From positions 102,923 through 166,922 of the forward strand of contig JABLTG010000019.1 in NCBI GenBank assembly GCA_016618085.1: 64,000 nt of DNA, written 5' to 3'. Below, in pieces: positions 1 through 64,000 of this stretch. Position 1 is the first letter of the stretch. Each line of letters opens with the position of its first letter. The notes under the pieces were generated by a model. The model saw only the letters and a program-made list of their open reading frames with translations, had not been told where the DNA came from and did not search any database. Both the position numbers and the translations under genes were made by a program. The DNA is from Neovahlkampfia damariscottae. Lineage: Eukaryota > Heterolobosea > Selenaionea > Neovahlkampfiida > Neovahlkampfiidae.

Positions 1-3000
1 AGGTGGATGCTGTTGTACATCACAAATGAGTGAATTATCATCTATTCTTTCACATGTTTTCTCGCAAAGAATATTTCCAAATTTACAATAAATAAATGGA
101 GCTGAAGTTCTTGTTGGAATAATTCCATTTCCAAAAATAGTTATTTGTAATCCACCAAAAGAAGGAGAAGAAGTTGGAATTGTACTTGTCAAAGTAGGTG
201 CTTCAAAGAATTCGATTGTAAATCCATTAGTATTGATTTCTCCTTGTTGATTCTTCATTGTAATGTATAATGAACTTCTATTTTTTGTGAGAGATTCAGG
301 AATTGGACATAAAATACTAGAACTATTTCCTTCTGAAACAGTAATTGGAGGTGAATAATATAATTCCAATCCTGATTTTGCATTGAATGAATTTGAATAA
401 ATTGAACAATTCTTTCCCAATGGTAAATTTAAACCAAAAAATGTAACATTCAAATCTCTTCTAAGACTGAATGTTGGATTAATTCCTGTCAAAAGTGGTT
501 GTGGAAATGAGTTTTCATAAGTGAAAGGCAAATATTGATAATCATGTCCATTATTGAATGTTAATCCAAGTGATAAAGTGAATGGATAATTAATTTGATA
601 TTTGATGTTGAGTTTTTCAGTTTTTGGTGATGTGAATGATATTTCAGTTGATGATTTGATTTTAATATTAGCAATTGAAGTGATATCATAAACACCTTCT
701 GAATTTTTCAAAATCAATTTCACTTCATTCATACTTGCAGAAACATTGAATCCAGTTCCTTTGATTGTACCTGATAAATCTCTGGTTGATAAGAAATTAA
801 CTAAATTTTGAATTTCCGGTGTTTTATCTGGTGACACACTTTCAAGAGTGTAAGGTGAAAGTAAATTTTGATAATTTGTAATGTAATCATAATTTACACC
901 ACCATTGAATGATACATCAACTTGAACAGATTTGGCATTTGAAGTTGGGATTATTGCAGTCACTTGAGAATCAGAAATAGTTCCTGGTACAACAACTACC
1001 GTATTTTCAACTGCGAACAAAACATTATTGATCAAAGTGAATCTAAATAAAGCAGAAGTGAATGATTTGAAATTTCCATTGATCACCATTGGATTTGAAC
1101 TATTTTGAATCATAATGTTCTTTGGATCTATAGATGTAATGTTTGTTTCTTTGAAGTCAAAAACTGTGATTTGATTTTGAGCATAAAGATACATATCATT
1201 CCAGTTGTTATTATCATCAAGGAGTCCAAGTTTCACAGTATACAATCCTGATACTGTTGGATGTGAAAGTAAACTACATGAGTCAAAGTTTGTGCAATTT
1301 AATTCAACAAAATATGTTGAATTATAATATAAACGAGATCCAAGTGTATTTTTTGTGTTATTGTAATGAATTAATTCCTTTTGAAGTCCTGTAATTTTGA
1401 TTCCCTGAGATTTAACTCCCAAAACTAAAAGGGATGGAGAAACTGCAAAATTTGCACTTCTAGATATTGTTACAGAAACCTTTGAAGTTGTATAATAATC
1501 ACCATTATTGAATGAAACTTTAGTCATCAAAGTACGAGGGAATTGAACATCCAAATTATAAAATGGGTCTATTTTTGCATAGATATGAGTTGAATTAATA
1601 TAAACTCCTTTTGATACTTGGTTGACAAAATCATCAAAAAATGAAACTTGAATATCTGATGTATTCATGAAATTTAAACCTACAATGTAAATTTCAGTGT
1701 TTGAAATGAATGACAAATCTGTTTTTGATGTTGATGAAATGGTAATATTGCTATCATCAAAAAATTGAAGTTTCTTTCCAAGAGATTGAAAATTCTTTTT
1801 ATCAATGGAAGTGAATAACTCATAAGTTCCTACTTCAGAAACACTTGGAATTGAACAAATCAAAACTTCTGATGATTCAACAATACAACCTTCAGAAAAT
1901 TGAAGACTTCCTTTTACAACTTTAAAATTGATATCATTTCCAGGAAATTCAAAAGATGATGTTGCAAAACGTATTTTTGATGCTCTTCCTATTTTCATAT
2001 AATTTGATGGTGAAACACTGTATATATTAAAAAATGGATATGCAGTGAAGTAAGGAATAATATTGAGAGCATAAGTTCCATCTAATCTTAAATCAACCAA
2101 AAATTTTCGAGCACCATTCCAAGATGAAAATGAATTTTGAACGTTTGGAAAGATACAAGAAATCAATCCGGTTCCTGAACATGACATTGAAATATAATTG
2201 TCACCAACATAAACACCAAAAGTGAAATTATATGAAGAATAATATGATGTTGGCATTTGATATCCACCAAAACTTGCTTGAAGAGGATAACCTCCTAGAG
2301 CTGATCCAGTTGATGAAAATAAAGCTGGACTTTCGATTGCTGCTGAAATAACTGCTGGCAAACCAGTCAATTCAATTTCACCAAGTTCTGAAACAAATAT
2401 TAACTTCATGTTGTATTTCATTGTGCTACCAATAGCAGTTCCAAATGTTGTAAATGTACAAGCAAAGTGAGATGATTGATTCAGATTTGCTTGATATTCA
2501 TAAGATTTCAAATCAAATGTAACAGCAGATGTTTTGTATTCTGTACTTCCATCTAAAGTGAAATTACATTTGTAAGTGAATTTTTGATTCAAAGAGTTTT
2601 TTACATTAGAGATCAAACGAACAGGTTGGTATTTTCTTTCATGATATGAAATGATGAAAGGTTTCAAATGTTCAAGAGTCAAATTTCGATAATACGTGAA
2701 GTAATCAACAGAGAATCCTTGTGAATTGATTCCTGATGTTTTATGAGAAACATAAAATGTAAAATTCAAATGACTAGGAAATGAGGTTACTGTTTCAAGA
2801 TTCTTTCCTTTGATTAAACAATTTGGAATAGAATTTGTATAATCACAATCTACACTTGAAGTTATTGTTGTATCAATATTAGGTGTCATATTTAATTGAA
2901 AATTGAAGTTTCCATTTGGAATTGCAAATTGTAATCCATGGATATTTGACACATCAAATTCATTTAATACTCTTGATGAATTCCATAATAATGGCTCTCT

Positions 3001-6000
3001 GATGAATAAGAACTTTTCATCATTGGATGTAATTGAAAAAGTTGATCCTCGAGAAGCATTCATCCAAAGAGTAATATTCAACACTTCAACAACGTTTGAA
3101 AATGTTGTTTTGTCAATAGTACATGATAATTTTGATTTTGATGCTCCAACATATTCAGCTTTAGATAACAAAATTCCATCATTCAATGATGAGTATTGAC
3201 AAAAAACTCCACGAGTCAAAAGTAAATCTGAAGCAATATCAATAGTGACAGATGAAATTAAAGAACCAGATCCAGTAATTTTGTGACCAAGCGAAAATGG
3301 AAACATTGAAACTGTTGAAATTTGTTTCAAGAAATAAAATTGTGAATTTTGATCTTGATTTAAAGTCAAAGGAATTGATTTTCCAGTTGCAACTGATTTA
3401 ACATTAACTGTGACAAATTGAAAGAAAGCAGATGTTTTTACAGTTGAAATATCACAATCAAAATAACTTCCTGATAAAGTTGCAGTTGAAGATGCCCCAT
3501 CAAAAACACATTCATAAGTAACTTTGTTTCCATAAAAATCATTAGATAATGTTGAATTCAATTGAATGCTTTGACTTTGAGCTATTGCAGCAAAAGGTAA
3601 AACACTTGTAACGTTGACATAATCAATGAATACAATATCTAATGCATTTGAAGAAATCAAAATTTCACCATTATATGCATTGGAATCTCTGTACCATAAA
3701 GTGATCAAATTAACTCCTTCTACATTCGAAGAAGTTGAACAAATGTATTGATTGTCATTTGTGAAATATGTTGTCACAAATGTATTTCCAACTTTACATT
3801 GAACTCTAGGTTTTTGTTCAGTCAACATTTTGACATCATTTGTTAATACAACTGTGAAGTTTGTTAATTGGTTAACGTATCCGACGTTATTTGTACCAAC
3901 AAGAAATTCTGTTGTTGATTTTTCTAAAATAGTTATATTTTTAGCCTTTGAAATAGCAAACATGGATCTGAATTCAATTGAATCTTCATTTTTGTAATAA
4001 AGCTGAATTTCATACGTTCCAAGAGTATTTGTGGCACCATCAAGAGGTGTTATGGATTTTTGAACTTGAACCGTATTTGATAATTGTCCAAATGAGTTAT
4101 CTTGACGTAAATTTGTTGTTGAAGCAAATACTAACACCAATTCCCCTTTCACAAGTGTAAGTTCTTGATTCATTGTAATATTTATTGGGAATGTTGCATC
4201 ATCAACAGAAACTACTTGAGGATAGTAACTAACAATTTCTCTTTCTTCGTAAATGATCCAAAAAACTGATAAATTTTTTGAACTCAATGAAGCTTCTGCA
4301 AATCTTAATTTATATGAAGCAAATGGAGGAGCATCCACAGCCGGGAGTGCAGGTGAAATACACTTCAATGATGAATTCACTTTATCACAAAGGAAATAGT
4401 ATTTTGAATCCAATGAAGGCTGTGTGAATGTGATATTTGAAGGAACACGTTGATAATCTCCAATTTCTACATTTTGGTTCCCAGTAGCAAATCCATAAGA
4501 TGGGTTCAAAAAATCTGAACTAATAAATTGGAATGTTTCGTCTAAAATAGTGATTTTCCTTTCAAGTCCTTTGGCTGTCATCCAAATACTTATAAATGCT
4601 TTTTGTTCAACTGTACCAGTTACAGCACATGAAAATACTCCACCTGGAAGAATAGATGCAGGAGTTGTTGTTGCATATCTACTGACATTCGTTCCATACT
4701 TACATGTGAAGTTAGCTTCACCATAATCAAGTGATGTGTCAAATGCAGTGGTAATTGTTAAAGTGTTTGTGCGATTCACAATTGCAGCAACAGGAGATAA
4801 ACCAGTGATTAAAGATTTGACAGCAAAAACAACATCCAAAGTGTTATTTGATAGTTGAAAACTATATCCATCTTGTTTGTACCATAAAGATAATTGTTTC
4901 TTTCCTCCAATTGTCGTTGAAGTTACTGATCTAAATTGATATGTATTTCCAACATTTGTGGTGAAGTTATTTATAGTACTGAATCCAGATACATCAGATA
5001 ATTTTGTTGCAAAATTACCAACTAAATTCAATGGTATAAATGTTGTAATGTTGACATGAAATTCAACATTAGTTGCAGTATAAAAGAATTGAGTTTGATC
5101 TGAAAATGAAAATTCAATATCTGTTGGTGTTAAATAATAAAATGTAGTTGTAGATGGATTTGTGGTAATGAAAATTTCTTTCTCTCCTGAAAGTTGTGGA
5201 ACTTTGAAAAATGATTTTAGTTGAATTGAACTTGATTTATGATCATTATAGGTTACTGGACAATTCAATACTTTATCATTCACTTTCTGAGCTAAAGATC
5301 CATTTGTATTATATTCACAGTAAAAATCAATTTTTTGTGTGAATGAATTCTTCATTGCACTTTCATTGAAGGTTAAAGTCAAATTCAAATTATTTCCAAC
5401 CAAAGCTGCAAGAGGGAATATATTTGTGATTTCATGATTTTCATACAAAATTAAACCTTGATTGACATCTACTAAATCTGAGAATCCACTTAAAGGTTTT
5501 TGATATTGAATTTTGAATTTTAATAAGTAAATATCAACAGCACTTTGTGTTGGAATGCTTGTTTTAGAGCATGAAATGAATCCATCACCACTTCCAACTG
5601 TACATGAGAATTCATTTCCATCAGTTGAAACAATTTTATGTGGATAAGATCTGTAGTTTGATGGCACCGCAATTAAAACTGAATTATTCCTTCTAACAGA
5701 TAAACTTGTTGATGCAGGAAAATTTGAATATTCAGGAACGAATTGTAATTTAACCATTTGAACAATTGAATCTTCATTTGAGATTATACCAGAAAGTCCA
5801 ACAACAGAGGCATCATTGATATTTAATGAAATTCTAACATCTTCTTCTGATCCAGTTGAATTGAATGAGCATGAAAATAATCTTTCATCCATTAAATTTT
5901 TCACAATTGGAACTTGTTTTGAACGAATTTCACAATAAAAATTATATCCAGGATGTAACTTTTTGCTAATATTGAATTCTGCAGTGAGAGATGAATCTTT

Positions 6001-9000
6001 ATGTTTCAAAGTATCTCCTACATAAGGCAATGCTGACACGAATGTCACATTACTCTTAAAAATGTTTGAGTTCATTGTGAAGTTGACAACATCTGAAAAA
6101 TATGCTGAAGTGACTTGTAATTGATAATCAAGTCTCATTGGAGTGTGAGTCAATGATAAATCTTGAATCATACATTCAGGTGATAATGAATTAAATTCAC
6201 AATGGAGGTATTTTGATGGATTTGTTGATGAATATTCTGGAGTTAATTTCAATTTGTATTGATTGAAACTGACTTTTGAATTTGCAACATTTTGAGCATC
6301 AGTAAAATTCAAAGTGAAATTTTGATTAAAATAATGATCAGTGATAGTTGCAGGAATCACAATTTGAATTGGTTCTTTCAAATAAACATATGTTAAATTA
6401 TTTGAGGTCAAAATGAAATTCAAGTTGGTATTCTCTGTTGAAACATTCATATATAAATCAAATGTAATAAATTCTGAATTTGAGTTCAAAGAATCAACAG
6501 TTAAAAGACATTCAACAAGTTTAGCGTTTCCACCAACAAAAGTTGCTTTTGAATATTTTGAAATTCCATTATGATTAAAACGACAATTCAATCCTGTATC
6601 TGTGAATAAATTTGTTGCAGCGGTGAGCTGTACAGTAGCGTTTTTATTTTGATTATCTTGTGAAAATCTATCAATAAATGGATACAAATAATTTGTTGAA
6701 ACAAGATCCATAAATATGAATTCAATAAAATTTGAACTTGCCGCAACAACTTCTTGTGTTGGAATGTAAACAGCCCAAAGAGTAATATTAATCTTCTTTC
6801 CAGATGTTGCATAAATTCCTGATTCAAAAAGAGGATTTGTGAAACTTGCATCAAATTTTGAAGAATCAAAACGAGTCTCAAATTTGACTTTTCCTGAATA
6901 ATCAACATTGACGTAATTATTCCAAAGTTTTACTGTTGAATTTGTTGTCAAAGCAGCAACTGGATCAATTTTTGAAATTGTAAATAATTTTAAGAATCCA
7001 AAACTTAAAACATTATTATTCAATGTTAATATAGTTTCATTCTTTGTTTTCACTGTTGGATCAATTGAATAGGTTGTAGAAACTGTTGAAATGGATTTCG
7101 CATTTGCATTTGGATTTCCATAATAGATGATATATCCTTCAACTGATCCAGTATCAACTTCTTGAATTTTGAAAGAAATTGTAGTGGATATTGAGTTACA
7201 TCCAACAACACGTCTTTCAATTTCTTTTCCTTTAAAAGTAACAACAATGTCACTACAATCATTTTTCATTTCTCCAAAATTGATTAAATTCAAAGTGTTA
7301 ATTGAATGTTTAAAATAGTAGTTGATGTTTAATGTTATTGCAGTAGTATAGGTAAGATTTAATTCATTTTTGAATGTTCCATGAATATTTGAAACTTTAT
7401 ATGCATTAATCTTTTTGTAACTCACTCCAATAGATTTGAATCCTGCTGTGGTGGAATAAATTGAACATCCATAAGTATTAGTTCCAACAATTGATGTTGA
7501 AACAAAATTACCATCAAAACTACAAACAACACGATTTTGATAAATCAAAGGAATGTTTGCAACATTTAATTTCACAGTTGTATTATAATTTACTCCTGTA
7601 TTTCCAAATTGTTTTGTTGAAGTATCATATGAAATTGCACCAAAAATAAAAAAGTATAAAGAAATAAAATTTGAAGATAATTGGGAACGAGTTCCTTTTG
7701 TGTCTATCATCCAAAATGTTAAATTTCTATGAATTGCTGAATTAATAACACAGTTAAATTCATTTGAATCAATTCTTGTTGCTGTAATTCTTGTTCCATC
7801 TTCTAATTGACATTCCAATGAATCTTTTAATAATGGTGAAATACTTTCAGTGAATGAAAATGGAAATATTCTTGATCCACTTAATCCAGTGACAGATCCA
7901 GATGGATAAATTGGATTTGGTTGAATAGTAAAAAATTCAAAGGTGATTTCATTCAAAATCATATCAAATGTCTGATAAACAGCATGAATATTAAATTTGA
8001 ATGTATGTGTTGTTGAATTTTGTACTGAAAGACATTTGATTGTTGTTGAGTTTAAAACAGTTGCTGAATAGTTTCCATTTTGATGAACACAATAATATTT
8101 TACTCCTATTAATCCTGTTGAAAGTGTTGAGGCATTAAAAGTTATAAAAACATCAGTAGTAACTCCAGATAAAACTGCTTGAGGATAAACTGTTTTAACT
8201 TTGTTCTTTTTGTAAAAGACTGTTTGAAGAGTATCAATAACAACTTTTCCATCGTAAAATGAAAGAGGAACATCAATAATATCTCCTGGATAAGTTACAC
8301 TTGATGATTTTGTGCAATATAATATTTTACCACCTGAATAAGTACAAGGAAATTCCATTGAATATTGAGTATTATTCAATTTGTAATTTTGACCAGATCT
8401 TCCAGGTAAAAGAGTTCCAGTTAAATCTGTGAAAGCAATATTTCCAATATAGGATTCATAAATTTCTGGTGTTGTAATTTTTGTATTGACCAACCAGAAA
8501 GATATTGAATTTAATGTTACATTATATTTTTCTGAGTTTTCGTACAAGATAATTTTCTTTTCTCCAGTATTTGGAGCACTCAATTGAATTGAACATGACA
8601 CTTGATTTCCAGAATCAGTAACAGCATATCCATCAATAAAATATCCATCAGTTGAAATTCCACATTTGATTGGTTTTGAAGAATCCTTTCGATATCTTGT
8701 CATGTTTTGATTTACATTTAAAATTACTGTTTGAGTCTTTCCTGTGTTATCTGAAAAAATCAAATGACGATCAATATCTAAAATTGATGCATAAGGAAGA
8801 TTTACAAGATTTAAATTTGTTGAAATTCTTTCATTCAAAGTTGAATTGTATTTCCAAATCATTGTCAAGTATTGATCAATATCTGTTAAGAATGAATTTC
8901 TTGAGCAAACAATATTTGATGCAGAAAGTGATGCACTTGTTTTTTCAAAAACTTGTGAATTTGAATCATCAGCTTTTGTTGATTGACATGCAATACGAGT

Positions 9001-12000
9001 ATTATTTAAATAATTAGAGCATGATGAAACAGTATAATTGATTGTTATTTCAGTTTCATGAGGTAACATGACATAATTTTGAATGTTCAATGGTACTTTA
9101 GTGCATGCATTTGGGTCTAATGTATCACACCAATATGATTTTTGATGATTAATAGTTGACACTGAAAAAGTATTTTCAATCCAAGTTTCAGGATAAATAC
9201 CACATCCTCTATTTCCATCCATTATTAAACTATTGAAATTTGTGAAATTAGTTTTATCAATTTCGTAGTAAATTCCTGAATTTGAAATATCATTATAACT
9301 GAAATTAAATCTCTTCAATGAAGATGGAAGAATGTTTACAAAATTTGATGTTGAGAATAACTTATTTTGTGATAAATCAAGAACTTGTAATGAAGTAAAA
9401 TTCATCATTGTTGGCAAAGCTCCACTGAAGTTTTGATTGATGAATGAGATTTTTGTTATAGCAAAAGTTGAATCACATTCAATTCTACTTGATCCAAAAT
9501 TTTGATTACAATAACAAGAAGGTCCAGTATCAGTGCAAGTTTTGAAAGTTAATTTGTTGAAAGTACAACCAGTTGTACAAGTAGCATTTACAAAATCATA
9601 AAGATCTGAAAATTGACAACTATGACCATAGTATGAAGGTTGACATTGACAAGTATCAGGAGCAGTACAATTTCCATGAGAAGAACAAACTGTTGATTGA
9701 CTTGAATCAAAACCAAAACAGATATTATTTTGACATTCATTTCCATTGTATCCACTATTACATGAGCAGTTATTTGGAGCCACACAAGAACCTCTTGTGA
9801 TACTTGTGCATGAGTTTGATAAATTTGCAGATTTCAAGTAACAAATTGGAAATTGACAATTGTTTCCATCATATTGACCAATATTACAAACACAATTATC
9901 AGGAGCAGTACAACTTCCATGAGCAGAACAAACACCAGCAAGTCCACTAGATACTCCATTACAAACATTGAATTGACAATCATTTCCATCGTAACCAGTA
10001 TTGCAAGTACAATTATTTGGTAAAGGACATGAACCTCTTGAATTGCATACATTTGGTTGGGTAGCGTTGATACTGTTACAAATTGCTATTTCACATTTGA
10101 TTCCAGTCCATCCAGGTGAACAAGAACATGTATCAGGGTTTGTACATGTTCCGTGACCAGAACAAACTGAAGAATTTAAAGCACTGATTGAATAGCAAAC
10201 AGGAGAAGCACAATTACTTCCTGACCATTGAGGTGTGCAAGAGCATTGATTTGGTCCAACACAAGTTCCTTTTGCTCCAGAACAATCATTCTCATTGTTA
10301 CAATTGAAAGTACTGCAATTTGAGTTTTGCCATCCAGCAAAACAAGAACAATTGTTTGCTCCAACACATAAACCATGACCAGTACAATCACCTACTTCAT
10401 CACAAACGGTGATATTACAAAAAGTTCCTGAATATCCTCCAGCACTGCAAATACAAGTATTTGGTGATGTACATTCACCATTTCCTGAGCAAACTTTTGA
10501 ATCTTGAGCATCCAATCCAAAGCAAATAGGTATTGAGCAGTTACTTCCTGTGTATTGTGAATTACAGCTACAGTTATTTGGACCAACACAAGTACCTTGA
10601 CCAGAACATGAATTTACATCAACACAGGTAATAGTTCCACAATCATTATCAGTCCATCCAGGTTGGCATTGACAATTATTTGGTGAAATGCAAGTACCAT
10701 GAGATGAGCAGACAGCGGCATCATTTGATGATTTTCCATTACAAATGTTGAATTCACAGTTATTTCCAGTGTATCCAGTGTCACAAAAACATTGTTCTTT
10801 TCCAATACAATTTCCATGAGAGCTACAAACAGTTGAATCATTTGATAATTTTCCTGAGCAAGTGTAAATGTTACATTGGTCTCCGAAGTATCCAGCTGAG
10901 CAAACACAGTTATTTGGTGAAACACATGTCCCATTTCCACTACACACTTGTGAGGTACTTGTTGAAGGAATATCATAACAAACAGGATTTTGACAATCAT
11001 TTCCTTGATGAGTTGAATCGCAAAGACATGTATTTGGTGCAATACATCTTCCATTTGAACTACAAACAGAAACATCATTTGATTGTTTTCCATTACAAAT
11101 AGCGTACTCACAATTTGTACCTGTGAAACCAGTTGAGCAATCACAAGAATTTGGTGAAACACAAGTTCCATTTCCACCTGAACAAGCAATTGGGTCCAAT
11201 TGACCATTACAATAAGAGTTTTGACAAATATTTCCTTCGTAACCAGTTGAACAAGAACACGTATCTGGAGCTGTGCAAGATCCATGTGAACTGCAAACAG
11301 TAGGATCATTGGATAATTTTCCATCACAAACAAAATATTGACATTCATTTCCACCATATCCTGTTGTACATCCGCATGTATTTGGAGCATTACAAGTTCC
11401 TCTGGTACCAAAACAAGCAGCTGGATCTATGCTGCCAAAGCAAACATTTGTTTGGCAATCCGTTCCTGTGTATCCTGCATTACAAACACAAGAATCTGGA
11501 TTTTGGCATGAACCTTGGCCATTACAAACAGTCACATCATTGGACAATTTCCCATTGCAAATAATGTATTCACAATTTGTTCCACCATGTCCAGCAGCAC
11601 AACTACAAGTATTTGGAGAGCTACACGTTCCATTGGTTCCAGAACAAGCATTTGGATCTATTAATCCATTACATTTTGGAGTTTGGCATTGATCACCTGT
11701 GTATTGACTTGCATCTGTACAAGTACAAATATCAGGTGAAGTACATGATCCATGAGCAGAACAAACATCACCAGCATTTGATAATTTACCGAAGCATTCA
11801 ATAAATTCACAGTCATTACCAGAATATCCTGAATTGCAAGTACAAGAATTTGGTGAACCACAAGAGCCACGTCCATTACAAACACCTGCTGTACCAGCTA
11901 AAATATTATTACATTTTGGCGTTTGGCATTGATTTCCACCCCATAATGAAGATTGTGTACAAACACAATTGTCAGTGGATGTACAAGTACCACGACCTGA

Positions 12001-13798
12001 GCAAACAGTTGGATCATCTTTATCAATGGAATAACAAGAAAATGAAGGTGTTTGACAATATGTTCCAGCCCACCCTGTGTTACAGTTACATTTATCAATA
12101 TTTCCTTGTTTTATTAAAAATTTAAAATAACTTACCAGAATCATCTGTTTTACAATCTCCATTGTTATTACAATAGCCGGAAAATCCAATAATATCAATA
12201 TTTCTATAAGTAGCAGTGATAGATTGATAAGTACCAAGTCCAAATTTTGCAAGTCCAACATAAAATGTTCCTGTGATTGGTACTGTTGCACTTCCAATGG
12301 TAGTATAGGTTGTTCCATCTTGTGAAAAAGAGCAAGTGAAAGTTGTACCAGATTTTTGAAGTTTTACATATCTTGGAGAACCTACATTTGATTCTGTTTG
12401 CACTAGAACTCCGGCAGCATTTGCTGCTGTACGATAAAAATGGAATCCTTTTGTATCAGTTTTATGACCACATGCAGACATTATTCCACCTCCAGCATAA
12501 CCAACTGCATTTTCAATATCTGCTCTTCCTTGTAATTCTTGACGAATAGCCACACCAACTGGAGCATTATAAGAACCTGAATCTACGCGAGCAATTATTG
12601 TTCCTTCTCCAGACACTTCTTTAAAGGCAAATTGCATTCCATCATATACATCACCATTCCTTAATGCAGTGAATCCAGCTTTTGAAAGAGTAGCAGTAGT
12701 TGCTGCAAATGAATAAGCAGGATTTTGATCTGAACCACCCATTTCAGGGAAAATATTATTAGTTCCAATAACTCTTGTTCTCCAACTATTATCACCACAT
12801 TGATTAAATGTTGCTGAAAAAAAAATATTAAACATAACTTTTTTTTTTTTTACGAATTGTTTTACAACCAGGAGTTGTTTGTTCATAGGAATAATATTGT
12901 GTTGAGGTGCATGATGTTGTTGCTGAAAATCCATATATTTTGATATTTGACAAATGGACATTGTCTGCATAACTGAGACCAGGTTGCATCGCTTAAAAAG
13001 TGAATAAAAAAGAACAAGAATTACCAATTCCAAAATTCTAATAAAGTAAAAAAAAAAAAAAAAAAAATACCAGTGCTGAGATAGCATTATTAGAAATTGT
13101 ACTTCCAACTTGAATCCATGTTAATTCATCATCAGAAACATAGGCTTTATAATTTGTTCCAATTTTTTCCAATCTTAAAAAAAAGAATAAGTAGAACAGT
13201 TGAGTACTTGATATATCCAAAATAAAATAGACTCATTATAGGTATTTGAAAATTTTGATTACTGACAGCAGAATTTGAGGTTCTTGAAACTAATCTAACA
13301 TTTGGATAAGAACCTGTGGTGTCATATCTATTTTGAACTACAAAACCAACTGAAGGTGATCTTTGGTTCAAGTTGTTATTATTGTTTACTACACCTCTGA
13401 ACTAACAAAAAAAATAAAAAAAAAAAAAAAAAAAACCATCAATCCAACAAAAGTACCACCAGATTGTTCACCATAAGCCTTGTTAAAAGCGGTTCCTGAG
13501 TCGTCTGATTTTCCAATTTTCATAGTAATAGATCCATCACCAGTAAAAGTCTTTTTGACGTTAAAAAAATTGATGGAATTACCCAAAACATGAAGGCTAT
13601 ATTTGCGTCTTGGCCAGTTGAATAGTCATCAATTGTATTCGCTTTGTTATTCACCTGAAGGTATAAGTCTTTACCAGTGAGAGTATTTGTTTGCCATGTT
13701 CTTAAACCTCCAACTAATAACGTTGGATTTGACAGTGCGGAAATATAATTTTCAAATGTTATTAGAAACAAAAACAGAAGGGTTATTTTGTGCTTCAT
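1..13798 (-). CDS. Giant secreted/surface adhesin: lectin-like domains, EGF repeats, LRR, IPT/Ig-like array (3' end outside window)
   Basis: Eight exons fit one frame: 13583-13798, 13437-13550, 13208-13401, 13071-13173, 13025-13037, 12854-12991, 12136-12813 and <1-12104, so at least 4,520 codons. The start carries a signal peptide (MKHKITLLFLFLITF). Next come two related beta-sandwich domains of the ConA-lectin/DUF1349 kind; each has a YIKL/YVKL strand and closes with IYGFS or IIGFS before a Cys. About 21 EGF-like modules (roughly 12160-9590) follow, then a short LRR-like stretch (9550-9240). The rest, from about 9.1 kb to the window edge, is a Cys- and Asn-glycosylation-rich array of Ig-like strands that becomes recognisable IPT/TIG (SSPSFGGLQITIFGNG) near position 60-130. 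The last exon is open for over 12 kb without an intron. The C-terminus, and so any membrane anchor, lies beyond the left edge. Adhesion or particle binding is inferred from the domains only. Confidence 0.85.
9590..12160 (-). repeat. Array of about 21 EGF-like modules inside the giant adhesin
   Basis: Each module is 35-42 residues with the pattern C..xxVCSGxGxCxxPNxCxCxxGYxGxxCE. In modules 3-10 two kinds alternate: one begins like CNGKLSNDxxVC and the next like CNGxIDPxAC. This suggests the unit that was duplicated was a pair. The array ends in CQFSDLYDF before the LRR-like segment. Confidence 0.85.
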
Positions 13799-14093
13799 TT
13801 TTATAGTGCTAACTCGTTTTTCTCTAATAAATTTGATTGATTGGTCTATTTTTCAAGGTCAAATTTATATCAAAAAAAGAAATATTAAAGCAAAAAATAA
13901 CTCAAGTTGCGTCAAAAAAAAAAAAAACAGACAAATATCCAATCGGGTATTTTTCTGAAGAAAGAAGAACCAATCAGAATATTAGGAATCAATCAAATTA
14001 TCAGATAATTTGACAAAAAAATATTACAAAAGTGCTTCATTTTTAATGCGTGATCATCTAAAAATAAATTTCTTGGAATGAAAAAACAAAAAG

Positions 14094-14203
14094 CTTACCC
14101 ACAATGCTCCTGGTTCCAGGTGGTCTCCCTCCCTAGTACCAAGAGCCTGCAGGGGCTTAACTTCGAAAATCGGACGTTATGCGGTGTATTCTCCTAAGGT
14201 AAG
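14094..14203 (-). rRNA. 5S ribosomal RNA
   Basis: Read on the minus strand, the segment has the 5S landmarks in order: GAAGTTAAGCCCCTGCAGGC (loop A / helix II-III region), then CTTGGTACTAGGGAGGGAGA, then CCACCTGGAACCAGGAGC. The 5' CTTACC pairs with the 3' GGTAAG to close helix I. A run of T follows directly (AGCTTTTTGTTTTTT), as expected for a Pol III terminator. At about 110 nt it is slightly shorter than the usual 117-120 nt; the shortening lies in the 5' half between helix I and loop B. The ends are set by the closing helix and are good to a few bases. Confidence 0.88.
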
Positions 14204-14333
14204 AGACAATTATTCTATACACAACAACGTCACTCAGTTCGAAAAAAATCAAGTGATGACAAGATCAATCATGCAAAGTGTTCTGGAAATATAAAAAAAT
14301 CCTGAAGGTGTTAAAAATCACATGAAAGTGAAC

Positions 14334-15618
14334 TTAAATATTTATATTTAATCCAATTATCAAAAACAGCATTGAAACTAATGACAAAATATAAAATTCT
14401 TTCTCAAATGAAAAAGAAAAATTATCATCAACCTTCAAATATTGTTTGTTTTCTTTCTTCAATTTTTTTTCAATTTTTTCTTCAATCAAATTCTTTGGTT
14501 TATTCATTTTATAAGTTGAATGAATTGGTGATATTTTCAAATCACTTCCAAAAAAATCAGTTAATGGAATTTGATCAGGCGATCTTTTCATTAAATCAAT
14601 TTTCCAATTTGGATGAGATTGAATCAAATTTGGATCAAAAGATCTCATTAAATCACCAATTGTACCATGTCTTTCTTTAAAAAACATCAATGTGTAATAT
14701 GTAAATCTGTCTAAAATTGAAATTCCAATCTGTGTATCAAAATGATGCTAAAACAAGAATAAGATTAGTTTTGAAACTTACAGAATATGAGTTCTCACCA
14801 ACTCTTGAACTTGAAATAGCCATTACATTTGGTGTATATAAACTGGAATATAAAGATTGTCCTTGACATGTATCAGAAATGAATAAAATCTCATTGTATC
14901 TTTTTTTCACATGCATTTGTGAAAATGCATCTGCTAAATCCATTGAACTAATTTCTTCTTGATCTTGAAATTTTAAAAAATCTTCACCTCCATGTCCAGC
15001 TTTCAAAACAATTAGTTTTTTTTTTTTTGTTTTTTTTCTACTTAAATATAAGAGTATATTAGAATGCTCATCTGATAATAATCTTTTGGATCTTGGTACA
15101 TTTTCATCATGTCTATCTAATAATACACGTAAAAAATTTTCAACTGTAACTTCATAGTTACGATAATCAACTTGAACATTTTCAGGGTATAAGTTGTTTT
15201 CTTTTTGACGTGAATTGAAAATTTGAGCCGGAAATGAATTCCTTGCATTACAACCAATATCTGAATTCATTCAATTAAAAATAATTTTTTTCTTACCGTC
15301 AGCCAACACTCCAAAATTTTAAATTAAATTTGTTTGTCAAACTTAAAATGATATTTGAATCAGGTATTCCTAAATTTTTTACAATTTGATAGAAACTCAA
15401 AGTATTAGCAATGTGTCTGTAATTAAACCAAAATCTACTGGTACAAACTGAAAACGAAATTAAAAATAAAAAGAGTCACCTAAAACAGCCCAATTATTGG
15501 TATGTTTTTTGTTATTGAAGAATCTTTGAGTTTTCTGTTGTTGTTCTTGAGTATATCCAAAAATAAAATTTATAAAAAAAAACAACAAACAAACTGAAAG
15601 CAACGAAAAGCACTTCAT
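14334..15618 (-). CDS. PIGK: GPI-anchor transamidase catalytic subunit (GPI8/PIG-K)
   Basis: Six exons: 15480-15618, 15343-15447, 15297-15308 (12 nt), 15042-15260, 14782-14999 and 14334-14747; 368 aa. This is the C13-family cysteine protease that cleaves the C-terminal signal of proteins and attaches GPI in the ER. A signal peptide starts the protein. Family motifs follow: [43 protein letters not shown], the catalytic His in [14 protein letters not shown] and the catalytic Cys in ISDTCQG. A hydrophobic segment near the C-terminus is the expected membrane anchor. The 12-nt exon supplies MLAD of the conserved motif. The length is normal for the family (about 370-410). Confidence 0.95.
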
Positions 15619-15677
15619 TGGATAAAAAAATTAACCAACAATAAACGACAATTTTGTAAAAAGAAGAGAAAAAAAAA
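15619..15677. promoter_or_regulatory. 59-bp bidirectional promoter between PIGK and CMC4
   Basis: Only 59 bases separate the two divergent start codons. The segment holds TTAACCAACAAT, close to the CCAAT-type motif seen in front of many starts in this window, and is otherwise A/T. Both genes must use this space or lie within each other's 5' region. Confidence 0.5.
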
Positions 15678-15948
15678 ATGGGAAACACAAACACAAATTT
15701 AACAAAAGATAAACACATATATAACACAGAACAAGATCCATGTCACAAAAAAGCATGTGAAATTCAAACATGTCTTTCAAAAAATAATTTCTCACAAGAA
15801 AAGTGTAAAGAAATAGTAATTTCAATCATATCATTTTTTAACATAGTTTTTTTATTAGGTTGATATTTACAATGATTGCATGAAAAAACAAATGGAAAAT
15901 AAATTTGAAAAAGAAGAAATAAAAAGGAAAGGAAGAAAACAAAATTAA
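15678..15948 (+). CDS. CMC4: Twin CX9C mitochondrial protein, CMC4 homologue
   Basis: Two exons, 15678-15815 and 15859-15948, with a 43-nt intron; 75 aa. The start QDPCHKKACEIQTCLSKNN matches the CMC4 (p8MTCP1) signature, and the second helix reads KCKEIVDIYNDC. Both helices have C-x9-C spacing, the fold that is oxidised by Mia40 in the mitochondrial intermembrane space. Size is normal (human 68 aa). The stop lies 4 bp from the stop of the convergent GTPase gene. Confidence 0.9.
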
Positions 15949-15952
15949 AATT

Positions 15953-16697
15953 TTATTGTAATTGATCATCTAAATTTGCAACTGAACTTAAAAATGGAAC
16001 TGGACTTTTTCTCTTATTTTTTTTATGTTTTTTTTCTAATTCTTGTTGTACTGTTTTACGATAAATTTCTATTTGTTTGATGATTTCTTCAACTGCAATA
16101 TCAACACCTTCTTCTTCAATACAACTTGTTTCAACATAAGAACATTTGAATTTATCCGACATTTTTAAAGCTGCTAAAGTTTGAACTTTAATTTGTTCTT
16201 CTGGAATGTCTTTTTTTGTTCCAACCAAAGCAACTGGATATTTATCAACTTTAAATGATAAATTGGTTTCTTTGACTATATACTTGTACAATGCTTCTAT
16301 ATGAGAAATTGAAGTGTCAACTCCAAACATTAATAAATAACCATCATATTTTCCAAAAACAAATTTTTTATCTTTTGTGTCAATATCAACGCATTCAAAT
16401 TCACTTAAAAGAATTTAATTTTTTTTGTTTTTTTTACAGTTCATAATTATCTTTTGTTTGTGGAAGAAAAAGTGTATTTGAGTTTTTACTTTTATAACCA
16501 TCTTTTTCTGTTGCCACCCAATGTTTTACAAAAGTTTGTTTTCCTGTTCCTTTTTCTCCTATCAAAGCCTATTTTTTTTTTTTTACATTGTATTTTTTTG
16601 TTACAATTTTATAATTAATAAAGTGTTGTTGAAATGTAGATTCAACAAATTGTTCTCCTTGTGATTCAGTTGAAACGAGAAGAGTGTTAAGAGACAT
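15953..16697 (-). CDS. Ras-like small GTPase, atypical
   Basis: Exons 16605-16697, 16438-16568 and 15953-16403; 224 aa. The P-loop is ALIGEKGTGKQTF (GxxxxGK, with Gln-Thr after the Lys where Ser/Thr-x is usual). The base-binding motif is GTKKD. The DxxG motif is not clear: the equivalent strand is VFGKYDGYLLMFG. The tail is basic (KKHKKNKRK) and lacks a CaaX or Cys-Cys end, so no prenyl anchor is visible. The subfamily cannot be assigned. Confidence 0.8.
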
Positions 16698-16873
16698 TAA
16701 TTTTCCTTTTGAATGACGTTGATGTAAAAATTAATTTGATTGGAGGAATACCACAACTACTTATTCCTAATCTGATGAAAGGAATTACAAATTTTTGAAA
16801 TTTACGTTCAAACCAGATTTGTTGTTGGACAGAAACAAAAATACCAAATCCAGATAAAGAGAAATTTAAAAAT

Positions 16874-18190
16874 TTATTTTTTTTTGTCTTCTTTTGCGAC
16901 AACTTTTTTGATAACACCAACAGCAACTGTTTGTCTCATATCTCTAACAGCGAATCTTCCTAATGGTGCAAATTTTGAGTATTCTTCAACAACCATAGGT
17001 TTTGTAGGTTCAAGAACAACAATACAAGCTTCGTCTTTCTTTACAAATTTAGGGTCTTTTTCTAATTCTTTTCCTGAACGTTTGTCAAGTTTTTGTTCAA
17101 TATGTTTAAATTTGCAAGCAATGTGAGCTGTGTGACAATCTAAAACTGGAGTATATCCGTCTGAGATTTGACCTGGATGGTTAAGAACGATAACTTGAGC
17201 TGTGAATGTTTCAGTTTCTTTAGGTGGATCTTGTTTTTCATTTCCGCATACGAAACCTCTTCTAAGTTGATTAACAGCAATACCTTTAACGTTAAATCCG
17301 ATATTGTCACCTGGATGTGCTTCTTTAACTGATTCATGATGCATTTCAATTGATTTAATTTCAGTTGGTTTTAATGTTGATGGAGCGAATCTAACTGTAT
17401 CACCTGCTTTAGCAATACCAGTTTCAACTCTTCCTACTGGCACAGTTCCAATACCACCGATTTTATAAACATCTTGGAGTGGAATTCTGAGTGGTTTATC
17501 AGTTGGTCTTTTTGGTGGTACAATTTTATCAAGAGCTTCGATTAAACAATCTCCTTTGTACCATTTCATGTTTTCTGATTTTTCTAACATGTTATCACCA
17601 GCCCATCCTGAAATTGGGATGATTGGGATTTTTTCAACTTTGTATCCTGATTTTTTTAAGAAAGATTGAACTTCTTTGCAAATTTCAGTGTATCTTTTTT
17701 CATCATAGTTAACAGTTTTGTCGTCCATTTTGTTAACGCAAACAATCATTTGGTTGACACCAAGTGTTTTAGCGAGAAGAGCATGTTCTTTTGTTTGACC
17801 TTCTTTTGAGATACCAGCTTCAAATTCTCCTTGTCCTGAAGCAACGATAAGGATAGCAACATCAGCTTGTGAAGTTCCAGTAATCATGTTTTTAATGAAA
17901 TCTCTGTGTCCTGGAGCATCAATGATAGTGAAAACGAATTTTGGTGTTTCAAATTTCCATAAAGCAATATCAATTGTGATACCTCTTTCTCTTTCTGCTT
18001 TAAGCTTGTCTAAAACCCATGCATATTTGAAAGAAGATTTTCCTAATTCAGCAGCTTCTTTTTCGAATTTTTCGATTTGTCTTTTGTCAATACCACCGCA
18101 TTTATAGATTAAATGTCCTGTAGTTGTTGATTTTCCTGAGTCGACGTGACCAATAACAACGAGATTAACATGTGGTTTATCTTTTCCCAT
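16874..18190 (-). CDS. EEF1A: Translation elongation factor eEF1A
   Basis: One uninterrupted reading frame of 438 aa. It carries the G motifs [17 protein letters not shown] and NKMD, and the domain II/III signatures [20 protein letters not shown] and [18 protein letters not shown]. It delivers aminoacyl-tRNA to the ribosome. The gene has no intron and its base composition is less A/T-biased than its neighbours, both usual for very highly expressed genes. The family is normally about 450-460 aa. Confidence 0.98.
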
Positions 18191-18568
18191 CTTCTTTCTT
18201 CTTGCTTGTAAAAATTTTTAGCGAATTAGAAAGAAAATCGAAATAATTTATAACCATTGGTCAACTCTGGAGATACTTTGGGAAGTATTTTCATTTGTTG
18301 GTTTAATTTCCGAACCAATCAAACCCAACTGGAAGGAAAAACAAGTGTTCGTTTTCAACTTTGATGCTTCAAGGAAAATTTCATTGGACAAAGTAAACAT
18401 TCCAATTCAAAAAAAAATTTGATCAACCGACAAAAAATGAGACAAGTTTCTTTTTCAAAAACTTAAAAACTTGTTGATGCTCCATGGAATTGAGATTTAA
18501 CAATATTTTTAGTGAAAAAAAATCAACATGGAAATTAAGAATGACTAATTGTTTATTGATTGATTAAA
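18191..18568. promoter_or_regulatory. eEF1A upstream region / 3' flank of SNF8
   Basis: No gene is visible. On the eEF1A side there is a pyrimidine-rich leader (TCTTTCTTCTTGC on the plus strand next to the start), an AT stretch TAATTTATAA and the motif CCATTGGTCAA at 18254-18264. Further ATTGG/CCAAT copies occur near 18306 and 18315. The remainder shows nothing I can support. Confidence 0.45.
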
Positions 18569-19585
18569 TTATACTTGTATTAAACCTGGAAACCAGAAAG
18601 TGTTATCCACTGAGTCAATCCAAGCCATACCTTCTTGTAACAAAAGATTCAGAGTAGAATCAACTCTATCAGTAGTCCAACTCAACTCTTTCATCAATGA
18701 ATCTAAAGAATAAAAAAATTTCCTCAAAAATGCCTTACCTTTTTTAATATAACCACTTTTCTTTTCAAAAAAAATTTTCAATCAAAAATTGGTCACCTTA
18801 CCTGGGCTTTAAAAATTTTAAAATTAATTTTTTTTTGTTATACCCATTGTTAACACAATCGTATGATCTCTTGAAAGTTCACATGGTACACTTTGAACAA
18901 TTTCTTTGTTTCCAATTTTCAAAATGGTGAATCCATTTCCTAAAGGTTTAATTGATTTTATAGCTTGAACAATATCATTCTTTGATATTTTTTGTGAGTT
19001 CTTCGATCTAATCTCAATGATTCTGATAAAAAAAAAAATGAAAAAAAAAAAAAAAATTCTAACCTATTTGTCAAATCATCCAACTCGATCAAGCCACCAT
19101 TCTTTATAAAATGATAAATCAAAGTTATGAATTACTTGATCTTTTGTTTTTAAACAAACTTTTTCTTTAATTTTTTTTTTTTTTTACCTTCCACGATTTG
19201 AACTGATAATTCATAATAAAAATCACCAACTCCCAACAGTTTAGCCCAAAATCCTTTTGAAGCTAAGTTTTTTCATTTTAATTTTTTTTCATAAAAAAGC
19301 TTACAAGCAAGTGGATCAACTCCTATTTTCAAACACATTTGATGAAAATGAAATCTAAATTGTGGATCTTTGTTGATGTCTTCTTTATGATTTTTTGCAA
19401 ACTCTTCTAAACTCTTTTGAAAAAAAACCATTTTTTGACTCATCTATTCAGTTTTTTAAATTTCAAAATTTTTAAATTACAGCTTCTGTTTGAAAAGAGT
19501 TTAATTCTGATCCAACTGTTTCTTTCATTCGATTTTTTGTATCATTTCCTTTTTTTATTCCACCAATACCAACACCTCTCCTCAT
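18569..19585 (-). CDS. SNF8: ESCRT-II subunit SNF8/VPS22
   Basis: Nine exons: 19481-19585, 19305-19443, 19188-19262, 19136-19158, 19064-19101, 18844-19022, 18802-18806 (5 nt), 18739-18760 (22 nt) and 18569-18702; 239 aa. It begins [10 protein letters not shown]. Family blocks include [73 protein letters not shown] and [17 protein letters not shown] works in endosomal sorting. One intron is only 29 nt. The 5-nt exon CCCAG is needed to join TM to AQKSGY in frame; skipping it gives an early stop. Length is close to human SNF8 (258 aa). Confidence 0.95.
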
Positions 19586-19666
19586 TAACTTTCTCCACAA
19601 ATTTGACCAATAAAAATATCAACGAAATTGAAGAGATTTAGTCAAAAAATATTCACAAAGTTTTAT

Positions 19667-21137
19667 TCAAAAATAAAATACATTTTCTTTAATCACTTGA
19701 TTTTTGAATGGATTTCTAAATGGACAACAGACATCTTCATCTTTTTCATTTGATTTGCTGATCACAGTCAAATCAAAAGGATTCAATTGATATCGATACC
19801 AAAATATTTTATCAATTTCAGATAATATGAAATGATCATCTGGAAATGATTCAAAAAATAAAGGATCCAACTCTAAAATGTTTCTAATAAATAAGTCTAA
19901 ATTCTCATGGTTTTTGAAATTCAATTCTTTTGCAATTATTTCTAATTTACCATTTTTATCATCAAAAATGAATTTATTTTCTGTTGATGATGAAAAAGTT
20001 TGGATTTTATCTTGTTTTTTTACAATACTTTTTTCTTTTCTTTTAGTAAAGAATGGATGATGATTTGGTGTTTTTGGTGTATAAGGAGATGATGTTATGT
20101 AATCATCAGATGTCCATTCTTTCTTTGTTTCATAAATTTCATCATTTAATTTTTGATCATGATTTGAGAAGTTGATGATTACATCACAAAAAATTTCTGT
20201 CGATGAATATTTCGATTTTGAAATTGTTCTGTAATGTTTAAATTGATACTCTCCTGTATTCTTTATTTTTTTCAATATTCTTCCTATTTTTGAAATAGTT
20301 AAAAAAAATCAATTCAAAACTTCCAAGACCATACAAGTTGAATTTTATTCCTATTTCTTCACAAATTTCTGAGATAAAATGAAATTCATTATTAATAAAC
20401 GGATGATAATATTCTTTACAATTCCATTTGTTGAGTACTTTTGCCAATTTTGAAAAAACAATGGATGATTTTTTTTTGAAAACTTTTGTTGAAGTTGTGG
20501 CACTTTTACGAATAAACTTTTTAAAAAAAAAAATGTTTACGTCACAAATGAAGAACCTATCAACATTTTTGGTACGCAAAGAGAAGATTCATTAAAATCC
20601 AATAATAAAGGTCCAACACTAAAAAATGTGAAAAAAATTTCTCTTAACGAACCTGATATACAACTTCAGTTTGCCACTGAACTGACTTGGTAACTTAAAA
20701 TCTTTGATAAAAGGATTCAAAAAATGATTCAATTCATTTTCAATTTTATATTTTTCCATTAAGAATATCCTAATTTTAACATTTTCTTTTTTTTTATAAA
20801 GCCCTTCAAAATAATCATTCTCATCTAATTCAAAGTCATTTGACTGTGATTTTTTAGTATATATTTTTTGTTTTACTAATTTCAGTCTTGTTGAAAATTC
20901 TGTTGAGAGATAAGGTTCATCTAAATAGGATTTTTCAAACATCAAATTTTCTAAAGTATTTATATCTAAACTTTGATTTTCATTCATGGTGGAACCACAG
21001 ACATTTCTCAATTTTGTTGAAATTACAACTGAGTTTTTTGAAAACTTTTTTGGTTCCATTGATTTACTGGATGACATAAAAACTGAATCCAGAGTATCAG
21101 ATTCAGCACTGGAAAATGAAAATAATTTCTTTTTCAT
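19667..21137 (-). CDS. Hypothetical protein, 456 aa
   Basis: Four exons: 20653-21137, 20546-20618, 20321-20516 and 19667-20283. I do not recognise the family. The N-terminal third is rich in Ser, Lys and acidic residues. The middle has ordered-looking stretches (KLAKVLNKWNCKEYY, ISEICEEIGIKFNLYGLG). The end is FWYRYQLNPFDLTVISK. An in-frame ATG lies upstream at 21206, but a CCAATGG motif falls inside that extension and matches the promoter motif of neighbouring genes, so the start at 21137 (MKKKLFSFSS) is preferred. One intron is 29 nt with donor GTGAC. Confidence 0.65.
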
Positions 21138-21234
21138 CTTTTCTTTCGCACAAAATGAAAACCGTTGAAAAAACTCTGTTGGCCAATGGAAAAAGAAACT
21201 ATCCATTTAAAAGAAAATATTTTTATTTTAATAT

Positions 21235-22984
21235 CTACAATCTATTTGATTTTTTACTCTTTCTTTTTTTTGGTTTTTCTTCATTTTCAACTTTTTCTTT
21301 TTCATTTTCAACAATTGGTTCTAATTCTGTTTCATCAGGTGATTCATCAACTTCTTGTGTTATTTCTTCTTTAACAGTTTCATCTATATTTCTTGGAGTT
21401 TTATTGAGTGACTGCAAAATATTTTTAACTTTTTTGTCAACAACAATCTAAAGAGTTAACAAGTATTCAAAAAAAAAAAGACAAACTTTGTTTTTTAATC
21501 TATCAGCAAATAATTTTTGTCTTGCTTGTTTTAATTTTTCAGATGGAGCATAATACTTCATCATTCCATCCCATTCAACTATTTTAAATTAAAAAAAAAA
21601 AAAAAAGAAAAACTAACCAGATTTTAAACCTGTTTTTTTACAAATCATTTCTTTGATTCTTGTTGAGAATTGAATTGGATTTTCATCGTCTCTCATTTGT
21701 TGTGGTGGTAAAAAGTAAACATCACAAACCAAACACCACTTTTTAAAAAATAATCAATGATTGTAAAAAATACTTACAGATTTCATCAAACGAAAAATGT
21801 GACCTGCAAATGATTCATTCTTTGATGACCAATATGGATCTGAAAAGGTTTTACTGAATGAAAAAAAAAAATGAACATGTAGTTTTCTTCTTACTTGTAT
21901 TTGATAGCAATAGGACATATTTCAGCACCTAATGAAAAAGCACCTTGTTTGAACATAACTACGTATTCATTATTAACACAAACACCTTCTGGAAAGATTA
22001 AAAGTGGTGGATTTGATAAATCTTGTATATGATCAGTCATTCTCTTTGAAACTAATTTCCTATCTTTACTTTCAAATCTTTCAAACCAAATGTTCTTAAA
22101 AAATTGTTAAATGTGATCCTTGGAATTACTTTCAAAGGAGAAATTAAATGATTTTGAAGAAAAGCAACAAAACCTGTATGTTTTTGACCAACTGTTGCAA
22201 AAATTCTATATTGAGCAAGTATAACAAAATCTAAAAGAGTTGCGTGGTTAGCCACATAAATTTGATTTTTCTTTCTTTTTGGTGGCGTACCATGATATTT
22301 AATGACACAATGTAAAGCAACAAACCAAACTAATGAAGCATCTAAAAAAAAAAGAATAGATTAAAACTATAATATATCTCAAACATAATTTAATTGCATT
22401 TCTAATGATTGTTGTTTTTCTTTCACTTTCAGGTAAAAAGTAAATTGGTGGATAGACAATAGCAAAAATTAAAGAACCAACAATAAACCATAACATTCTT
22501 TTTTTTTTTTTTTTTTAGATTTGATGTTTTTCGAACCTTATTGGAAGTAAAATAAAATAACGAACTAAAACACCAAGACACCATAAAATGAATAAAAGAA
22601 AATTGAAATTCCAAGTTTCTGGTGGTGTTTGTTCAAAGCAAGCAGTAAATGAATCTGATGTTATTGCTTCCATACCTTAATTCAAGTTTTAATTTTTTTT
22701 TTGTTAGTTACCTTCTTTTGTTGTAAGAATCGGATCAGCTAAAGTAAATGGAAGTGATTCTTTAACTTCACCTCCTTTTTTATAAGCTTCAATAACTTTT
22801 TCTTCAATTTCTTTTCTAAGTTGTTCTTCAAAAGTTTCAGATTCATCCGAAGTCGTAAAAATATTAAAAAATGGATCTATAACTGGGGTTGAACTTCTAG
22901 AAATGAAAAGTTGAATTCAAATTTATGATTTTACAAATTGGCTTCTAATAATTTATTCTTTTCTTTTTTTTCGTCTTGAGTCAT
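21235..22984 (-). CDS. Glycerol-3-phosphate acyltransferase, GPAT3/4 (AGPAT9) type
   Basis: Ten exons: 22935-22984, 22712-22896, 22537-22675, 22385-22497, 22130-22341, 21895-22094, 21778-21853, 21618-21738, 21487-21578 and 21235-21447; 466 aa. The acyltransferase motifs are NHATLLD (NHxxxxD), WFERFESKDR, IFPEGVCVN and the later block WCLVCDVYFLPP, ending EWDGMMKYY as in GPAT3/4. Hydrophobic helices precede the catalytic domain, so it is an ER membrane enzyme making lysophosphatidic acid from glycerol-3-phosphate. The last 60 residues are an acidic/Lys-rich tail ending KKRKSKKSNRL, typical of ER retention or a basic tail. Confidence 0.92.
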
Positions 22985-23041
22985 CTTTGACCAAAAAAAC
23001 AACGACAAAATTGACCAATGGGAATAAAATACTTTTTATTT

Positions 23042-23822
23042 TCATTTTAAAATTTTTAAAAATAATTCAGCTAAAGAATCTCTTATTTTGACATCTTTTT
23101 TTAATGATATTTCCATATACAAAATAATTAATTCATCTGCTTTTTTTTTAAATAGAATAGCTTCATTTTGATCATATTTGTGGTTTGTATTGTCTATAAC
23201 TAAAATAGATGGTTTTATTGTGATATTAGATTGATATTTTTTCAAATCTTTCAATGAATTTGATTCATTCATGTAGAAGAGTAAAATGTTTCCATCATTT
23301 TTTGAACTGTCTTCTTTGATGTATTTCATGGCAAATTCATTTGAAAAAGCATATATTTTGAACTTAAAAGCATAATATTTTTGATTGTACAACCAGTACG
23401 TGTTTTTTTCCATTTTTCTAGTTAAGTCATTCACATACTGTTGTCCTGTAGTCGTTTCATTACAGTAGACTGACAAATTCAAAAAAAAATTGGAAACTTA
23501 CTCCCCTATTAAGTTTTAGTTGATTTAATTTTTCTTACAATATTCAGAGTATGATATTTTTTATTTTTTGTTACATTTTCGTCATATTCGACGTTGATTA
23601 AAGAAGACAAGTTCATAGTTTCTGTTAAACTCAGTCGCTTTTTCATTTTAGAAACATCCAAGTTCATCATTAAATGAATTGGTGAGTCTTGAGTCACAGG
23701 ATGCAAACTTTTTCGTGGTATATCCAAGTTGGATTCTTCTTGAGAAGAACTACCAAATATACCCTGTAGAGATTTTCTTTTTGATCAACAAAAAAATCGA
23801 CTAACCTTTTCTTCTTTTCCAT
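23042..23822 (-). CDS. Ras-superfamily-like protein with degenerate nucleotide-binding motifs (probable pseudo-GTPase)
   Basis: Exons 23806-23822 (17 nt), 23539-23776, 23502-23505 (4 nt) and 23042-23469; 228 aa. After an 80-residue Ser/Lys-rich lead, the pattern matches a small GTPase: strand KYHTLNI, loop GIYCNETTTGQQY, later strand ILLFYMNESN, then SILVIDNTNH where N/TKxD should be. The P-loop Lys is Gln and spacing is altered, so GTP binding is doubtful. The P-loop sits at an exon junction just as in the GTPase at 15953-16697. Function unknown. Confidence 0.7.
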
Positions 23823-23884
23823 GTTCGTTTTTCAACAATTTTTGTATTTCGGTTTGATTGGTTTAATTTTTCCACACAAACTTG
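23823..23884. promoter_or_regulatory. 62-bp shared promoter between divergent genes
   Basis: The gap between the start codons at 23822 (-) and 23885 (+) contains TTTGATTGGTTTAATTTT (ATTGG / CCAAT motif). No other element is visible, so one motif probably serves both directions. Confidence 0.45.
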
Positions 23885-24592
23885 ATGGACAACGAGACAA
23901 CCGAAGAAGATAAAGATGAAAAAGAACCGACAGGTGTTGAGCTAAAAGAAATCGATTTAAATGAAATCCATGAAGAAAATTTTTTTTCACAAGAAGAAAG
24001 AAAACAAGAAGATGAACCTCATAAAACTTTAGAAAAAAAAGATTCACAAAAAATTACAAGAGAAGGAACTAATGCTTTTATATATGAATCAACCCTTTTA
24101 ATTTTCAATGACCCTTTATACTTGAAAGCAGAGTCAAAAAAAGAAAAATTTTTTTTTCTTTCTATTTTATTTTTAAAACAAATATTTGCTGCTATTGGAG
24201 GTGTTATTTTTTGGGTTGGTGGTTGGAATGCTTTAGATTTATACTTACTACCACAAAATGTTTACGCTGAGATTTGTTGTGTTGTTTTTGGGACTATTTT
24301 ATTCTTGAGTTTGGTTTTCATTTGTGAATTTCCATTTTTTAAGAAAATACTATTAATAAAACAGGGTTGGAAAGGATGGTCATTCAGAACTATACGTGAT
24401 ATATTATCAGCTTGTTTGGCTGTTGTAATTTGGAAAGGAACTTATAATATTTTTGATTATTATTTGTTGGTAAATAAGTTATTTCTAATTTGTTAGACTG
24501 TTCATATTTGGTGGAGAAGTATTGTTTATTTAGTTGGTGGATTGATAATTTTAATTGTTGTTGGTTCATTGGAGGCAAATACATCTGTATAA
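23885..24592 (+). CDS. Multi-pass membrane protein, fuseless-like
   Basis: Exons 23885-24469 and 24497-24592 with a 27-nt intron, among the shortest in the window; 226 aa. About 80 acidic, charged residues lead into two similar pairs of helices. The first repeat has FWVGGWNALDLYLLP and the second has VIWKGTYNIFDYYLL, each W-x-G-x-(W/Y)-N-(x)-D-x-Y. This duplicated pattern resembles the Fuseless family. The match is from memory of the family pattern, so only the membrane topology is firm. Confidence 0.65.
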
Positions 24593-24684
24593 AATTTTTG
24601 TTATTTAATATAATGTTGTGAAATTATTATTATTGACAGTTTTCTGTCAAATTTATTTTATGCCAATCATTTTACACAGCCAGA

Positions 24685-25248
24685 ATGAACACAAAGGATG
24701 AATTGGAAATAAAAAAATATTTGTTGAATAAATTTCAAGAAATACCTGATTTTGAATGGAACCAAGAAACAAAAACTATTCTATTACAAATAATACAACA
24801 AGAAAAAGAACAAAAAAAAACAAATGTGCAAAAATTAAATTTCGCTTATAAAATGTTAAACATAAAAAACGAAACTGAATTATACCATTTACCAGAAGAA
24901 GAAGAAAATATAACTTATAAAAAAAAACAAAAAGAATTCAAACAATTCATAGAAACCAAAGAAATATCATTCGAAATTTTAGAGTATGAAAATAAAATAA
25001 AGGAGTACGAAAAAGAGATTAAATTACAACCAGAAATAATAGAAATCAATCAAATTAAATCACTAAAAAACAAAATTTTGACTTTAAAAAATGAAAACGA
25101 AAACATTGCACAAGTGTTACATTCAACTTATTTTGACTTGCCAACAAGTTTGAATTTGATTTCAAAAAAATTGAAAGAAATGAAACAAGAAATCAATTTG
25201 ATTCAAGAAAAAATTGATAATTTAATTAATAAACAAGAGATTCAATAA
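24685..25248 (+). CDS. Coiled-coil protein, 187 aa
   Basis: Single exon, rich in Lys, Glu, Ile and Gln, with long heptad-like stretches. The best-ordered block is FDLPTSLNLISKKLKEMKQE near residue 150, a layout seen in some augmin/HAUS-type coiled coils, but that is only suggestive. CCAATCATTTTAC lies just upstream of the start. Its stop codon overlaps the 3' end of the convergent F-box gene by 7 bp. Confidence 0.75.
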   Translation: MNTKDELEIKKYLLNKFQEIPDFEWNQETKTILLQIIQQEKEQKKTNVQKLNFAYKMLNIKNETELYHLPEEEENITYKKKQKEFKQFIETKEISFEILEYENKIKEYEKEIKLQPEIIEINQIKSLKNKILTLKNENENIAQVLHSTYFDLPTSLNLISKKLKEMKQEINLIQEKIDNLINKQEIQ

Positions 25249-26550
25249 ATGAATCTCATTTTTGTATTTGTACCTTCTCTTATTTTATTTCTCATTTCTT
25301 CGGTCATTTTTGTTCCTGAAGTGATGAATAACATCATTTCTGGTAGATTTAGATTTATTTCATTCAAATTAGGTCCATTTGAAAATGTTATTTCATTCAA
25401 TTTGTCATGGAATAAATTCAATTTTGATAAATTCAAACATGCTTTGATATTCAATCTGTTTAAATTTGGATTTGAATTTAAAATATTTGATAATGATGAT
25501 GATGATATTGATGACCTATTTAAACGTTTAAAAATCAAAAAAAAAATATGTAATACTTGCTAAAATCAATGTATTCCAAATGATTTGATTCAACTCTTGG
25601 TAATTTTAATTGGTGACAAAAGTTGACATGAAGAGTTTTTAAATTGAAACATTTGATATTTGGATTCTTTAAATTGTCATTCCATCCCATTTTTAACATT
25701 TCTAAATTAAAATTTTCAATTTCTAAAAATAACAATTTTCATTGATGAATTTCTTACCTGGGTTAATTAATTTTTCACAATGTGTCAAATTCAATTCCTT
25801 CAAGTTGTACAGAAAATTGAGATTTTCATTGATAAATTCATCATTGATATTTGTTTTAGATAAATTCAACACTCGAAGATTTTTGAGATTTTTAATCACA
25901 GGGTTCTTTAAACACAAACAAGAAATTAAATATAATTCTTGAAGAGTTTCATTTGAGTATTGAATTAATTTTTCCAAATTTGAATCATCAAATTTTGAAG
26001 ATGACAAATCCAAATACTCAATTTTCAATTTTTTCTTAAAAGTTACAATTTCTAAATTTTGGCAATTGAAAACTGATTTATACCCAAATTCAAGTTTTTT
26101 TATAATATTATTATCAGGTTGTTGATCATTAATTAAATTTAAACTTTTCAAATTACGACAATTTTGAATAGAAATTTCCTCTAAAAAGTTGAACTTCAAT
26201 TTTGGGTCAATCAATGATTCACAAGTATTAATTTTTAATGTTTTGATGGTCCTGTTCGATTTTAAATTCGAAATTACTTCTTCAAATTTTTTATCGTCAA
26301 GTGATTTTGATTTTTCAATTTTTAAATTTTTTAAATATTTGAATCTTGAAATCCTTTCAATTAAATTTTTTTCAAAAAATGTAAAAGACCAATCCACCAA
26401 CTTGATTGTTGTTATTCCATCATTAACAATATGTTTGAATTCTTTCGAAACCAAACGTAAATAAATTTTGTCTTTGGTGTCCAAGAAATCAAAAGAATAA
26501 ATCAAAATCTCTTTTGGTAATCTTATTTCTTGTTTTGTTTGATTTTTCAT
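25242..26550 (-). CDS. F-box / leucine-rich repeat protein
   Basis: Exons 25758-26550, 25557-25722 and 25242-25515; 410 aa. An F-box-like start (LPKEILIYSFDFLDTKDKI then LRLVSKEFKHIV) is followed by about ten AMN1/FBXL-type LRRs (LKNLKIEKSKSL, LEEISIQNCRNL, LRVLNLSKTNI, LKELNLTHCEKL). F-box proteins recruit substrates to SCF ubiquitin ligases; the LRRs would be the substrate side. The last exon ends in TGA at 25242, inside the neighbouring gene's stop region. Confidence 0.85.
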
Positions 26551-26640
26551 CTTGTTGACTTTTTCTCAGTTTAGCTATAAATAAGTATAAAATGATTGGA
26601 GGAAATGTCGACAGTTTATTGGTCAATTTCAGAACTGAAA

Positions 26641-27801
26641 ATGAAAACTGAAGGCTGCCCTTTCTCAAAAAACTCAGACTTGGAAACTTGTCCAGTTTCA
26701 GGAAACAAGAAAAATGAAACATTTCAAATCTTCCTTTCCTTGATGCAATTTTCAGGAAAAGACTCTGAAAAAGAATGTCCTTTCAGCTCAAAAGATTACC
26801 AAAAATTAGTTGAAAAATGTCCAAAATTCCAAGAAGATTGTCCTTTCAAGGGAGTAGACACTACAGAAGACCTTTCAAAAATAGTTGACCAAATTCCAGT
26901 TGGTCATCCAAAATGCTCTGCTTTTGAAGGAAAACTTGATGAAGTAAAAGTTGTTATTGAAAAAAATGATATCTATGAAACATTAATGAACAGAAGATGG
27001 GACTTATTCTTTGAAAAACCTATCAAATATATTGAATTGGCTCAAAAATTAAAAGATGGTACATTAACAAATCACATGACTGCAAATGGCATGCCTTTTA
27101 TTCAAAGATTTATTAAATTAGATGTAAATGTTGAAGATTATAGAATGTTTCTTTCTCAAATGCTTTTTGTTTACGAGGCAATGGAAGAAGAACTTGAAAA
27201 GAACAAAGACCATCGTTTAATCAAACAAATATATTATCCACTTGAATTAAATAGAGTTGATGCAATTAAAGAAGATTTAGTTTTTTTTTATGGAAAAGAT
27301 TACAAAAATTATATTAAACCAATTGAATCTATTCAAAAATACACAAACAGAATTAGAGAAGTCTCAAAAACAAATCCAGCTTTATTAATCGCACATTCAT
27401 ATACTAGATATTTAGGTGATTTAGCTGGTGGTCAAATTCTTAAAAAAAAAGCAAAAAAAGCAATGGACCTTGATGAAGAAGACGGAACAAAATTTTATGA
27501 TTTCCCAAATATTTCAAATCAATCTGCTTTCAAACAAGAATACAGAGAAATGTTGAATACTTTAAACATTACTGAAATTGAATCTCAAGAAATTGTCAAT
27601 GAAGCAAATATTTCATTTGAATTCAACATTAAATTATTTGAAGAACTTGAAGAAAAACATTTCAAAAAAGAAACTACATCACCAAAAGTATTTGTCAATG
27701 AAACTTCAAAAAACTCATCAACAATGTTTACAGGTTTCAATTTAGTTGTGATGATTTCTCTCGCTTTATTATTGGTGTATTTAGTTTTCAAAATGAAATA
27801 A
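26641..27801 (+). CDS. Heme oxygenase, tail-anchored, with Cys-Pro-rich N-terminus (copy 1)
   Basis: Single exon, 386 aa from ATG 26641. A promoter-type ATTGGTCAATTT lies at 26618-26630, between this ATG and an in-frame one at 26605, which favours 26641. It opens heme to biliverdin, CO and iron. The catalytic domain has the proximal-His region TNHMTANGMPFIQRF, the distal signature YTRYLGDLAGGQILKK and FYDFPNI. A single hydrophobic helix at the very C-terminus anchors it. The first 110 residues carry repeated Cys-Pro motifs (GCPF, TCPV, ECPF, KCPK, DCPF) and HPKCSAF, like heme-regulatory motifs of mammalian HO-2. A paralogue lies at 42727-44082. Confidence 0.93.
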   Translation: MKTEGCPFSKNSDLETCPVSGNKKNETFQIFLSLMQFSGKDSEKECPFSSKDYQKLVEKCPKFQEDCPFKGVDTTEDLSKIVDQIPVGHPKCSAFEGKLDEVKVVIEKNDIYETLMNRRWDLFFEKPIKYIELAQKLKDGTLTNHMTANGMPFIQRFIKLDVNVEDYRMFLSQMLFVYEAMEEELEKNKDHRLIKQIYYPLELNRVDAIKEDLVFFYGKDYKNYIKPIESIQKYTNRIREVSKTNPALLIAHSYTRYLGDLAGGQILKKKAKKAMDLDEEDGTKFYDFPNISNQSAFKQEYREMLNTLNITEIESQEIVNEANISFEFNIKLFEELEEKHFKKETTSPKVFVNETSKNSSTMFTGFNLVVMISLALLLVYLVFKMK

Positions 27802-27854
27802 ATTCTTTATTTAGTGAAAATAGGTCAATATTTGATGCGGGGATGTAAAATTCA

Positions 27855-28884
27855 TCATTCCATTTGTTCCTCATCCACTGAATCTAAGATTAAATTTCCC
27901 AAGTTTCCTTTTCTAAATAGAGCTAAAAAATGATGTGCTGCATTCAAAATGTTCTCTTCTTTACCTGTTTCTTTTCTTGATAATGTACATATTCTGATTA
28001 AAAGTTGATTGATGTCATCTATTGGTTCTTTCATTTTGAATACATCAACATATTGAAAACACTTTCGAAGATTCAATTGAAATAATAAATAATCAACTAA
28101 CAGAAAAATAGGAACTACTCGATCTGAAATTGAATGAATTAAAGATAATTTTAATCCACGTTCTAGTGAGTCAACCTTTGGAATCATAATACCTGGTGTG
28201 TCCAATAGAATACAAGTTGGATCTTTGGAAACTTCAAAACCTTGTAAATTTCTTGTTACTCCAGGTTCAAAACCTAATTTTCATTAGAGAGGTTGGATTT
28301 TACCTTTTTTCGCAGTCTTTTTATTGTTCACAACTCGATGACTCCTTTTCATTGCATTGATAATACTAGATTTTCCTAAATTTGGCTATTTGTTATGCTA
28401 TATCAATATCTTACTAAACCACTTGAAGAATTATTTAAATTTTTGAAAACTTACTAGATCATCATCTGATAAGGTAATGAATTGAATTTCTTCGATAAGT
28501 TTAATTTTTCAATTGCAAATGGTATAATTTTATTAATATTCCTGTTGTTCACAGTACTAAATTTAATGTTTTTTCAATAAAATTTTCAATTTCTCACCTT
28601 GTGAAAATGACAAAATTTTTTTTAAAACGTTCAATTATTTTTTTTTCCATGTTATGATTTCCAATGTCTGATTTATTGAAAATGATGATTCTTTTTTTTT
28701 GTTTAAAGAATTCTTCTAATTCATCATTTTTTGATGAAAATGGTGCTCTTGAGTCTCTCACTTCAAGAATAACATCAACACTTTTAATTTTTTTTTTCAT
28801 TAAATTGATATTGCTGTGCATATGTCCAGGAAACCAATTGATATTAATATGAGATGGAATTTCAAATACTTTTCGTAGTTTCAT
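27855..28884 (-). CDS. MTG1: Mitochondrial ribosome-associated GTPase MTG1 (YlqF/RbgA family)
   Basis: Exons 28598-28884, 28455-28556, 28415-28421 (7 nt), 28304-28385 and 27855-28273; 298 aa. The G motifs are circularly permuted, as in the family: WFPGHM and EVRDSRAPFS first, then G4 NKSD, the P-loop YGLPNLGKSS, EPGVTRN and DTPG. It matures the large mitoribosomal subunit. The first Gly of the P-loop is encoded by the 7-nt exon TGGTTTA. Introns are 29-41 nt. A second ATG lies 6 bp upstream at 28890. Confidence 0.93.
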
Positions 28885-28987
28885 TTTCACTTCTTTTTAA
28901 AACAAACGAATTGAACCAATCAATTCGTCCATCCAATCAAACTCTTTTTGTTGTAGAAGAAAATTGTTACACAAGAATTTTGAAGTA

Positions 28988-29836
28988 ATGAAAAGACTAA
29001 CAAATTTAAAGAAAATTTTTATTCAACAGAATTTTTCAACCAAAAAAAAATTTCGGAAAGCAGACAGAATTGAAAAAGTAAAAAGAATTTATTTCTAATA
29101 GTTCAAGAATTTTCTTTCTCAATTTAAAGAAACTAAACCAAAATTTGATCTCGGAGAAATAGATTCAAATGAAACAGCTAAAGAAAATTATATCAATTCC
29201 GAATTTTCAATGGATGATGAATTATTCGGAGAATTATTTGGAATTGAAGAAGACGGTGAGAAGGGTGACAAAAAAAAAGTCATGAAAAATGTGAATAAAC
29301 AAATTGATTTCTTCAATAAACTTGATGGAATGTCTGATTTTGAAAAAATGATTGACAACAAAAAAGTCAATAAAATTGTTAATAGTTACAAACAAAGTGT
29401 TGAAGAAAAAGAAGAAGAAAATCAAAATATCATTTCTATTTCAATTTCAAATGAAAAATATAAAAATTTTAATAGAGAAGAATTTGAAGAAAAATGGAAT
29501 CAAAAAGGATATGAAATTGTTCAAATTGTTGAACCAGGTTATTTACAATCTAATTATATCATCCAATTGAAAACTTTGAAGAAGGAAAATGTTAAAGTTA
29601 AGAAATCAAATGAGAAAGTTAAAGTTGAATCACAACAAGAGACAAAAGAAAAAAAATTGAGAGAGTTGACATTGAAACTTCAAGAAATGATTAAAAAAAA
29701 TCCAAAGAGATCAAAGAAAATTTTAAACCAATTGAATTTGGCATCATCAAAAAAAGAAAAAAATGATATTACAATTGAACCAGTTGAAATAAAACAAGAA
29801 ATTGAAGAAATAGACGAAGAAATCAATGAAACGTAA
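28988..29836 (+). CDS. Hypothetical protein with mitochondrial-type presequence, 274 aa
   Basis: Exons 28988-29077 and 29102-29836. The first exon encodes a basic, Ser/Gln-rich start (MKRLTNLKKIFIQQNFSTKK) that looks like a mitochondrial targeting signal. The body is acidic and highly charged with a coiled-coil C-terminal half; I do not recognise it. The 24-nt intron GTAAAAAGAATTTATTTCTAATAG removes an in-frame TAA; it would be the shortest in the window. The alternative is a start at 29210 with no intron. It lies between the mitoribosome factors MTG1 and METTL17/Rsm22. Confidence 0.6.
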
Positions 29837-29893
29837 AAATATTATTTTGTTAATCTAACATTAAAATTTAGAAGAGAATATCATAAATTCAAG

Positions 29894-31319
29894 ATGAATT
29901 CTGGAAATACTAGAATTCCAAAAGCATTAGAAGAAAAAATTAACGAAATGATCAAAAGTTTGTCAACAAAATTATCTTATCATTTTTTTTTCTACAGATT
30001 ATCCTAAAGCATTGCTAAGAGATTCATCAAAACATTTATCTGCAACTTTTAGAGTAAGAACAGGTGGTTATGGAAATCAATTTAATTTTAAAAACGTCAA
30101 TAATGAAATTGGTAATTCAAAACAACAAGATCAAATGAATTTAATTGACACATTGAAATCAGGAAATGAACCAACAGAAATCAAAAGAAATATGATGAAA
30201 TACTCAGAAACAGATGGTATCATTAATTCATTACTAATTATTATTTACAAGTTGTGGCCTATATTGCACATAGAATTCCTGGAATTTACGGTACAATCAC
30301 TAGAATTTTCAATGAAATCAAAAAGAAAATGCCAAATTACAAACCATATTCAATGTTAGATTTTGGAACAGGTCCTGGTACTTCAATTTATGCCATGAAT
30401 CAAATATTTCCAGACTGTAAAGAAGTAATGGCTGTTGAACCTTCAAATGAAATGATGGATGTTGGAATGAAAATATTGGAAGATTTAGATATCAATATCA
30501 GTTGGAGAAGGTTTTTAAATGAAAATATGAATAGAAAGTTTGATTTTGTAATCTTCAATTTTCTCTTTATTTAATTTTTTAGATGACAGCTTCTTATGTA
30601 TTGAATGAAATTCAACAATCAACAGATCGTGTAAGAATTATTCAATCACTTTGGAAATTATCAAATGGGATTTTAATTTTCATAGAACCAGGTAAAATAA
30701 TCATTGAATTACTCACAAAAATGAAAAGGGTAAAATACATTTTCTCTCATCCTTTTAACAAAAAGAACACCAATGGGATTTAATTTGATCAAAGAAGCAA
30801 GATCAGTTTTATTGAATCAATTTAACGATGTTTCTATATTAGGACCAGTATTTGAAATTTTCAATTGATTTTTTTTTCCAGTGTACTCATGAAGGGCAAT
30901 GTCCAATGAAATCAAATTCATGGTGCCATTTTAGTCAAAGATCTGACAGATTAAATTTTCAAAAAATAACAAAACAAGGAATTACAAAAAGTTATGAAGA
31001 TGAAAAATTTTCTTATGTTGTATTCATCAAAAAAGATTTAATGAAAAACGAAATTGATGATGCATATAAAAAAAATAATTCAAGAATTATGACACCACCA
31101 AAATTGAGAGGAGGTCACTCAGTAAGATATAACTCAAATTTATAACAAATCTCAATAGATTATGGATGTAAATGCATTTTTAATTTTTACAAATTTTAGT
31201 TTTGTACTTCCGACGGAAGTTTTGTAGAAAAGAAAGTAATAAAAAAATCAGATGGTAGTGATAAATATAAAATGTCAAGAAAATTATTTTGGGGTGATAT
31301 ATTTCCATATAAACTTTAG
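29894..31319 (+). CDS. METTL17: Mitoribosome assembly protein METTL17/Rsm22
   Basis: Exons 29894-29957, 29998-30216, 30252-30547, 30583-30691, 30729 (1 nt), 30766-30847, 30882-31121, 31159-31167 (9 nt) and 31200-31319; 379 aa. The SAM-type fold shows MLDFGTGPGTSIYAMNQ, SYVLNEI and IFIEPGTPMGFNLIKEAR. Then comes the Cys-rich segment CTHEGQCPMKSNSWCHFSQR and FCTSDG, the iron-sulfur ligand set of this family, and the end KLLWGDIFPYKL. It acts in small-subunit mitoribosome assembly. The EPGTPMGF motif needs the single base at 30729. The stop TAG overlaps the convergent gene's stop by 4 bp (31316-31319). Confidence 0.93.
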
Positions 31320-31613
31320 TTATTATAAATTGGACCAATTGGATATTGAATTGGTAAAATTCTACCAGTAGGTGAATTCAAAATTTGATAAAATGATTTT
31401 TTTAAATTGATCACATTTGGTATTTTTGGTATCTGTTTCTGTTCCATTTCAAATTTAATTTTCTATTTTTTTTAGATTTTTTTTCTTTTTTACTTGCATT
31501 TCAAATTTGTAATTGAAAACTTTAAGAAATAGTTGAAAAAATCCAATTCCTATAAAACTTCCACCAAGGTAGCTCAGTAATTTATACAACAAAAGATGAT
31601 TCTCTCGATTCAT
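31316..31613 (-). CDS. Small single-pass membrane protein, 88 aa
   Basis: Exons 31494-31613 and 31316-31462 with a 31-nt intron that removes in-frame stops. One hydrophobic helix lies near residues 12-32 (YLGGSFIGIGFFQLFLKVF). The C-terminus is polar and Pro-rich (GRILPIQYPIGPIYNN). The family is not recognised. The 3' end overlaps METTL17 by 4 bp, and the start codon is 3 bp from the divergent start at 31617. Confidence 0.6.
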
Positions 31614-31616
31614 TGG

Positions 31617-31910
31617 ATGAAAATGATTGGTTTAGTGAATAACAATTTGTACAGCAACTTGAACCACACTCAACTTGATCCATCTAAATATCCACATTTT
31701 AAACTTAAACAATTAATTGTTCTGATAACTTTTTCAGTTCTATTGTTTCTAATTTCTTGTGGTTTTTGTTTAGTTTGTGTAAAAAACGAAGTTTTATCTT
31801 ATAAAGAACCTGGTTTGGAAAAAGATATTTGGACTGATATGACAAATACTTCAGGTAAATTAGAAGTTTCTTCAGAATCTGATGACGATGTATTTTCTGA
31901 TATTGAATAA
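31617..31910 (+). CDS. Single-pass membrane protein, 97 aa
   Basis: One exon; an alternative ATG lies at 31623. A polar N-terminus is followed by one strong helix (LIVLITFSVLLFLISCGF) and an acidic Ser-rich tail ending SSESDDDVFSDIE. No family is recognised. The start lies 3 bp from the start of the divergent small gene, so their 5' ends must overlap. Confidence 0.6.
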   Translation: MKMIGLVNNNLYSNLNHTQLDPSKYPHFKLKQLIVLITFSVLLFLISCGFCLVCVKNEVLSYKEPGLEKDIWTDMTNTSGKLEVSSESDDDVFSDIE

Positions 31911-32046
31911 TGAATTATGCAATTTTTTAAAGAATTTTGATTCATTTTTAGATCATATATTTAAGAAATTGATTTTTTGGTTTTGTTCAATAAAAAATTT
32001 CTTATTTTTAATTTTTGTTTCTCAACCAATCATTGATTAATTAAAG

Positions 32047-32366
32047 ATGAGCGAAGAAGAGGAAGAGGATGAATTTGATCGTATAGTTAATCAATTTGGA
32101 CCTTGTAAAGAAGCATATATGTCTATGGATGCATGCCTTGATGAAAATAATCATTCATGGGTAACCAAAAAAAAAATAATAACCAAGTGCGTCTTCAGGT
32201 TCGTTTTTTCTTAAAAATTAATATATAGATCATTTGTCAATCAAAGGTAAAAGAATTCAAAAAATGTTTTGAAAGTACTCTTCAAAATGATAAAGACGCT
32301 CAACAAAAAAGTTTGAAAATAATGTCGGAAATTCTAATAAAAAAAAATAAAACTAAAAAATTTTAA
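32047..32366 (+). CDS. COA4: Cytochrome c oxidase assembly factor COA4 homologue (twin CX9C)
   Basis: Exons 32047-32160 and 32229-32366; 83 aa. The order matches COA4: acidic start MSEEEEEDEFDRIV, first C-x9-C helix (PCKEAYMSMDAC), Trp, two residues, then the second C-x9-C helix (CQSKVKEFKKC). It is expected in the mitochondrial intermembrane space. W-I-I-C has the same spacing as human COA4 (W-x-x-C), which fixes the splice at 32160/32229. The 68-nt intron is an outlier and contains an internal AG|GT at 32198/32199. Confidence 0.85.
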
Positions 32367-32370
32367 GATA

Positions 32371-32705
32371 TTATTTTGCTTCTTCTTTGATTGTATCCCA
32401 TTTTACTTTCCAGTATTTCATTTTTTTAGCTGGAACATCAGAAATGAAACCTTCTGGAACATCTTCTGTAACTAATTCTGTTTTATATGGTGCAAAATAT
32501 TTTGATTCATCTCCTCTTGAGAGTTTGTACTATTTTAATTTTTAATATTTTTTTTTTTTTTTTTTACATGTGCAACGTTTAATTTAGCAGTGTGATAGTT
32601 GAAATATAAAGTTTCACCCCATACAAGTGTTACCATACTAAATCCGAATATAACTGCGGCTGTAGCTTTAGGAGCTTTTCTCATCAAGCTTAAATGTCCT
32701 GCCAT
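32371..32705 (-). CDS. Small membrane protein, 98 aa, possibly mitochondrial
   Basis: Exons 32568-32705 and 32371-32529; the intron is a 38-nt T-rich stretch. The basic start MAGHLSLMRKAPK precedes one helix (ATAAVIFGFSMVTLVWG), and a polar C-terminus ends KYWKVKWDTIKEEAK. This layout is common in small respiratory-chain or import subunits, but I cannot name it. Its stop lies 4 bp from the COA4 stop. Confidence 0.65.
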
Positions 32706-32882
32706 TCTTCTTTGTAACGAAAATTTGAATGAAAAACAAAAAGTGAATTTAATTGGTCAAAAAAAATAACCTTAAAGAGTTAAATTTTAAAAAAACTTAA
32801 AATTTAGTTAAAATCAAAGAAATAAAATTATTTTCTCTTTCATTGAAGCACCAGAAAAATTGAACCAATCATTTTATTCCTA

Positions 32883-33599
32883 ATGTCCTCGCAAAAACAA
32901 ACAAAAAGTCGAAAGAAAAAGACAAAAGAAAGTTCTTCACAAAGAGATGTCCTTTCACAAGGATCAACTGAAGATGAAAATTATGAAATTAATATGGGTG
33001 ATAAAACTCAAGATTTGAATATGACAAACACAGATGATATTGAAACACCAGTTGCGACTCCAAAAAAAGTTGTAAAACCATCATCTGCAACACCAAAAAA
33101 AACAAAAAAAATTGAAGGAACACATTCATACAACTTGAAAAATGATGAAAAGAATACAACAAAAACAAAAACAACAGATAAAATTAAAAAACCAAGGAAA
33201 ATGAGAACTTTTGAATATATGAATAGAAAACCAGGTGCTCAAGCGAACTCTGAAGGTTCACTTTTAGGAAAATCATATTGTATTCCAAAAGGTTCTTTTG
33301 CTGTTCTCATTCGTGATATTATTACAAGTAGCGGCTCAACTGATATTAAATTAACCAAAGAGTGTGTTGCTGTTCTTCAAGAAAAAACTGAACAATATAT
33401 GGTCAACTTTTTTTGGATTGCAAATATTCTTCCAAAATTGAGAAACACACATACTGTTCAAATGAAAGATATCAAATTAGCAAGATTAATAGCTTCAAAT
33501 GATTTAGAAATGAACGTTCACAAAAATAAATTGAATCCACTTTTTGAAGCGATTGGACAAAAACCAAAAAAGAGTAAAAAAGCAAAAAAAGATGAATAA
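32883..33599 (+). CDS. Divergent H3-type histone-fold protein with long basic tail (cenH3-like candidate)
   Basis: One exon, 238 aa. Residues 1-125 are a Lys/Ser/Thr-rich tail without the canonical ARTKQTARK start. Residues about 135-210 match the H3 fold: IPKGSFAVLIRDI (alphaN/alpha1), VAVLQEKTEQYMVNFFWIAN (alpha2) and HTVQMKDIKLARLI (loop 2/alpha3). Loop 1 (TSSGSTDIKL) is longer than in canonical H3, a feature of CENP-A proteins. A Lys-rich extension ends the protein. GAACCAATCATTTT stands just upstream of the start. Centromeric identity is inference; another histone-fold protein is possible. Confidence 0.75.
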   Translation: MSSQKQTKSRKKKTKESSSQRDVLSQGSTEDENYEINMGDKTQDLNMTNTDDIETPVATPKKVVKPSSATPKKTKKIEGTHSYNLKNDEKNTTKTKTTDKIKKPRKMRTFEYMNRKPGAQANSEGSLLGKSYCIPKGSFAVLIRDIITSSGSTDIKLTKECVAVLQEKTEQYMVNFFWIANILPKLRNTHTVQMKDIKLARLIASNDLEMNVHKNKLNPLFEAIGQKPKKSKKAKKDE

Positions 33600-33688
33600 A
33601 TTTCAATTTTTCAATATTTATGAATTTTATTTTTTTTTTCATTTTGATTGGCCATTTCTTTACTTTTTTTTTTGCACAACTCTTCATC

Positions 33689-34151
33689 ATGTCATCATAC
33701 AAAAGTCAAATTTCTGATGATCCAAATAATAAACACTGGTCAACAAATACATCAAATTTTGGATTTAAAATGTTGGAAAAAATGGGTTGGAAATCAGGTG
33801 AAGGTAAAAACAAAAAAAAAAAAAAATTAAAAAAGAAAATAAAAAGGTTTAGGAAAGAATTCAGATGGAAGTGTAAAAAATATAACAATTTCAAAAAAAG
33901 ATGATAATAAAGGAATTGGTTCAAATGGCACAGAATCCAATGTTTCTGCGAAAATAGTTACTTATGAAAATGTATTAAAAAAATTACAACCTATCAATGT
34001 AAAAGAAAAGAAGAAAAAGGATAAAAAAGATAAAAAGAAAAAGGATAAAAAAAGAGTTGAAAAATATAAAAAAAAAATTGACGCAAAATTATCAAAAAGA
34101 TCTGTTGAGGATTATAATCAAATTTTAGGTATTTCCGCATCAACTGAATAA
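33689..34151 (+). CDS. G-patch protein, PINX1-like
   Basis: Exons 33689-33803 and 33847-34151; 139 aa. The N-terminus has the order of PINX1: DPNNKHWS, then the G-patch FGFKMLEKMGWKSGEGLGKN, then ISKKDDNKGIG. A Lys/Asp-rich stretch (KKKKDKKDKKKKDKK) follows. G-patch proteins of this group activate DEAH helicases in ribosome biogenesis. The 43-nt intron splits the G-patch at GEG|LGK. Confidence 0.82.
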
Positions 34152-34247
34152 AATTCTATATATTTTTATTAAAACGATATTTATTGGTTGTTTCAATTTT
34201 ATCCAAACAAATAACGAGAAGATAAGTTTCCAGCTTCTAAAGGAAAA

Positions 34248-35544
34248 ATGAATTACGAATTTAGAAAGAGAAGAAGCAGTCAAAAAAGAAATGTACCAAG
34301 TTCTTCATACTATTTAGGGTTCGTCTTTTCTAAATTTTAAAAAAAAAAAACGAAAAAGTTACGTCGATGATTTTGAAAGCGTTGAAGACATTGAAAGAAA
34401 ATTTCAAGAATTAGAGAGAGTAGAAACAGAAATTGGAAAAAATTTAAACGAAAAAGAACAAGAAGAGTTGTACAAAAAAACAAGTAATTTATACTTACAA
34501 GAAGGTAAAAAATAAAAAAAAATAAAAAAAAAAAAAGAAATCCATCAACAATTAAACGGAACACATAATTATAATGATGAAGATGAATATTATTCAGATT
34601 TTTTAAATTCTGATTCAAATGAAAGTGATTATGAACAACAAATGAATGAAGATGATTTTTTTGAAAATCGAAAAAGAAAAAGATTTCCATTTCAAAAAAA
34701 AAAAAGTTCAAATAATGGAAATGTTGAAAGTGATATTATTCATCATCATTTAGGTAAATTTATATTACAAAAATCATCAAGAAATGAACAAGATGATGAT
34801 TATTGTGAAACTGTTAAAATACCAGGTATTTTTATTATTCATTCTTTTTAATGATTCCAAGATGATCCAATTCCTATTCCTTGGTGTAAAACAATTGAAC
34901 CATTGAATCATTATAAAATGAATGAAAATGGAATTTATATATTTGATCTACCAAAAGATGAAAATGAAGAAAATGTTATTTCTGTTAAATCAATACCTAA
35001 ATATAATTTTCAATCTTTTGATAAAGAATTTGATGCAATTTTGATTCATCCAAAATATACCATCTCAGAATTAGTAATTACCCTTCAAATTATCATTTTT
35101 AAATTTTAGAAAAAATTACCATTAGATAAAACTTATTTAATGAAAAGAGGATATATTTTCATTTGGATTGAAAAGGAAAATATTTCAGATGTGATGATGT
35201 ATTTTGAAAAATTGAATTTTGTTTATGTTGAAAATATGGTTTGGGTAAAGAAGGAAATGAATAATTCATTTTCAAAAAATGAATATAAATTCACAAAAAA
35301 ATCAAAAAGAACTTTATTTATTTTTAAAAAAGATAATGAATTAACAAAGAAATTAGATATTAGACATCAAAGGAATCCTGATACTGTTTTTGATTTTTGT
35401 GAACCAATTGAGTTTGTTTTTTCAATTATTGAGACTTTGTTATTCACTTCAAAACAAAATGAAAATCCATTTTTAGAATTATGGGCTCCTGAAAATTCAA
35501 AAAAAAGAGAAAATTGGTTTAAGATTCATCAACAAGTTGAATAA
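34248..35544 (+). CDS. MT-A70 family protein without the DPPW motif (METTL14-like inactive subunit candidate)
   Basis: Exons 34248-34318, 34359-34504, 34538-34825, 34862-35073 and 35110-35544; 383 aa. The first half is charged and probably disordered (many acidic and Lys/Arg runs). The C-terminal half follows the MT-A70 fold: FDAILIHPKY at the motif IV position, GYIFIWIEKE, LNFVYVENMVWVKK and the end LLF..LELWAPENSKKRENW. The catalytic [D/N]PPW is replaced by HPKY, so it probably does not transfer methyl groups itself. A partner role in an m6A writer is inferred. Confidence 0.7.
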
Positions 35545-35690
35545 ATAATTTTGAACAACATTTCTATTTTTAAGAACAAAGGTTCAATTGAAAAGTTGAA
35601 ACTACAATCAATTGTGCAAACAAGAATTTTTTAGTGTCTAGGTGTAAATAGTCTGTTGATTGGCTATTTGTCAGATTTATTTTTCCATCA

Positions 35691-36612
<922 letters not shown>

Positions 36613-36758
36613 AAATATAATTCAAATATATAATTTTATTTTTATTACAAAATGAGAGATGTGATCATGTTGATATCATTTTTTTTTTTCAATGTGAAAA
36701 AATTCTTCATTTCAATTCATTTACATTTACAAAGGTTTTTTCTAATTATAAAAAATGA

Positions 36759-37832
36759 TTAAAAACTAAAATCAAAGCAAACATTATTTTCATTTTTTAC
36801 AAATAAATCCAAAGTATAAGTTGGATCGATTGATAACAATTTTTCTAAACTTGTTTCATTTGCAAGTTGACGATCTTGTTCTGATAAATTTGATTTCATC
36901 AATACAAGTGAATCTAATTTTCTTTGAAATTCTTGAAAATCTTTTGATTTCATTTTTTGTTTCTTCAAAGGAGGTAAAATTGAAGTTTCAGTTGTTTGTG
37001 AACTAGAAGGTGAAATTGAAGGAGAAATTGAAGTTATATCAGTTGTAACAGTTGTTTCTTTCTTTGGTGAAGGTGATGTTGATGATGTTGTTGTTGTCTT
37101 TGTTTTGATAACAGTTGACGTTTCATCTTTTTTTTTTCTCTTTTTGATTTCTTTAACTTTTTCAGGTTGAAGTGTTTCTCTTGATATTGATGGTTTTCTT
37201 GCGTATACTCTAAATGATGGACTCTTTAAAATAAAAATTGGTTCTTTCAAATTTGTTGTTTCATAATATGAAATTCTAAAAGCAAAATATCCTTTATCAT
37301 GATGATATGAAACATCACTGAATTGAATTCTCATTTTACCTTGTAAATCATCATCCTTCTTTGGTGATACTAAAGCTGTTTCTAATGAACCAATTAAGAT
37401 TTGTGACTTGTCTTTCTTCAGAATTTCTTCATTTGTATTTGGATGAACAACTTGAATCATAGTTACTAAAACACCTTTGTTTTTTATGGACCCTTTCAAT
37501 TTATGTTCAACTATATATTTGTGTGATGAATATAATTTATCAGGTACAAAAGAAGTAGCTTCTTCTCCACGTATCTTTAAAGTAATTTCAACTTTTAAAT
37601 CTTTTTCATATTCTTCTTTGATTTTATCATTTAAAAATACTAAATTCCAGCTTCTAAATCTATTTAAACCATTTAATGCTGTTGTTGAAGGTCCAAGTAC
37701 TGGAGCCAAGTTGAAGAATGGTTTAGGTGCAATATTTAGCATTGTCATTGGTGTAACATTGGTGTTTGAAGGTGATTTTGTTAGTTCTTGTATCTTTCCT
37801 TCTTTTAAAACTTTTTCATTGTTAGAGTTCAT
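36759..37832 (-). CDS. Nuclear-type protein with a central beta-rich domain, 357 aa
   Basis: One exon. Residues about 60-215 look like a beta-sandwich (FVPDKLYSSHKYIVEHKL, MRIQFSDVSYHHDKGYFAF, ILKSPSFRVYARKP), followed by a basic KKRKKK motif and a long Ser/Thr-rich linker. The C-terminal 70 residues may form a helix plus a short tail. The layout recalls p53/Rel/STAT-like DNA-binding sandwiches, but no diagnostic motif is present, so the family is left open. Confidence 0.7.
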   Translation of the reverse strand: MNSNNEKVLKEGKIQELTKSPSNTNVTPMTMLNIAPKPFFNLAPVLGPSTTALNGLNRFRSWNLVFLNDKIKEEYEKDLKVEITLKIRGEEATSFVPDKLYSSHKYIVEHKLKGSIKNKGVLVTMIQVVHPNTNEEILKKDKSQILIGSLETALVSPKKDDDLQGKMRIQFSDVSYHHDKGYFAFRISYYETTNLKEPIFILKSPSFRVYARKPSISRETLQPEKVKEIKKRKKKDETSTVIKTKTTTTSSTSPSPKKETTVTTDITSISPSISPSSSQTTETSILPPLKKQKMKSKDFQEFQRKLDSLVLMKSNLSEQDRQLANETSLEKLLSIDPTYTLDLFVKNENNVCFDFSF

Positions 37833-37994
37833 TTTTTCGTTGAAGTTTGTTTGGTTGAAAAAAAATCAAGTTAAAATTAACCAATTAAAAGTATTTTGGA
37901 TTCAACTTTAATAACCAATCAATTTTATGTTGGGTTCAATTTTATCAACCAATCAAAATACAAATGTCCAAATTTAAACAGTTCAAAATACAAT

Positions 37995-39689
<1,695 letters not shown>

Positions 39690-39744
39690 TTCTTATTGGC
39701 TAAAAAAAAACAGTCAATTTTGTTATTAAAAAAAATTTTAATTT

Positions 39745-40980
39745 TTAATTTTGATATTTGAACTCTACATTACAAAAATTACCTTCTTTTAAATTTTGGC
39801 TTATGGTTGTGAAAAATATTGACGGAAACTGTAATAATATCAATTCGTCATAAGTTGTTGGATTTATTGATTCTATTCCTCCTCCTGTTAAAATTACATC
39901 ATTATTTGATATTTTATTCAATCTGTGTCCTGATATTTTTTTTAATTCTTTTGAACATATCAAATAACTCCATTGAAATGAAAGGAAATTAAATTCGTAA
40001 ATATCACCGATATCCTCTGTTGGTATTGATGTTATTTCATCCCCAATAGTTCCACCAACAATCATCATTTTACTACCAATCACAATTGAAACATGATCAT
40101 TCAATTTTGGTGGAACATCTAAAAAATAATGAAATGATGAGAGTCGAACCTCCGAATGTTTGTATTTCTCTCCATGTATAATTTAGTAAATTCAGTTCAT
40201 ATAAATTATTTGAATTTTCCTGATTAAGAGTATATCCTCCGAAAACAAACATTGAATCCAAGTATAATGAAGCTGAATGATTTGTAAGTTCAATTGGATC
40301 ATTTTTTGTATTGATACTCTCCCAGTTATTATTTAAAACTTTAAATATTTAATATTTGTCTTTAAATTACTTGAATATACAAATGTTTTGTTGCTAAAAT
40401 TACCTGAAATGTCACCTCCAAAACAAATTATTGAATCTTTATAAACGACAGCAGAATGACATCCTATATCCTTAAAAAATTAAACTATCATCAAATTTAC
40501 AGGAGGACCGTTTCTAAAATTAATAAAAAAAATTATTTTTTTTTACGTTGTTGGTGTTGTTTGAAGAATTTTCCATTCATTTTTCAAAATTTCATATTGA
40601 ATGATAAATTGATATTCATCTTGAATTACCGATAAAACACTTGAAAGAATTAATTTTTTAAAATATACCCACCGATAATTATCATTTTGCCATCATACAA
40701 ACTTGTTGAATGTGTACTTCGTTTTGCTACTTCATTTGGTGTGTCTTTTTTGTTCCATAATCCTGTTTTTAAATCATAACAGTACATGTTAGATTCGACT
40801 AAATCCCAATTCATGTCATCACCACCCTATTTTTCTTTAATTTTTTTTTTTTTTTACCCAAATGTATATTTTATGATCAAAATAAACTGAAGAATGATAT
40901 CTTCGAGGTGGTGGACCATTTTTTAAATTTGCTATAGTGGAACAAGTTATTATATCTTTTGATTTATATTTCGACTTCAT
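39745..40980 (-). CDS. Kelch-repeat protein
   Basis: Exons 40858-40980, 40669-40826, 40547-40639, 40501-40513 (13 nt), 40371-40470, 40150-40338 and 39745-40118; 349 aa. About five to six kelch blades are visible (PPPRRYHSSVYFDHKIYIWG, RSTHSTSLYDGKMIIIGG, GCHSAVVYKDSIICFGG, NHSASLYLDSMFVFGGY, NDHVSIVIGSKMMIVGG). The 13-nt exon supplies NGPP at the start of one blade, as in the first blade. No second domain is seen; the role is unknown. Confidence 0.85.
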
Positions 40981-41223
40981 AAACTTGTTGCCAGTAAATT
41001 TGAGCGAGTGGACCAATGAATAGAAAACGAATTTCTCCGTTTTTTAAATTTTGAATCTTTTTAACATAAAAAAATGTGAAAAAAAAATTCTTTCTTCACT
41101 TTTAAAAAAACAGTTTTTTTTTCACATTTTTTTTTTCTGGAGGAAGTCCAAAGACGACAAGTCAAATAAATATTTATTTTACATTCGAAAACAATTCCAA
41201 ATTGTTTTCCAAAAAAACTAAAA

Positions 41224-41454
41224 CTACAGGGAATCTTTATCGTTTGAAAAATTCGATTTTTTGATGTCAATAGGAATTGGTGATGTACTCTGCATCTTTT
41301 TAGTTGGTGAATGTTTAGCTCCTAAAACTCCTGTTTCTTTTTTTTGTGAATTAATTACAGATTTTTTTTTCAAAGCAAGAGCTGAGAAGCATTCACAGAA
41401 TTCTTCTTGACTGATTGTATCTAGGTTTACAAAATTAGCTGTTCTTCTTAACAT
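41224..41454 (-). CDS. Small hypothetical protein, 76 aa
   Basis: One exon, MLRRTANFVNLDTISQEEF..., acidic-helical N-terminus and a Lys/Ser-rich tail with Ser-Pro and Thr-Ser-Pro sites. No family is recognised. The start is followed upstream by several ATTGG/CCAAT motifs in the shared intergenic region. Confidence 0.5.
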   Translation of the reverse strand: MLRRTANFVNLDTISQEEFCECFSALALKKKSVINSQKKETGVLGAKHSPTKKMQSTSPIPIDIKKSNFSNDKDSL

Positions 41455-41830
41455 TTTGATTCAGAGTTGTTGTTATCACTTGGTATCAACAATTTAAACG
41501 TTTTTTTGTTGAGGCTAAATGATTGGTTGGTCTTAAATTGCCATTGACCAATTTGGCTATTTTCTGTGCGGGAAATTGATGATTGGTTTATTTCCTCAAC
41601 GGTTTTCTAGTTTGGTATAATGATGAAAATTAGTGAATTGGTTTTTGGAGGTAAAATCAACTTCAATTTGAATGCCAAAAATAGATACCAATGAAAAGCT
41701 TTCGAACTATTTTTGACCAATCACTCCCATTCCTTCATCTATAAATAAGTTCTTCTTTTTGGAAACAAACTTCAGACCTTGTAATTCGTGGCTAACGTTA
41801 CACGTTTAGTATCAATTCAACTAAAAATTA
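41455..41830. promoter_or_regulatory. Upstream region of the triple-repeat coiled-coil gene
   Basis: No gene is visible. Copies of ATTGG/CCAAT occur at several points, including TGACCAATCACTCCC near 41718 and ATTGGTTGG near 41521. A TATA-like CTATAAATAAG lies near 41740, about 90 bases before the start codon. The layout (CCAAT, TATA, about 90-bp leader) resembles that in front of WrbA. Confidence 0.5.
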
Positions 41831-42607
41831 ATGACTTCTGAAATTAAAATTCAAGCTGTGCAAACAGAACAAAACGCTTTCACCATTTTCGCTCCAAACT
41901 TATCAGATGGAGGAATTTTATTCCTTCTCCAAAAATTACAAGAGTTAAATGGCGTAGAAGTACAATATGGAGATTCAACAAAAGTTGAACTCCCTCAATT
42001 CATGAGAAGATTAAAAGAAGAACAATCTGTATCAATGAACTTGCAAATCTCTCAAGTTGAAAATACAACATTACAAGTAGGTGAGAGAATTGATGAATTA
42101 GAAAAAAAAGTTGATCATCTTCATCAAAAAGTGAATAATCTTCAACTACCAAAAGAAGTCTCAAAACCTTCATTCATTGACAAGAAAATCACAAAACTAA
42201 CAGACGAACTCAACTCAGATCTTTTGTCTGAAAAAAAAAAAGTTCAAATTGCTGAAAAACTTGAATTCTTGAAAAAACAAAAACTTGACAAAGAAACCTC
42301 TAAAAATCAAAAACAAATTCAAATGTTAACAGAAAAACTTGATTCAGGAAAACTCTGTGAAAAGAGAAGATTAGCTATTTTAGAAAAGATTCAAAACCTC
42401 AAACAAGGTCAAAAGAGAGTTCCTTCTTCTGTTGAAAAAAAGATTCAATCTTTAACAGAAAAGCTCAGTTCAAACCTTCCTGAAAAAAGAAAAATTCAAA
42501 TTGCTGAAAAAATTCAATTGTTGAAAGCTCAACAAGATTTTGCAAAAAAAAACGTTTGTTGTAAAATTGAAGAAGAATGGTTAAAATTCAAAAATGTTCA
42601 ACAATAA
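41831..42607 (+). CDS. Coiled-coil protein with three tandem about 35-residue repeats, 258 aa
   Basis: One exon. After about 115 residues (a short ordered start, then ERIDELEKKVDHLHQKVNNL), three similar units follow: KKITKLTDELNSDLLSEKKK, KQIQMLTEKLDSGKLCEKRR and KKIQSLTEKLSSNLPEKRK, each continuing with IAEK(L/I)xxLK. The protein ends with Cys-Cys and a Lys-rich tail. The gene has a TATA-type promoter and less biased codons than neighbours, suggesting strong expression. The function is not recognised. Confidence 0.85.
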   Translation: MTSEIKIQAVQTEQNAFTIFAPNLSDGGILFLLQKLQELNGVEVQYGDSTKVELPQFMRRLKEEQSVSMNLQISQVENTTLQVGERIDELEKKVDHLHQKVNNLQLPKEVSKPSFIDKKITKLTDELNSDLLSEKKKVQIAEKLEFLKKQKLDKETSKNQKQIQMLTEKLDSGKLCEKRRLAILEKIQNLKQGQKRVPSSVEKKIQSLTEKLSSNLPEKRKIQIAEKIQLLKAQQDFAKKNVCCKIEEEWLKFKNVQQ

Positions 42608-42726
42608 AGTAGAAATTTATCTTTTTAAAAATCAACAAGATTTTTTTTTCTTTCTTCCAAAATTGGACAATTAGAATTATTTAAGTACTTTAATTGGCCA
42701 TTCGGAACCAATCAAAACACAAGACA

Positions 42727-44082
42727 ATGTATTGTCCATTTGATCACACTGAAGTTGAAAAACAAACTCCGAAAGCAGAAACCCAAATCAACTCAGCTTC
42801 AGCAAAAGTTGAAACAATCCAAGCTCAACCAGAGAAAACTTGTCCATTTGACAAGAAGGATGAAAAAGAAACTGTTGAAAAACATTCACTTTCTTGTCGT
42901 TTTGACAAAGTTGAAAAAAAAGTTGAAGAGAAAAAGACTTGTCCATTCAAAGACCAAACCAAACTTGAAGATTTTGATGTTATCAAAAAGATTCTCAACA
43001 AAACAGAATTAGATCCAGAAAGATGCCCATTCTCAGAAGGAAACATTTTAGAAATTTCCAAGAGCTGCCCAGCATTTCAAAAAGAAGAAGGTTGTCTATT
43101 CAAAAGATACAACACTTTGGATGAAATTGCTTCTTTATTTGATTCAATTCCAGAAGATCATCCAAAATGCTCTGCTTTTCAAGAAAACAAACAATTTTTC
43201 AAACAAAAGCTTGAAGAAGTTGATGATGAAGTTCTTTCTGTTTTTCTCAACAGAAGATGGGATGTTTATTTTGATGAACCACTTAGAAAAGAAAAGTTAT
43301 CTAGTGCTTTACACAAGGAAACAAAACCTAATCATATTAAAGCTGAAAGTGTTCCATTCATTAAAAGATTTGCTGCCTATGATTTAGATCCCAAACAGTA
43401 TAGAAGATACCTTTCACAATTATACTTTGTTTATCAAGCAATTGAATATGAATTAGAAAAAAACAAAGATCATCCTTTACTTTCAAAAGTATATTATCCT
43501 GATCAATTATCAAGAGTCAATGCATTGGAAATGGATCTTGATTACTTTTATGGAAATGACTTTAAAAAGAAGATCAAAATGATGGAAACCACAAGAGATT
43601 ATGTCAATAGAATTCATGAAGTTGGTGAAAAACAACCAGAATTGTTAATTGCTCAAGCTTATACTAGATATTTAGGAGATTTATTTGGAGGACAAATTTT
43701 AAAGCGTTGTGCAAAGAAAGCATTAAAACTTGACAAAAAAGGATATGCATTTTATGAATTTCCATATATTTCAAGTATTAAAAGTTTCAGAGATGGTTAC
43801 AAAGCGGACTTGGATGATTTAAATGTTACAATCAAAAAGTTACAAGAAATTGTTGATGAAGCCAATTTCACATTCACCTCAAATATCAGAATGACAACTC
43901 AATTAGATGAAAAAGATGAAGAAGATGATGCATATCCTTTAATTCCTTCATCAATGAAAAATGAAAACAGAGTGGTTATTGGAATGATTGGATCAGTATT
44001 TACACCTCTTGTTGCCATTGTAGCTTTAATTGCAATGTTATATGCTTTATTTTCATTCTATGAAAAAACTAAAATTCAATAA
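42727..44082 (+). CDS. Heme oxygenase, tail-anchored, with Cys-Pro-rich N-terminus (copy 2)
   Basis: One exon, 451 aa from ATG 42727. The CCAATCAAAAC motif ends just before it, so the longer frame from upstream is not used. The domain has KPNHIKAESVPFIKRF (proximal His), YTRYLGDLFGGQILKR and FYEFPYI. A C-terminal helix anchors it. The N-terminal 160 residues hold four CPF motifs (YCPF, TCPF, TCPF, RCPF), SCPAF, CRF, CLF and PKCSAF, longer and richer than in copy 1 (26641-27801). It conserves the catalytic residues, so it is probably active. Confidence 0.93.
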   Translation: MYCPFDHTEVEKQTPKAETQINSASAKVETIQAQPEKTCPFDKKDEKETVEKHSLSCRFDKVEKKVEEKKTCPFKDQTKLEDFDVIKKILNKTELDPERCPFSEGNILEISKSCPAFQKEEGCLFKRYNTLDEIASLFDSIPEDHPKCSAFQENKQFFKQKLEEVDDEVLSVFLNRRWDVYFDEPLRKEKLSSALHKETKPNHIKAESVPFIKRFAAYDLDPKQYRRYLSQLYFVYQAIEYELEKNKDHPLLSKVYYPDQLSRVNALEMDLDYFYGNDFKKKIKMMETTRDYVNRIHEVGEKQPELLIAQAYTRYLGDLFGGQILKRCAKKALKLDKKGYAFYEFPYISSIKSFRDGYKADLDDLNVTIKKLQEIVDEANFTFTSNIRMTTQLDEKDEEDDAYPLIPSSMKNENRVVIGMIGSVFTPLVAIVALIAMLYALFSFYEKTKIQ

Positions 44083-44133
44083 AATCATTCCTTTTTCGTT
44101 TGAAATAAATCACCAATCAAAAACGAGTAAAAC

Positions 44134-45432
44134 ATGTCATACCTTTGTCCAGTACCTCATCAATTTCTATTGCCTGTAGCACTTGTAGACATAAGTAAAT
44201 ATAAAGAAATACCTAAAACTTTCAAAAGAAAGCTTTGATGAGATTATTGCAATTTTGAAACCTGATAATATTCAAGGTTCAAAACTCACCACTTATAATT
44301 CAGATAAACTTAGAAAACAGTTTTTAAACAAATTATACGGTGAAAATATTAATTTCAAAGAAACTTTAACTGCTTGTGAATCTTATATTCCACAAATTCT
44401 TGGCTTGGTTGAAAGTTTTTCTGCAAAAATTACTGACGCTGACCAAGCACTTGAAACTGGAATTAGTAAGAATTATAACTTTTTTTTTTTATTTTTTAGC
44501 TTTTGTATTTACTTCTGGTTTTCTTGATGACTATAAAAAAGGAAAAGTACTTTTAAGAAAAAATCAAATCTTCAGTCAAACATCACTTCAATTTGAACTC
44601 TTGATGGCTCATTGGGTAAGAAAAAAAAAGAATTAACTTTATTAGATGTATGGTTATCTTTTGATGAACTTTGGAGAAAATTTATTAAAATTTCCACAAG
44701 AGTCAACACAACAACAAATTGAAGAATTTGAAAAAGAAGCAACGAATTGTTATCGTTTAGCAGCAGGTGTATTTGAATATTTACATAATAGTATTTCAGT
44801 TTATAATCAAATTGGATTGAATATTACAGCACCTGGATTTCCAGAAACATTTTCAGTTTATCCAGAAATGCTTATGAAGTATTGCGTTACTATTGCTCAA
44901 ATAATTGCCATTAAAACAGCTATTCATAAAAATAAGAGTCCAATTGTTATTGCTAAATTGTCTATTGCTGTTTATAAATCATTTGATAAAATTAAAGTTC
45001 AATATGATGAATTACAAAAATTAGTATCTAATGTACAACATAAAGGAAATACTTCAAATTTAGATTTAGATTTTTTGACTTTAGTAAATGATTATAGAGT
45101 CTTTTTTAGAGCTTTTTCATTGAAATATTTATCTTTAGATTATGAAAAGAAAGAGTAAGATTGTTTTGAAATATATTTTAATATTTTAAAGTATTAATGC
45201 AAGTTCTGCTTTAATCGAAACAGGATTAGCTCAAATAAAACAAATGAACTCTAATTCAAATACAAAATTTGTTGAATTTTCAACTCTTCTACAAACAGAA
45301 TTAGAAGAATTGAAAGAAAAATTTAAAGTTGAAGGAAAAGTAGAAAAGGATATTAAAGAAATGATTCCAGATGGAATTATGTTGATGAAACCTTCTCCTT
45401 TAAATATTAAATCAGCTTTTAAAACACTTTAA
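44134..45432 (+). CDS. BRO1-domain protein (ALIX/BROX type)
   Basis: Exons 44134-44194, 44229-44465, 44500-44615, 44646-45154 and 45192-45432; 387 aa. The helical BRO1 pattern is seen in DEIIAILKPDN, SLQFELLMAHW, YGYLLMNFGENLL, NCYRLAAGVFEYL and ISVYNQIGLNI, and the LPT/QAQE-type segment is weak. It starts near the usual N-terminus (MSYLCPVPHQFLLPVALVDI). There is no V-domain or Pro-rich tail, as in BROX. BRO1 domains bind ESCRT-III. Confidence 0.75.
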
Positions 45433-45677
45433 TTATTTTTCAAACCCATAATTTTTTAAATAAAGGAAATTATAAAATTTTCAAATTATTTTTTTATTTC
45501 ATTTGACAATGATGACCAAACTTACTCACATTGACGACAATTAATTATTACATGGGTAGTATTTCGAAAGCCTGATTTAAACTAAATCTTTTTTGTTCTT
45601 TTGATTATGAAGTTCGACCAACAGATGAAAAATGAGTCAAATATCGTTGACCAATCATTATTTCTTGATTTGAAAAT

Positions 45678-46451
45678 TTATTGATTGAATTTTAAATCAG
45701 GATTGATATCTTTGACTAATTTTGAGATTTTGTAATTTTTCACTTTTTTTTCAATTTTCATTCTATTGAAATTATTTCCAATGTATTGAGTTGTTGGGAC
45801 TAATGATATTCCATTTTTAAACATTTCAATTGTTACATTTGCAATATTATCACAATCATCAATTCCTGAATGATGACGACCTTCTAATTCTAAATTATAA
45901 TATTCCAACATATCTGTCATTCCATTGATTCTATTTTTAGTATATTTGGATAATAATATTTTTAAATTTGTCCATTTTTTAAAATATTTTGGAACTTGAA
46001 TGTTGGATGTTTGACATTGAAGACTGTGGAAGTTTTTAATTTTTTTTGTTTTTTTTTTTTACGGTAATATTGTTTTTAAATCCCAATCTCCACAGGTTAT
46101 CATTAATAGATTCTCTTGAGTTGGTTTTTCATTCATCATTGAAGTTAACCAATTTTCATGTCTTTTTCAAGTTAATTTTTTGTTTTATTACTGTTGAAGT
46201 GCTTTTTCAAAAGAAACTCCTTGTTTTACTGTTTCTGTAGTTATTCCTGTCAGTTGTGTGCAGAATTTAGTCAATTTTGGGTTATATTTTGGAGCAACAT
46301 AAAACTGGAACTTTGAAACTTTTTCCAATTTTTTCTCTTCTGTGTATTGCAATAATACTGAAGGAAATTCAATTATTTCTTGTGGGTTTAGTTGAATTTT
46401 ATCATCACAAGTAGCTTCAAAGTCTAATACGCATATAAATTTGTAGGACAT
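45678..46451 (-). CDS. ERI1/3'hExo-type DEDDh 3'-5' exonuclease
   Basis: Exons 46192-46451, 46063-46161 and 45678-46023; 234 aa. The DEDDh residues are in FICVLDFEATCDD (Exo I), LIITCGDWDL (Exo II) and HHSGIDDCDNIA (Exo III with His). The size fits a stand-alone ERI domain without the SAP domain. The family trims histone mRNA stem-loops or 5.8S rRNA and acts in small-RNA turnover. Confidence 0.88.
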
Positions 46452-46541
46452 TAGTGAGATGTGTTTAAAAATACAACGATAAATATGATTGGTTGTGCTT
46501 TCAACTTTGAATTTGAATTAATTCATGTTTTGACCGCTGTC

Positions 46542-47114
46542 TTAAAACTGACTTTTCCGTTCATTCTGATTAATCAGACCAGACATTAAAATCAAGGTTT
46601 CTTTCGGGATAGGACCGTCGCCAGCAGTACTGGCAGTTTTTGGATTTCCAATAAAATTTTGTATATTCATCAGAAATATATTTCTTGCTCCATTATAATC
46701 TCTTGGAAGAGAAAAATTACAATATTTACAATTGAAATAATCTTTTTTTTCCAAGTTTCCAATCTATTTTTCCACATGATCCACATGTACAACTGGTATA
46801 ATGTTCTGAAACTTCATGTACTTGAATAGAATCTTTTTGAGCAAGATGTTTTAATGTTTGACAAAATTGAAAATGAGACCAATGAAGCATTTTTCTCACT
46901 GTTGTACTATGAATTTTTCTTTCCCATTTTTTAATCATTCCTTTGACTGGAAATTTTGAAATCAAAATTTCATCATTTGAGATCTTTTTCAGTATTTTCT
47001 AGTTGAACAAAAGGTCTTTTTTGTTCAACTTGAACAACTTCAAGTAAAAATAACTGGCAAAATTAAATCTAATTGGCCACTTTTATCACAATAACCATCA
47101 ATTCATTGGCCGTC
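46542..47114 (-). mobile_element. Decayed, internally deleted Fanzor (eukaryotic TnpB) copy
   Basis: A 138-bp 5' leader (46977-47114, minus) is joined directly to the C-terminal end of a Fanzor/OrfB protein: LISKFPVKGMIKKW, TVRKMLHWSHFQF, the zinc ribbon SCTCGSCG and CKYC, and the RuvC-III motif RDYNGARNIF with its Asp. The frame breaks in a run of eight A at about 46743-46752 between LGKK and the second half of the zinc ribbon. RuvC-I and -II are missing, so this copy is dead. The downstream tail (46542-46640) is GC-rich for this genome. Confidence 0.85.
46977..47114 (-). repeat. 5' leader of the Fanzor-type element, copy A
   Basis: The minus strand here matches 63564-63710 (plus) over its full length except for a 9-base insertion AGAATTTTT in the other copy. 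It starts GACGGCCAATGAATTGATGG and ends at GATCTCAA. Confidence 0.9.
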
Positions 47115-47209
47115 CTAAAATGGATGAACAGTTTCCAAAATAACTAATTTCACTTCTGGCAGAAATTTCCATTTTCAACTACCCTCCAATGAAATCGCTC
47201 AAACTCCGA

Positions 47210-47287
47210 AGCATCTCCGACCAATGAGGTATAAATACTCCATTTTTAATGGAAATGGATGACTAACATTTCACAAACACAGACAAC
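47210..47287 (+). promoter_or_regulatory. WrbA core promoter
   Basis: CCGACCAATGAGG is followed at once by TATAAATACTCC (about 47217-47242), then a leader of about 45 bases to the ATG at 47288. This is the clearest CCAAT plus TATA arrangement in the window. Confidence 0.6.
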
Positions 47288-47936
47288 ATGGTAAAAACAC
47301 TCATTATTTTCTATTCAACATACGGACACATCTACTCATTAGTTAAAGCTGCAGCTGAAGGAGCTAAATCAGTTGAAGGTGCTGAAGTCACAATCATGGT
47401 AATTTAACAATAATATTTAACACATCTCTTAGAAAGTTAAAGAAACTCTCTCACCTGAACTTTTAGCTCAAATTGGAGGAGACAAAGCAGCTGAACAATG
47501 GAAAGATGTACCAGTTGTAACACCAGAAGACCTTACAAAACATGATGTTATTATTTTCGCTGCTCCAACAAGATTTGGTATGATGGCTGCACAAATGAAA
47601 TCATTCCTTGATTCATGTGGTGGAATTTGGTTCTCTGGTGCAACAGTTGGAAAAGTTGCTGGAGTTATCACTTCAACAGCTACTCAACATGGAGGTCAAG
47701 AATCAACAATTTTGTCATTCCATACAATTTTATTACATTTTGGATTTTTAATTGGAGGTCTTCCATATAGCTTCACTGAACAAAATGGAATCGATGAAGT
47801 AAATGGTTGTTCACCATACGGAGCTTCAACAATCGCAGGAGGTCAAGGACAAAGACAACCATCTGAAACCGAGTTAAAAGGTGCTAAATTCCAAGCAGAA
47901 CATTTAACAAAAATTGGTGCAAAACTCTTCAAATAA
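47288..47936 (+). CDS. NAD(P)H:quinone oxidoreductase, WrbA type
   Basis: Exons 47288-47398 and 47433-47936 with a 34-nt intron; 204 aa. A flavodoxin-like fold with the FMN loop FYSTYGHIYSLVKAAAEG, the family segment PTRFGMMAAQMKSFLDSCGG, STATQHGGQESTILSFH and SPYGASTIAGG. It reduces quinones by two electrons and protects against oxidative stress. Codons are less A/T-biased than in neighbours. The length is normal for the family (about 198-206). Confidence 0.95.
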
Positions 47937-48166
47937 ATATATTTCATCCTAAACCTATGTATTTGTTATCTTCTGGTGATTTATTCATCTTGAATGTGAA
48001 TTCAGAAAATTATTTCTTAGCAATGTTAAAATCAACAACTTAGCGTTGGAAGAACAATTGGAATGATTAGCTAAATGAGGAAAAAATGATTTGATTGGTG
48101 AAAAAGATTGGCTGTGAGATAAAAAGGGTTTATAATTATTGTTACAAATAATTAAAACTGGACACT

Positions 48167-51100
48167 TTATTCATGAGTACCAAATTGCCTCATTTCCATT
48201 TCCAACAGTTCAACATTTTTTTTGAAATTCATGTATCTCTTTGTCAAAACGAATCTTGACCAGGTATCAGAAATATTAACTTTAATAGTTTTTTCAACAT
48301 TCTTGAAGATATCATTTTCTAATTTTTCATATCTATTATCTACATTATTGATGGTATCAAAAATTTGTCTACAAGAATTTGCATCAATATTAACTTCAAG
48401 TGGAGAATTTTCACCATTCAAATAGGTATAATAAATATTGAAAGCATGATCTTCTTTTTTATCTCTTTGTTTTATTCTTTGAAATTTATGAATATCACGA
48501 TAACAAAGAACATTCTCTTGAGACCATTCTTCTTTAGCAAACAACAGAAACAAATCAAAAAATATTGGATCATTTAATCTCATATCTAATTCATCCCATT
48601 CTACTGGTTTACTTTTTTTTGATATTTTTTTCAATATGATTAATACAACTGATATAAATAATGGCAGAATTCCTTGATAAAAAGAAAATGCAAAATAAAT
48701 CACACTTCTTCCAACTGAAAAAAAATATTGTCCAAATTTTTGATAAAAATCATTTTCAGTTCCAAATAACAATGCACTATAATTGAGAAATTCAAAAAAG
48801 ATGTATGAAATGAAAATAAGAAATGCAAGTATTTGTTCAATTCTAAAATAGAAAGGATCACTTCCAACAAAGAAATCATTGATATTGTCTTTCAAAACTT
48901 TGATCCATGCATTTCTTCTATAAAATGATTTTGTTCGACTATCCATAAAATATTTAACAATATTAACTACAATATCAACAATAGCAATAGCCAATAAAAT
49001 AACGCCAAGAGATGTGTTTGTTACAAGATGAATTGTGTAAATACCATATGATTTTTCAGTTGAACATTCAAAATGTGGATAAAATAATGTAATGAATGAA
49101 ATATCAATAAATGATATAATAATCCAAAATATTGATAAAATGAAAAATGAAATACTTGGTCTTGTAAGATATTTCAATAGCAAGATAGTTTTGAAATAAT
49201 ATGATCTTTTGTTATCATCAATTGATACATGTTCTTTTTCTTTATTCATATTTATCAATAAAACATATCTAAGATAATTCAAAGGCATAATGAAAAATAT
49301 TGTTGTTAAAAAATTTGAATGTAACAAAGATTGAAAAAAGCATGAATATTTTGATCGAAATTCTAAATCAAAAAAGTAATGTTGAATTGATGATAATTTT
49401 CCTCCATATTGTGCAAATATTGCTAAAAATGGAATATATCCTCTTGATGATAATGGTTGATCATTTCTGAATTTAACAAGTGCAATGAACAATAAAATGT
49501 ATATTGCAAGTTCAAATACCCAATATTCAAAAGATGAATCAGATAAACTTTTTGAGAAATTATTCAAAGAAATAGCATCACAAGTTGATGTTGCCTCCGA
49601 AATATTAAACAATCTAGTTGTGACTGAAGTATGATATGGAAATTCTAAAGTAGCATTATTCATTGGGCGGTCAGAACAGACAATAGAAATGTAGTTGAAT
49701 TTTGATAAAATCAATTCATCCATTTCGATATTGAATCTTTGTTTTTCAAGAAACGGAAATTCAGGAGGTATTTCATTTTCATTTGGCAAAAGTAACCCAA
49801 TGCTCGGAGTTTTTCTTAATGATTTGATTTCATGATTTTGCAATTGTCCAAATTTGAATTTATTACCTTCAAACCAAGCAACAGCAATGAATATTGCAGT
49901 ATTGATTCCATTTTTTTCATGAAACGAAATACCACTCCAACCTTTTTGTTCACATATATTTGCTTCAAGAATAAATGATTTCTTCGTTTTATAAAATCTA
50001 ACAAAGTTGTTTTTAAACACAATACAATCAGGAACAACAACTGGTTTTGTTTCATTTTTCAATTGACAATTTTTACCTGTGAAAGGCGCTTTACAAATGC
50101 AACGATCAGGTCCAGAACAAATTCCATTGCTGGAACAAACGTTTATATCATTTGATAATTTTCCAAAACAATTTGTAATGCTGCATTCATTTCCAAAATA
50201 TCCAACTTGACAAGAACAATTATTTGGTGATATACACTCTCCAAGTGAAGAACAAGCACTAATTTGATTTTTTGGTATGTTGAAGCAATTAAATTGTGAA
50301 CAATCAAAACCATAATAACCATTTTTGCAAGTACAGTTATCATTTGAGTCACAAATACCATTCCCAGAACAAACGTCTGGATCTGAAACAGTAAAACCAT
50401 AGCATTTGAATGATTTTACATTTTCACAATTTTCTCCAAAATAGCCTTCAATACATTCACAACTATTCTTTGAAACACACTTTCCTTTTCCAGAACAGAC
50501 ATTTTTATCATTTTCGACTAAACCAAAACATATTGAATGTTGGCAGTATGTTCCATTGTATCCATCACTGCACTGACAAATATTTGGACCAGAACAATTA
50601 CCTTTCCCTGAACAAACAGTATTGTCACTAGAATTCTTTCCATAGCAAAGATTCAATTCACATTCGTTTCCAGTATGTCCTGAGTTACAACTACAATTAT
50701 TTGGTGAACCACATAAACCATTTCCAGAGCAAACAGTATTGTCACTTGAATTCTTTCCATAGCAAATATTCAGTTCACATTCGTTTCCAGTATGTCCTGA
50801 GTTACAACTGCAATTATTTGGAGAAATACAGGTTCCAAATCCAGAGCAAACAGTTACATCATTTGAATTCTTTTCATAACATATCTTTAGTTCACATTCA
50901 TTTCCTGTATATCCTGAATCACATGAACAATTATTTGGTACATTACACAAACCATTTCCAGAGCAAACAGTATTGTCACTTGAATTCTTTCCATAGCAAA
51001 TATTAAGTTCACATGTATTTCCTGTGTAACCATCAGAGCAACTGCAATTATTTGGAAGTATACATGTCCCATGTTGTGAGCAAACATATGGATCAGTAGA

Positions 51101-54100
51101 ATTTTTATCAAAGCAGACTGGAAATTCACAAACATCTCCTGTGTAGTTTGTATCACAAATGCATGAATCTGATCCTGAACATACACCATTTCCTGAACAA
51201 CTTCCAGGTTGTGTACCATTTGTTCCAAAACATATTGGTACATGGCATCTAAGCCCAAGGAATCCATCATTACACTTGCAAGTATTTGGTGAGGTGCAAT
51301 TTCCTTGAGATGTACAAACTGTTGAATCTGATGAATTTTTTCCATAGCAAATGAATAAATTACATGTTCTTCCAGTGTAGCCAGCAATACAATCACAATT
51401 GTTAGGAGAAGTGCATGTACCTTTTCCAGAGCAAACTGTGGAATCACTTGAATTTTTTTCAAAACAAATTGATAATTCACATTGAGCACCAGTATATCCA
51501 TTTTCACAAGAACAGTTATTGTATGATGAACAAACACCTTTTGAAGAACATACATTTGTGCTTGTTTCATTTATTCCATAACAACTTCGAAATTCACATT
51601 GTAATCCAGAATAACCAGTAGTACAGCTACAATTATCTGCAGATATACAAGTTCCAACTCCAGAACNNNNNNNNNNNNNNNNNNNNNNNNNNNNNNNNNN
51701 NNNNNNNNNNNNNNNNNNNNNNNNNNNNNNNNNNNNNNNNNNNNNNNNNNNNNNNNNNNNNCACCTTTTGAAGAACATACATTTGTGCTTGTTTCATTTA
51801 TTCCATAACAACTTCGAAATTCACATTGTAATCCAGAATAACCAGTAGTACAGCTACAATTATCTGCAGATATACAAGTTCCAACTCCAGAACAAACGGA
51901 AATATCAGTGGAATTCTTTCCAAAACAACTTGGAAATTCACATTGATTTCCTGAATACTTTTCATTGCAACTACAGTTGTTGATTGAACTACAAATTCCA
52001 TTGCTAGAACATACATTTGATTCTGTTCTATTTGTTCCAAAACATGCAAAGAATTCACATTCAGCTCCTGAATAACCAGTATTGCATGTACAATTATTTA
52101 ATGATCCACAAATACCTTTTCCAGAACATACATTTGAATCTGTTTCATTAATTAAAGAGCATGAATGAAATTCACAATTTCCTCCAGAAAAACCAACATT
52201 GCAAGAACAATTATTCAACGAGTCACAGATTCCTCTGGAACTACATACGGCAGAATTTGTTTGATTTAATCCACTACAAGAATGGAATTCACATTCCAAA
52301 CCAGAGTATCCAGTACTACAACTGCAACTGTTTGTTAATGAACAAACACCAAAACCAGAGCAAACATCTTTGTCAGTAGAATTTTTTCCAAAACATGTTG
52401 CAAATTCACATTGATTCCCAGAATATCCAGGATTACAAATACAATTATTAGGAGCAGTGCAGTTTCCGTGGGTTGAACAGGCATTCTCATCTGTTGAGTT
52501 CTTTCCAAAGCATGTTGAAAATTCACATTGAATTCCAGATGAATCAGTTTGACAGCTACAAACATTCAATGATGTGCAAGTTCCTTTTGAAGAACATACA
52601 TTTGTGCTTGTTTCATTTATTCCATAACAACTTCGAAATTCACATTGTAATCCAGAATAACCAGTAGTACAGCTACAATTATCTGCAGATATACAAGTTC
52701 CAACTCCAGAACAAACGGAAATATCAGTGGAATTCTTTCCAAAACAACTTGGAAATTCACAATCATTTCCTGAATAACCAGAAGTACAAACACATGAACC
52801 AGTGTCAACACAACTACCATGTGAAGAACAAGATGATGATACAGTAGATAACTTATTATTACATTTTGGAACATAATAAAAATGAGAATTGAAATATCTT
52901 GCTGTCACATCGACATAATGAAGACCTGAATTGATCAATTGAGGGATGTTTACTTCATTTGGCAGTGATTTGTTCCCTAATTCATAGTGCTAGAAGAAGA
53001 AGTGAGAAAGATTTTTGTTCATACCGTATTTCTTCCAAATACATACAATTTGTTTTCTGCGACCACTGCAGAATGAACTGTGCCTGCTGCAACTTTTGAA
53101 ACATTACTTAAACCATTTACTAGTGTTGGGACTGTGACCTGCGTGTCATTGATTCCCAAACCTAATTGACCACAAGAATTTGATCCAAAAGAATATAGAC
53201 TTCCATTATTTGAAATTACCAATGAATGAGCATCTCCACCGACAAAATGACGAGGATTTTCAATCCCTGGAATTAAAGTAGGAGTGTTTAAGTTCACCAA
53301 CCCATTGTTTATTCCTAATTGACCATTCTGTGAAATTGTTTAGAAAATATTTGATTCACTGAATTTAGTCCTGTGCTATAAAGTTTTCCATTTGTTTTCA
53401 AAAATAAAGTATGAGAAGATCCTGCAGCAATATCTTTTACATTAGACATAATAAACTGTCCTGCAGTCCTCTTTGTATTAGTTCCATCTCCTAATTCACC
53501 ATTCTAAAAAAATATTAATAGTTTATTCAAAATACAGCATTAAGTCCACATCCAAATGCTTCGCCAGTGACCAACAAGAATATCAAATGCTGACTTCCTG
53601 CTGCAATTGTTTTGACATTTGCGTTTGTATTGATCAGTGTAAATTTGATAATGTTGGTGGTTGATGTGCTGCATATTCTTCCATTCTTTCAAATTTACAA
53701 AAATGAAATATTTACCTTGGCATTCCCAGTTCCATAAATTTTCCCATCAGTTAATATTACTCCAAATTCATCACCGTGAACAAATTGTTTAATCTTTGTT
53801 GATATATAGGATATTGAATATGGAGTTAATTTGGATCGATAACTTTTATGGCCAAGTACACCCCACTAAATAATTAAGAAAAATACAAAAATTACTCTTC
53901 CCCATCCTTGAACGGATAATCTGTCATTTCTGTTCAGTAAATACGAAGCATCTAATGCATTTCCTATTCTTTTATATTGAACTGGTATTTTATAATTTGA
54001 AACTGGGGTTCTTGCAATTTGTCCTCGACGGTCATCACCAAAACTATATGATACATTATTAGATAATGCAAATGCATGGAATTGACCGAATACTGCTTTC

Positions 54101-56854
54101 TGAGTGGGACTAGTGAGCACTGGAACCAATGCTGGGGAGGTTTTGGGGTAACCATTGGACAGTAAATTTAATCCCAATTGTCCCAGCTTTTAAAAAAGAT
54201 AAGTTCAAAAATAAAATTCTCACTCCATTGGATCCAAATGTATACAATCGATTATTTGTCTTGATACATCCAGAGTGTAACCAAGTTCCAGCAGATATAC
54301 TGATGACATTATTTGATGCAAATGATGGAACTAAGGCATTATTGGTTGTACCTATTCCTAATTGCCCTTTCTTTTAAATATTAGGTTGATTATATTTCTT
54401 ACATCATTTTTTCCAAATGAATACATTTCATTTGACGATGTGAGGATCATAGAGTGATAATTACCAGCAGAAACCATCACAATATCTTCAAATGGTAATA
54501 AATATGGAATATATCTTGTATTTGTTGTTCCATCGCCTATTTCACCATACTAAACTTGATTAGATTATAGTTCAATTACCGTATTTCGACCAAAACTAAA
54601 AGCTCTACCAGAGCTGTTTATCACTAAATTGTGAAAAGTTCCACATGAAATTTGAGTGATATTTTGTATTTCACTGGAATGAATAGGTGTATTACTTGAA
54701 GTTGTTGTCCCATCACCCAATCTTCCGTCCTTCATGAATTTAAATTTTTTTTCAAAATATTACTCCATTGGCTCCAAATCCATAAACTAAACCATCACTC
54801 TTTATAATCAAGGAATGTTGTTGACCTGCACTTATTTTGACCACATTCGAAATTATAAATTTTGGAATAGAAATATCAGTGTTAGTACCATCTCCGCATT
54901 GACCTTTATCATTTATCCCATATGCATACAAATCACCATTTCTAAGCGCGAGACCATGTGTCCATCCATTTGCTATTGCACTAATTTCATTCAAATTTGG
55001 AATTTGAGTTAAATGTTCCATATTTTTTGTAGAACCAAGTCCATTATAATTTGCACCAGCTGTCCAGACAGTTCCATCCCATTTTAAAACAGTTGAAATA
55101 TAATCACCAACTGCAATATCTCTTGCATTATCACCACCTATCATTGCCATTGGTGCATCTCTTTGTCCTTTAAAAAATGTAAAAAAAAACAAAAAATAAA
55201 ACCATTTCCCGAGCCTATAGATTTTATTGTTTAAAAAATATTTTACCTGTAGTCATTGAATCCTAATACAAATTAAAAAAATGTTAAATTACCATATTAC
55301 TTCCACTTGAATGAATATTCATCAAATTTGTTTCACATTCATTTCCAATGATACCTTCAGGACATGTACAATTATCAATGGATGTGCATTCACCAAAACC
55401 ACTACATGATTCAGGATCTGATGAATACTTTCCATGACATAATATATATTGACAAATTGGACCATTATATCCATAATTACATTCACAATTGTCTAAAGAT
55501 ATACAGTTACCTGAACCTGAGCATACTGAAGGATCTGATGGATCAATTCCATAACAAGTATCTGTTGCATCACCAATATCTAAACCAAAAATATCATTTT
55601 TATTGTTTGAAACAATTGAATATCTCAATGATGCTGTCACAAAAGTAATATTTGGTAAATTTGAAATGAGTTTTGGTCTTGTGTGATCATCTGAAGCATG
55701 ACCAAGTTCACCGCATGAATAAACAGTTGAATTTTTTGTTAAAATAATGGTATGAGATTTTCCTGATGAAATATATTTTACAGTTTCATTTAACAAAAGC
55801 ATTAAAGTTGGTGATGATTTTTTGATTGTTGTTCCATCACCTAAAGTGCCAAACTACATTTGGAAAGTTAAATATTTTTTAATTTTACTTTATTTTCACC
55901 CATTCCATAGATTTTTTCATTTTCTGTTGAAAAGAAAGTATTTTTGTGACCAGTGAAAATTGTTGAAATTTTTTGATCGAAATTAATAACAACAGGAATC
56001 AATTTATCAATGAAAGTTCCATCTCCTAGTTGTCCAAACTTTTAAAAAAATAATGAATATAAAAAAAATTACTTCATTTCCACCAACTGAAAAAATGGTG
56101 CCTGTGCTGTTCAAAAAAATAGAATGTGTTTCTCCTGCTGATATTTGTACAATTGAGAATAACGTTTCTATCAGTTTTGGTAAGGTTGAGTCATTTGTTG
56201 TACCATCTCCTAATTGTCCATTCTAAAAAAAAAAATGCTTAATAAATATTTTCCGAACATTGTTCAATCCAAACGCGTAGACTTTTCCATTGTTTTTTAA
56301 AGCCAGTGTGTGGTAATTATTCATGGAAATTTTTGTAATTCCGTTGATGGAAGAAACTGAAGAGAGAGAAGACTCTTCATTGGTTGTGCCAATTCCTAAA
56401 CCTCCATGCTTTAAAAGTGTTAGCTATTAGTTATTTACCAGGTTGTGACCAACTGAAAAAAGTGAACCATTTTTTTTTAAGAATGCAGATTCTTCTCTTC
56501 CAGCTGAAATTTGAGTGACATCTTCAATGAAAGTAAGTTCTTCAAGAGATGAGCTGGCATCTACTGTGGCTCCAAGTTGACCATTCTTTAAAAGTTAATT
56601 TTTCAAAGAAAAAAGATACAGAGTTTGAGCCAAAGCCAAAGACTTTTCCACCACTTGTTAATACCAAAGTATGAGTCCATGAACTTGAAACTTGGGTTAC
56701 ATTTTGGAGTGCTTTTTTCATTCGATGAGGAGTCGACAAGTTGAGAGTTGAATACTAAAATGTCAAGAACAAATCAACTTACATATTTCACACTATGAGA
56801 ACCCAACGCATAGTAAACGAAAACCACGATGAGCCAGATCCTAAGTATTTTCAT
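48167..56854 (-). CDS. Receptor: RCC1 repeats + EGF + DOMON-like + seven TM helices + RGS domain
   Basis: Nineteen exons: 56783-56854, 56620-56754, 56439-56585, 56259-56408, 56073-56222, 55889-56038, 55293-55853, 55247-55262 (16 nt), 55203-55214 (12 nt), 54764-55167, 54580-54729, 54403-54549, 54224-54370, 53896-54186, 53716-53865, 53536-53685, 53360-53503, 53025-53327 and 48167-52989. About 2,620 aa once the gap is resolved. Order: signal peptide (MKILRIWLIVVFVYYALG), about 16 RCC1 repeats (NGQLGDGTT...FGxN) with two EGF modules inserted after the seventh exon, about 22 EGF modules (52870-50060), a DOMON-like domain (about 50000-49650), seven helices (49520-48640), and a C-terminal RGS domain (LNDPIFFDLFLLFAKEEWS to DTWSRFVLTKRYMNF). 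It is probably a G-protein signalling receptor whose tail speeds G-alpha GTP hydrolysis. Confidence 0.85.
51667..51761. other. Assembly gap (95 N)
   Basis: The 132 bases left of the gap (51535-51666) are identical to the 132 bases right of it (51762-51893). Taking the two as one copy, which removes 227 bp, restores a single frame across exon 48167-52989. The gap is therefore probably an unmerged contig overlap rather than missing sequence. Confidence 0.85.
51764..51942 (-). repeat. 179-bp EGF-coding direct repeat, copy 1 (see 52583-52761)
   Basis: Reads identical to 52583-52761, 819 bp away (273 codons, in frame). It encodes CFGKNSTDISVCSGVG, CISADNCSC, YGINETSTNVC and SSKG. Such exact copies explain why the assembly broke here. 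Confidence 0.85.
52583..52761 (-). repeat. 179-bp EGF-coding direct repeat, copy 2
   Basis: Identical to 51764-51942 as read base by base; the copies diverge immediately beyond both ends. A recent duplication or gene conversion inside the receptor gene. Confidence 0.85.
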
Positions 56855-56974
56855 ACGTTATATTTTTTTGTGTTTTGATTGGTCATTTTGAGGTGGTTTT
56901 ATTGGTTGCTTTTTTTCAAATTTGGGTTTAGAAAATACCTTGTTGGGAAATTATGCAGAAATGCTTTTATTGGA

Positions 56975-58489
56975 TCAATATTTGAATGAAAAATTAATAT
57001 CCCTGAAACAGCATTTCTGGATTATCCTCTTAAAAAAGTTGAATCTTTCCATAATTTTTCCAGATTTTAGTATCATTTTATGAAATGATTGATTTCTTGA
57101 AAGAATTTGTTGAATTTTTTTATCTTCAAGAAAACAATTGATTTTACAAAGACTTAAATTTTGTGATAAAGCCTCAATATTATTTTGAGTAACAGTATCA
57201 AATCCAAATGAAATCAAATTTTCATTCTCCAAAAATAAATTAGACAACTCTGTTTCTACATGATATCTTGCAGATGAATTCGAAATATCAATATTTTTGA
57301 TCTTTTTATTCTTTGAAAGTGCATTCAAAATCAACTTTACACCCTTTTCGGAGAAATAATTTGAACAAATATCTAAGTTGGTCAATACATGATTCATTTC
57401 AATCAATTTTGCAATATTCTCTTCACAAATTTGTGATGCATTATTCCAAGCCATTGAAAATGATTTAATTTTTGAATTATTGGATAAAAAATCACAGATT
57501 TTGTTAATCCCTTCTGAAAAGAATGCATTATCATCCATTTTAATTTCAGTCAATCTATCATTTTTTGATAAACAATTTAAAATCAGTTCCAAATAATCGA
57601 TATCTATTGAGTTTTTAGAGACATCTAAAACTTCCAATGAACTCTCGTCAATGATTTTTAATATAGATTTTTTTGATTCTTTAAATAAATTTCCAGATAT
57701 CTTCAATTTTCTCAGAACTTTATTTATTTTCAGTTTTTCTGAAAGATACAACACACCTTTGTTTTCAATTCCCGTTTCTGAAAGATCCAATGAAGTCAAT
57801 GATTTATTGAATTCAAGCATATTTGACAAGTATTTCCCTCCTTCTGGATGTACCAAATGTTTGGCGATGGAGAATTCCTCCAAAGTTGTATTTTTTAATA
57901 AAGCCTCTGCAAAACACTTTGCACCTCTAATTCCTATTTTTTCACCAGAATTTCGATTTAAATTCAGTTTTTTTAAAGAAAAATTTTCAGTTAGCAATGC
58001 AGCTAATATTTCTGCACAATCTGCATTTAAATTATTTTTGCTTAGATCCAAATTAGTCAAAGTTGTGTTTTGTTTCAATCCATGAGATAAAATTTTAACA
58101 TGAATTGTTGAAATTCCACTATTAATAATCTTCAAATCTGTCAATGTTGAATTTATAATCAAACAATTCGATATGAATGAATCAAAATTTTCATTGGTTT
58201 TGAACTTTATTGTTTTCAATTTTTTGTCTTTTTTGATTAAATCTTCTAGAAATTCAATTGATAAATTATTATTTTCTTTGTTTGGTGTTCGAAGTGATAA
58301 ACTCATTTCTGTTAGGTTTTCCATTTCATCAATTTTGTTTTTCAAGTAATTTGAAAAATCTTTGTTGAAATTGAAGTATGAAATACTCAAAGAATCATAA
58401 TTGATTCTATTTTCGATAAGAGTCATTGTATCTTCGTCTGGAAATAAATCAAGTCTTGTTGGTGAGGACATGAAGTTTTTCAAGTGCAA
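56975..58489 (-). CDS. Leucine-rich repeat (RNI/NLRC3-like) protein, 504 aa
   Basis: One exon. From about residue 130 there are 11-12 RNI-type repeats of about 28 residues (TTLTNLDLSKNNLNADCAEI, SLTSLDLSETGIENKGVLYL, VLTNLDICSNYFSEKGVKLI). A Ser/Lys-rich N-terminus and a basic C-terminus flank them. No NACHT or F-box is present, so it is probably a protein-interaction scaffold. An internal Met at 58471 (MSSPTRLDLFP) is an equally likely start. Confidence 0.85.
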   Translation of the reverse strand: MHLKNFMSSPTRLDLFPDEDTMTLIENRINYDSLSISYFNFNKDFSNYLKNKIDEMENLTEMSLSLRTPNKENNNLSIEFLEDLIKKDKKLKTIKFKTNENFDSFISNCLIINSTLTDLKIINSGISTIHVKILSHGLKQNTTLTNLDLSKNNLNADCAEILAALLTENFSLKKLNLNRNSGEKIGIRGAKCFAEALLKNTTLEEFSIAKHLVHPEGGKYLSNMLEFNKSLTSLDLSETGIENKGVLYLSEKLKINKVLRKLKISGNLFKESKKSILKIIDESSLEVLDVSKNSIDIDYLELILNCLSKNDRLTEIKMDDNAFFSEGINKICDFLSNNSKIKSFSMAWNNASQICEENIAKLIEMNHVLTNLDICSNYFSEKGVKLILNALSKNKKIKNIDISNSSARYHVETELSNLFLENENLISFGFDTVTQNNIEALSQNLSLCKINCFLEDKKIQQILSRNQSFHKMILKSGKIMERFNFFKRIIQKCCFRDINFSFKY

Positions 58490-58885
58490 TTTCTTTCAAA
58501 ACTTTTGATTGGTGTAAACTATCTAAAATGTGAATGAAACAGTTTTTCAAGCTCTGTGATTTTCAAAGATGGAAACAAAAAAAAAGATCCAGAAACGTCA
58601 TAATTATCTGTAAATTTTGATTTGAAACAAGTTTGTTAAATGTTACAATTGGGCGGAAACAAAAGGATTTAATTCAAAAACCAGTAGATTGATAATTTTT
58701 TAATTCACGTAAGAACATCTCCAAAGTGTAGTTGTAAAGGAGTGTTCAAATTTTCAGATTTCCTGAAAATGCTTGATAAGAAAGTGAAGATAGGAAAAAA
58801 TGATTCTCACAGGATTTAAAAATCCAAAAAATAACTATTTTCACTTGAATAAAAAACCACTTTTTTTTTTTACCAATTAAAAATC
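58490..58885. promoter_or_regulatory. Divergent intergenic region, no gene seen
   Basis: 396 bp between the divergent starts of the LRR gene and the aminotransferase gene. ATTGGTG lies near 58509 on the LRR side and TACCAATTAAAAATC ends 1-2 bases before the aminotransferase ATG. The middle holds no ORF of note and no RNA gene I can support. Confidence 0.4.
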
Positions 58886-60300
58886 ATGAAAATTTTTCAA
58901 ACCAAAAAGAAGAAAGTGTTGTTTCAGTTACTCCAACAAAAAAATTCAAAACATAAACCAAGTCTCAGAATTGAAACATATAAAGATTCAATATGGTCAG
59001 AATTTACACCACTTGGTACTGAAAATAAATTAAAATTTTCTTAGCAATGAAAACCAACTCTGTAAATTTAGGTCAAGGCTTTCCTGATTGGCAACCACCA
59101 GAATTTATGAAGAAAATGGGTTCTTATTCCATAAATGAAGAATCAAATCAATATACAAGAGCAATGGGTGCGTTACCTCTTGTACAAGAAATTGCAAAAT
59201 TCTACACTTATAAAAATGATTTTCAAAGAAAATTAAATCCATTGACTGAAATTTTAGTAACAAATGGAGCCTCTGGTGCATTTAATTGTGCTCTTCAATC
59301 AATAATCAATCCTGGAGATGAAGTTATATTAATTGAACCATTTTATGATATTTATCCTGCTCAAATTCATCAAGCAGGAGGAAAACCTATTTATGTTCCA
59401 TTAATAGATTCAAAGACGTTCGATTCAAATGATTGGAAAATTGATTTTGAAAAATTGAATCAAGTTATGAGTTCAAAGACAAAAGCAATCATTTTAAAGT
59501 TCGTAAAAATTTAGATTACCTATTTTTCTTAGTAACCCTCATAATCCAACAGGAAAATGTTTTAAAACTGAAGAATTGGAAAAATTATCTCAATTTATTG
59601 TGAAAAATGATTTAATATGTTTAACTGATGAAGTTTATGAATCCTTTAATTTTTCGGAGACTAAACATCAAAGGATTGCAAATTATCCAGGTATGTTTGA
59701 TAGAACATTAACAATTTGTTCTGCTGGTAAAACATTTAGTGTTACTGGTAAATTACTATTTTTTGATTAACAAACGAGGAAGGGTGGAAAATTGGTTGGA
59801 TAATTGGACCTGAGGTAAAATATATTGATTTAAAAATTTCATAGGATTTAGTATTCAATGCATATTTAGTTAATCAATATACTGTATTTTGTGTTTCAAC
59901 ACCATTGCAATTGGCAACTGCTCATGCATTGGAATTGACTTCAACTTCAAATTATTTTGAAGAATTAAGAAGTAATTTGAGAACTAAAAAAGAACAATTA
60001 TGTGAAATGCTTGATGATGTTTCATTAAAACCAGTCATTCCACATTCAGGTTATTTTGTTTTAGTTGATATTTCCAAGATTGATTTTCCATGGAACGAAT
60101 CAAAAGAATCAAAAGATTATGCATTTTGTAGATGGTTACCACATTCAATTGGTATTGCAGCGATCCCATTATCACCATTCTATTCAAATTTTAATGTCAA
60201 ACTTGCTGAGAATTATGCCAGATTTTGTTTTGCTAAAAATGATGAAACAATGTCAGAAGCGAAGAAGAGAATCATCAAATTAAAACAATATTTAAAATAA
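58886..60300 (+). CDS. Kynurenine aminotransferase-like PLP enzyme
   Basis: Exons 58886-59015, 59045-59498, 59533-59747, 59783-59814 and 59845-60300; 428 aa. Fold-type I class I/II aminotransferase: SVNLGQGFPDWQPPEF, NGASGAFNCALQS, IEPFYDIYPAQI, NNPHNPTGK, TDEVYESF and the PLP-Lys motif SAGKTFSVTGWKIGW, as in KYAT1/KYAT3 (kynurenine and cysteine-conjugate reactions). An exon of 32 nt carries the IGW block. The N-terminal 30 residues could be a mitochondrial presequence. Confidence 0.92.
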
Positions 60301-60302
60301 AT

Positions 60303-62222
60303 TCATTTTTTGCTCAACAAAATTGTTGGATTGTAAATATTTACAGTACAATCTGATGAAACAGTTCCTATCAAATTTGAATCTGAGTTCCATGTCAATC
60401 CTTCAATAGAACCAGTATGAATTTTTGCTTTAAATAATTGATTCTTTGTTTTTAAACACCAAATGATCATATATCCATTTTGAGTGACTGTTGCAATTCT
60501 ACCACCATCTTTTTCTAAAGCTAAATAGGTTAAAGTGAACCAACCATGAACATCTCCACTAAAAAATTCATGATGTAATTCCCAATCATCAAATTGTTCA
60601 TGTATACTCCAAACCATTACTTTTTTATCATCTGCACAAGTCACTAAAACTTCTCCTATTGGTGAAATTCCCCAATCTACACTGGTAACAGCAGTTGTGT
60701 GTCCTTTTAATTCTTTCATTAGTTTTCCTTCTAAATTCCAAATTTTTGTTGATTGATCTTCCGATGATGTTGCAATAAAATCACTTTTTGGTGACCATTT
60801 CAAAGACCAAATTTCTGAATATTTTCCAATGGAACCAAATTTTCCATTTTGTTCACCATCTTTGATTGGTGGATGTGCCAAAAAAACCAATGAAGTTTTC
60901 AAGAAATAGTCACCTAATTCTTGTTGCAACAGACAAAGTTTTCCATCTCTTGTTCCAATCGCTAACTTTTGTTGTTTTTCTTCATTATCCCATTTCATAC
61001 ATATCACTTCAGAAGTTAAAGAAATAACTCTTTGAACATCATTTGTTTCGATATTCCAATCATAAACAGAACCATCCATACCTCCAATTTGGATTGATTT
61101 TGATTGTTTTTTCCAACAAATACATCTTACAGAAGACATAATATTCACTTCTTTAGTTGTTATTTGTTTCTCCACATCCCATAGAAATACATTTCCTAAA
61201 AAATCACCTGATACTAGTAATTTTGAATCATGTGAAAAATCAACACCACAACATGTCACTGAATGCAAAGAAATATCTAAGATATGTTTTTCTTTTTCTT
61301 TTTCTTTTTCTAATGATATTTGATACAAACTTTCTTCATTCACAAACCACATTAAATTATCTATTTTAGATGCCCATTCAATGGTATAAATACAACCTGA
61401 AGGTATTTTATATTCTTTTAATTTTTCTCCTTTTGAATTGAAAATTTGAAATAAACCATTATCTGATGGAAAATACAGTAAGTCATCTTCAAATAAAATT
61501 GATTTTAAACCACCACTTCCAGCAGGTTTAAATTGAGATTCAACTTCCAAAGATTCAGTATTAACTATGTATGTATTTCTTGTATTATTCAATGAGCACA
61601 AAGCAACTTTTTTTCGATCATCATTTGAAGCTAAAAGTGAAATAACATCATCCTTTTCTAATTGTGTTTTTTTTATTTCTTTCATATTTTTATCAAATAA
61701 TACCAAGTTACAACCATTGATTTTTTCAGTGTAAATCTGTTCAAGACAAAATAATTCATTTTTGTTGTTGAAAGTTGCCAATGGGAAATTACCTTTTTTT
61801 TGGTGAGCTATTTCCAATTGAATTTTTCCATCTTCAAGTGTGTTAACATTAATAATATAAATAAATGAATTTGCTTCTGTACAAGTCAAAATTTTAGTTC
61901 CATCCAAAGACCATTCAGCACAAGTTAATTTATCATCTTTTACATCAAGTGTGTTGCTCAAAAGTTGCCATTTTTCATTCCATATTTTAATTTCACCACC
62001 ATGACAAGCAGTTGCTATTATATTTGGATTTAAAGGTGACTTTTGCATGAAAGTAATAACATGATGGTGCGCTTGAAAAAAATTCAAACGTTTGTTTTGT
62101 TTTATATCCCATCTAACAATACAAGGACCGATAGGTGTATCTATTTGATCAATTTCGTTTGAAACTGGAACTGTATTTTTATAACGTGACGTTGTAACTC
62201 CGAAAGAAGCAACAAGATTCAT
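60303..62222 (-). CDS. WD40-repeat protein, 639 aa
   Basis: One exon; the start at 62222 (MNLVASFG) is preferred over an in-frame ATG at 62270 that falls in A/T-rich leader. About 12-14 WD40 blades can be traced (IKIWNEKWQLLSNTL, GNVFLWDVEKQITTKEV, STKIWNLEGKLMKELKGHTT, KKVMVWSIHEQFDDWEL, CTVNIYNPTILLS), enough for two propellers. No further domain is present. I do not recognise the specific orthologue. Confidence 0.85.
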   Translation of the reverse strand: MNLVASFGVTTSRYKNTVPVSNEIDQIDTPIGPCIVRWDIKQNKRLNFFQAHHHVITFMQKSPLNPNIIATACHGGEIKIWNEKWQLLSNTLDVKDDKLTCAEWSLDGTKILTCTEANSFIYIINVNTLEDGKIQLEIAHQKKGNFPLATFNNKNELFCLEQIYTEKINGCNLVLFDKNMKEIKKTQLEKDDVISLLASNDDRKKVALCSLNNTRNTYIVNTESLEVESQFKPAGSGGLKSILFEDDLLYFPSDNGLFQIFNSKGEKLKEYKIPSGCIYTIEWASKIDNLMWFVNEESLYQISLEKEKEKEKHILDISLHSVTCCGVDFSHDSKLLVSGDFLGNVFLWDVEKQITTKEVNIMSSVRCICWKKQSKSIQIGGMDGSVYDWNIETNDVQRVISLTSEVICMKWDNEEKQQKLAIGTRDGKLCLLQQELGDYFLKTSLVFLAHPPIKDGEQNGKFGSIGKYSEIWSLKWSPKSDFIATSSEDQSTKIWNLEGKLMKELKGHTTAVTSVDWGISPIGEVLVTCADDKKVMVWSIHEQFDDWELHHEFFSGDVHGWFTLTYLALEKDGGRIATVTQNGYMIIWCLKTKNQLFKAKIHTGSIEGLTWNSDSNLIGTVSSDCTVNIYNPTILLSKK

Positions 62223-62282
62223 TTTTAATTGGATAAAAAAAATATAAACATAATTTATTTTAAAATACAATTGAATTCTCTG

Positions 62283-63098
62283 CTACTCAAAAGAAAAATT
62301 CAAATTTTGGAATTTTTCAACTTTTTTCAAATTTACCAAATCATCTCTGAATATTTCATCATACTCTTCTATCATCATATTTAACAAAGAATTAAATTGT
62401 CCATTAACTTTTAAAAATTCCATTTCATCATCTTTTGAGCTCCAAAACAAACCATATGAAAATACAATTGATAAATTTCGCGAAGACATTTTATTTTCAT
62501 TTTCAAATTTTGAAACCAGTTTGAAATGAACAAGTAACCTTTTTAAACATTTTAGATTGTCAGAAGGCATCAGTTTCATCAATCTTTGAATATCTTGGAT
62601 TGAAAAATCAGTAGTTTTGAACAATTGATATAATTCTTTAGTCGTTAAAGGCTCTGATAATTTTTTTAAAAAAGTTTTTAAAAGTCCCATGACGTCTATA
62701 GCACTGTATTTTGTTAAATCGACATCATTTCCATTTTCATATTCTTTAATGATTTTATTTTCAATTTCTTTCATTCCAGAGATTCTATAAATTCCTTCAA
62801 TCGTTAAATTTTTTGGGTTTTCCATAAAAGTTATAACTCTGATCAGAGGTAAAGGAAATCCATCAGTATTGTATTTTTCAGAATTCTTTATAGATTCTAT
62901 GAGTGAAATATTAAAGAATTTGTTGTTAGTAGGTTCTTTTTCTTTGTTCACATGATGAGGTTTCACTGTTATTATTTGTCCCATAAAAATAGAATCTCTT
63001 TTGATTGGTTTGACAATGCACTCTGATGATTTTCTAGAAGAACAAGCATTTTTGGATTCAAAAAAAGTTGATAAATAATATAATTCCTCATCTCTCAA
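62283..63098 (-). CDS. RhoGAP-domain protein, 271 aa
   Basis: One exon. The RhoGAP domain is seen from about residue 80: PLPLIRVITFMENP, the Arg-finger loop EGIYRISGMKEIE, LLKTFLKKLSEPL and the later NKMSSRNLSIVFSYGLFW. The catalytic Arg is present, so it should stimulate a Rho/Rac GTPase. Upstream coding exons cannot be excluded because the region before 63098 is open for only a short way. Confidence 0.85.
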   Translation of the reverse strand: MRDEELYYLSTFFESKNACSSRKSSECIVKPIKRDSIFMGQIITVKPHHVNKEKEPTNNKFFNISLIESIKNSEKYNTDGFPLPLIRVITFMENPKNLTIEGIYRISGMKEIENKIIKEYENGNDVDLTKYSAIDVMGLLKTFLKKLSEPLTTKELYQLFKTTDFSIQDIQRLMKLMPSDNLKCLKRLLVHFKLVSKFENENKMSSRNLSIVFSYGLFWSSKDDEMEFLKVNGQFNSLLNMMIEEYDEIFRDDLVNLKKVEKFQNLNFSFE

Positions 63099-63330
63099 AG
63101 TTTTCTTTTGCTGTCTTTAAACTAAATGGAAGAGAGAATGTTAAAAGAAGAATTTTTAGTTTTGAAATTTTTTCAATGAACTCAAAGAAAACATCAGAAA
63201 TCATAACACTTCTTTTATACTTGTGAATCACTTCTATTTTTTTGAAAAAAACTTAAAACAAAAATTTATATTGATACAATGGTAAGACATTACCAAGAGT
63301 ATTCTAAAATACTTCAGGTCACACAGACAG

Positions 63331-63609
63331 ATGAAAATAAAATCTAGAATGATTATATCATCTGTAAATACATTTTATGTGAAAGCTTTCAGAAGATTTC
63401 TTCCATATCCAGTGGTTCCCATAGTAATTCATGAAATTGAAGATTTTAATTCAGATTTTTTCAATGAAGTTTGTTTAAATGATACAATTCATCCAGATGT
63501 ATTTCTAGAATTAGGTGATAAAATATCTCAAAGACTATCTCTTTTCAATGATGTTGTGATCAAGACGGCCAATGAATTGATGGTTATTGTGATAAAAGTG
63601 GCCAATTAG
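63331..63609 (+). pseudogene. Truncated ORF of unknown family, cut by the Fanzor-type insertion
   Basis: It reads MKIKSRMIISSVNTFYVKAF... with the end DVFLELGDKISQRLSLFNDVVIK. From 63564 the sequence is the transposon leader, so the frame's last 15 codons and its stop come from the insertion. The start is uncertain; an upstream intron ending CTTCAG at about 63318 is possible. No family is recognised. Confidence 0.5.
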
Positions 63610-63710
63610 ATTTAATTTTGCCAGTTATTTTTAGAATTTTTACTTGAAGTTGTTCAAGTTGAACAAAAAAGACCTTTTGTTCAACTAGAAAATACTGAAA
63701 AAGATCTCAA
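63564..63710 (+). repeat. 5' leader of the Fanzor-type element, copy B
   Basis: Matches 46977-47114 (minus) except for the 9-base insertion. It contains two GGCCAAT motifs and is followed by GTATTTAAA and an ATG at 63720. Confidence 0.9.
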
Positions 63711-63719
63711 GTATTTAAA

Positions 63720-64000
63720 ATGTCCAAACTGCTCAAATTGGATTCATTTTGGAAAGAAAAAAATGTTACTTCAACATCAACAACAGAAGTGATAAAAAAG
63801 AGAAAACTTGAAGAAACAAAAAGTTCAACAAAAGAAACAGGAAATATGAAATCAACATATAAACAAGGAAAATATTCGTATCCTTTTTGGTGGACTAAAG
63901 AAAAAGAAGACATGCTACAAGTGAAAAGTATACCTTCAAGTTCTTCTTCAGTTGACAAGAATATTTGTTCGACAAAAAAGTTGGTAGAACAATCTTCATT
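63720..64000 (+). CDS. N-terminal part of a Fanzor-type element protein (runs off the window)
   Basis: An open frame starts MSKLLKLDSFWKEKNVTSTS and stays open for 93 codons to the edge, with YPFWWTKEKEDML. It begins 10 bp after the leader shared with the decayed Fanzor copy at 46.5-47.1 kb, in the same orientation relative to the leader. The N-terminal part is not itself diagnostic. Its identity as Fanzor rests on the shared leader, and no RuvC domain is yet in view. Confidence 0.6.
   Translation, partial: MSKLLKLDSFWKEKNVTSTSTTEVIKKRKLEETKSSTKETGNMKSTYKQGKYSYPFWWTKEKEDMLQVKSIPSSSSSVDKNICSTKKLVEQSS

Follow-up and report, generated by a model that had tools for sequence, protein, structure and literature searches.

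A candidate one-nucleotide exon between two short predicted introns of a METTL17/Rsm22 gene

One-nucleotide exons are already known from plants and from Fusarium; that exons of this size are known, although very rare, was stated when the exon studied here was first proposed. As far as the accessible text of the reports describes them, the closest cases are as follows. In Arabidopsis APC11, the exon is a single A within a 422-nt interval, and this was shown by minigene substitutions (PMC4674806). The 1-nt microexons of plant APC11 and VPS55 are conserved among land plants, have RNA support, and are alternatively used in some species (PMC8831610). In Fusarium CYP621A, the one-nucleotide exon lies in an interval of 139 nt in F. 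graminearum, where the median intron is 56 nt, and is conserved in 20 orthologues and supported by RNA reads (PMC12940212). The [D1,2] stwintrons of fungi are a related system in which the donor of an external intron is interrupted by an internal one (PMC12403724), and mitochondrial one-nucleotide exons also have been described, for example, in placozoan cox1 (PMC5436844). In the literature searched, nuclear cases came from a handful of plant genes and a single family of fungal genes. No nuclear one-nucleotide exon of a protist was named among the listed matches of the open-access literature, subscription papers being outside its scope.

The gene investigated here lies on the plus strand, at positions 29894 to 31319 of a 64-kb stretch of DNA from an AT-rich eukaryotic genome (the window, meaning the whole stretch that was analyzed). 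Pfam analysis of the predicted protein revealed an Rsm22 domain (PF09243; E value, 7.3e-69) at residues 93 to 376, matching profile positions 2 to 275 of 275, which places the protein in the METTL17/Rsm22 family. It is related to three solved mitoribosome-assembly chains, mt-SAF1/RSM22, METTL17, and yeast-type RSM22, whose hosts we take to be trypanosome, human, and yeast, respectively. From this homology, we infer a role in mitochondrial small-subunit assembly. Exon 1 (29894 to 29957) begins with the ATG at 29894, a start further upstream being possible. It is followed by exon 2 (29998 to 30216, with the start at 30010 in a run with this gene held out), exon 3 (30252 to 30547), which carries the methyltransferase core, and exon 4 (30583 to 30691). 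Downstream of the interval discussed below are exon 6 (30766 to 30847), exon 7 (30882 to 31121), which has a PC-HE-CP motif at its start, a nine-nucleotide exon, ATTATGGAT (31159 to 31167), encoding IMD, preceded by a 37-nt intron and followed by one of 32 nt, and the last exon with the stop (31200 to 31319). An open frame on the same strand (29102 to 29836) adjoins the gene upstream and is linked to it by our gene finder via a 39-nt intron; this frame may extend METTL17 at its N terminus or may be a gene in its own right.

Exon 4 ends in CCA-G, the last G being base 1 of the glycine codon of EPG, and exon 6 starts with A-ACA-CCA, the first A being base 3 of the same codon. The 74-nt interval between them (30692 to 30765) contains GT only at 30692 and 30730 and AG only ending at 30728 and 30765; GC is absent from these 74 nt. 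It can be divided into a predicted intron 4a (30692 to 30728; 37 nt; GTAAAATAATC...GAAAAG), a candidate one-nucleotide exon (G30729), and a predicted intron 4b (30730 to 30765; 36 nt; GTAAAATACA...AAAAAG), with coordinates, sequence, and lengths exactly as originally given. A single base is therefore left between two introns that each have their own GT and AG. The junction is in phase 1, so that the glycine codon GGA of the EPGTPMGF motif draws one base from each of three exons, G30729 being its middle base.

Five readings of the interval were translated: the single G kept, all 74 nt removed, all 74 nt retained, only 4a removed, and only 4b removed. The single-G reading alone was open to the end; the other four met a stop at the junction or within about 30 codons of it. 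Joining 30691 directly to 30766, which would give the junction sequence CCAGAACACC, yields ...IEPEHQWDLI with a stop after seven codons, and the broken frame that had been claimed for this join was reproduced. Stops of this kind, arising from straight splicing or from retention of one or both introns, also are what would be seen if the METTL17 gene were decaying or if mis-splicing into a stop were normal at this junction and served as a regulatory switch. We consider this very improbable, given that the remaining frame is conserved to the last exon, the nine-nucleotide exon included.

The readings then were compared using a scoring profile built from 24 bacterial relatives, all of them loci found in a scan of genome contigs; scanning of viral contigs found no relatives. 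Two weak loci (L020 and L021, scoring 18.9 and 13.5 bits), whose open frames misalign at the motif, were kept in the profile. The single-G model scored 219.1 bits. Cut at their first stops, the other four readings scored 99.2 to 101.1 bits (99.2 for the 74-nt splice). Read through with X, they scored 97.3 to 98.6 bits, except for the removal of 4a only, which reached 200.1 bits (100.6 bits when scored up to its stop). When the choice of one or two GT-AG introns was widened to a region from about 30590 to 30847, 28 of the combinations tried proved open, and the single-G model again scored best among them. The second best of these removes a 103-nt intron (30692 to 30794; 194.9 bits) and with it the residues GTPMGFNLIK. 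Like a 106-nt intron (30692 to 30797; 193.8 bits), which also is open, it would give an in-frame protein shortened by ten or eleven residues, beginning with the glycine. Use of either intron is highly unlikely in our estimation: the scores are 24 to 25 bits worse, the deleted stretch is conserved, and the lengths are more than twice that of the longest of the 114 introns described below. The existence of 28 open readings does mean that the original prediction, in which the motif could be read only if the G was kept, was worded too strongly; keeping the G gives by far the best reading.

Of the 24 rows of the bacterial alignment, 22 show the E of the motif, 22 the P, 18 the G, and 20 the T, the figures for P and G including the weak row L020. 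Alignments to the two best-matching solved chains (mt-SAF1/RSM22 and METTL17) are free of gaps across the G30729 junction. G30729 was found to be required for the conserved frame. The nine-nucleotide exon further downstream adds 6.6 bits to the profile score.

Introns throughout the window were predicted with a purpose-written gene finder that allowed only GT-AG introns and was seeded with the six other METTL17 introns, 4a and 4b being left out of the starting set. The refined run, whose gene set was predicted with METTL17 still in training, yielded 117 introns in 34 predicted genes (114 of 25 to 44 nt; median, 34.5 nt), and the sizes of 4a and 4b are typical of this set, in line with the proposal that both are typical of the genome. 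The three longer predicted introns measure 107 nt (at the N gap, 51667 to 51761), 91 nt, and 89 nt. The 89-nt join is doubtful, and the 91-nt one (39692 to 39782, minus strand) more likely separates two genes, one with Kelch repeats and the other for a Ste20/Mst-like kinase with a SARAH domain. The statement that an undivided 74-nt interval would be the longest intron here fits the confident set, with these three joins left aside. The starting prior of the refined run favors short introns, leaving 3% weight for any length up to 150 nt, so the absence of long introns is partly a choice; the first run began from a broad prior, and 12 of its 120 introns were 53 to 119 nt long (median of the run, 35 nt). 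In stretches of ten genes that matched Pfam domains or solved structures, every one of 45 introns, 4a and 4b included, was 29 to 44 nt long.

Very small exons also were predicted elsewhere. Thirteen of 95 predicted internal exons are 25 nt or shorter, and six of them are 1, 4, 5, 6, 7, and 9 nt long. Homology backs the nine-nucleotide METTL17 exon, a 5-nt exon of a VPS22/SNF8 gene (18802 to 18806, minus strand; introns of 37 and 41 nt), and a 7-nt exon that falls within the P-loop region of a gene for an MTG1 GTPase (28415 to 28421, minus strand; introns of 33 and 29 nt), the latter two in gap-free alignments to solved SNF8 and MTG1. The 4- and 6-nt exons come from prediction, and the gene with the 4-nt exon (23502 to 23505, minus strand) has no Pfam match. 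The METTL17 stretch from 31122 to 31199 (78 nt; 37 + 9 + 32) is a neighboring case of the double-intron layout. A second one-base exon, in a gene at 32047 to 33599, was called in an early run, was gone in the refined run, and is not counted.

Other features of the window also were noted. There are two heme oxygenase genes (26605 to 27801 and 42727 to 44082, both on the plus strand). On the minus strand, a 4,121-amino-acid open frame with EGF-like repeats and an IPT/TIG domain runs to the window edge (1 to 12363), and a very large predicted gene (48167 to 56721), which encodes EGF-like repeats and, at the C terminus, an RGS domain, is interrupted by 95 N (51667 to 51761). A stretch at approximately 46705 to 46875 (minus strand) matches the Cas12f1-like_TNB domain (PF07282; E value, 1.4e-8), as found in TnpB/Fanzor nucleases. 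The gene finder fused this stretch to an RNase T exonuclease gene (45678 to 46938); a Fanzor remnant adjacent to a host gene is the probable explanation. The eEF1A of this genome presumably is without the opisthokont insertion.

With METTL17 removed from training, the one-base exon was still called under all three length priors tried, the other gene models in this held-out run having come from runs that had included METTL17. On splice signals, the margin of two introns over a single one of 74 nt was 3.7 nats when length information was left out and 7.6 to 11.5 nats when it was used, both figures being before the 4-nat model cost of an added intron and any frameshift cost. After the 4-nat cost, the two alternatives are level without length information (-0.3 nats), so it is the frame and the length distribution that carry the case for the one-base exon. 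Among the 114 introns, the donor scores of 4a and 4b stand at the 98th and 89th percentiles, respectively; the acceptor scores are weak, at the 18th and 23rd percentiles. The best of eight branch-site patterns tried was present in 50 of the 114 introns. When one splice site was disallowed, the gene finder either produced an exon of zero length or split the gene, depending on the run; the comparison of readings rests on the held-out run and the list of 28 rather than on these runs. Protein homology, the intron-length distribution, and held-out gene prediction all argue for the candidate one-nucleotide exon first proposed for this METTL17/Rsm22 gene.

To assess chance, 20,000 introns of 74 nt with matching composition were simulated. 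AG-N-GT with both halves of 25 to 44 nt arose in 1.3% of them, AG-G-GT in register in 0.11%, and the latter with splice-site scores at least equal to those here in 0.04%. These figures bear on two further explanations. In the first, a single 73-nt noncanonical intron, either GT-AA (30692 to 30764) or TA-AG (30693 to 30765), would be removed, and the extra G would come from the intron edge, as the last or the first base of the interval. The resulting mRNA, CCAGGAACACC, is identical to that obtained with G30729, which puts this explanation beyond the reach of protein homology; likewise, ordinary cDNA or RT-PCR would show the extra G and not its origin. Such an intron nevertheless would have unusual ends and a length outside the 25 to 44 nt of 114 of the 117 predicted introns, and it leaves the central AG-G-GT as a coincidence of the 0.11% class. 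We regard it as improbable, on grounds other than the rarity of GT-AA or TA-AG introns here, which is no measure given that a GT-AG-only gene finder could not find them elsewhere. The second explanation is a sequence or assembly error, in which the sequence lacks one base at the edge of an exon and the real gene carries a single in-frame intron of 74 nt. The scaffold is imperfect, as the 95 N attest, and the site lies within an A/G-rich stretch. However, an intron of about twice the usual length would be needed that accidentally carries AG-G-GT near its middle, the remaining METTL17 frame is intact through the last exon, and a casual rather than systematic look noticed no forced frameshift in other genes of the window. 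We assign such an error a low probability.

We are fairly confident that, in this nuclear METTL17/Rsm22 gene, G30729 by itself forms a constitutive exon, located between two introns that would be removed sequentially. The splicing of 4a and 4b, its order, and the constitutive use of the exon are what we infer for this junction. With a GT and an AG of its own, each intron would be recognizable across the intron. Simultaneous action of two spliceosomes on either side of a single base is hardly conceivable, and 4a and 4b would therefore be excised one after the other by intron definition. Either order would be workable, since the second step keeps a proper site: removal of 4a first would give CCAGG/GTAAAA, with the donor intact, and removal of 4b first would give GAAAAG/GAACACC, with the acceptor intact. 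Half-spliced RNAs would read CCAG/GGTAAAATACA if 4a alone were out and GAAAAGG/AACACC if 4b alone were out. The mature mRNA would read CCA-G/G/A-ACA, encoding EPGT with the three-exon glycine codon. An origin of the two introns by duplication, considered in view of their shared GTAAAATA and AAAAG ends, is unproven; their alignment score was reached by 11.5% of 6,441 intron pairs. The GTAAAATA sequence occurs 9 times in the window versus 5.7 expected, and 14 of 100 shuffles reach 9, which is not clearly above chance.

One-nucleotide exons mark the smallest unit that a spliceosome can join. With both introns below 40 nt, there is little room for two spliceosomes here, and sequential intron-defined splicing is directly testable. 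Tiny exons also may become false frameshifts or false noncanonical introns in annotation and RNA-seq mapping that are unaware of them. In a broader proposal, which we hold to be evenly balanced between right and wrong, the spliceosome of this eukaryote would act by intron definition on introns of about 25 to 44 nt with almost no lower limit on exon size, and one-base exons and three-exon codons would recur genome-wide. The 74-nt unit (37 + 1 + 36) then would be a very compact example and the first nuclear case known to us outside plants and fungi.

The METTL17 junction can be set against the described systems as far as the available text of their reports allows. Like the fungal stwintrons, it has two neighboring introns that probably are removed in succession (PMC12403724). 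It does not fit the pattern of stwintrons with an interrupted donor or acceptor: the frame is lost when the entire interval is removed, and each of the two introns carries a GT and an AG of its own, with one base staying between them. As in Arabidopsis APC11, one base needed for the frame lies inside what was formerly a single intron; unlike that case, the METTL17 base is a G and the introns are less than 40 nt (PMC4674806). The plant APC11 and VPS55 microexons share the size of 1 nt and were missing from reference annotations, whereas the candidate METTL17 exon is a case of one gene, compared with bacterial relatives and predicted from its sequence (PMC8831610). The Fusarium CYP621A exon differs from METTL17, which measures only 74 nt in all and again is a single gene seen at the sequence level (PMC12940212). 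In other respects, the two cases are strikingly alike: both were deduced from a frame gap in a conserved motif, and both have an AG-G-GT arrangement whose G stands in the middle of a glycine codon and an interval about twice the length of the usual intron (PMC12940212).
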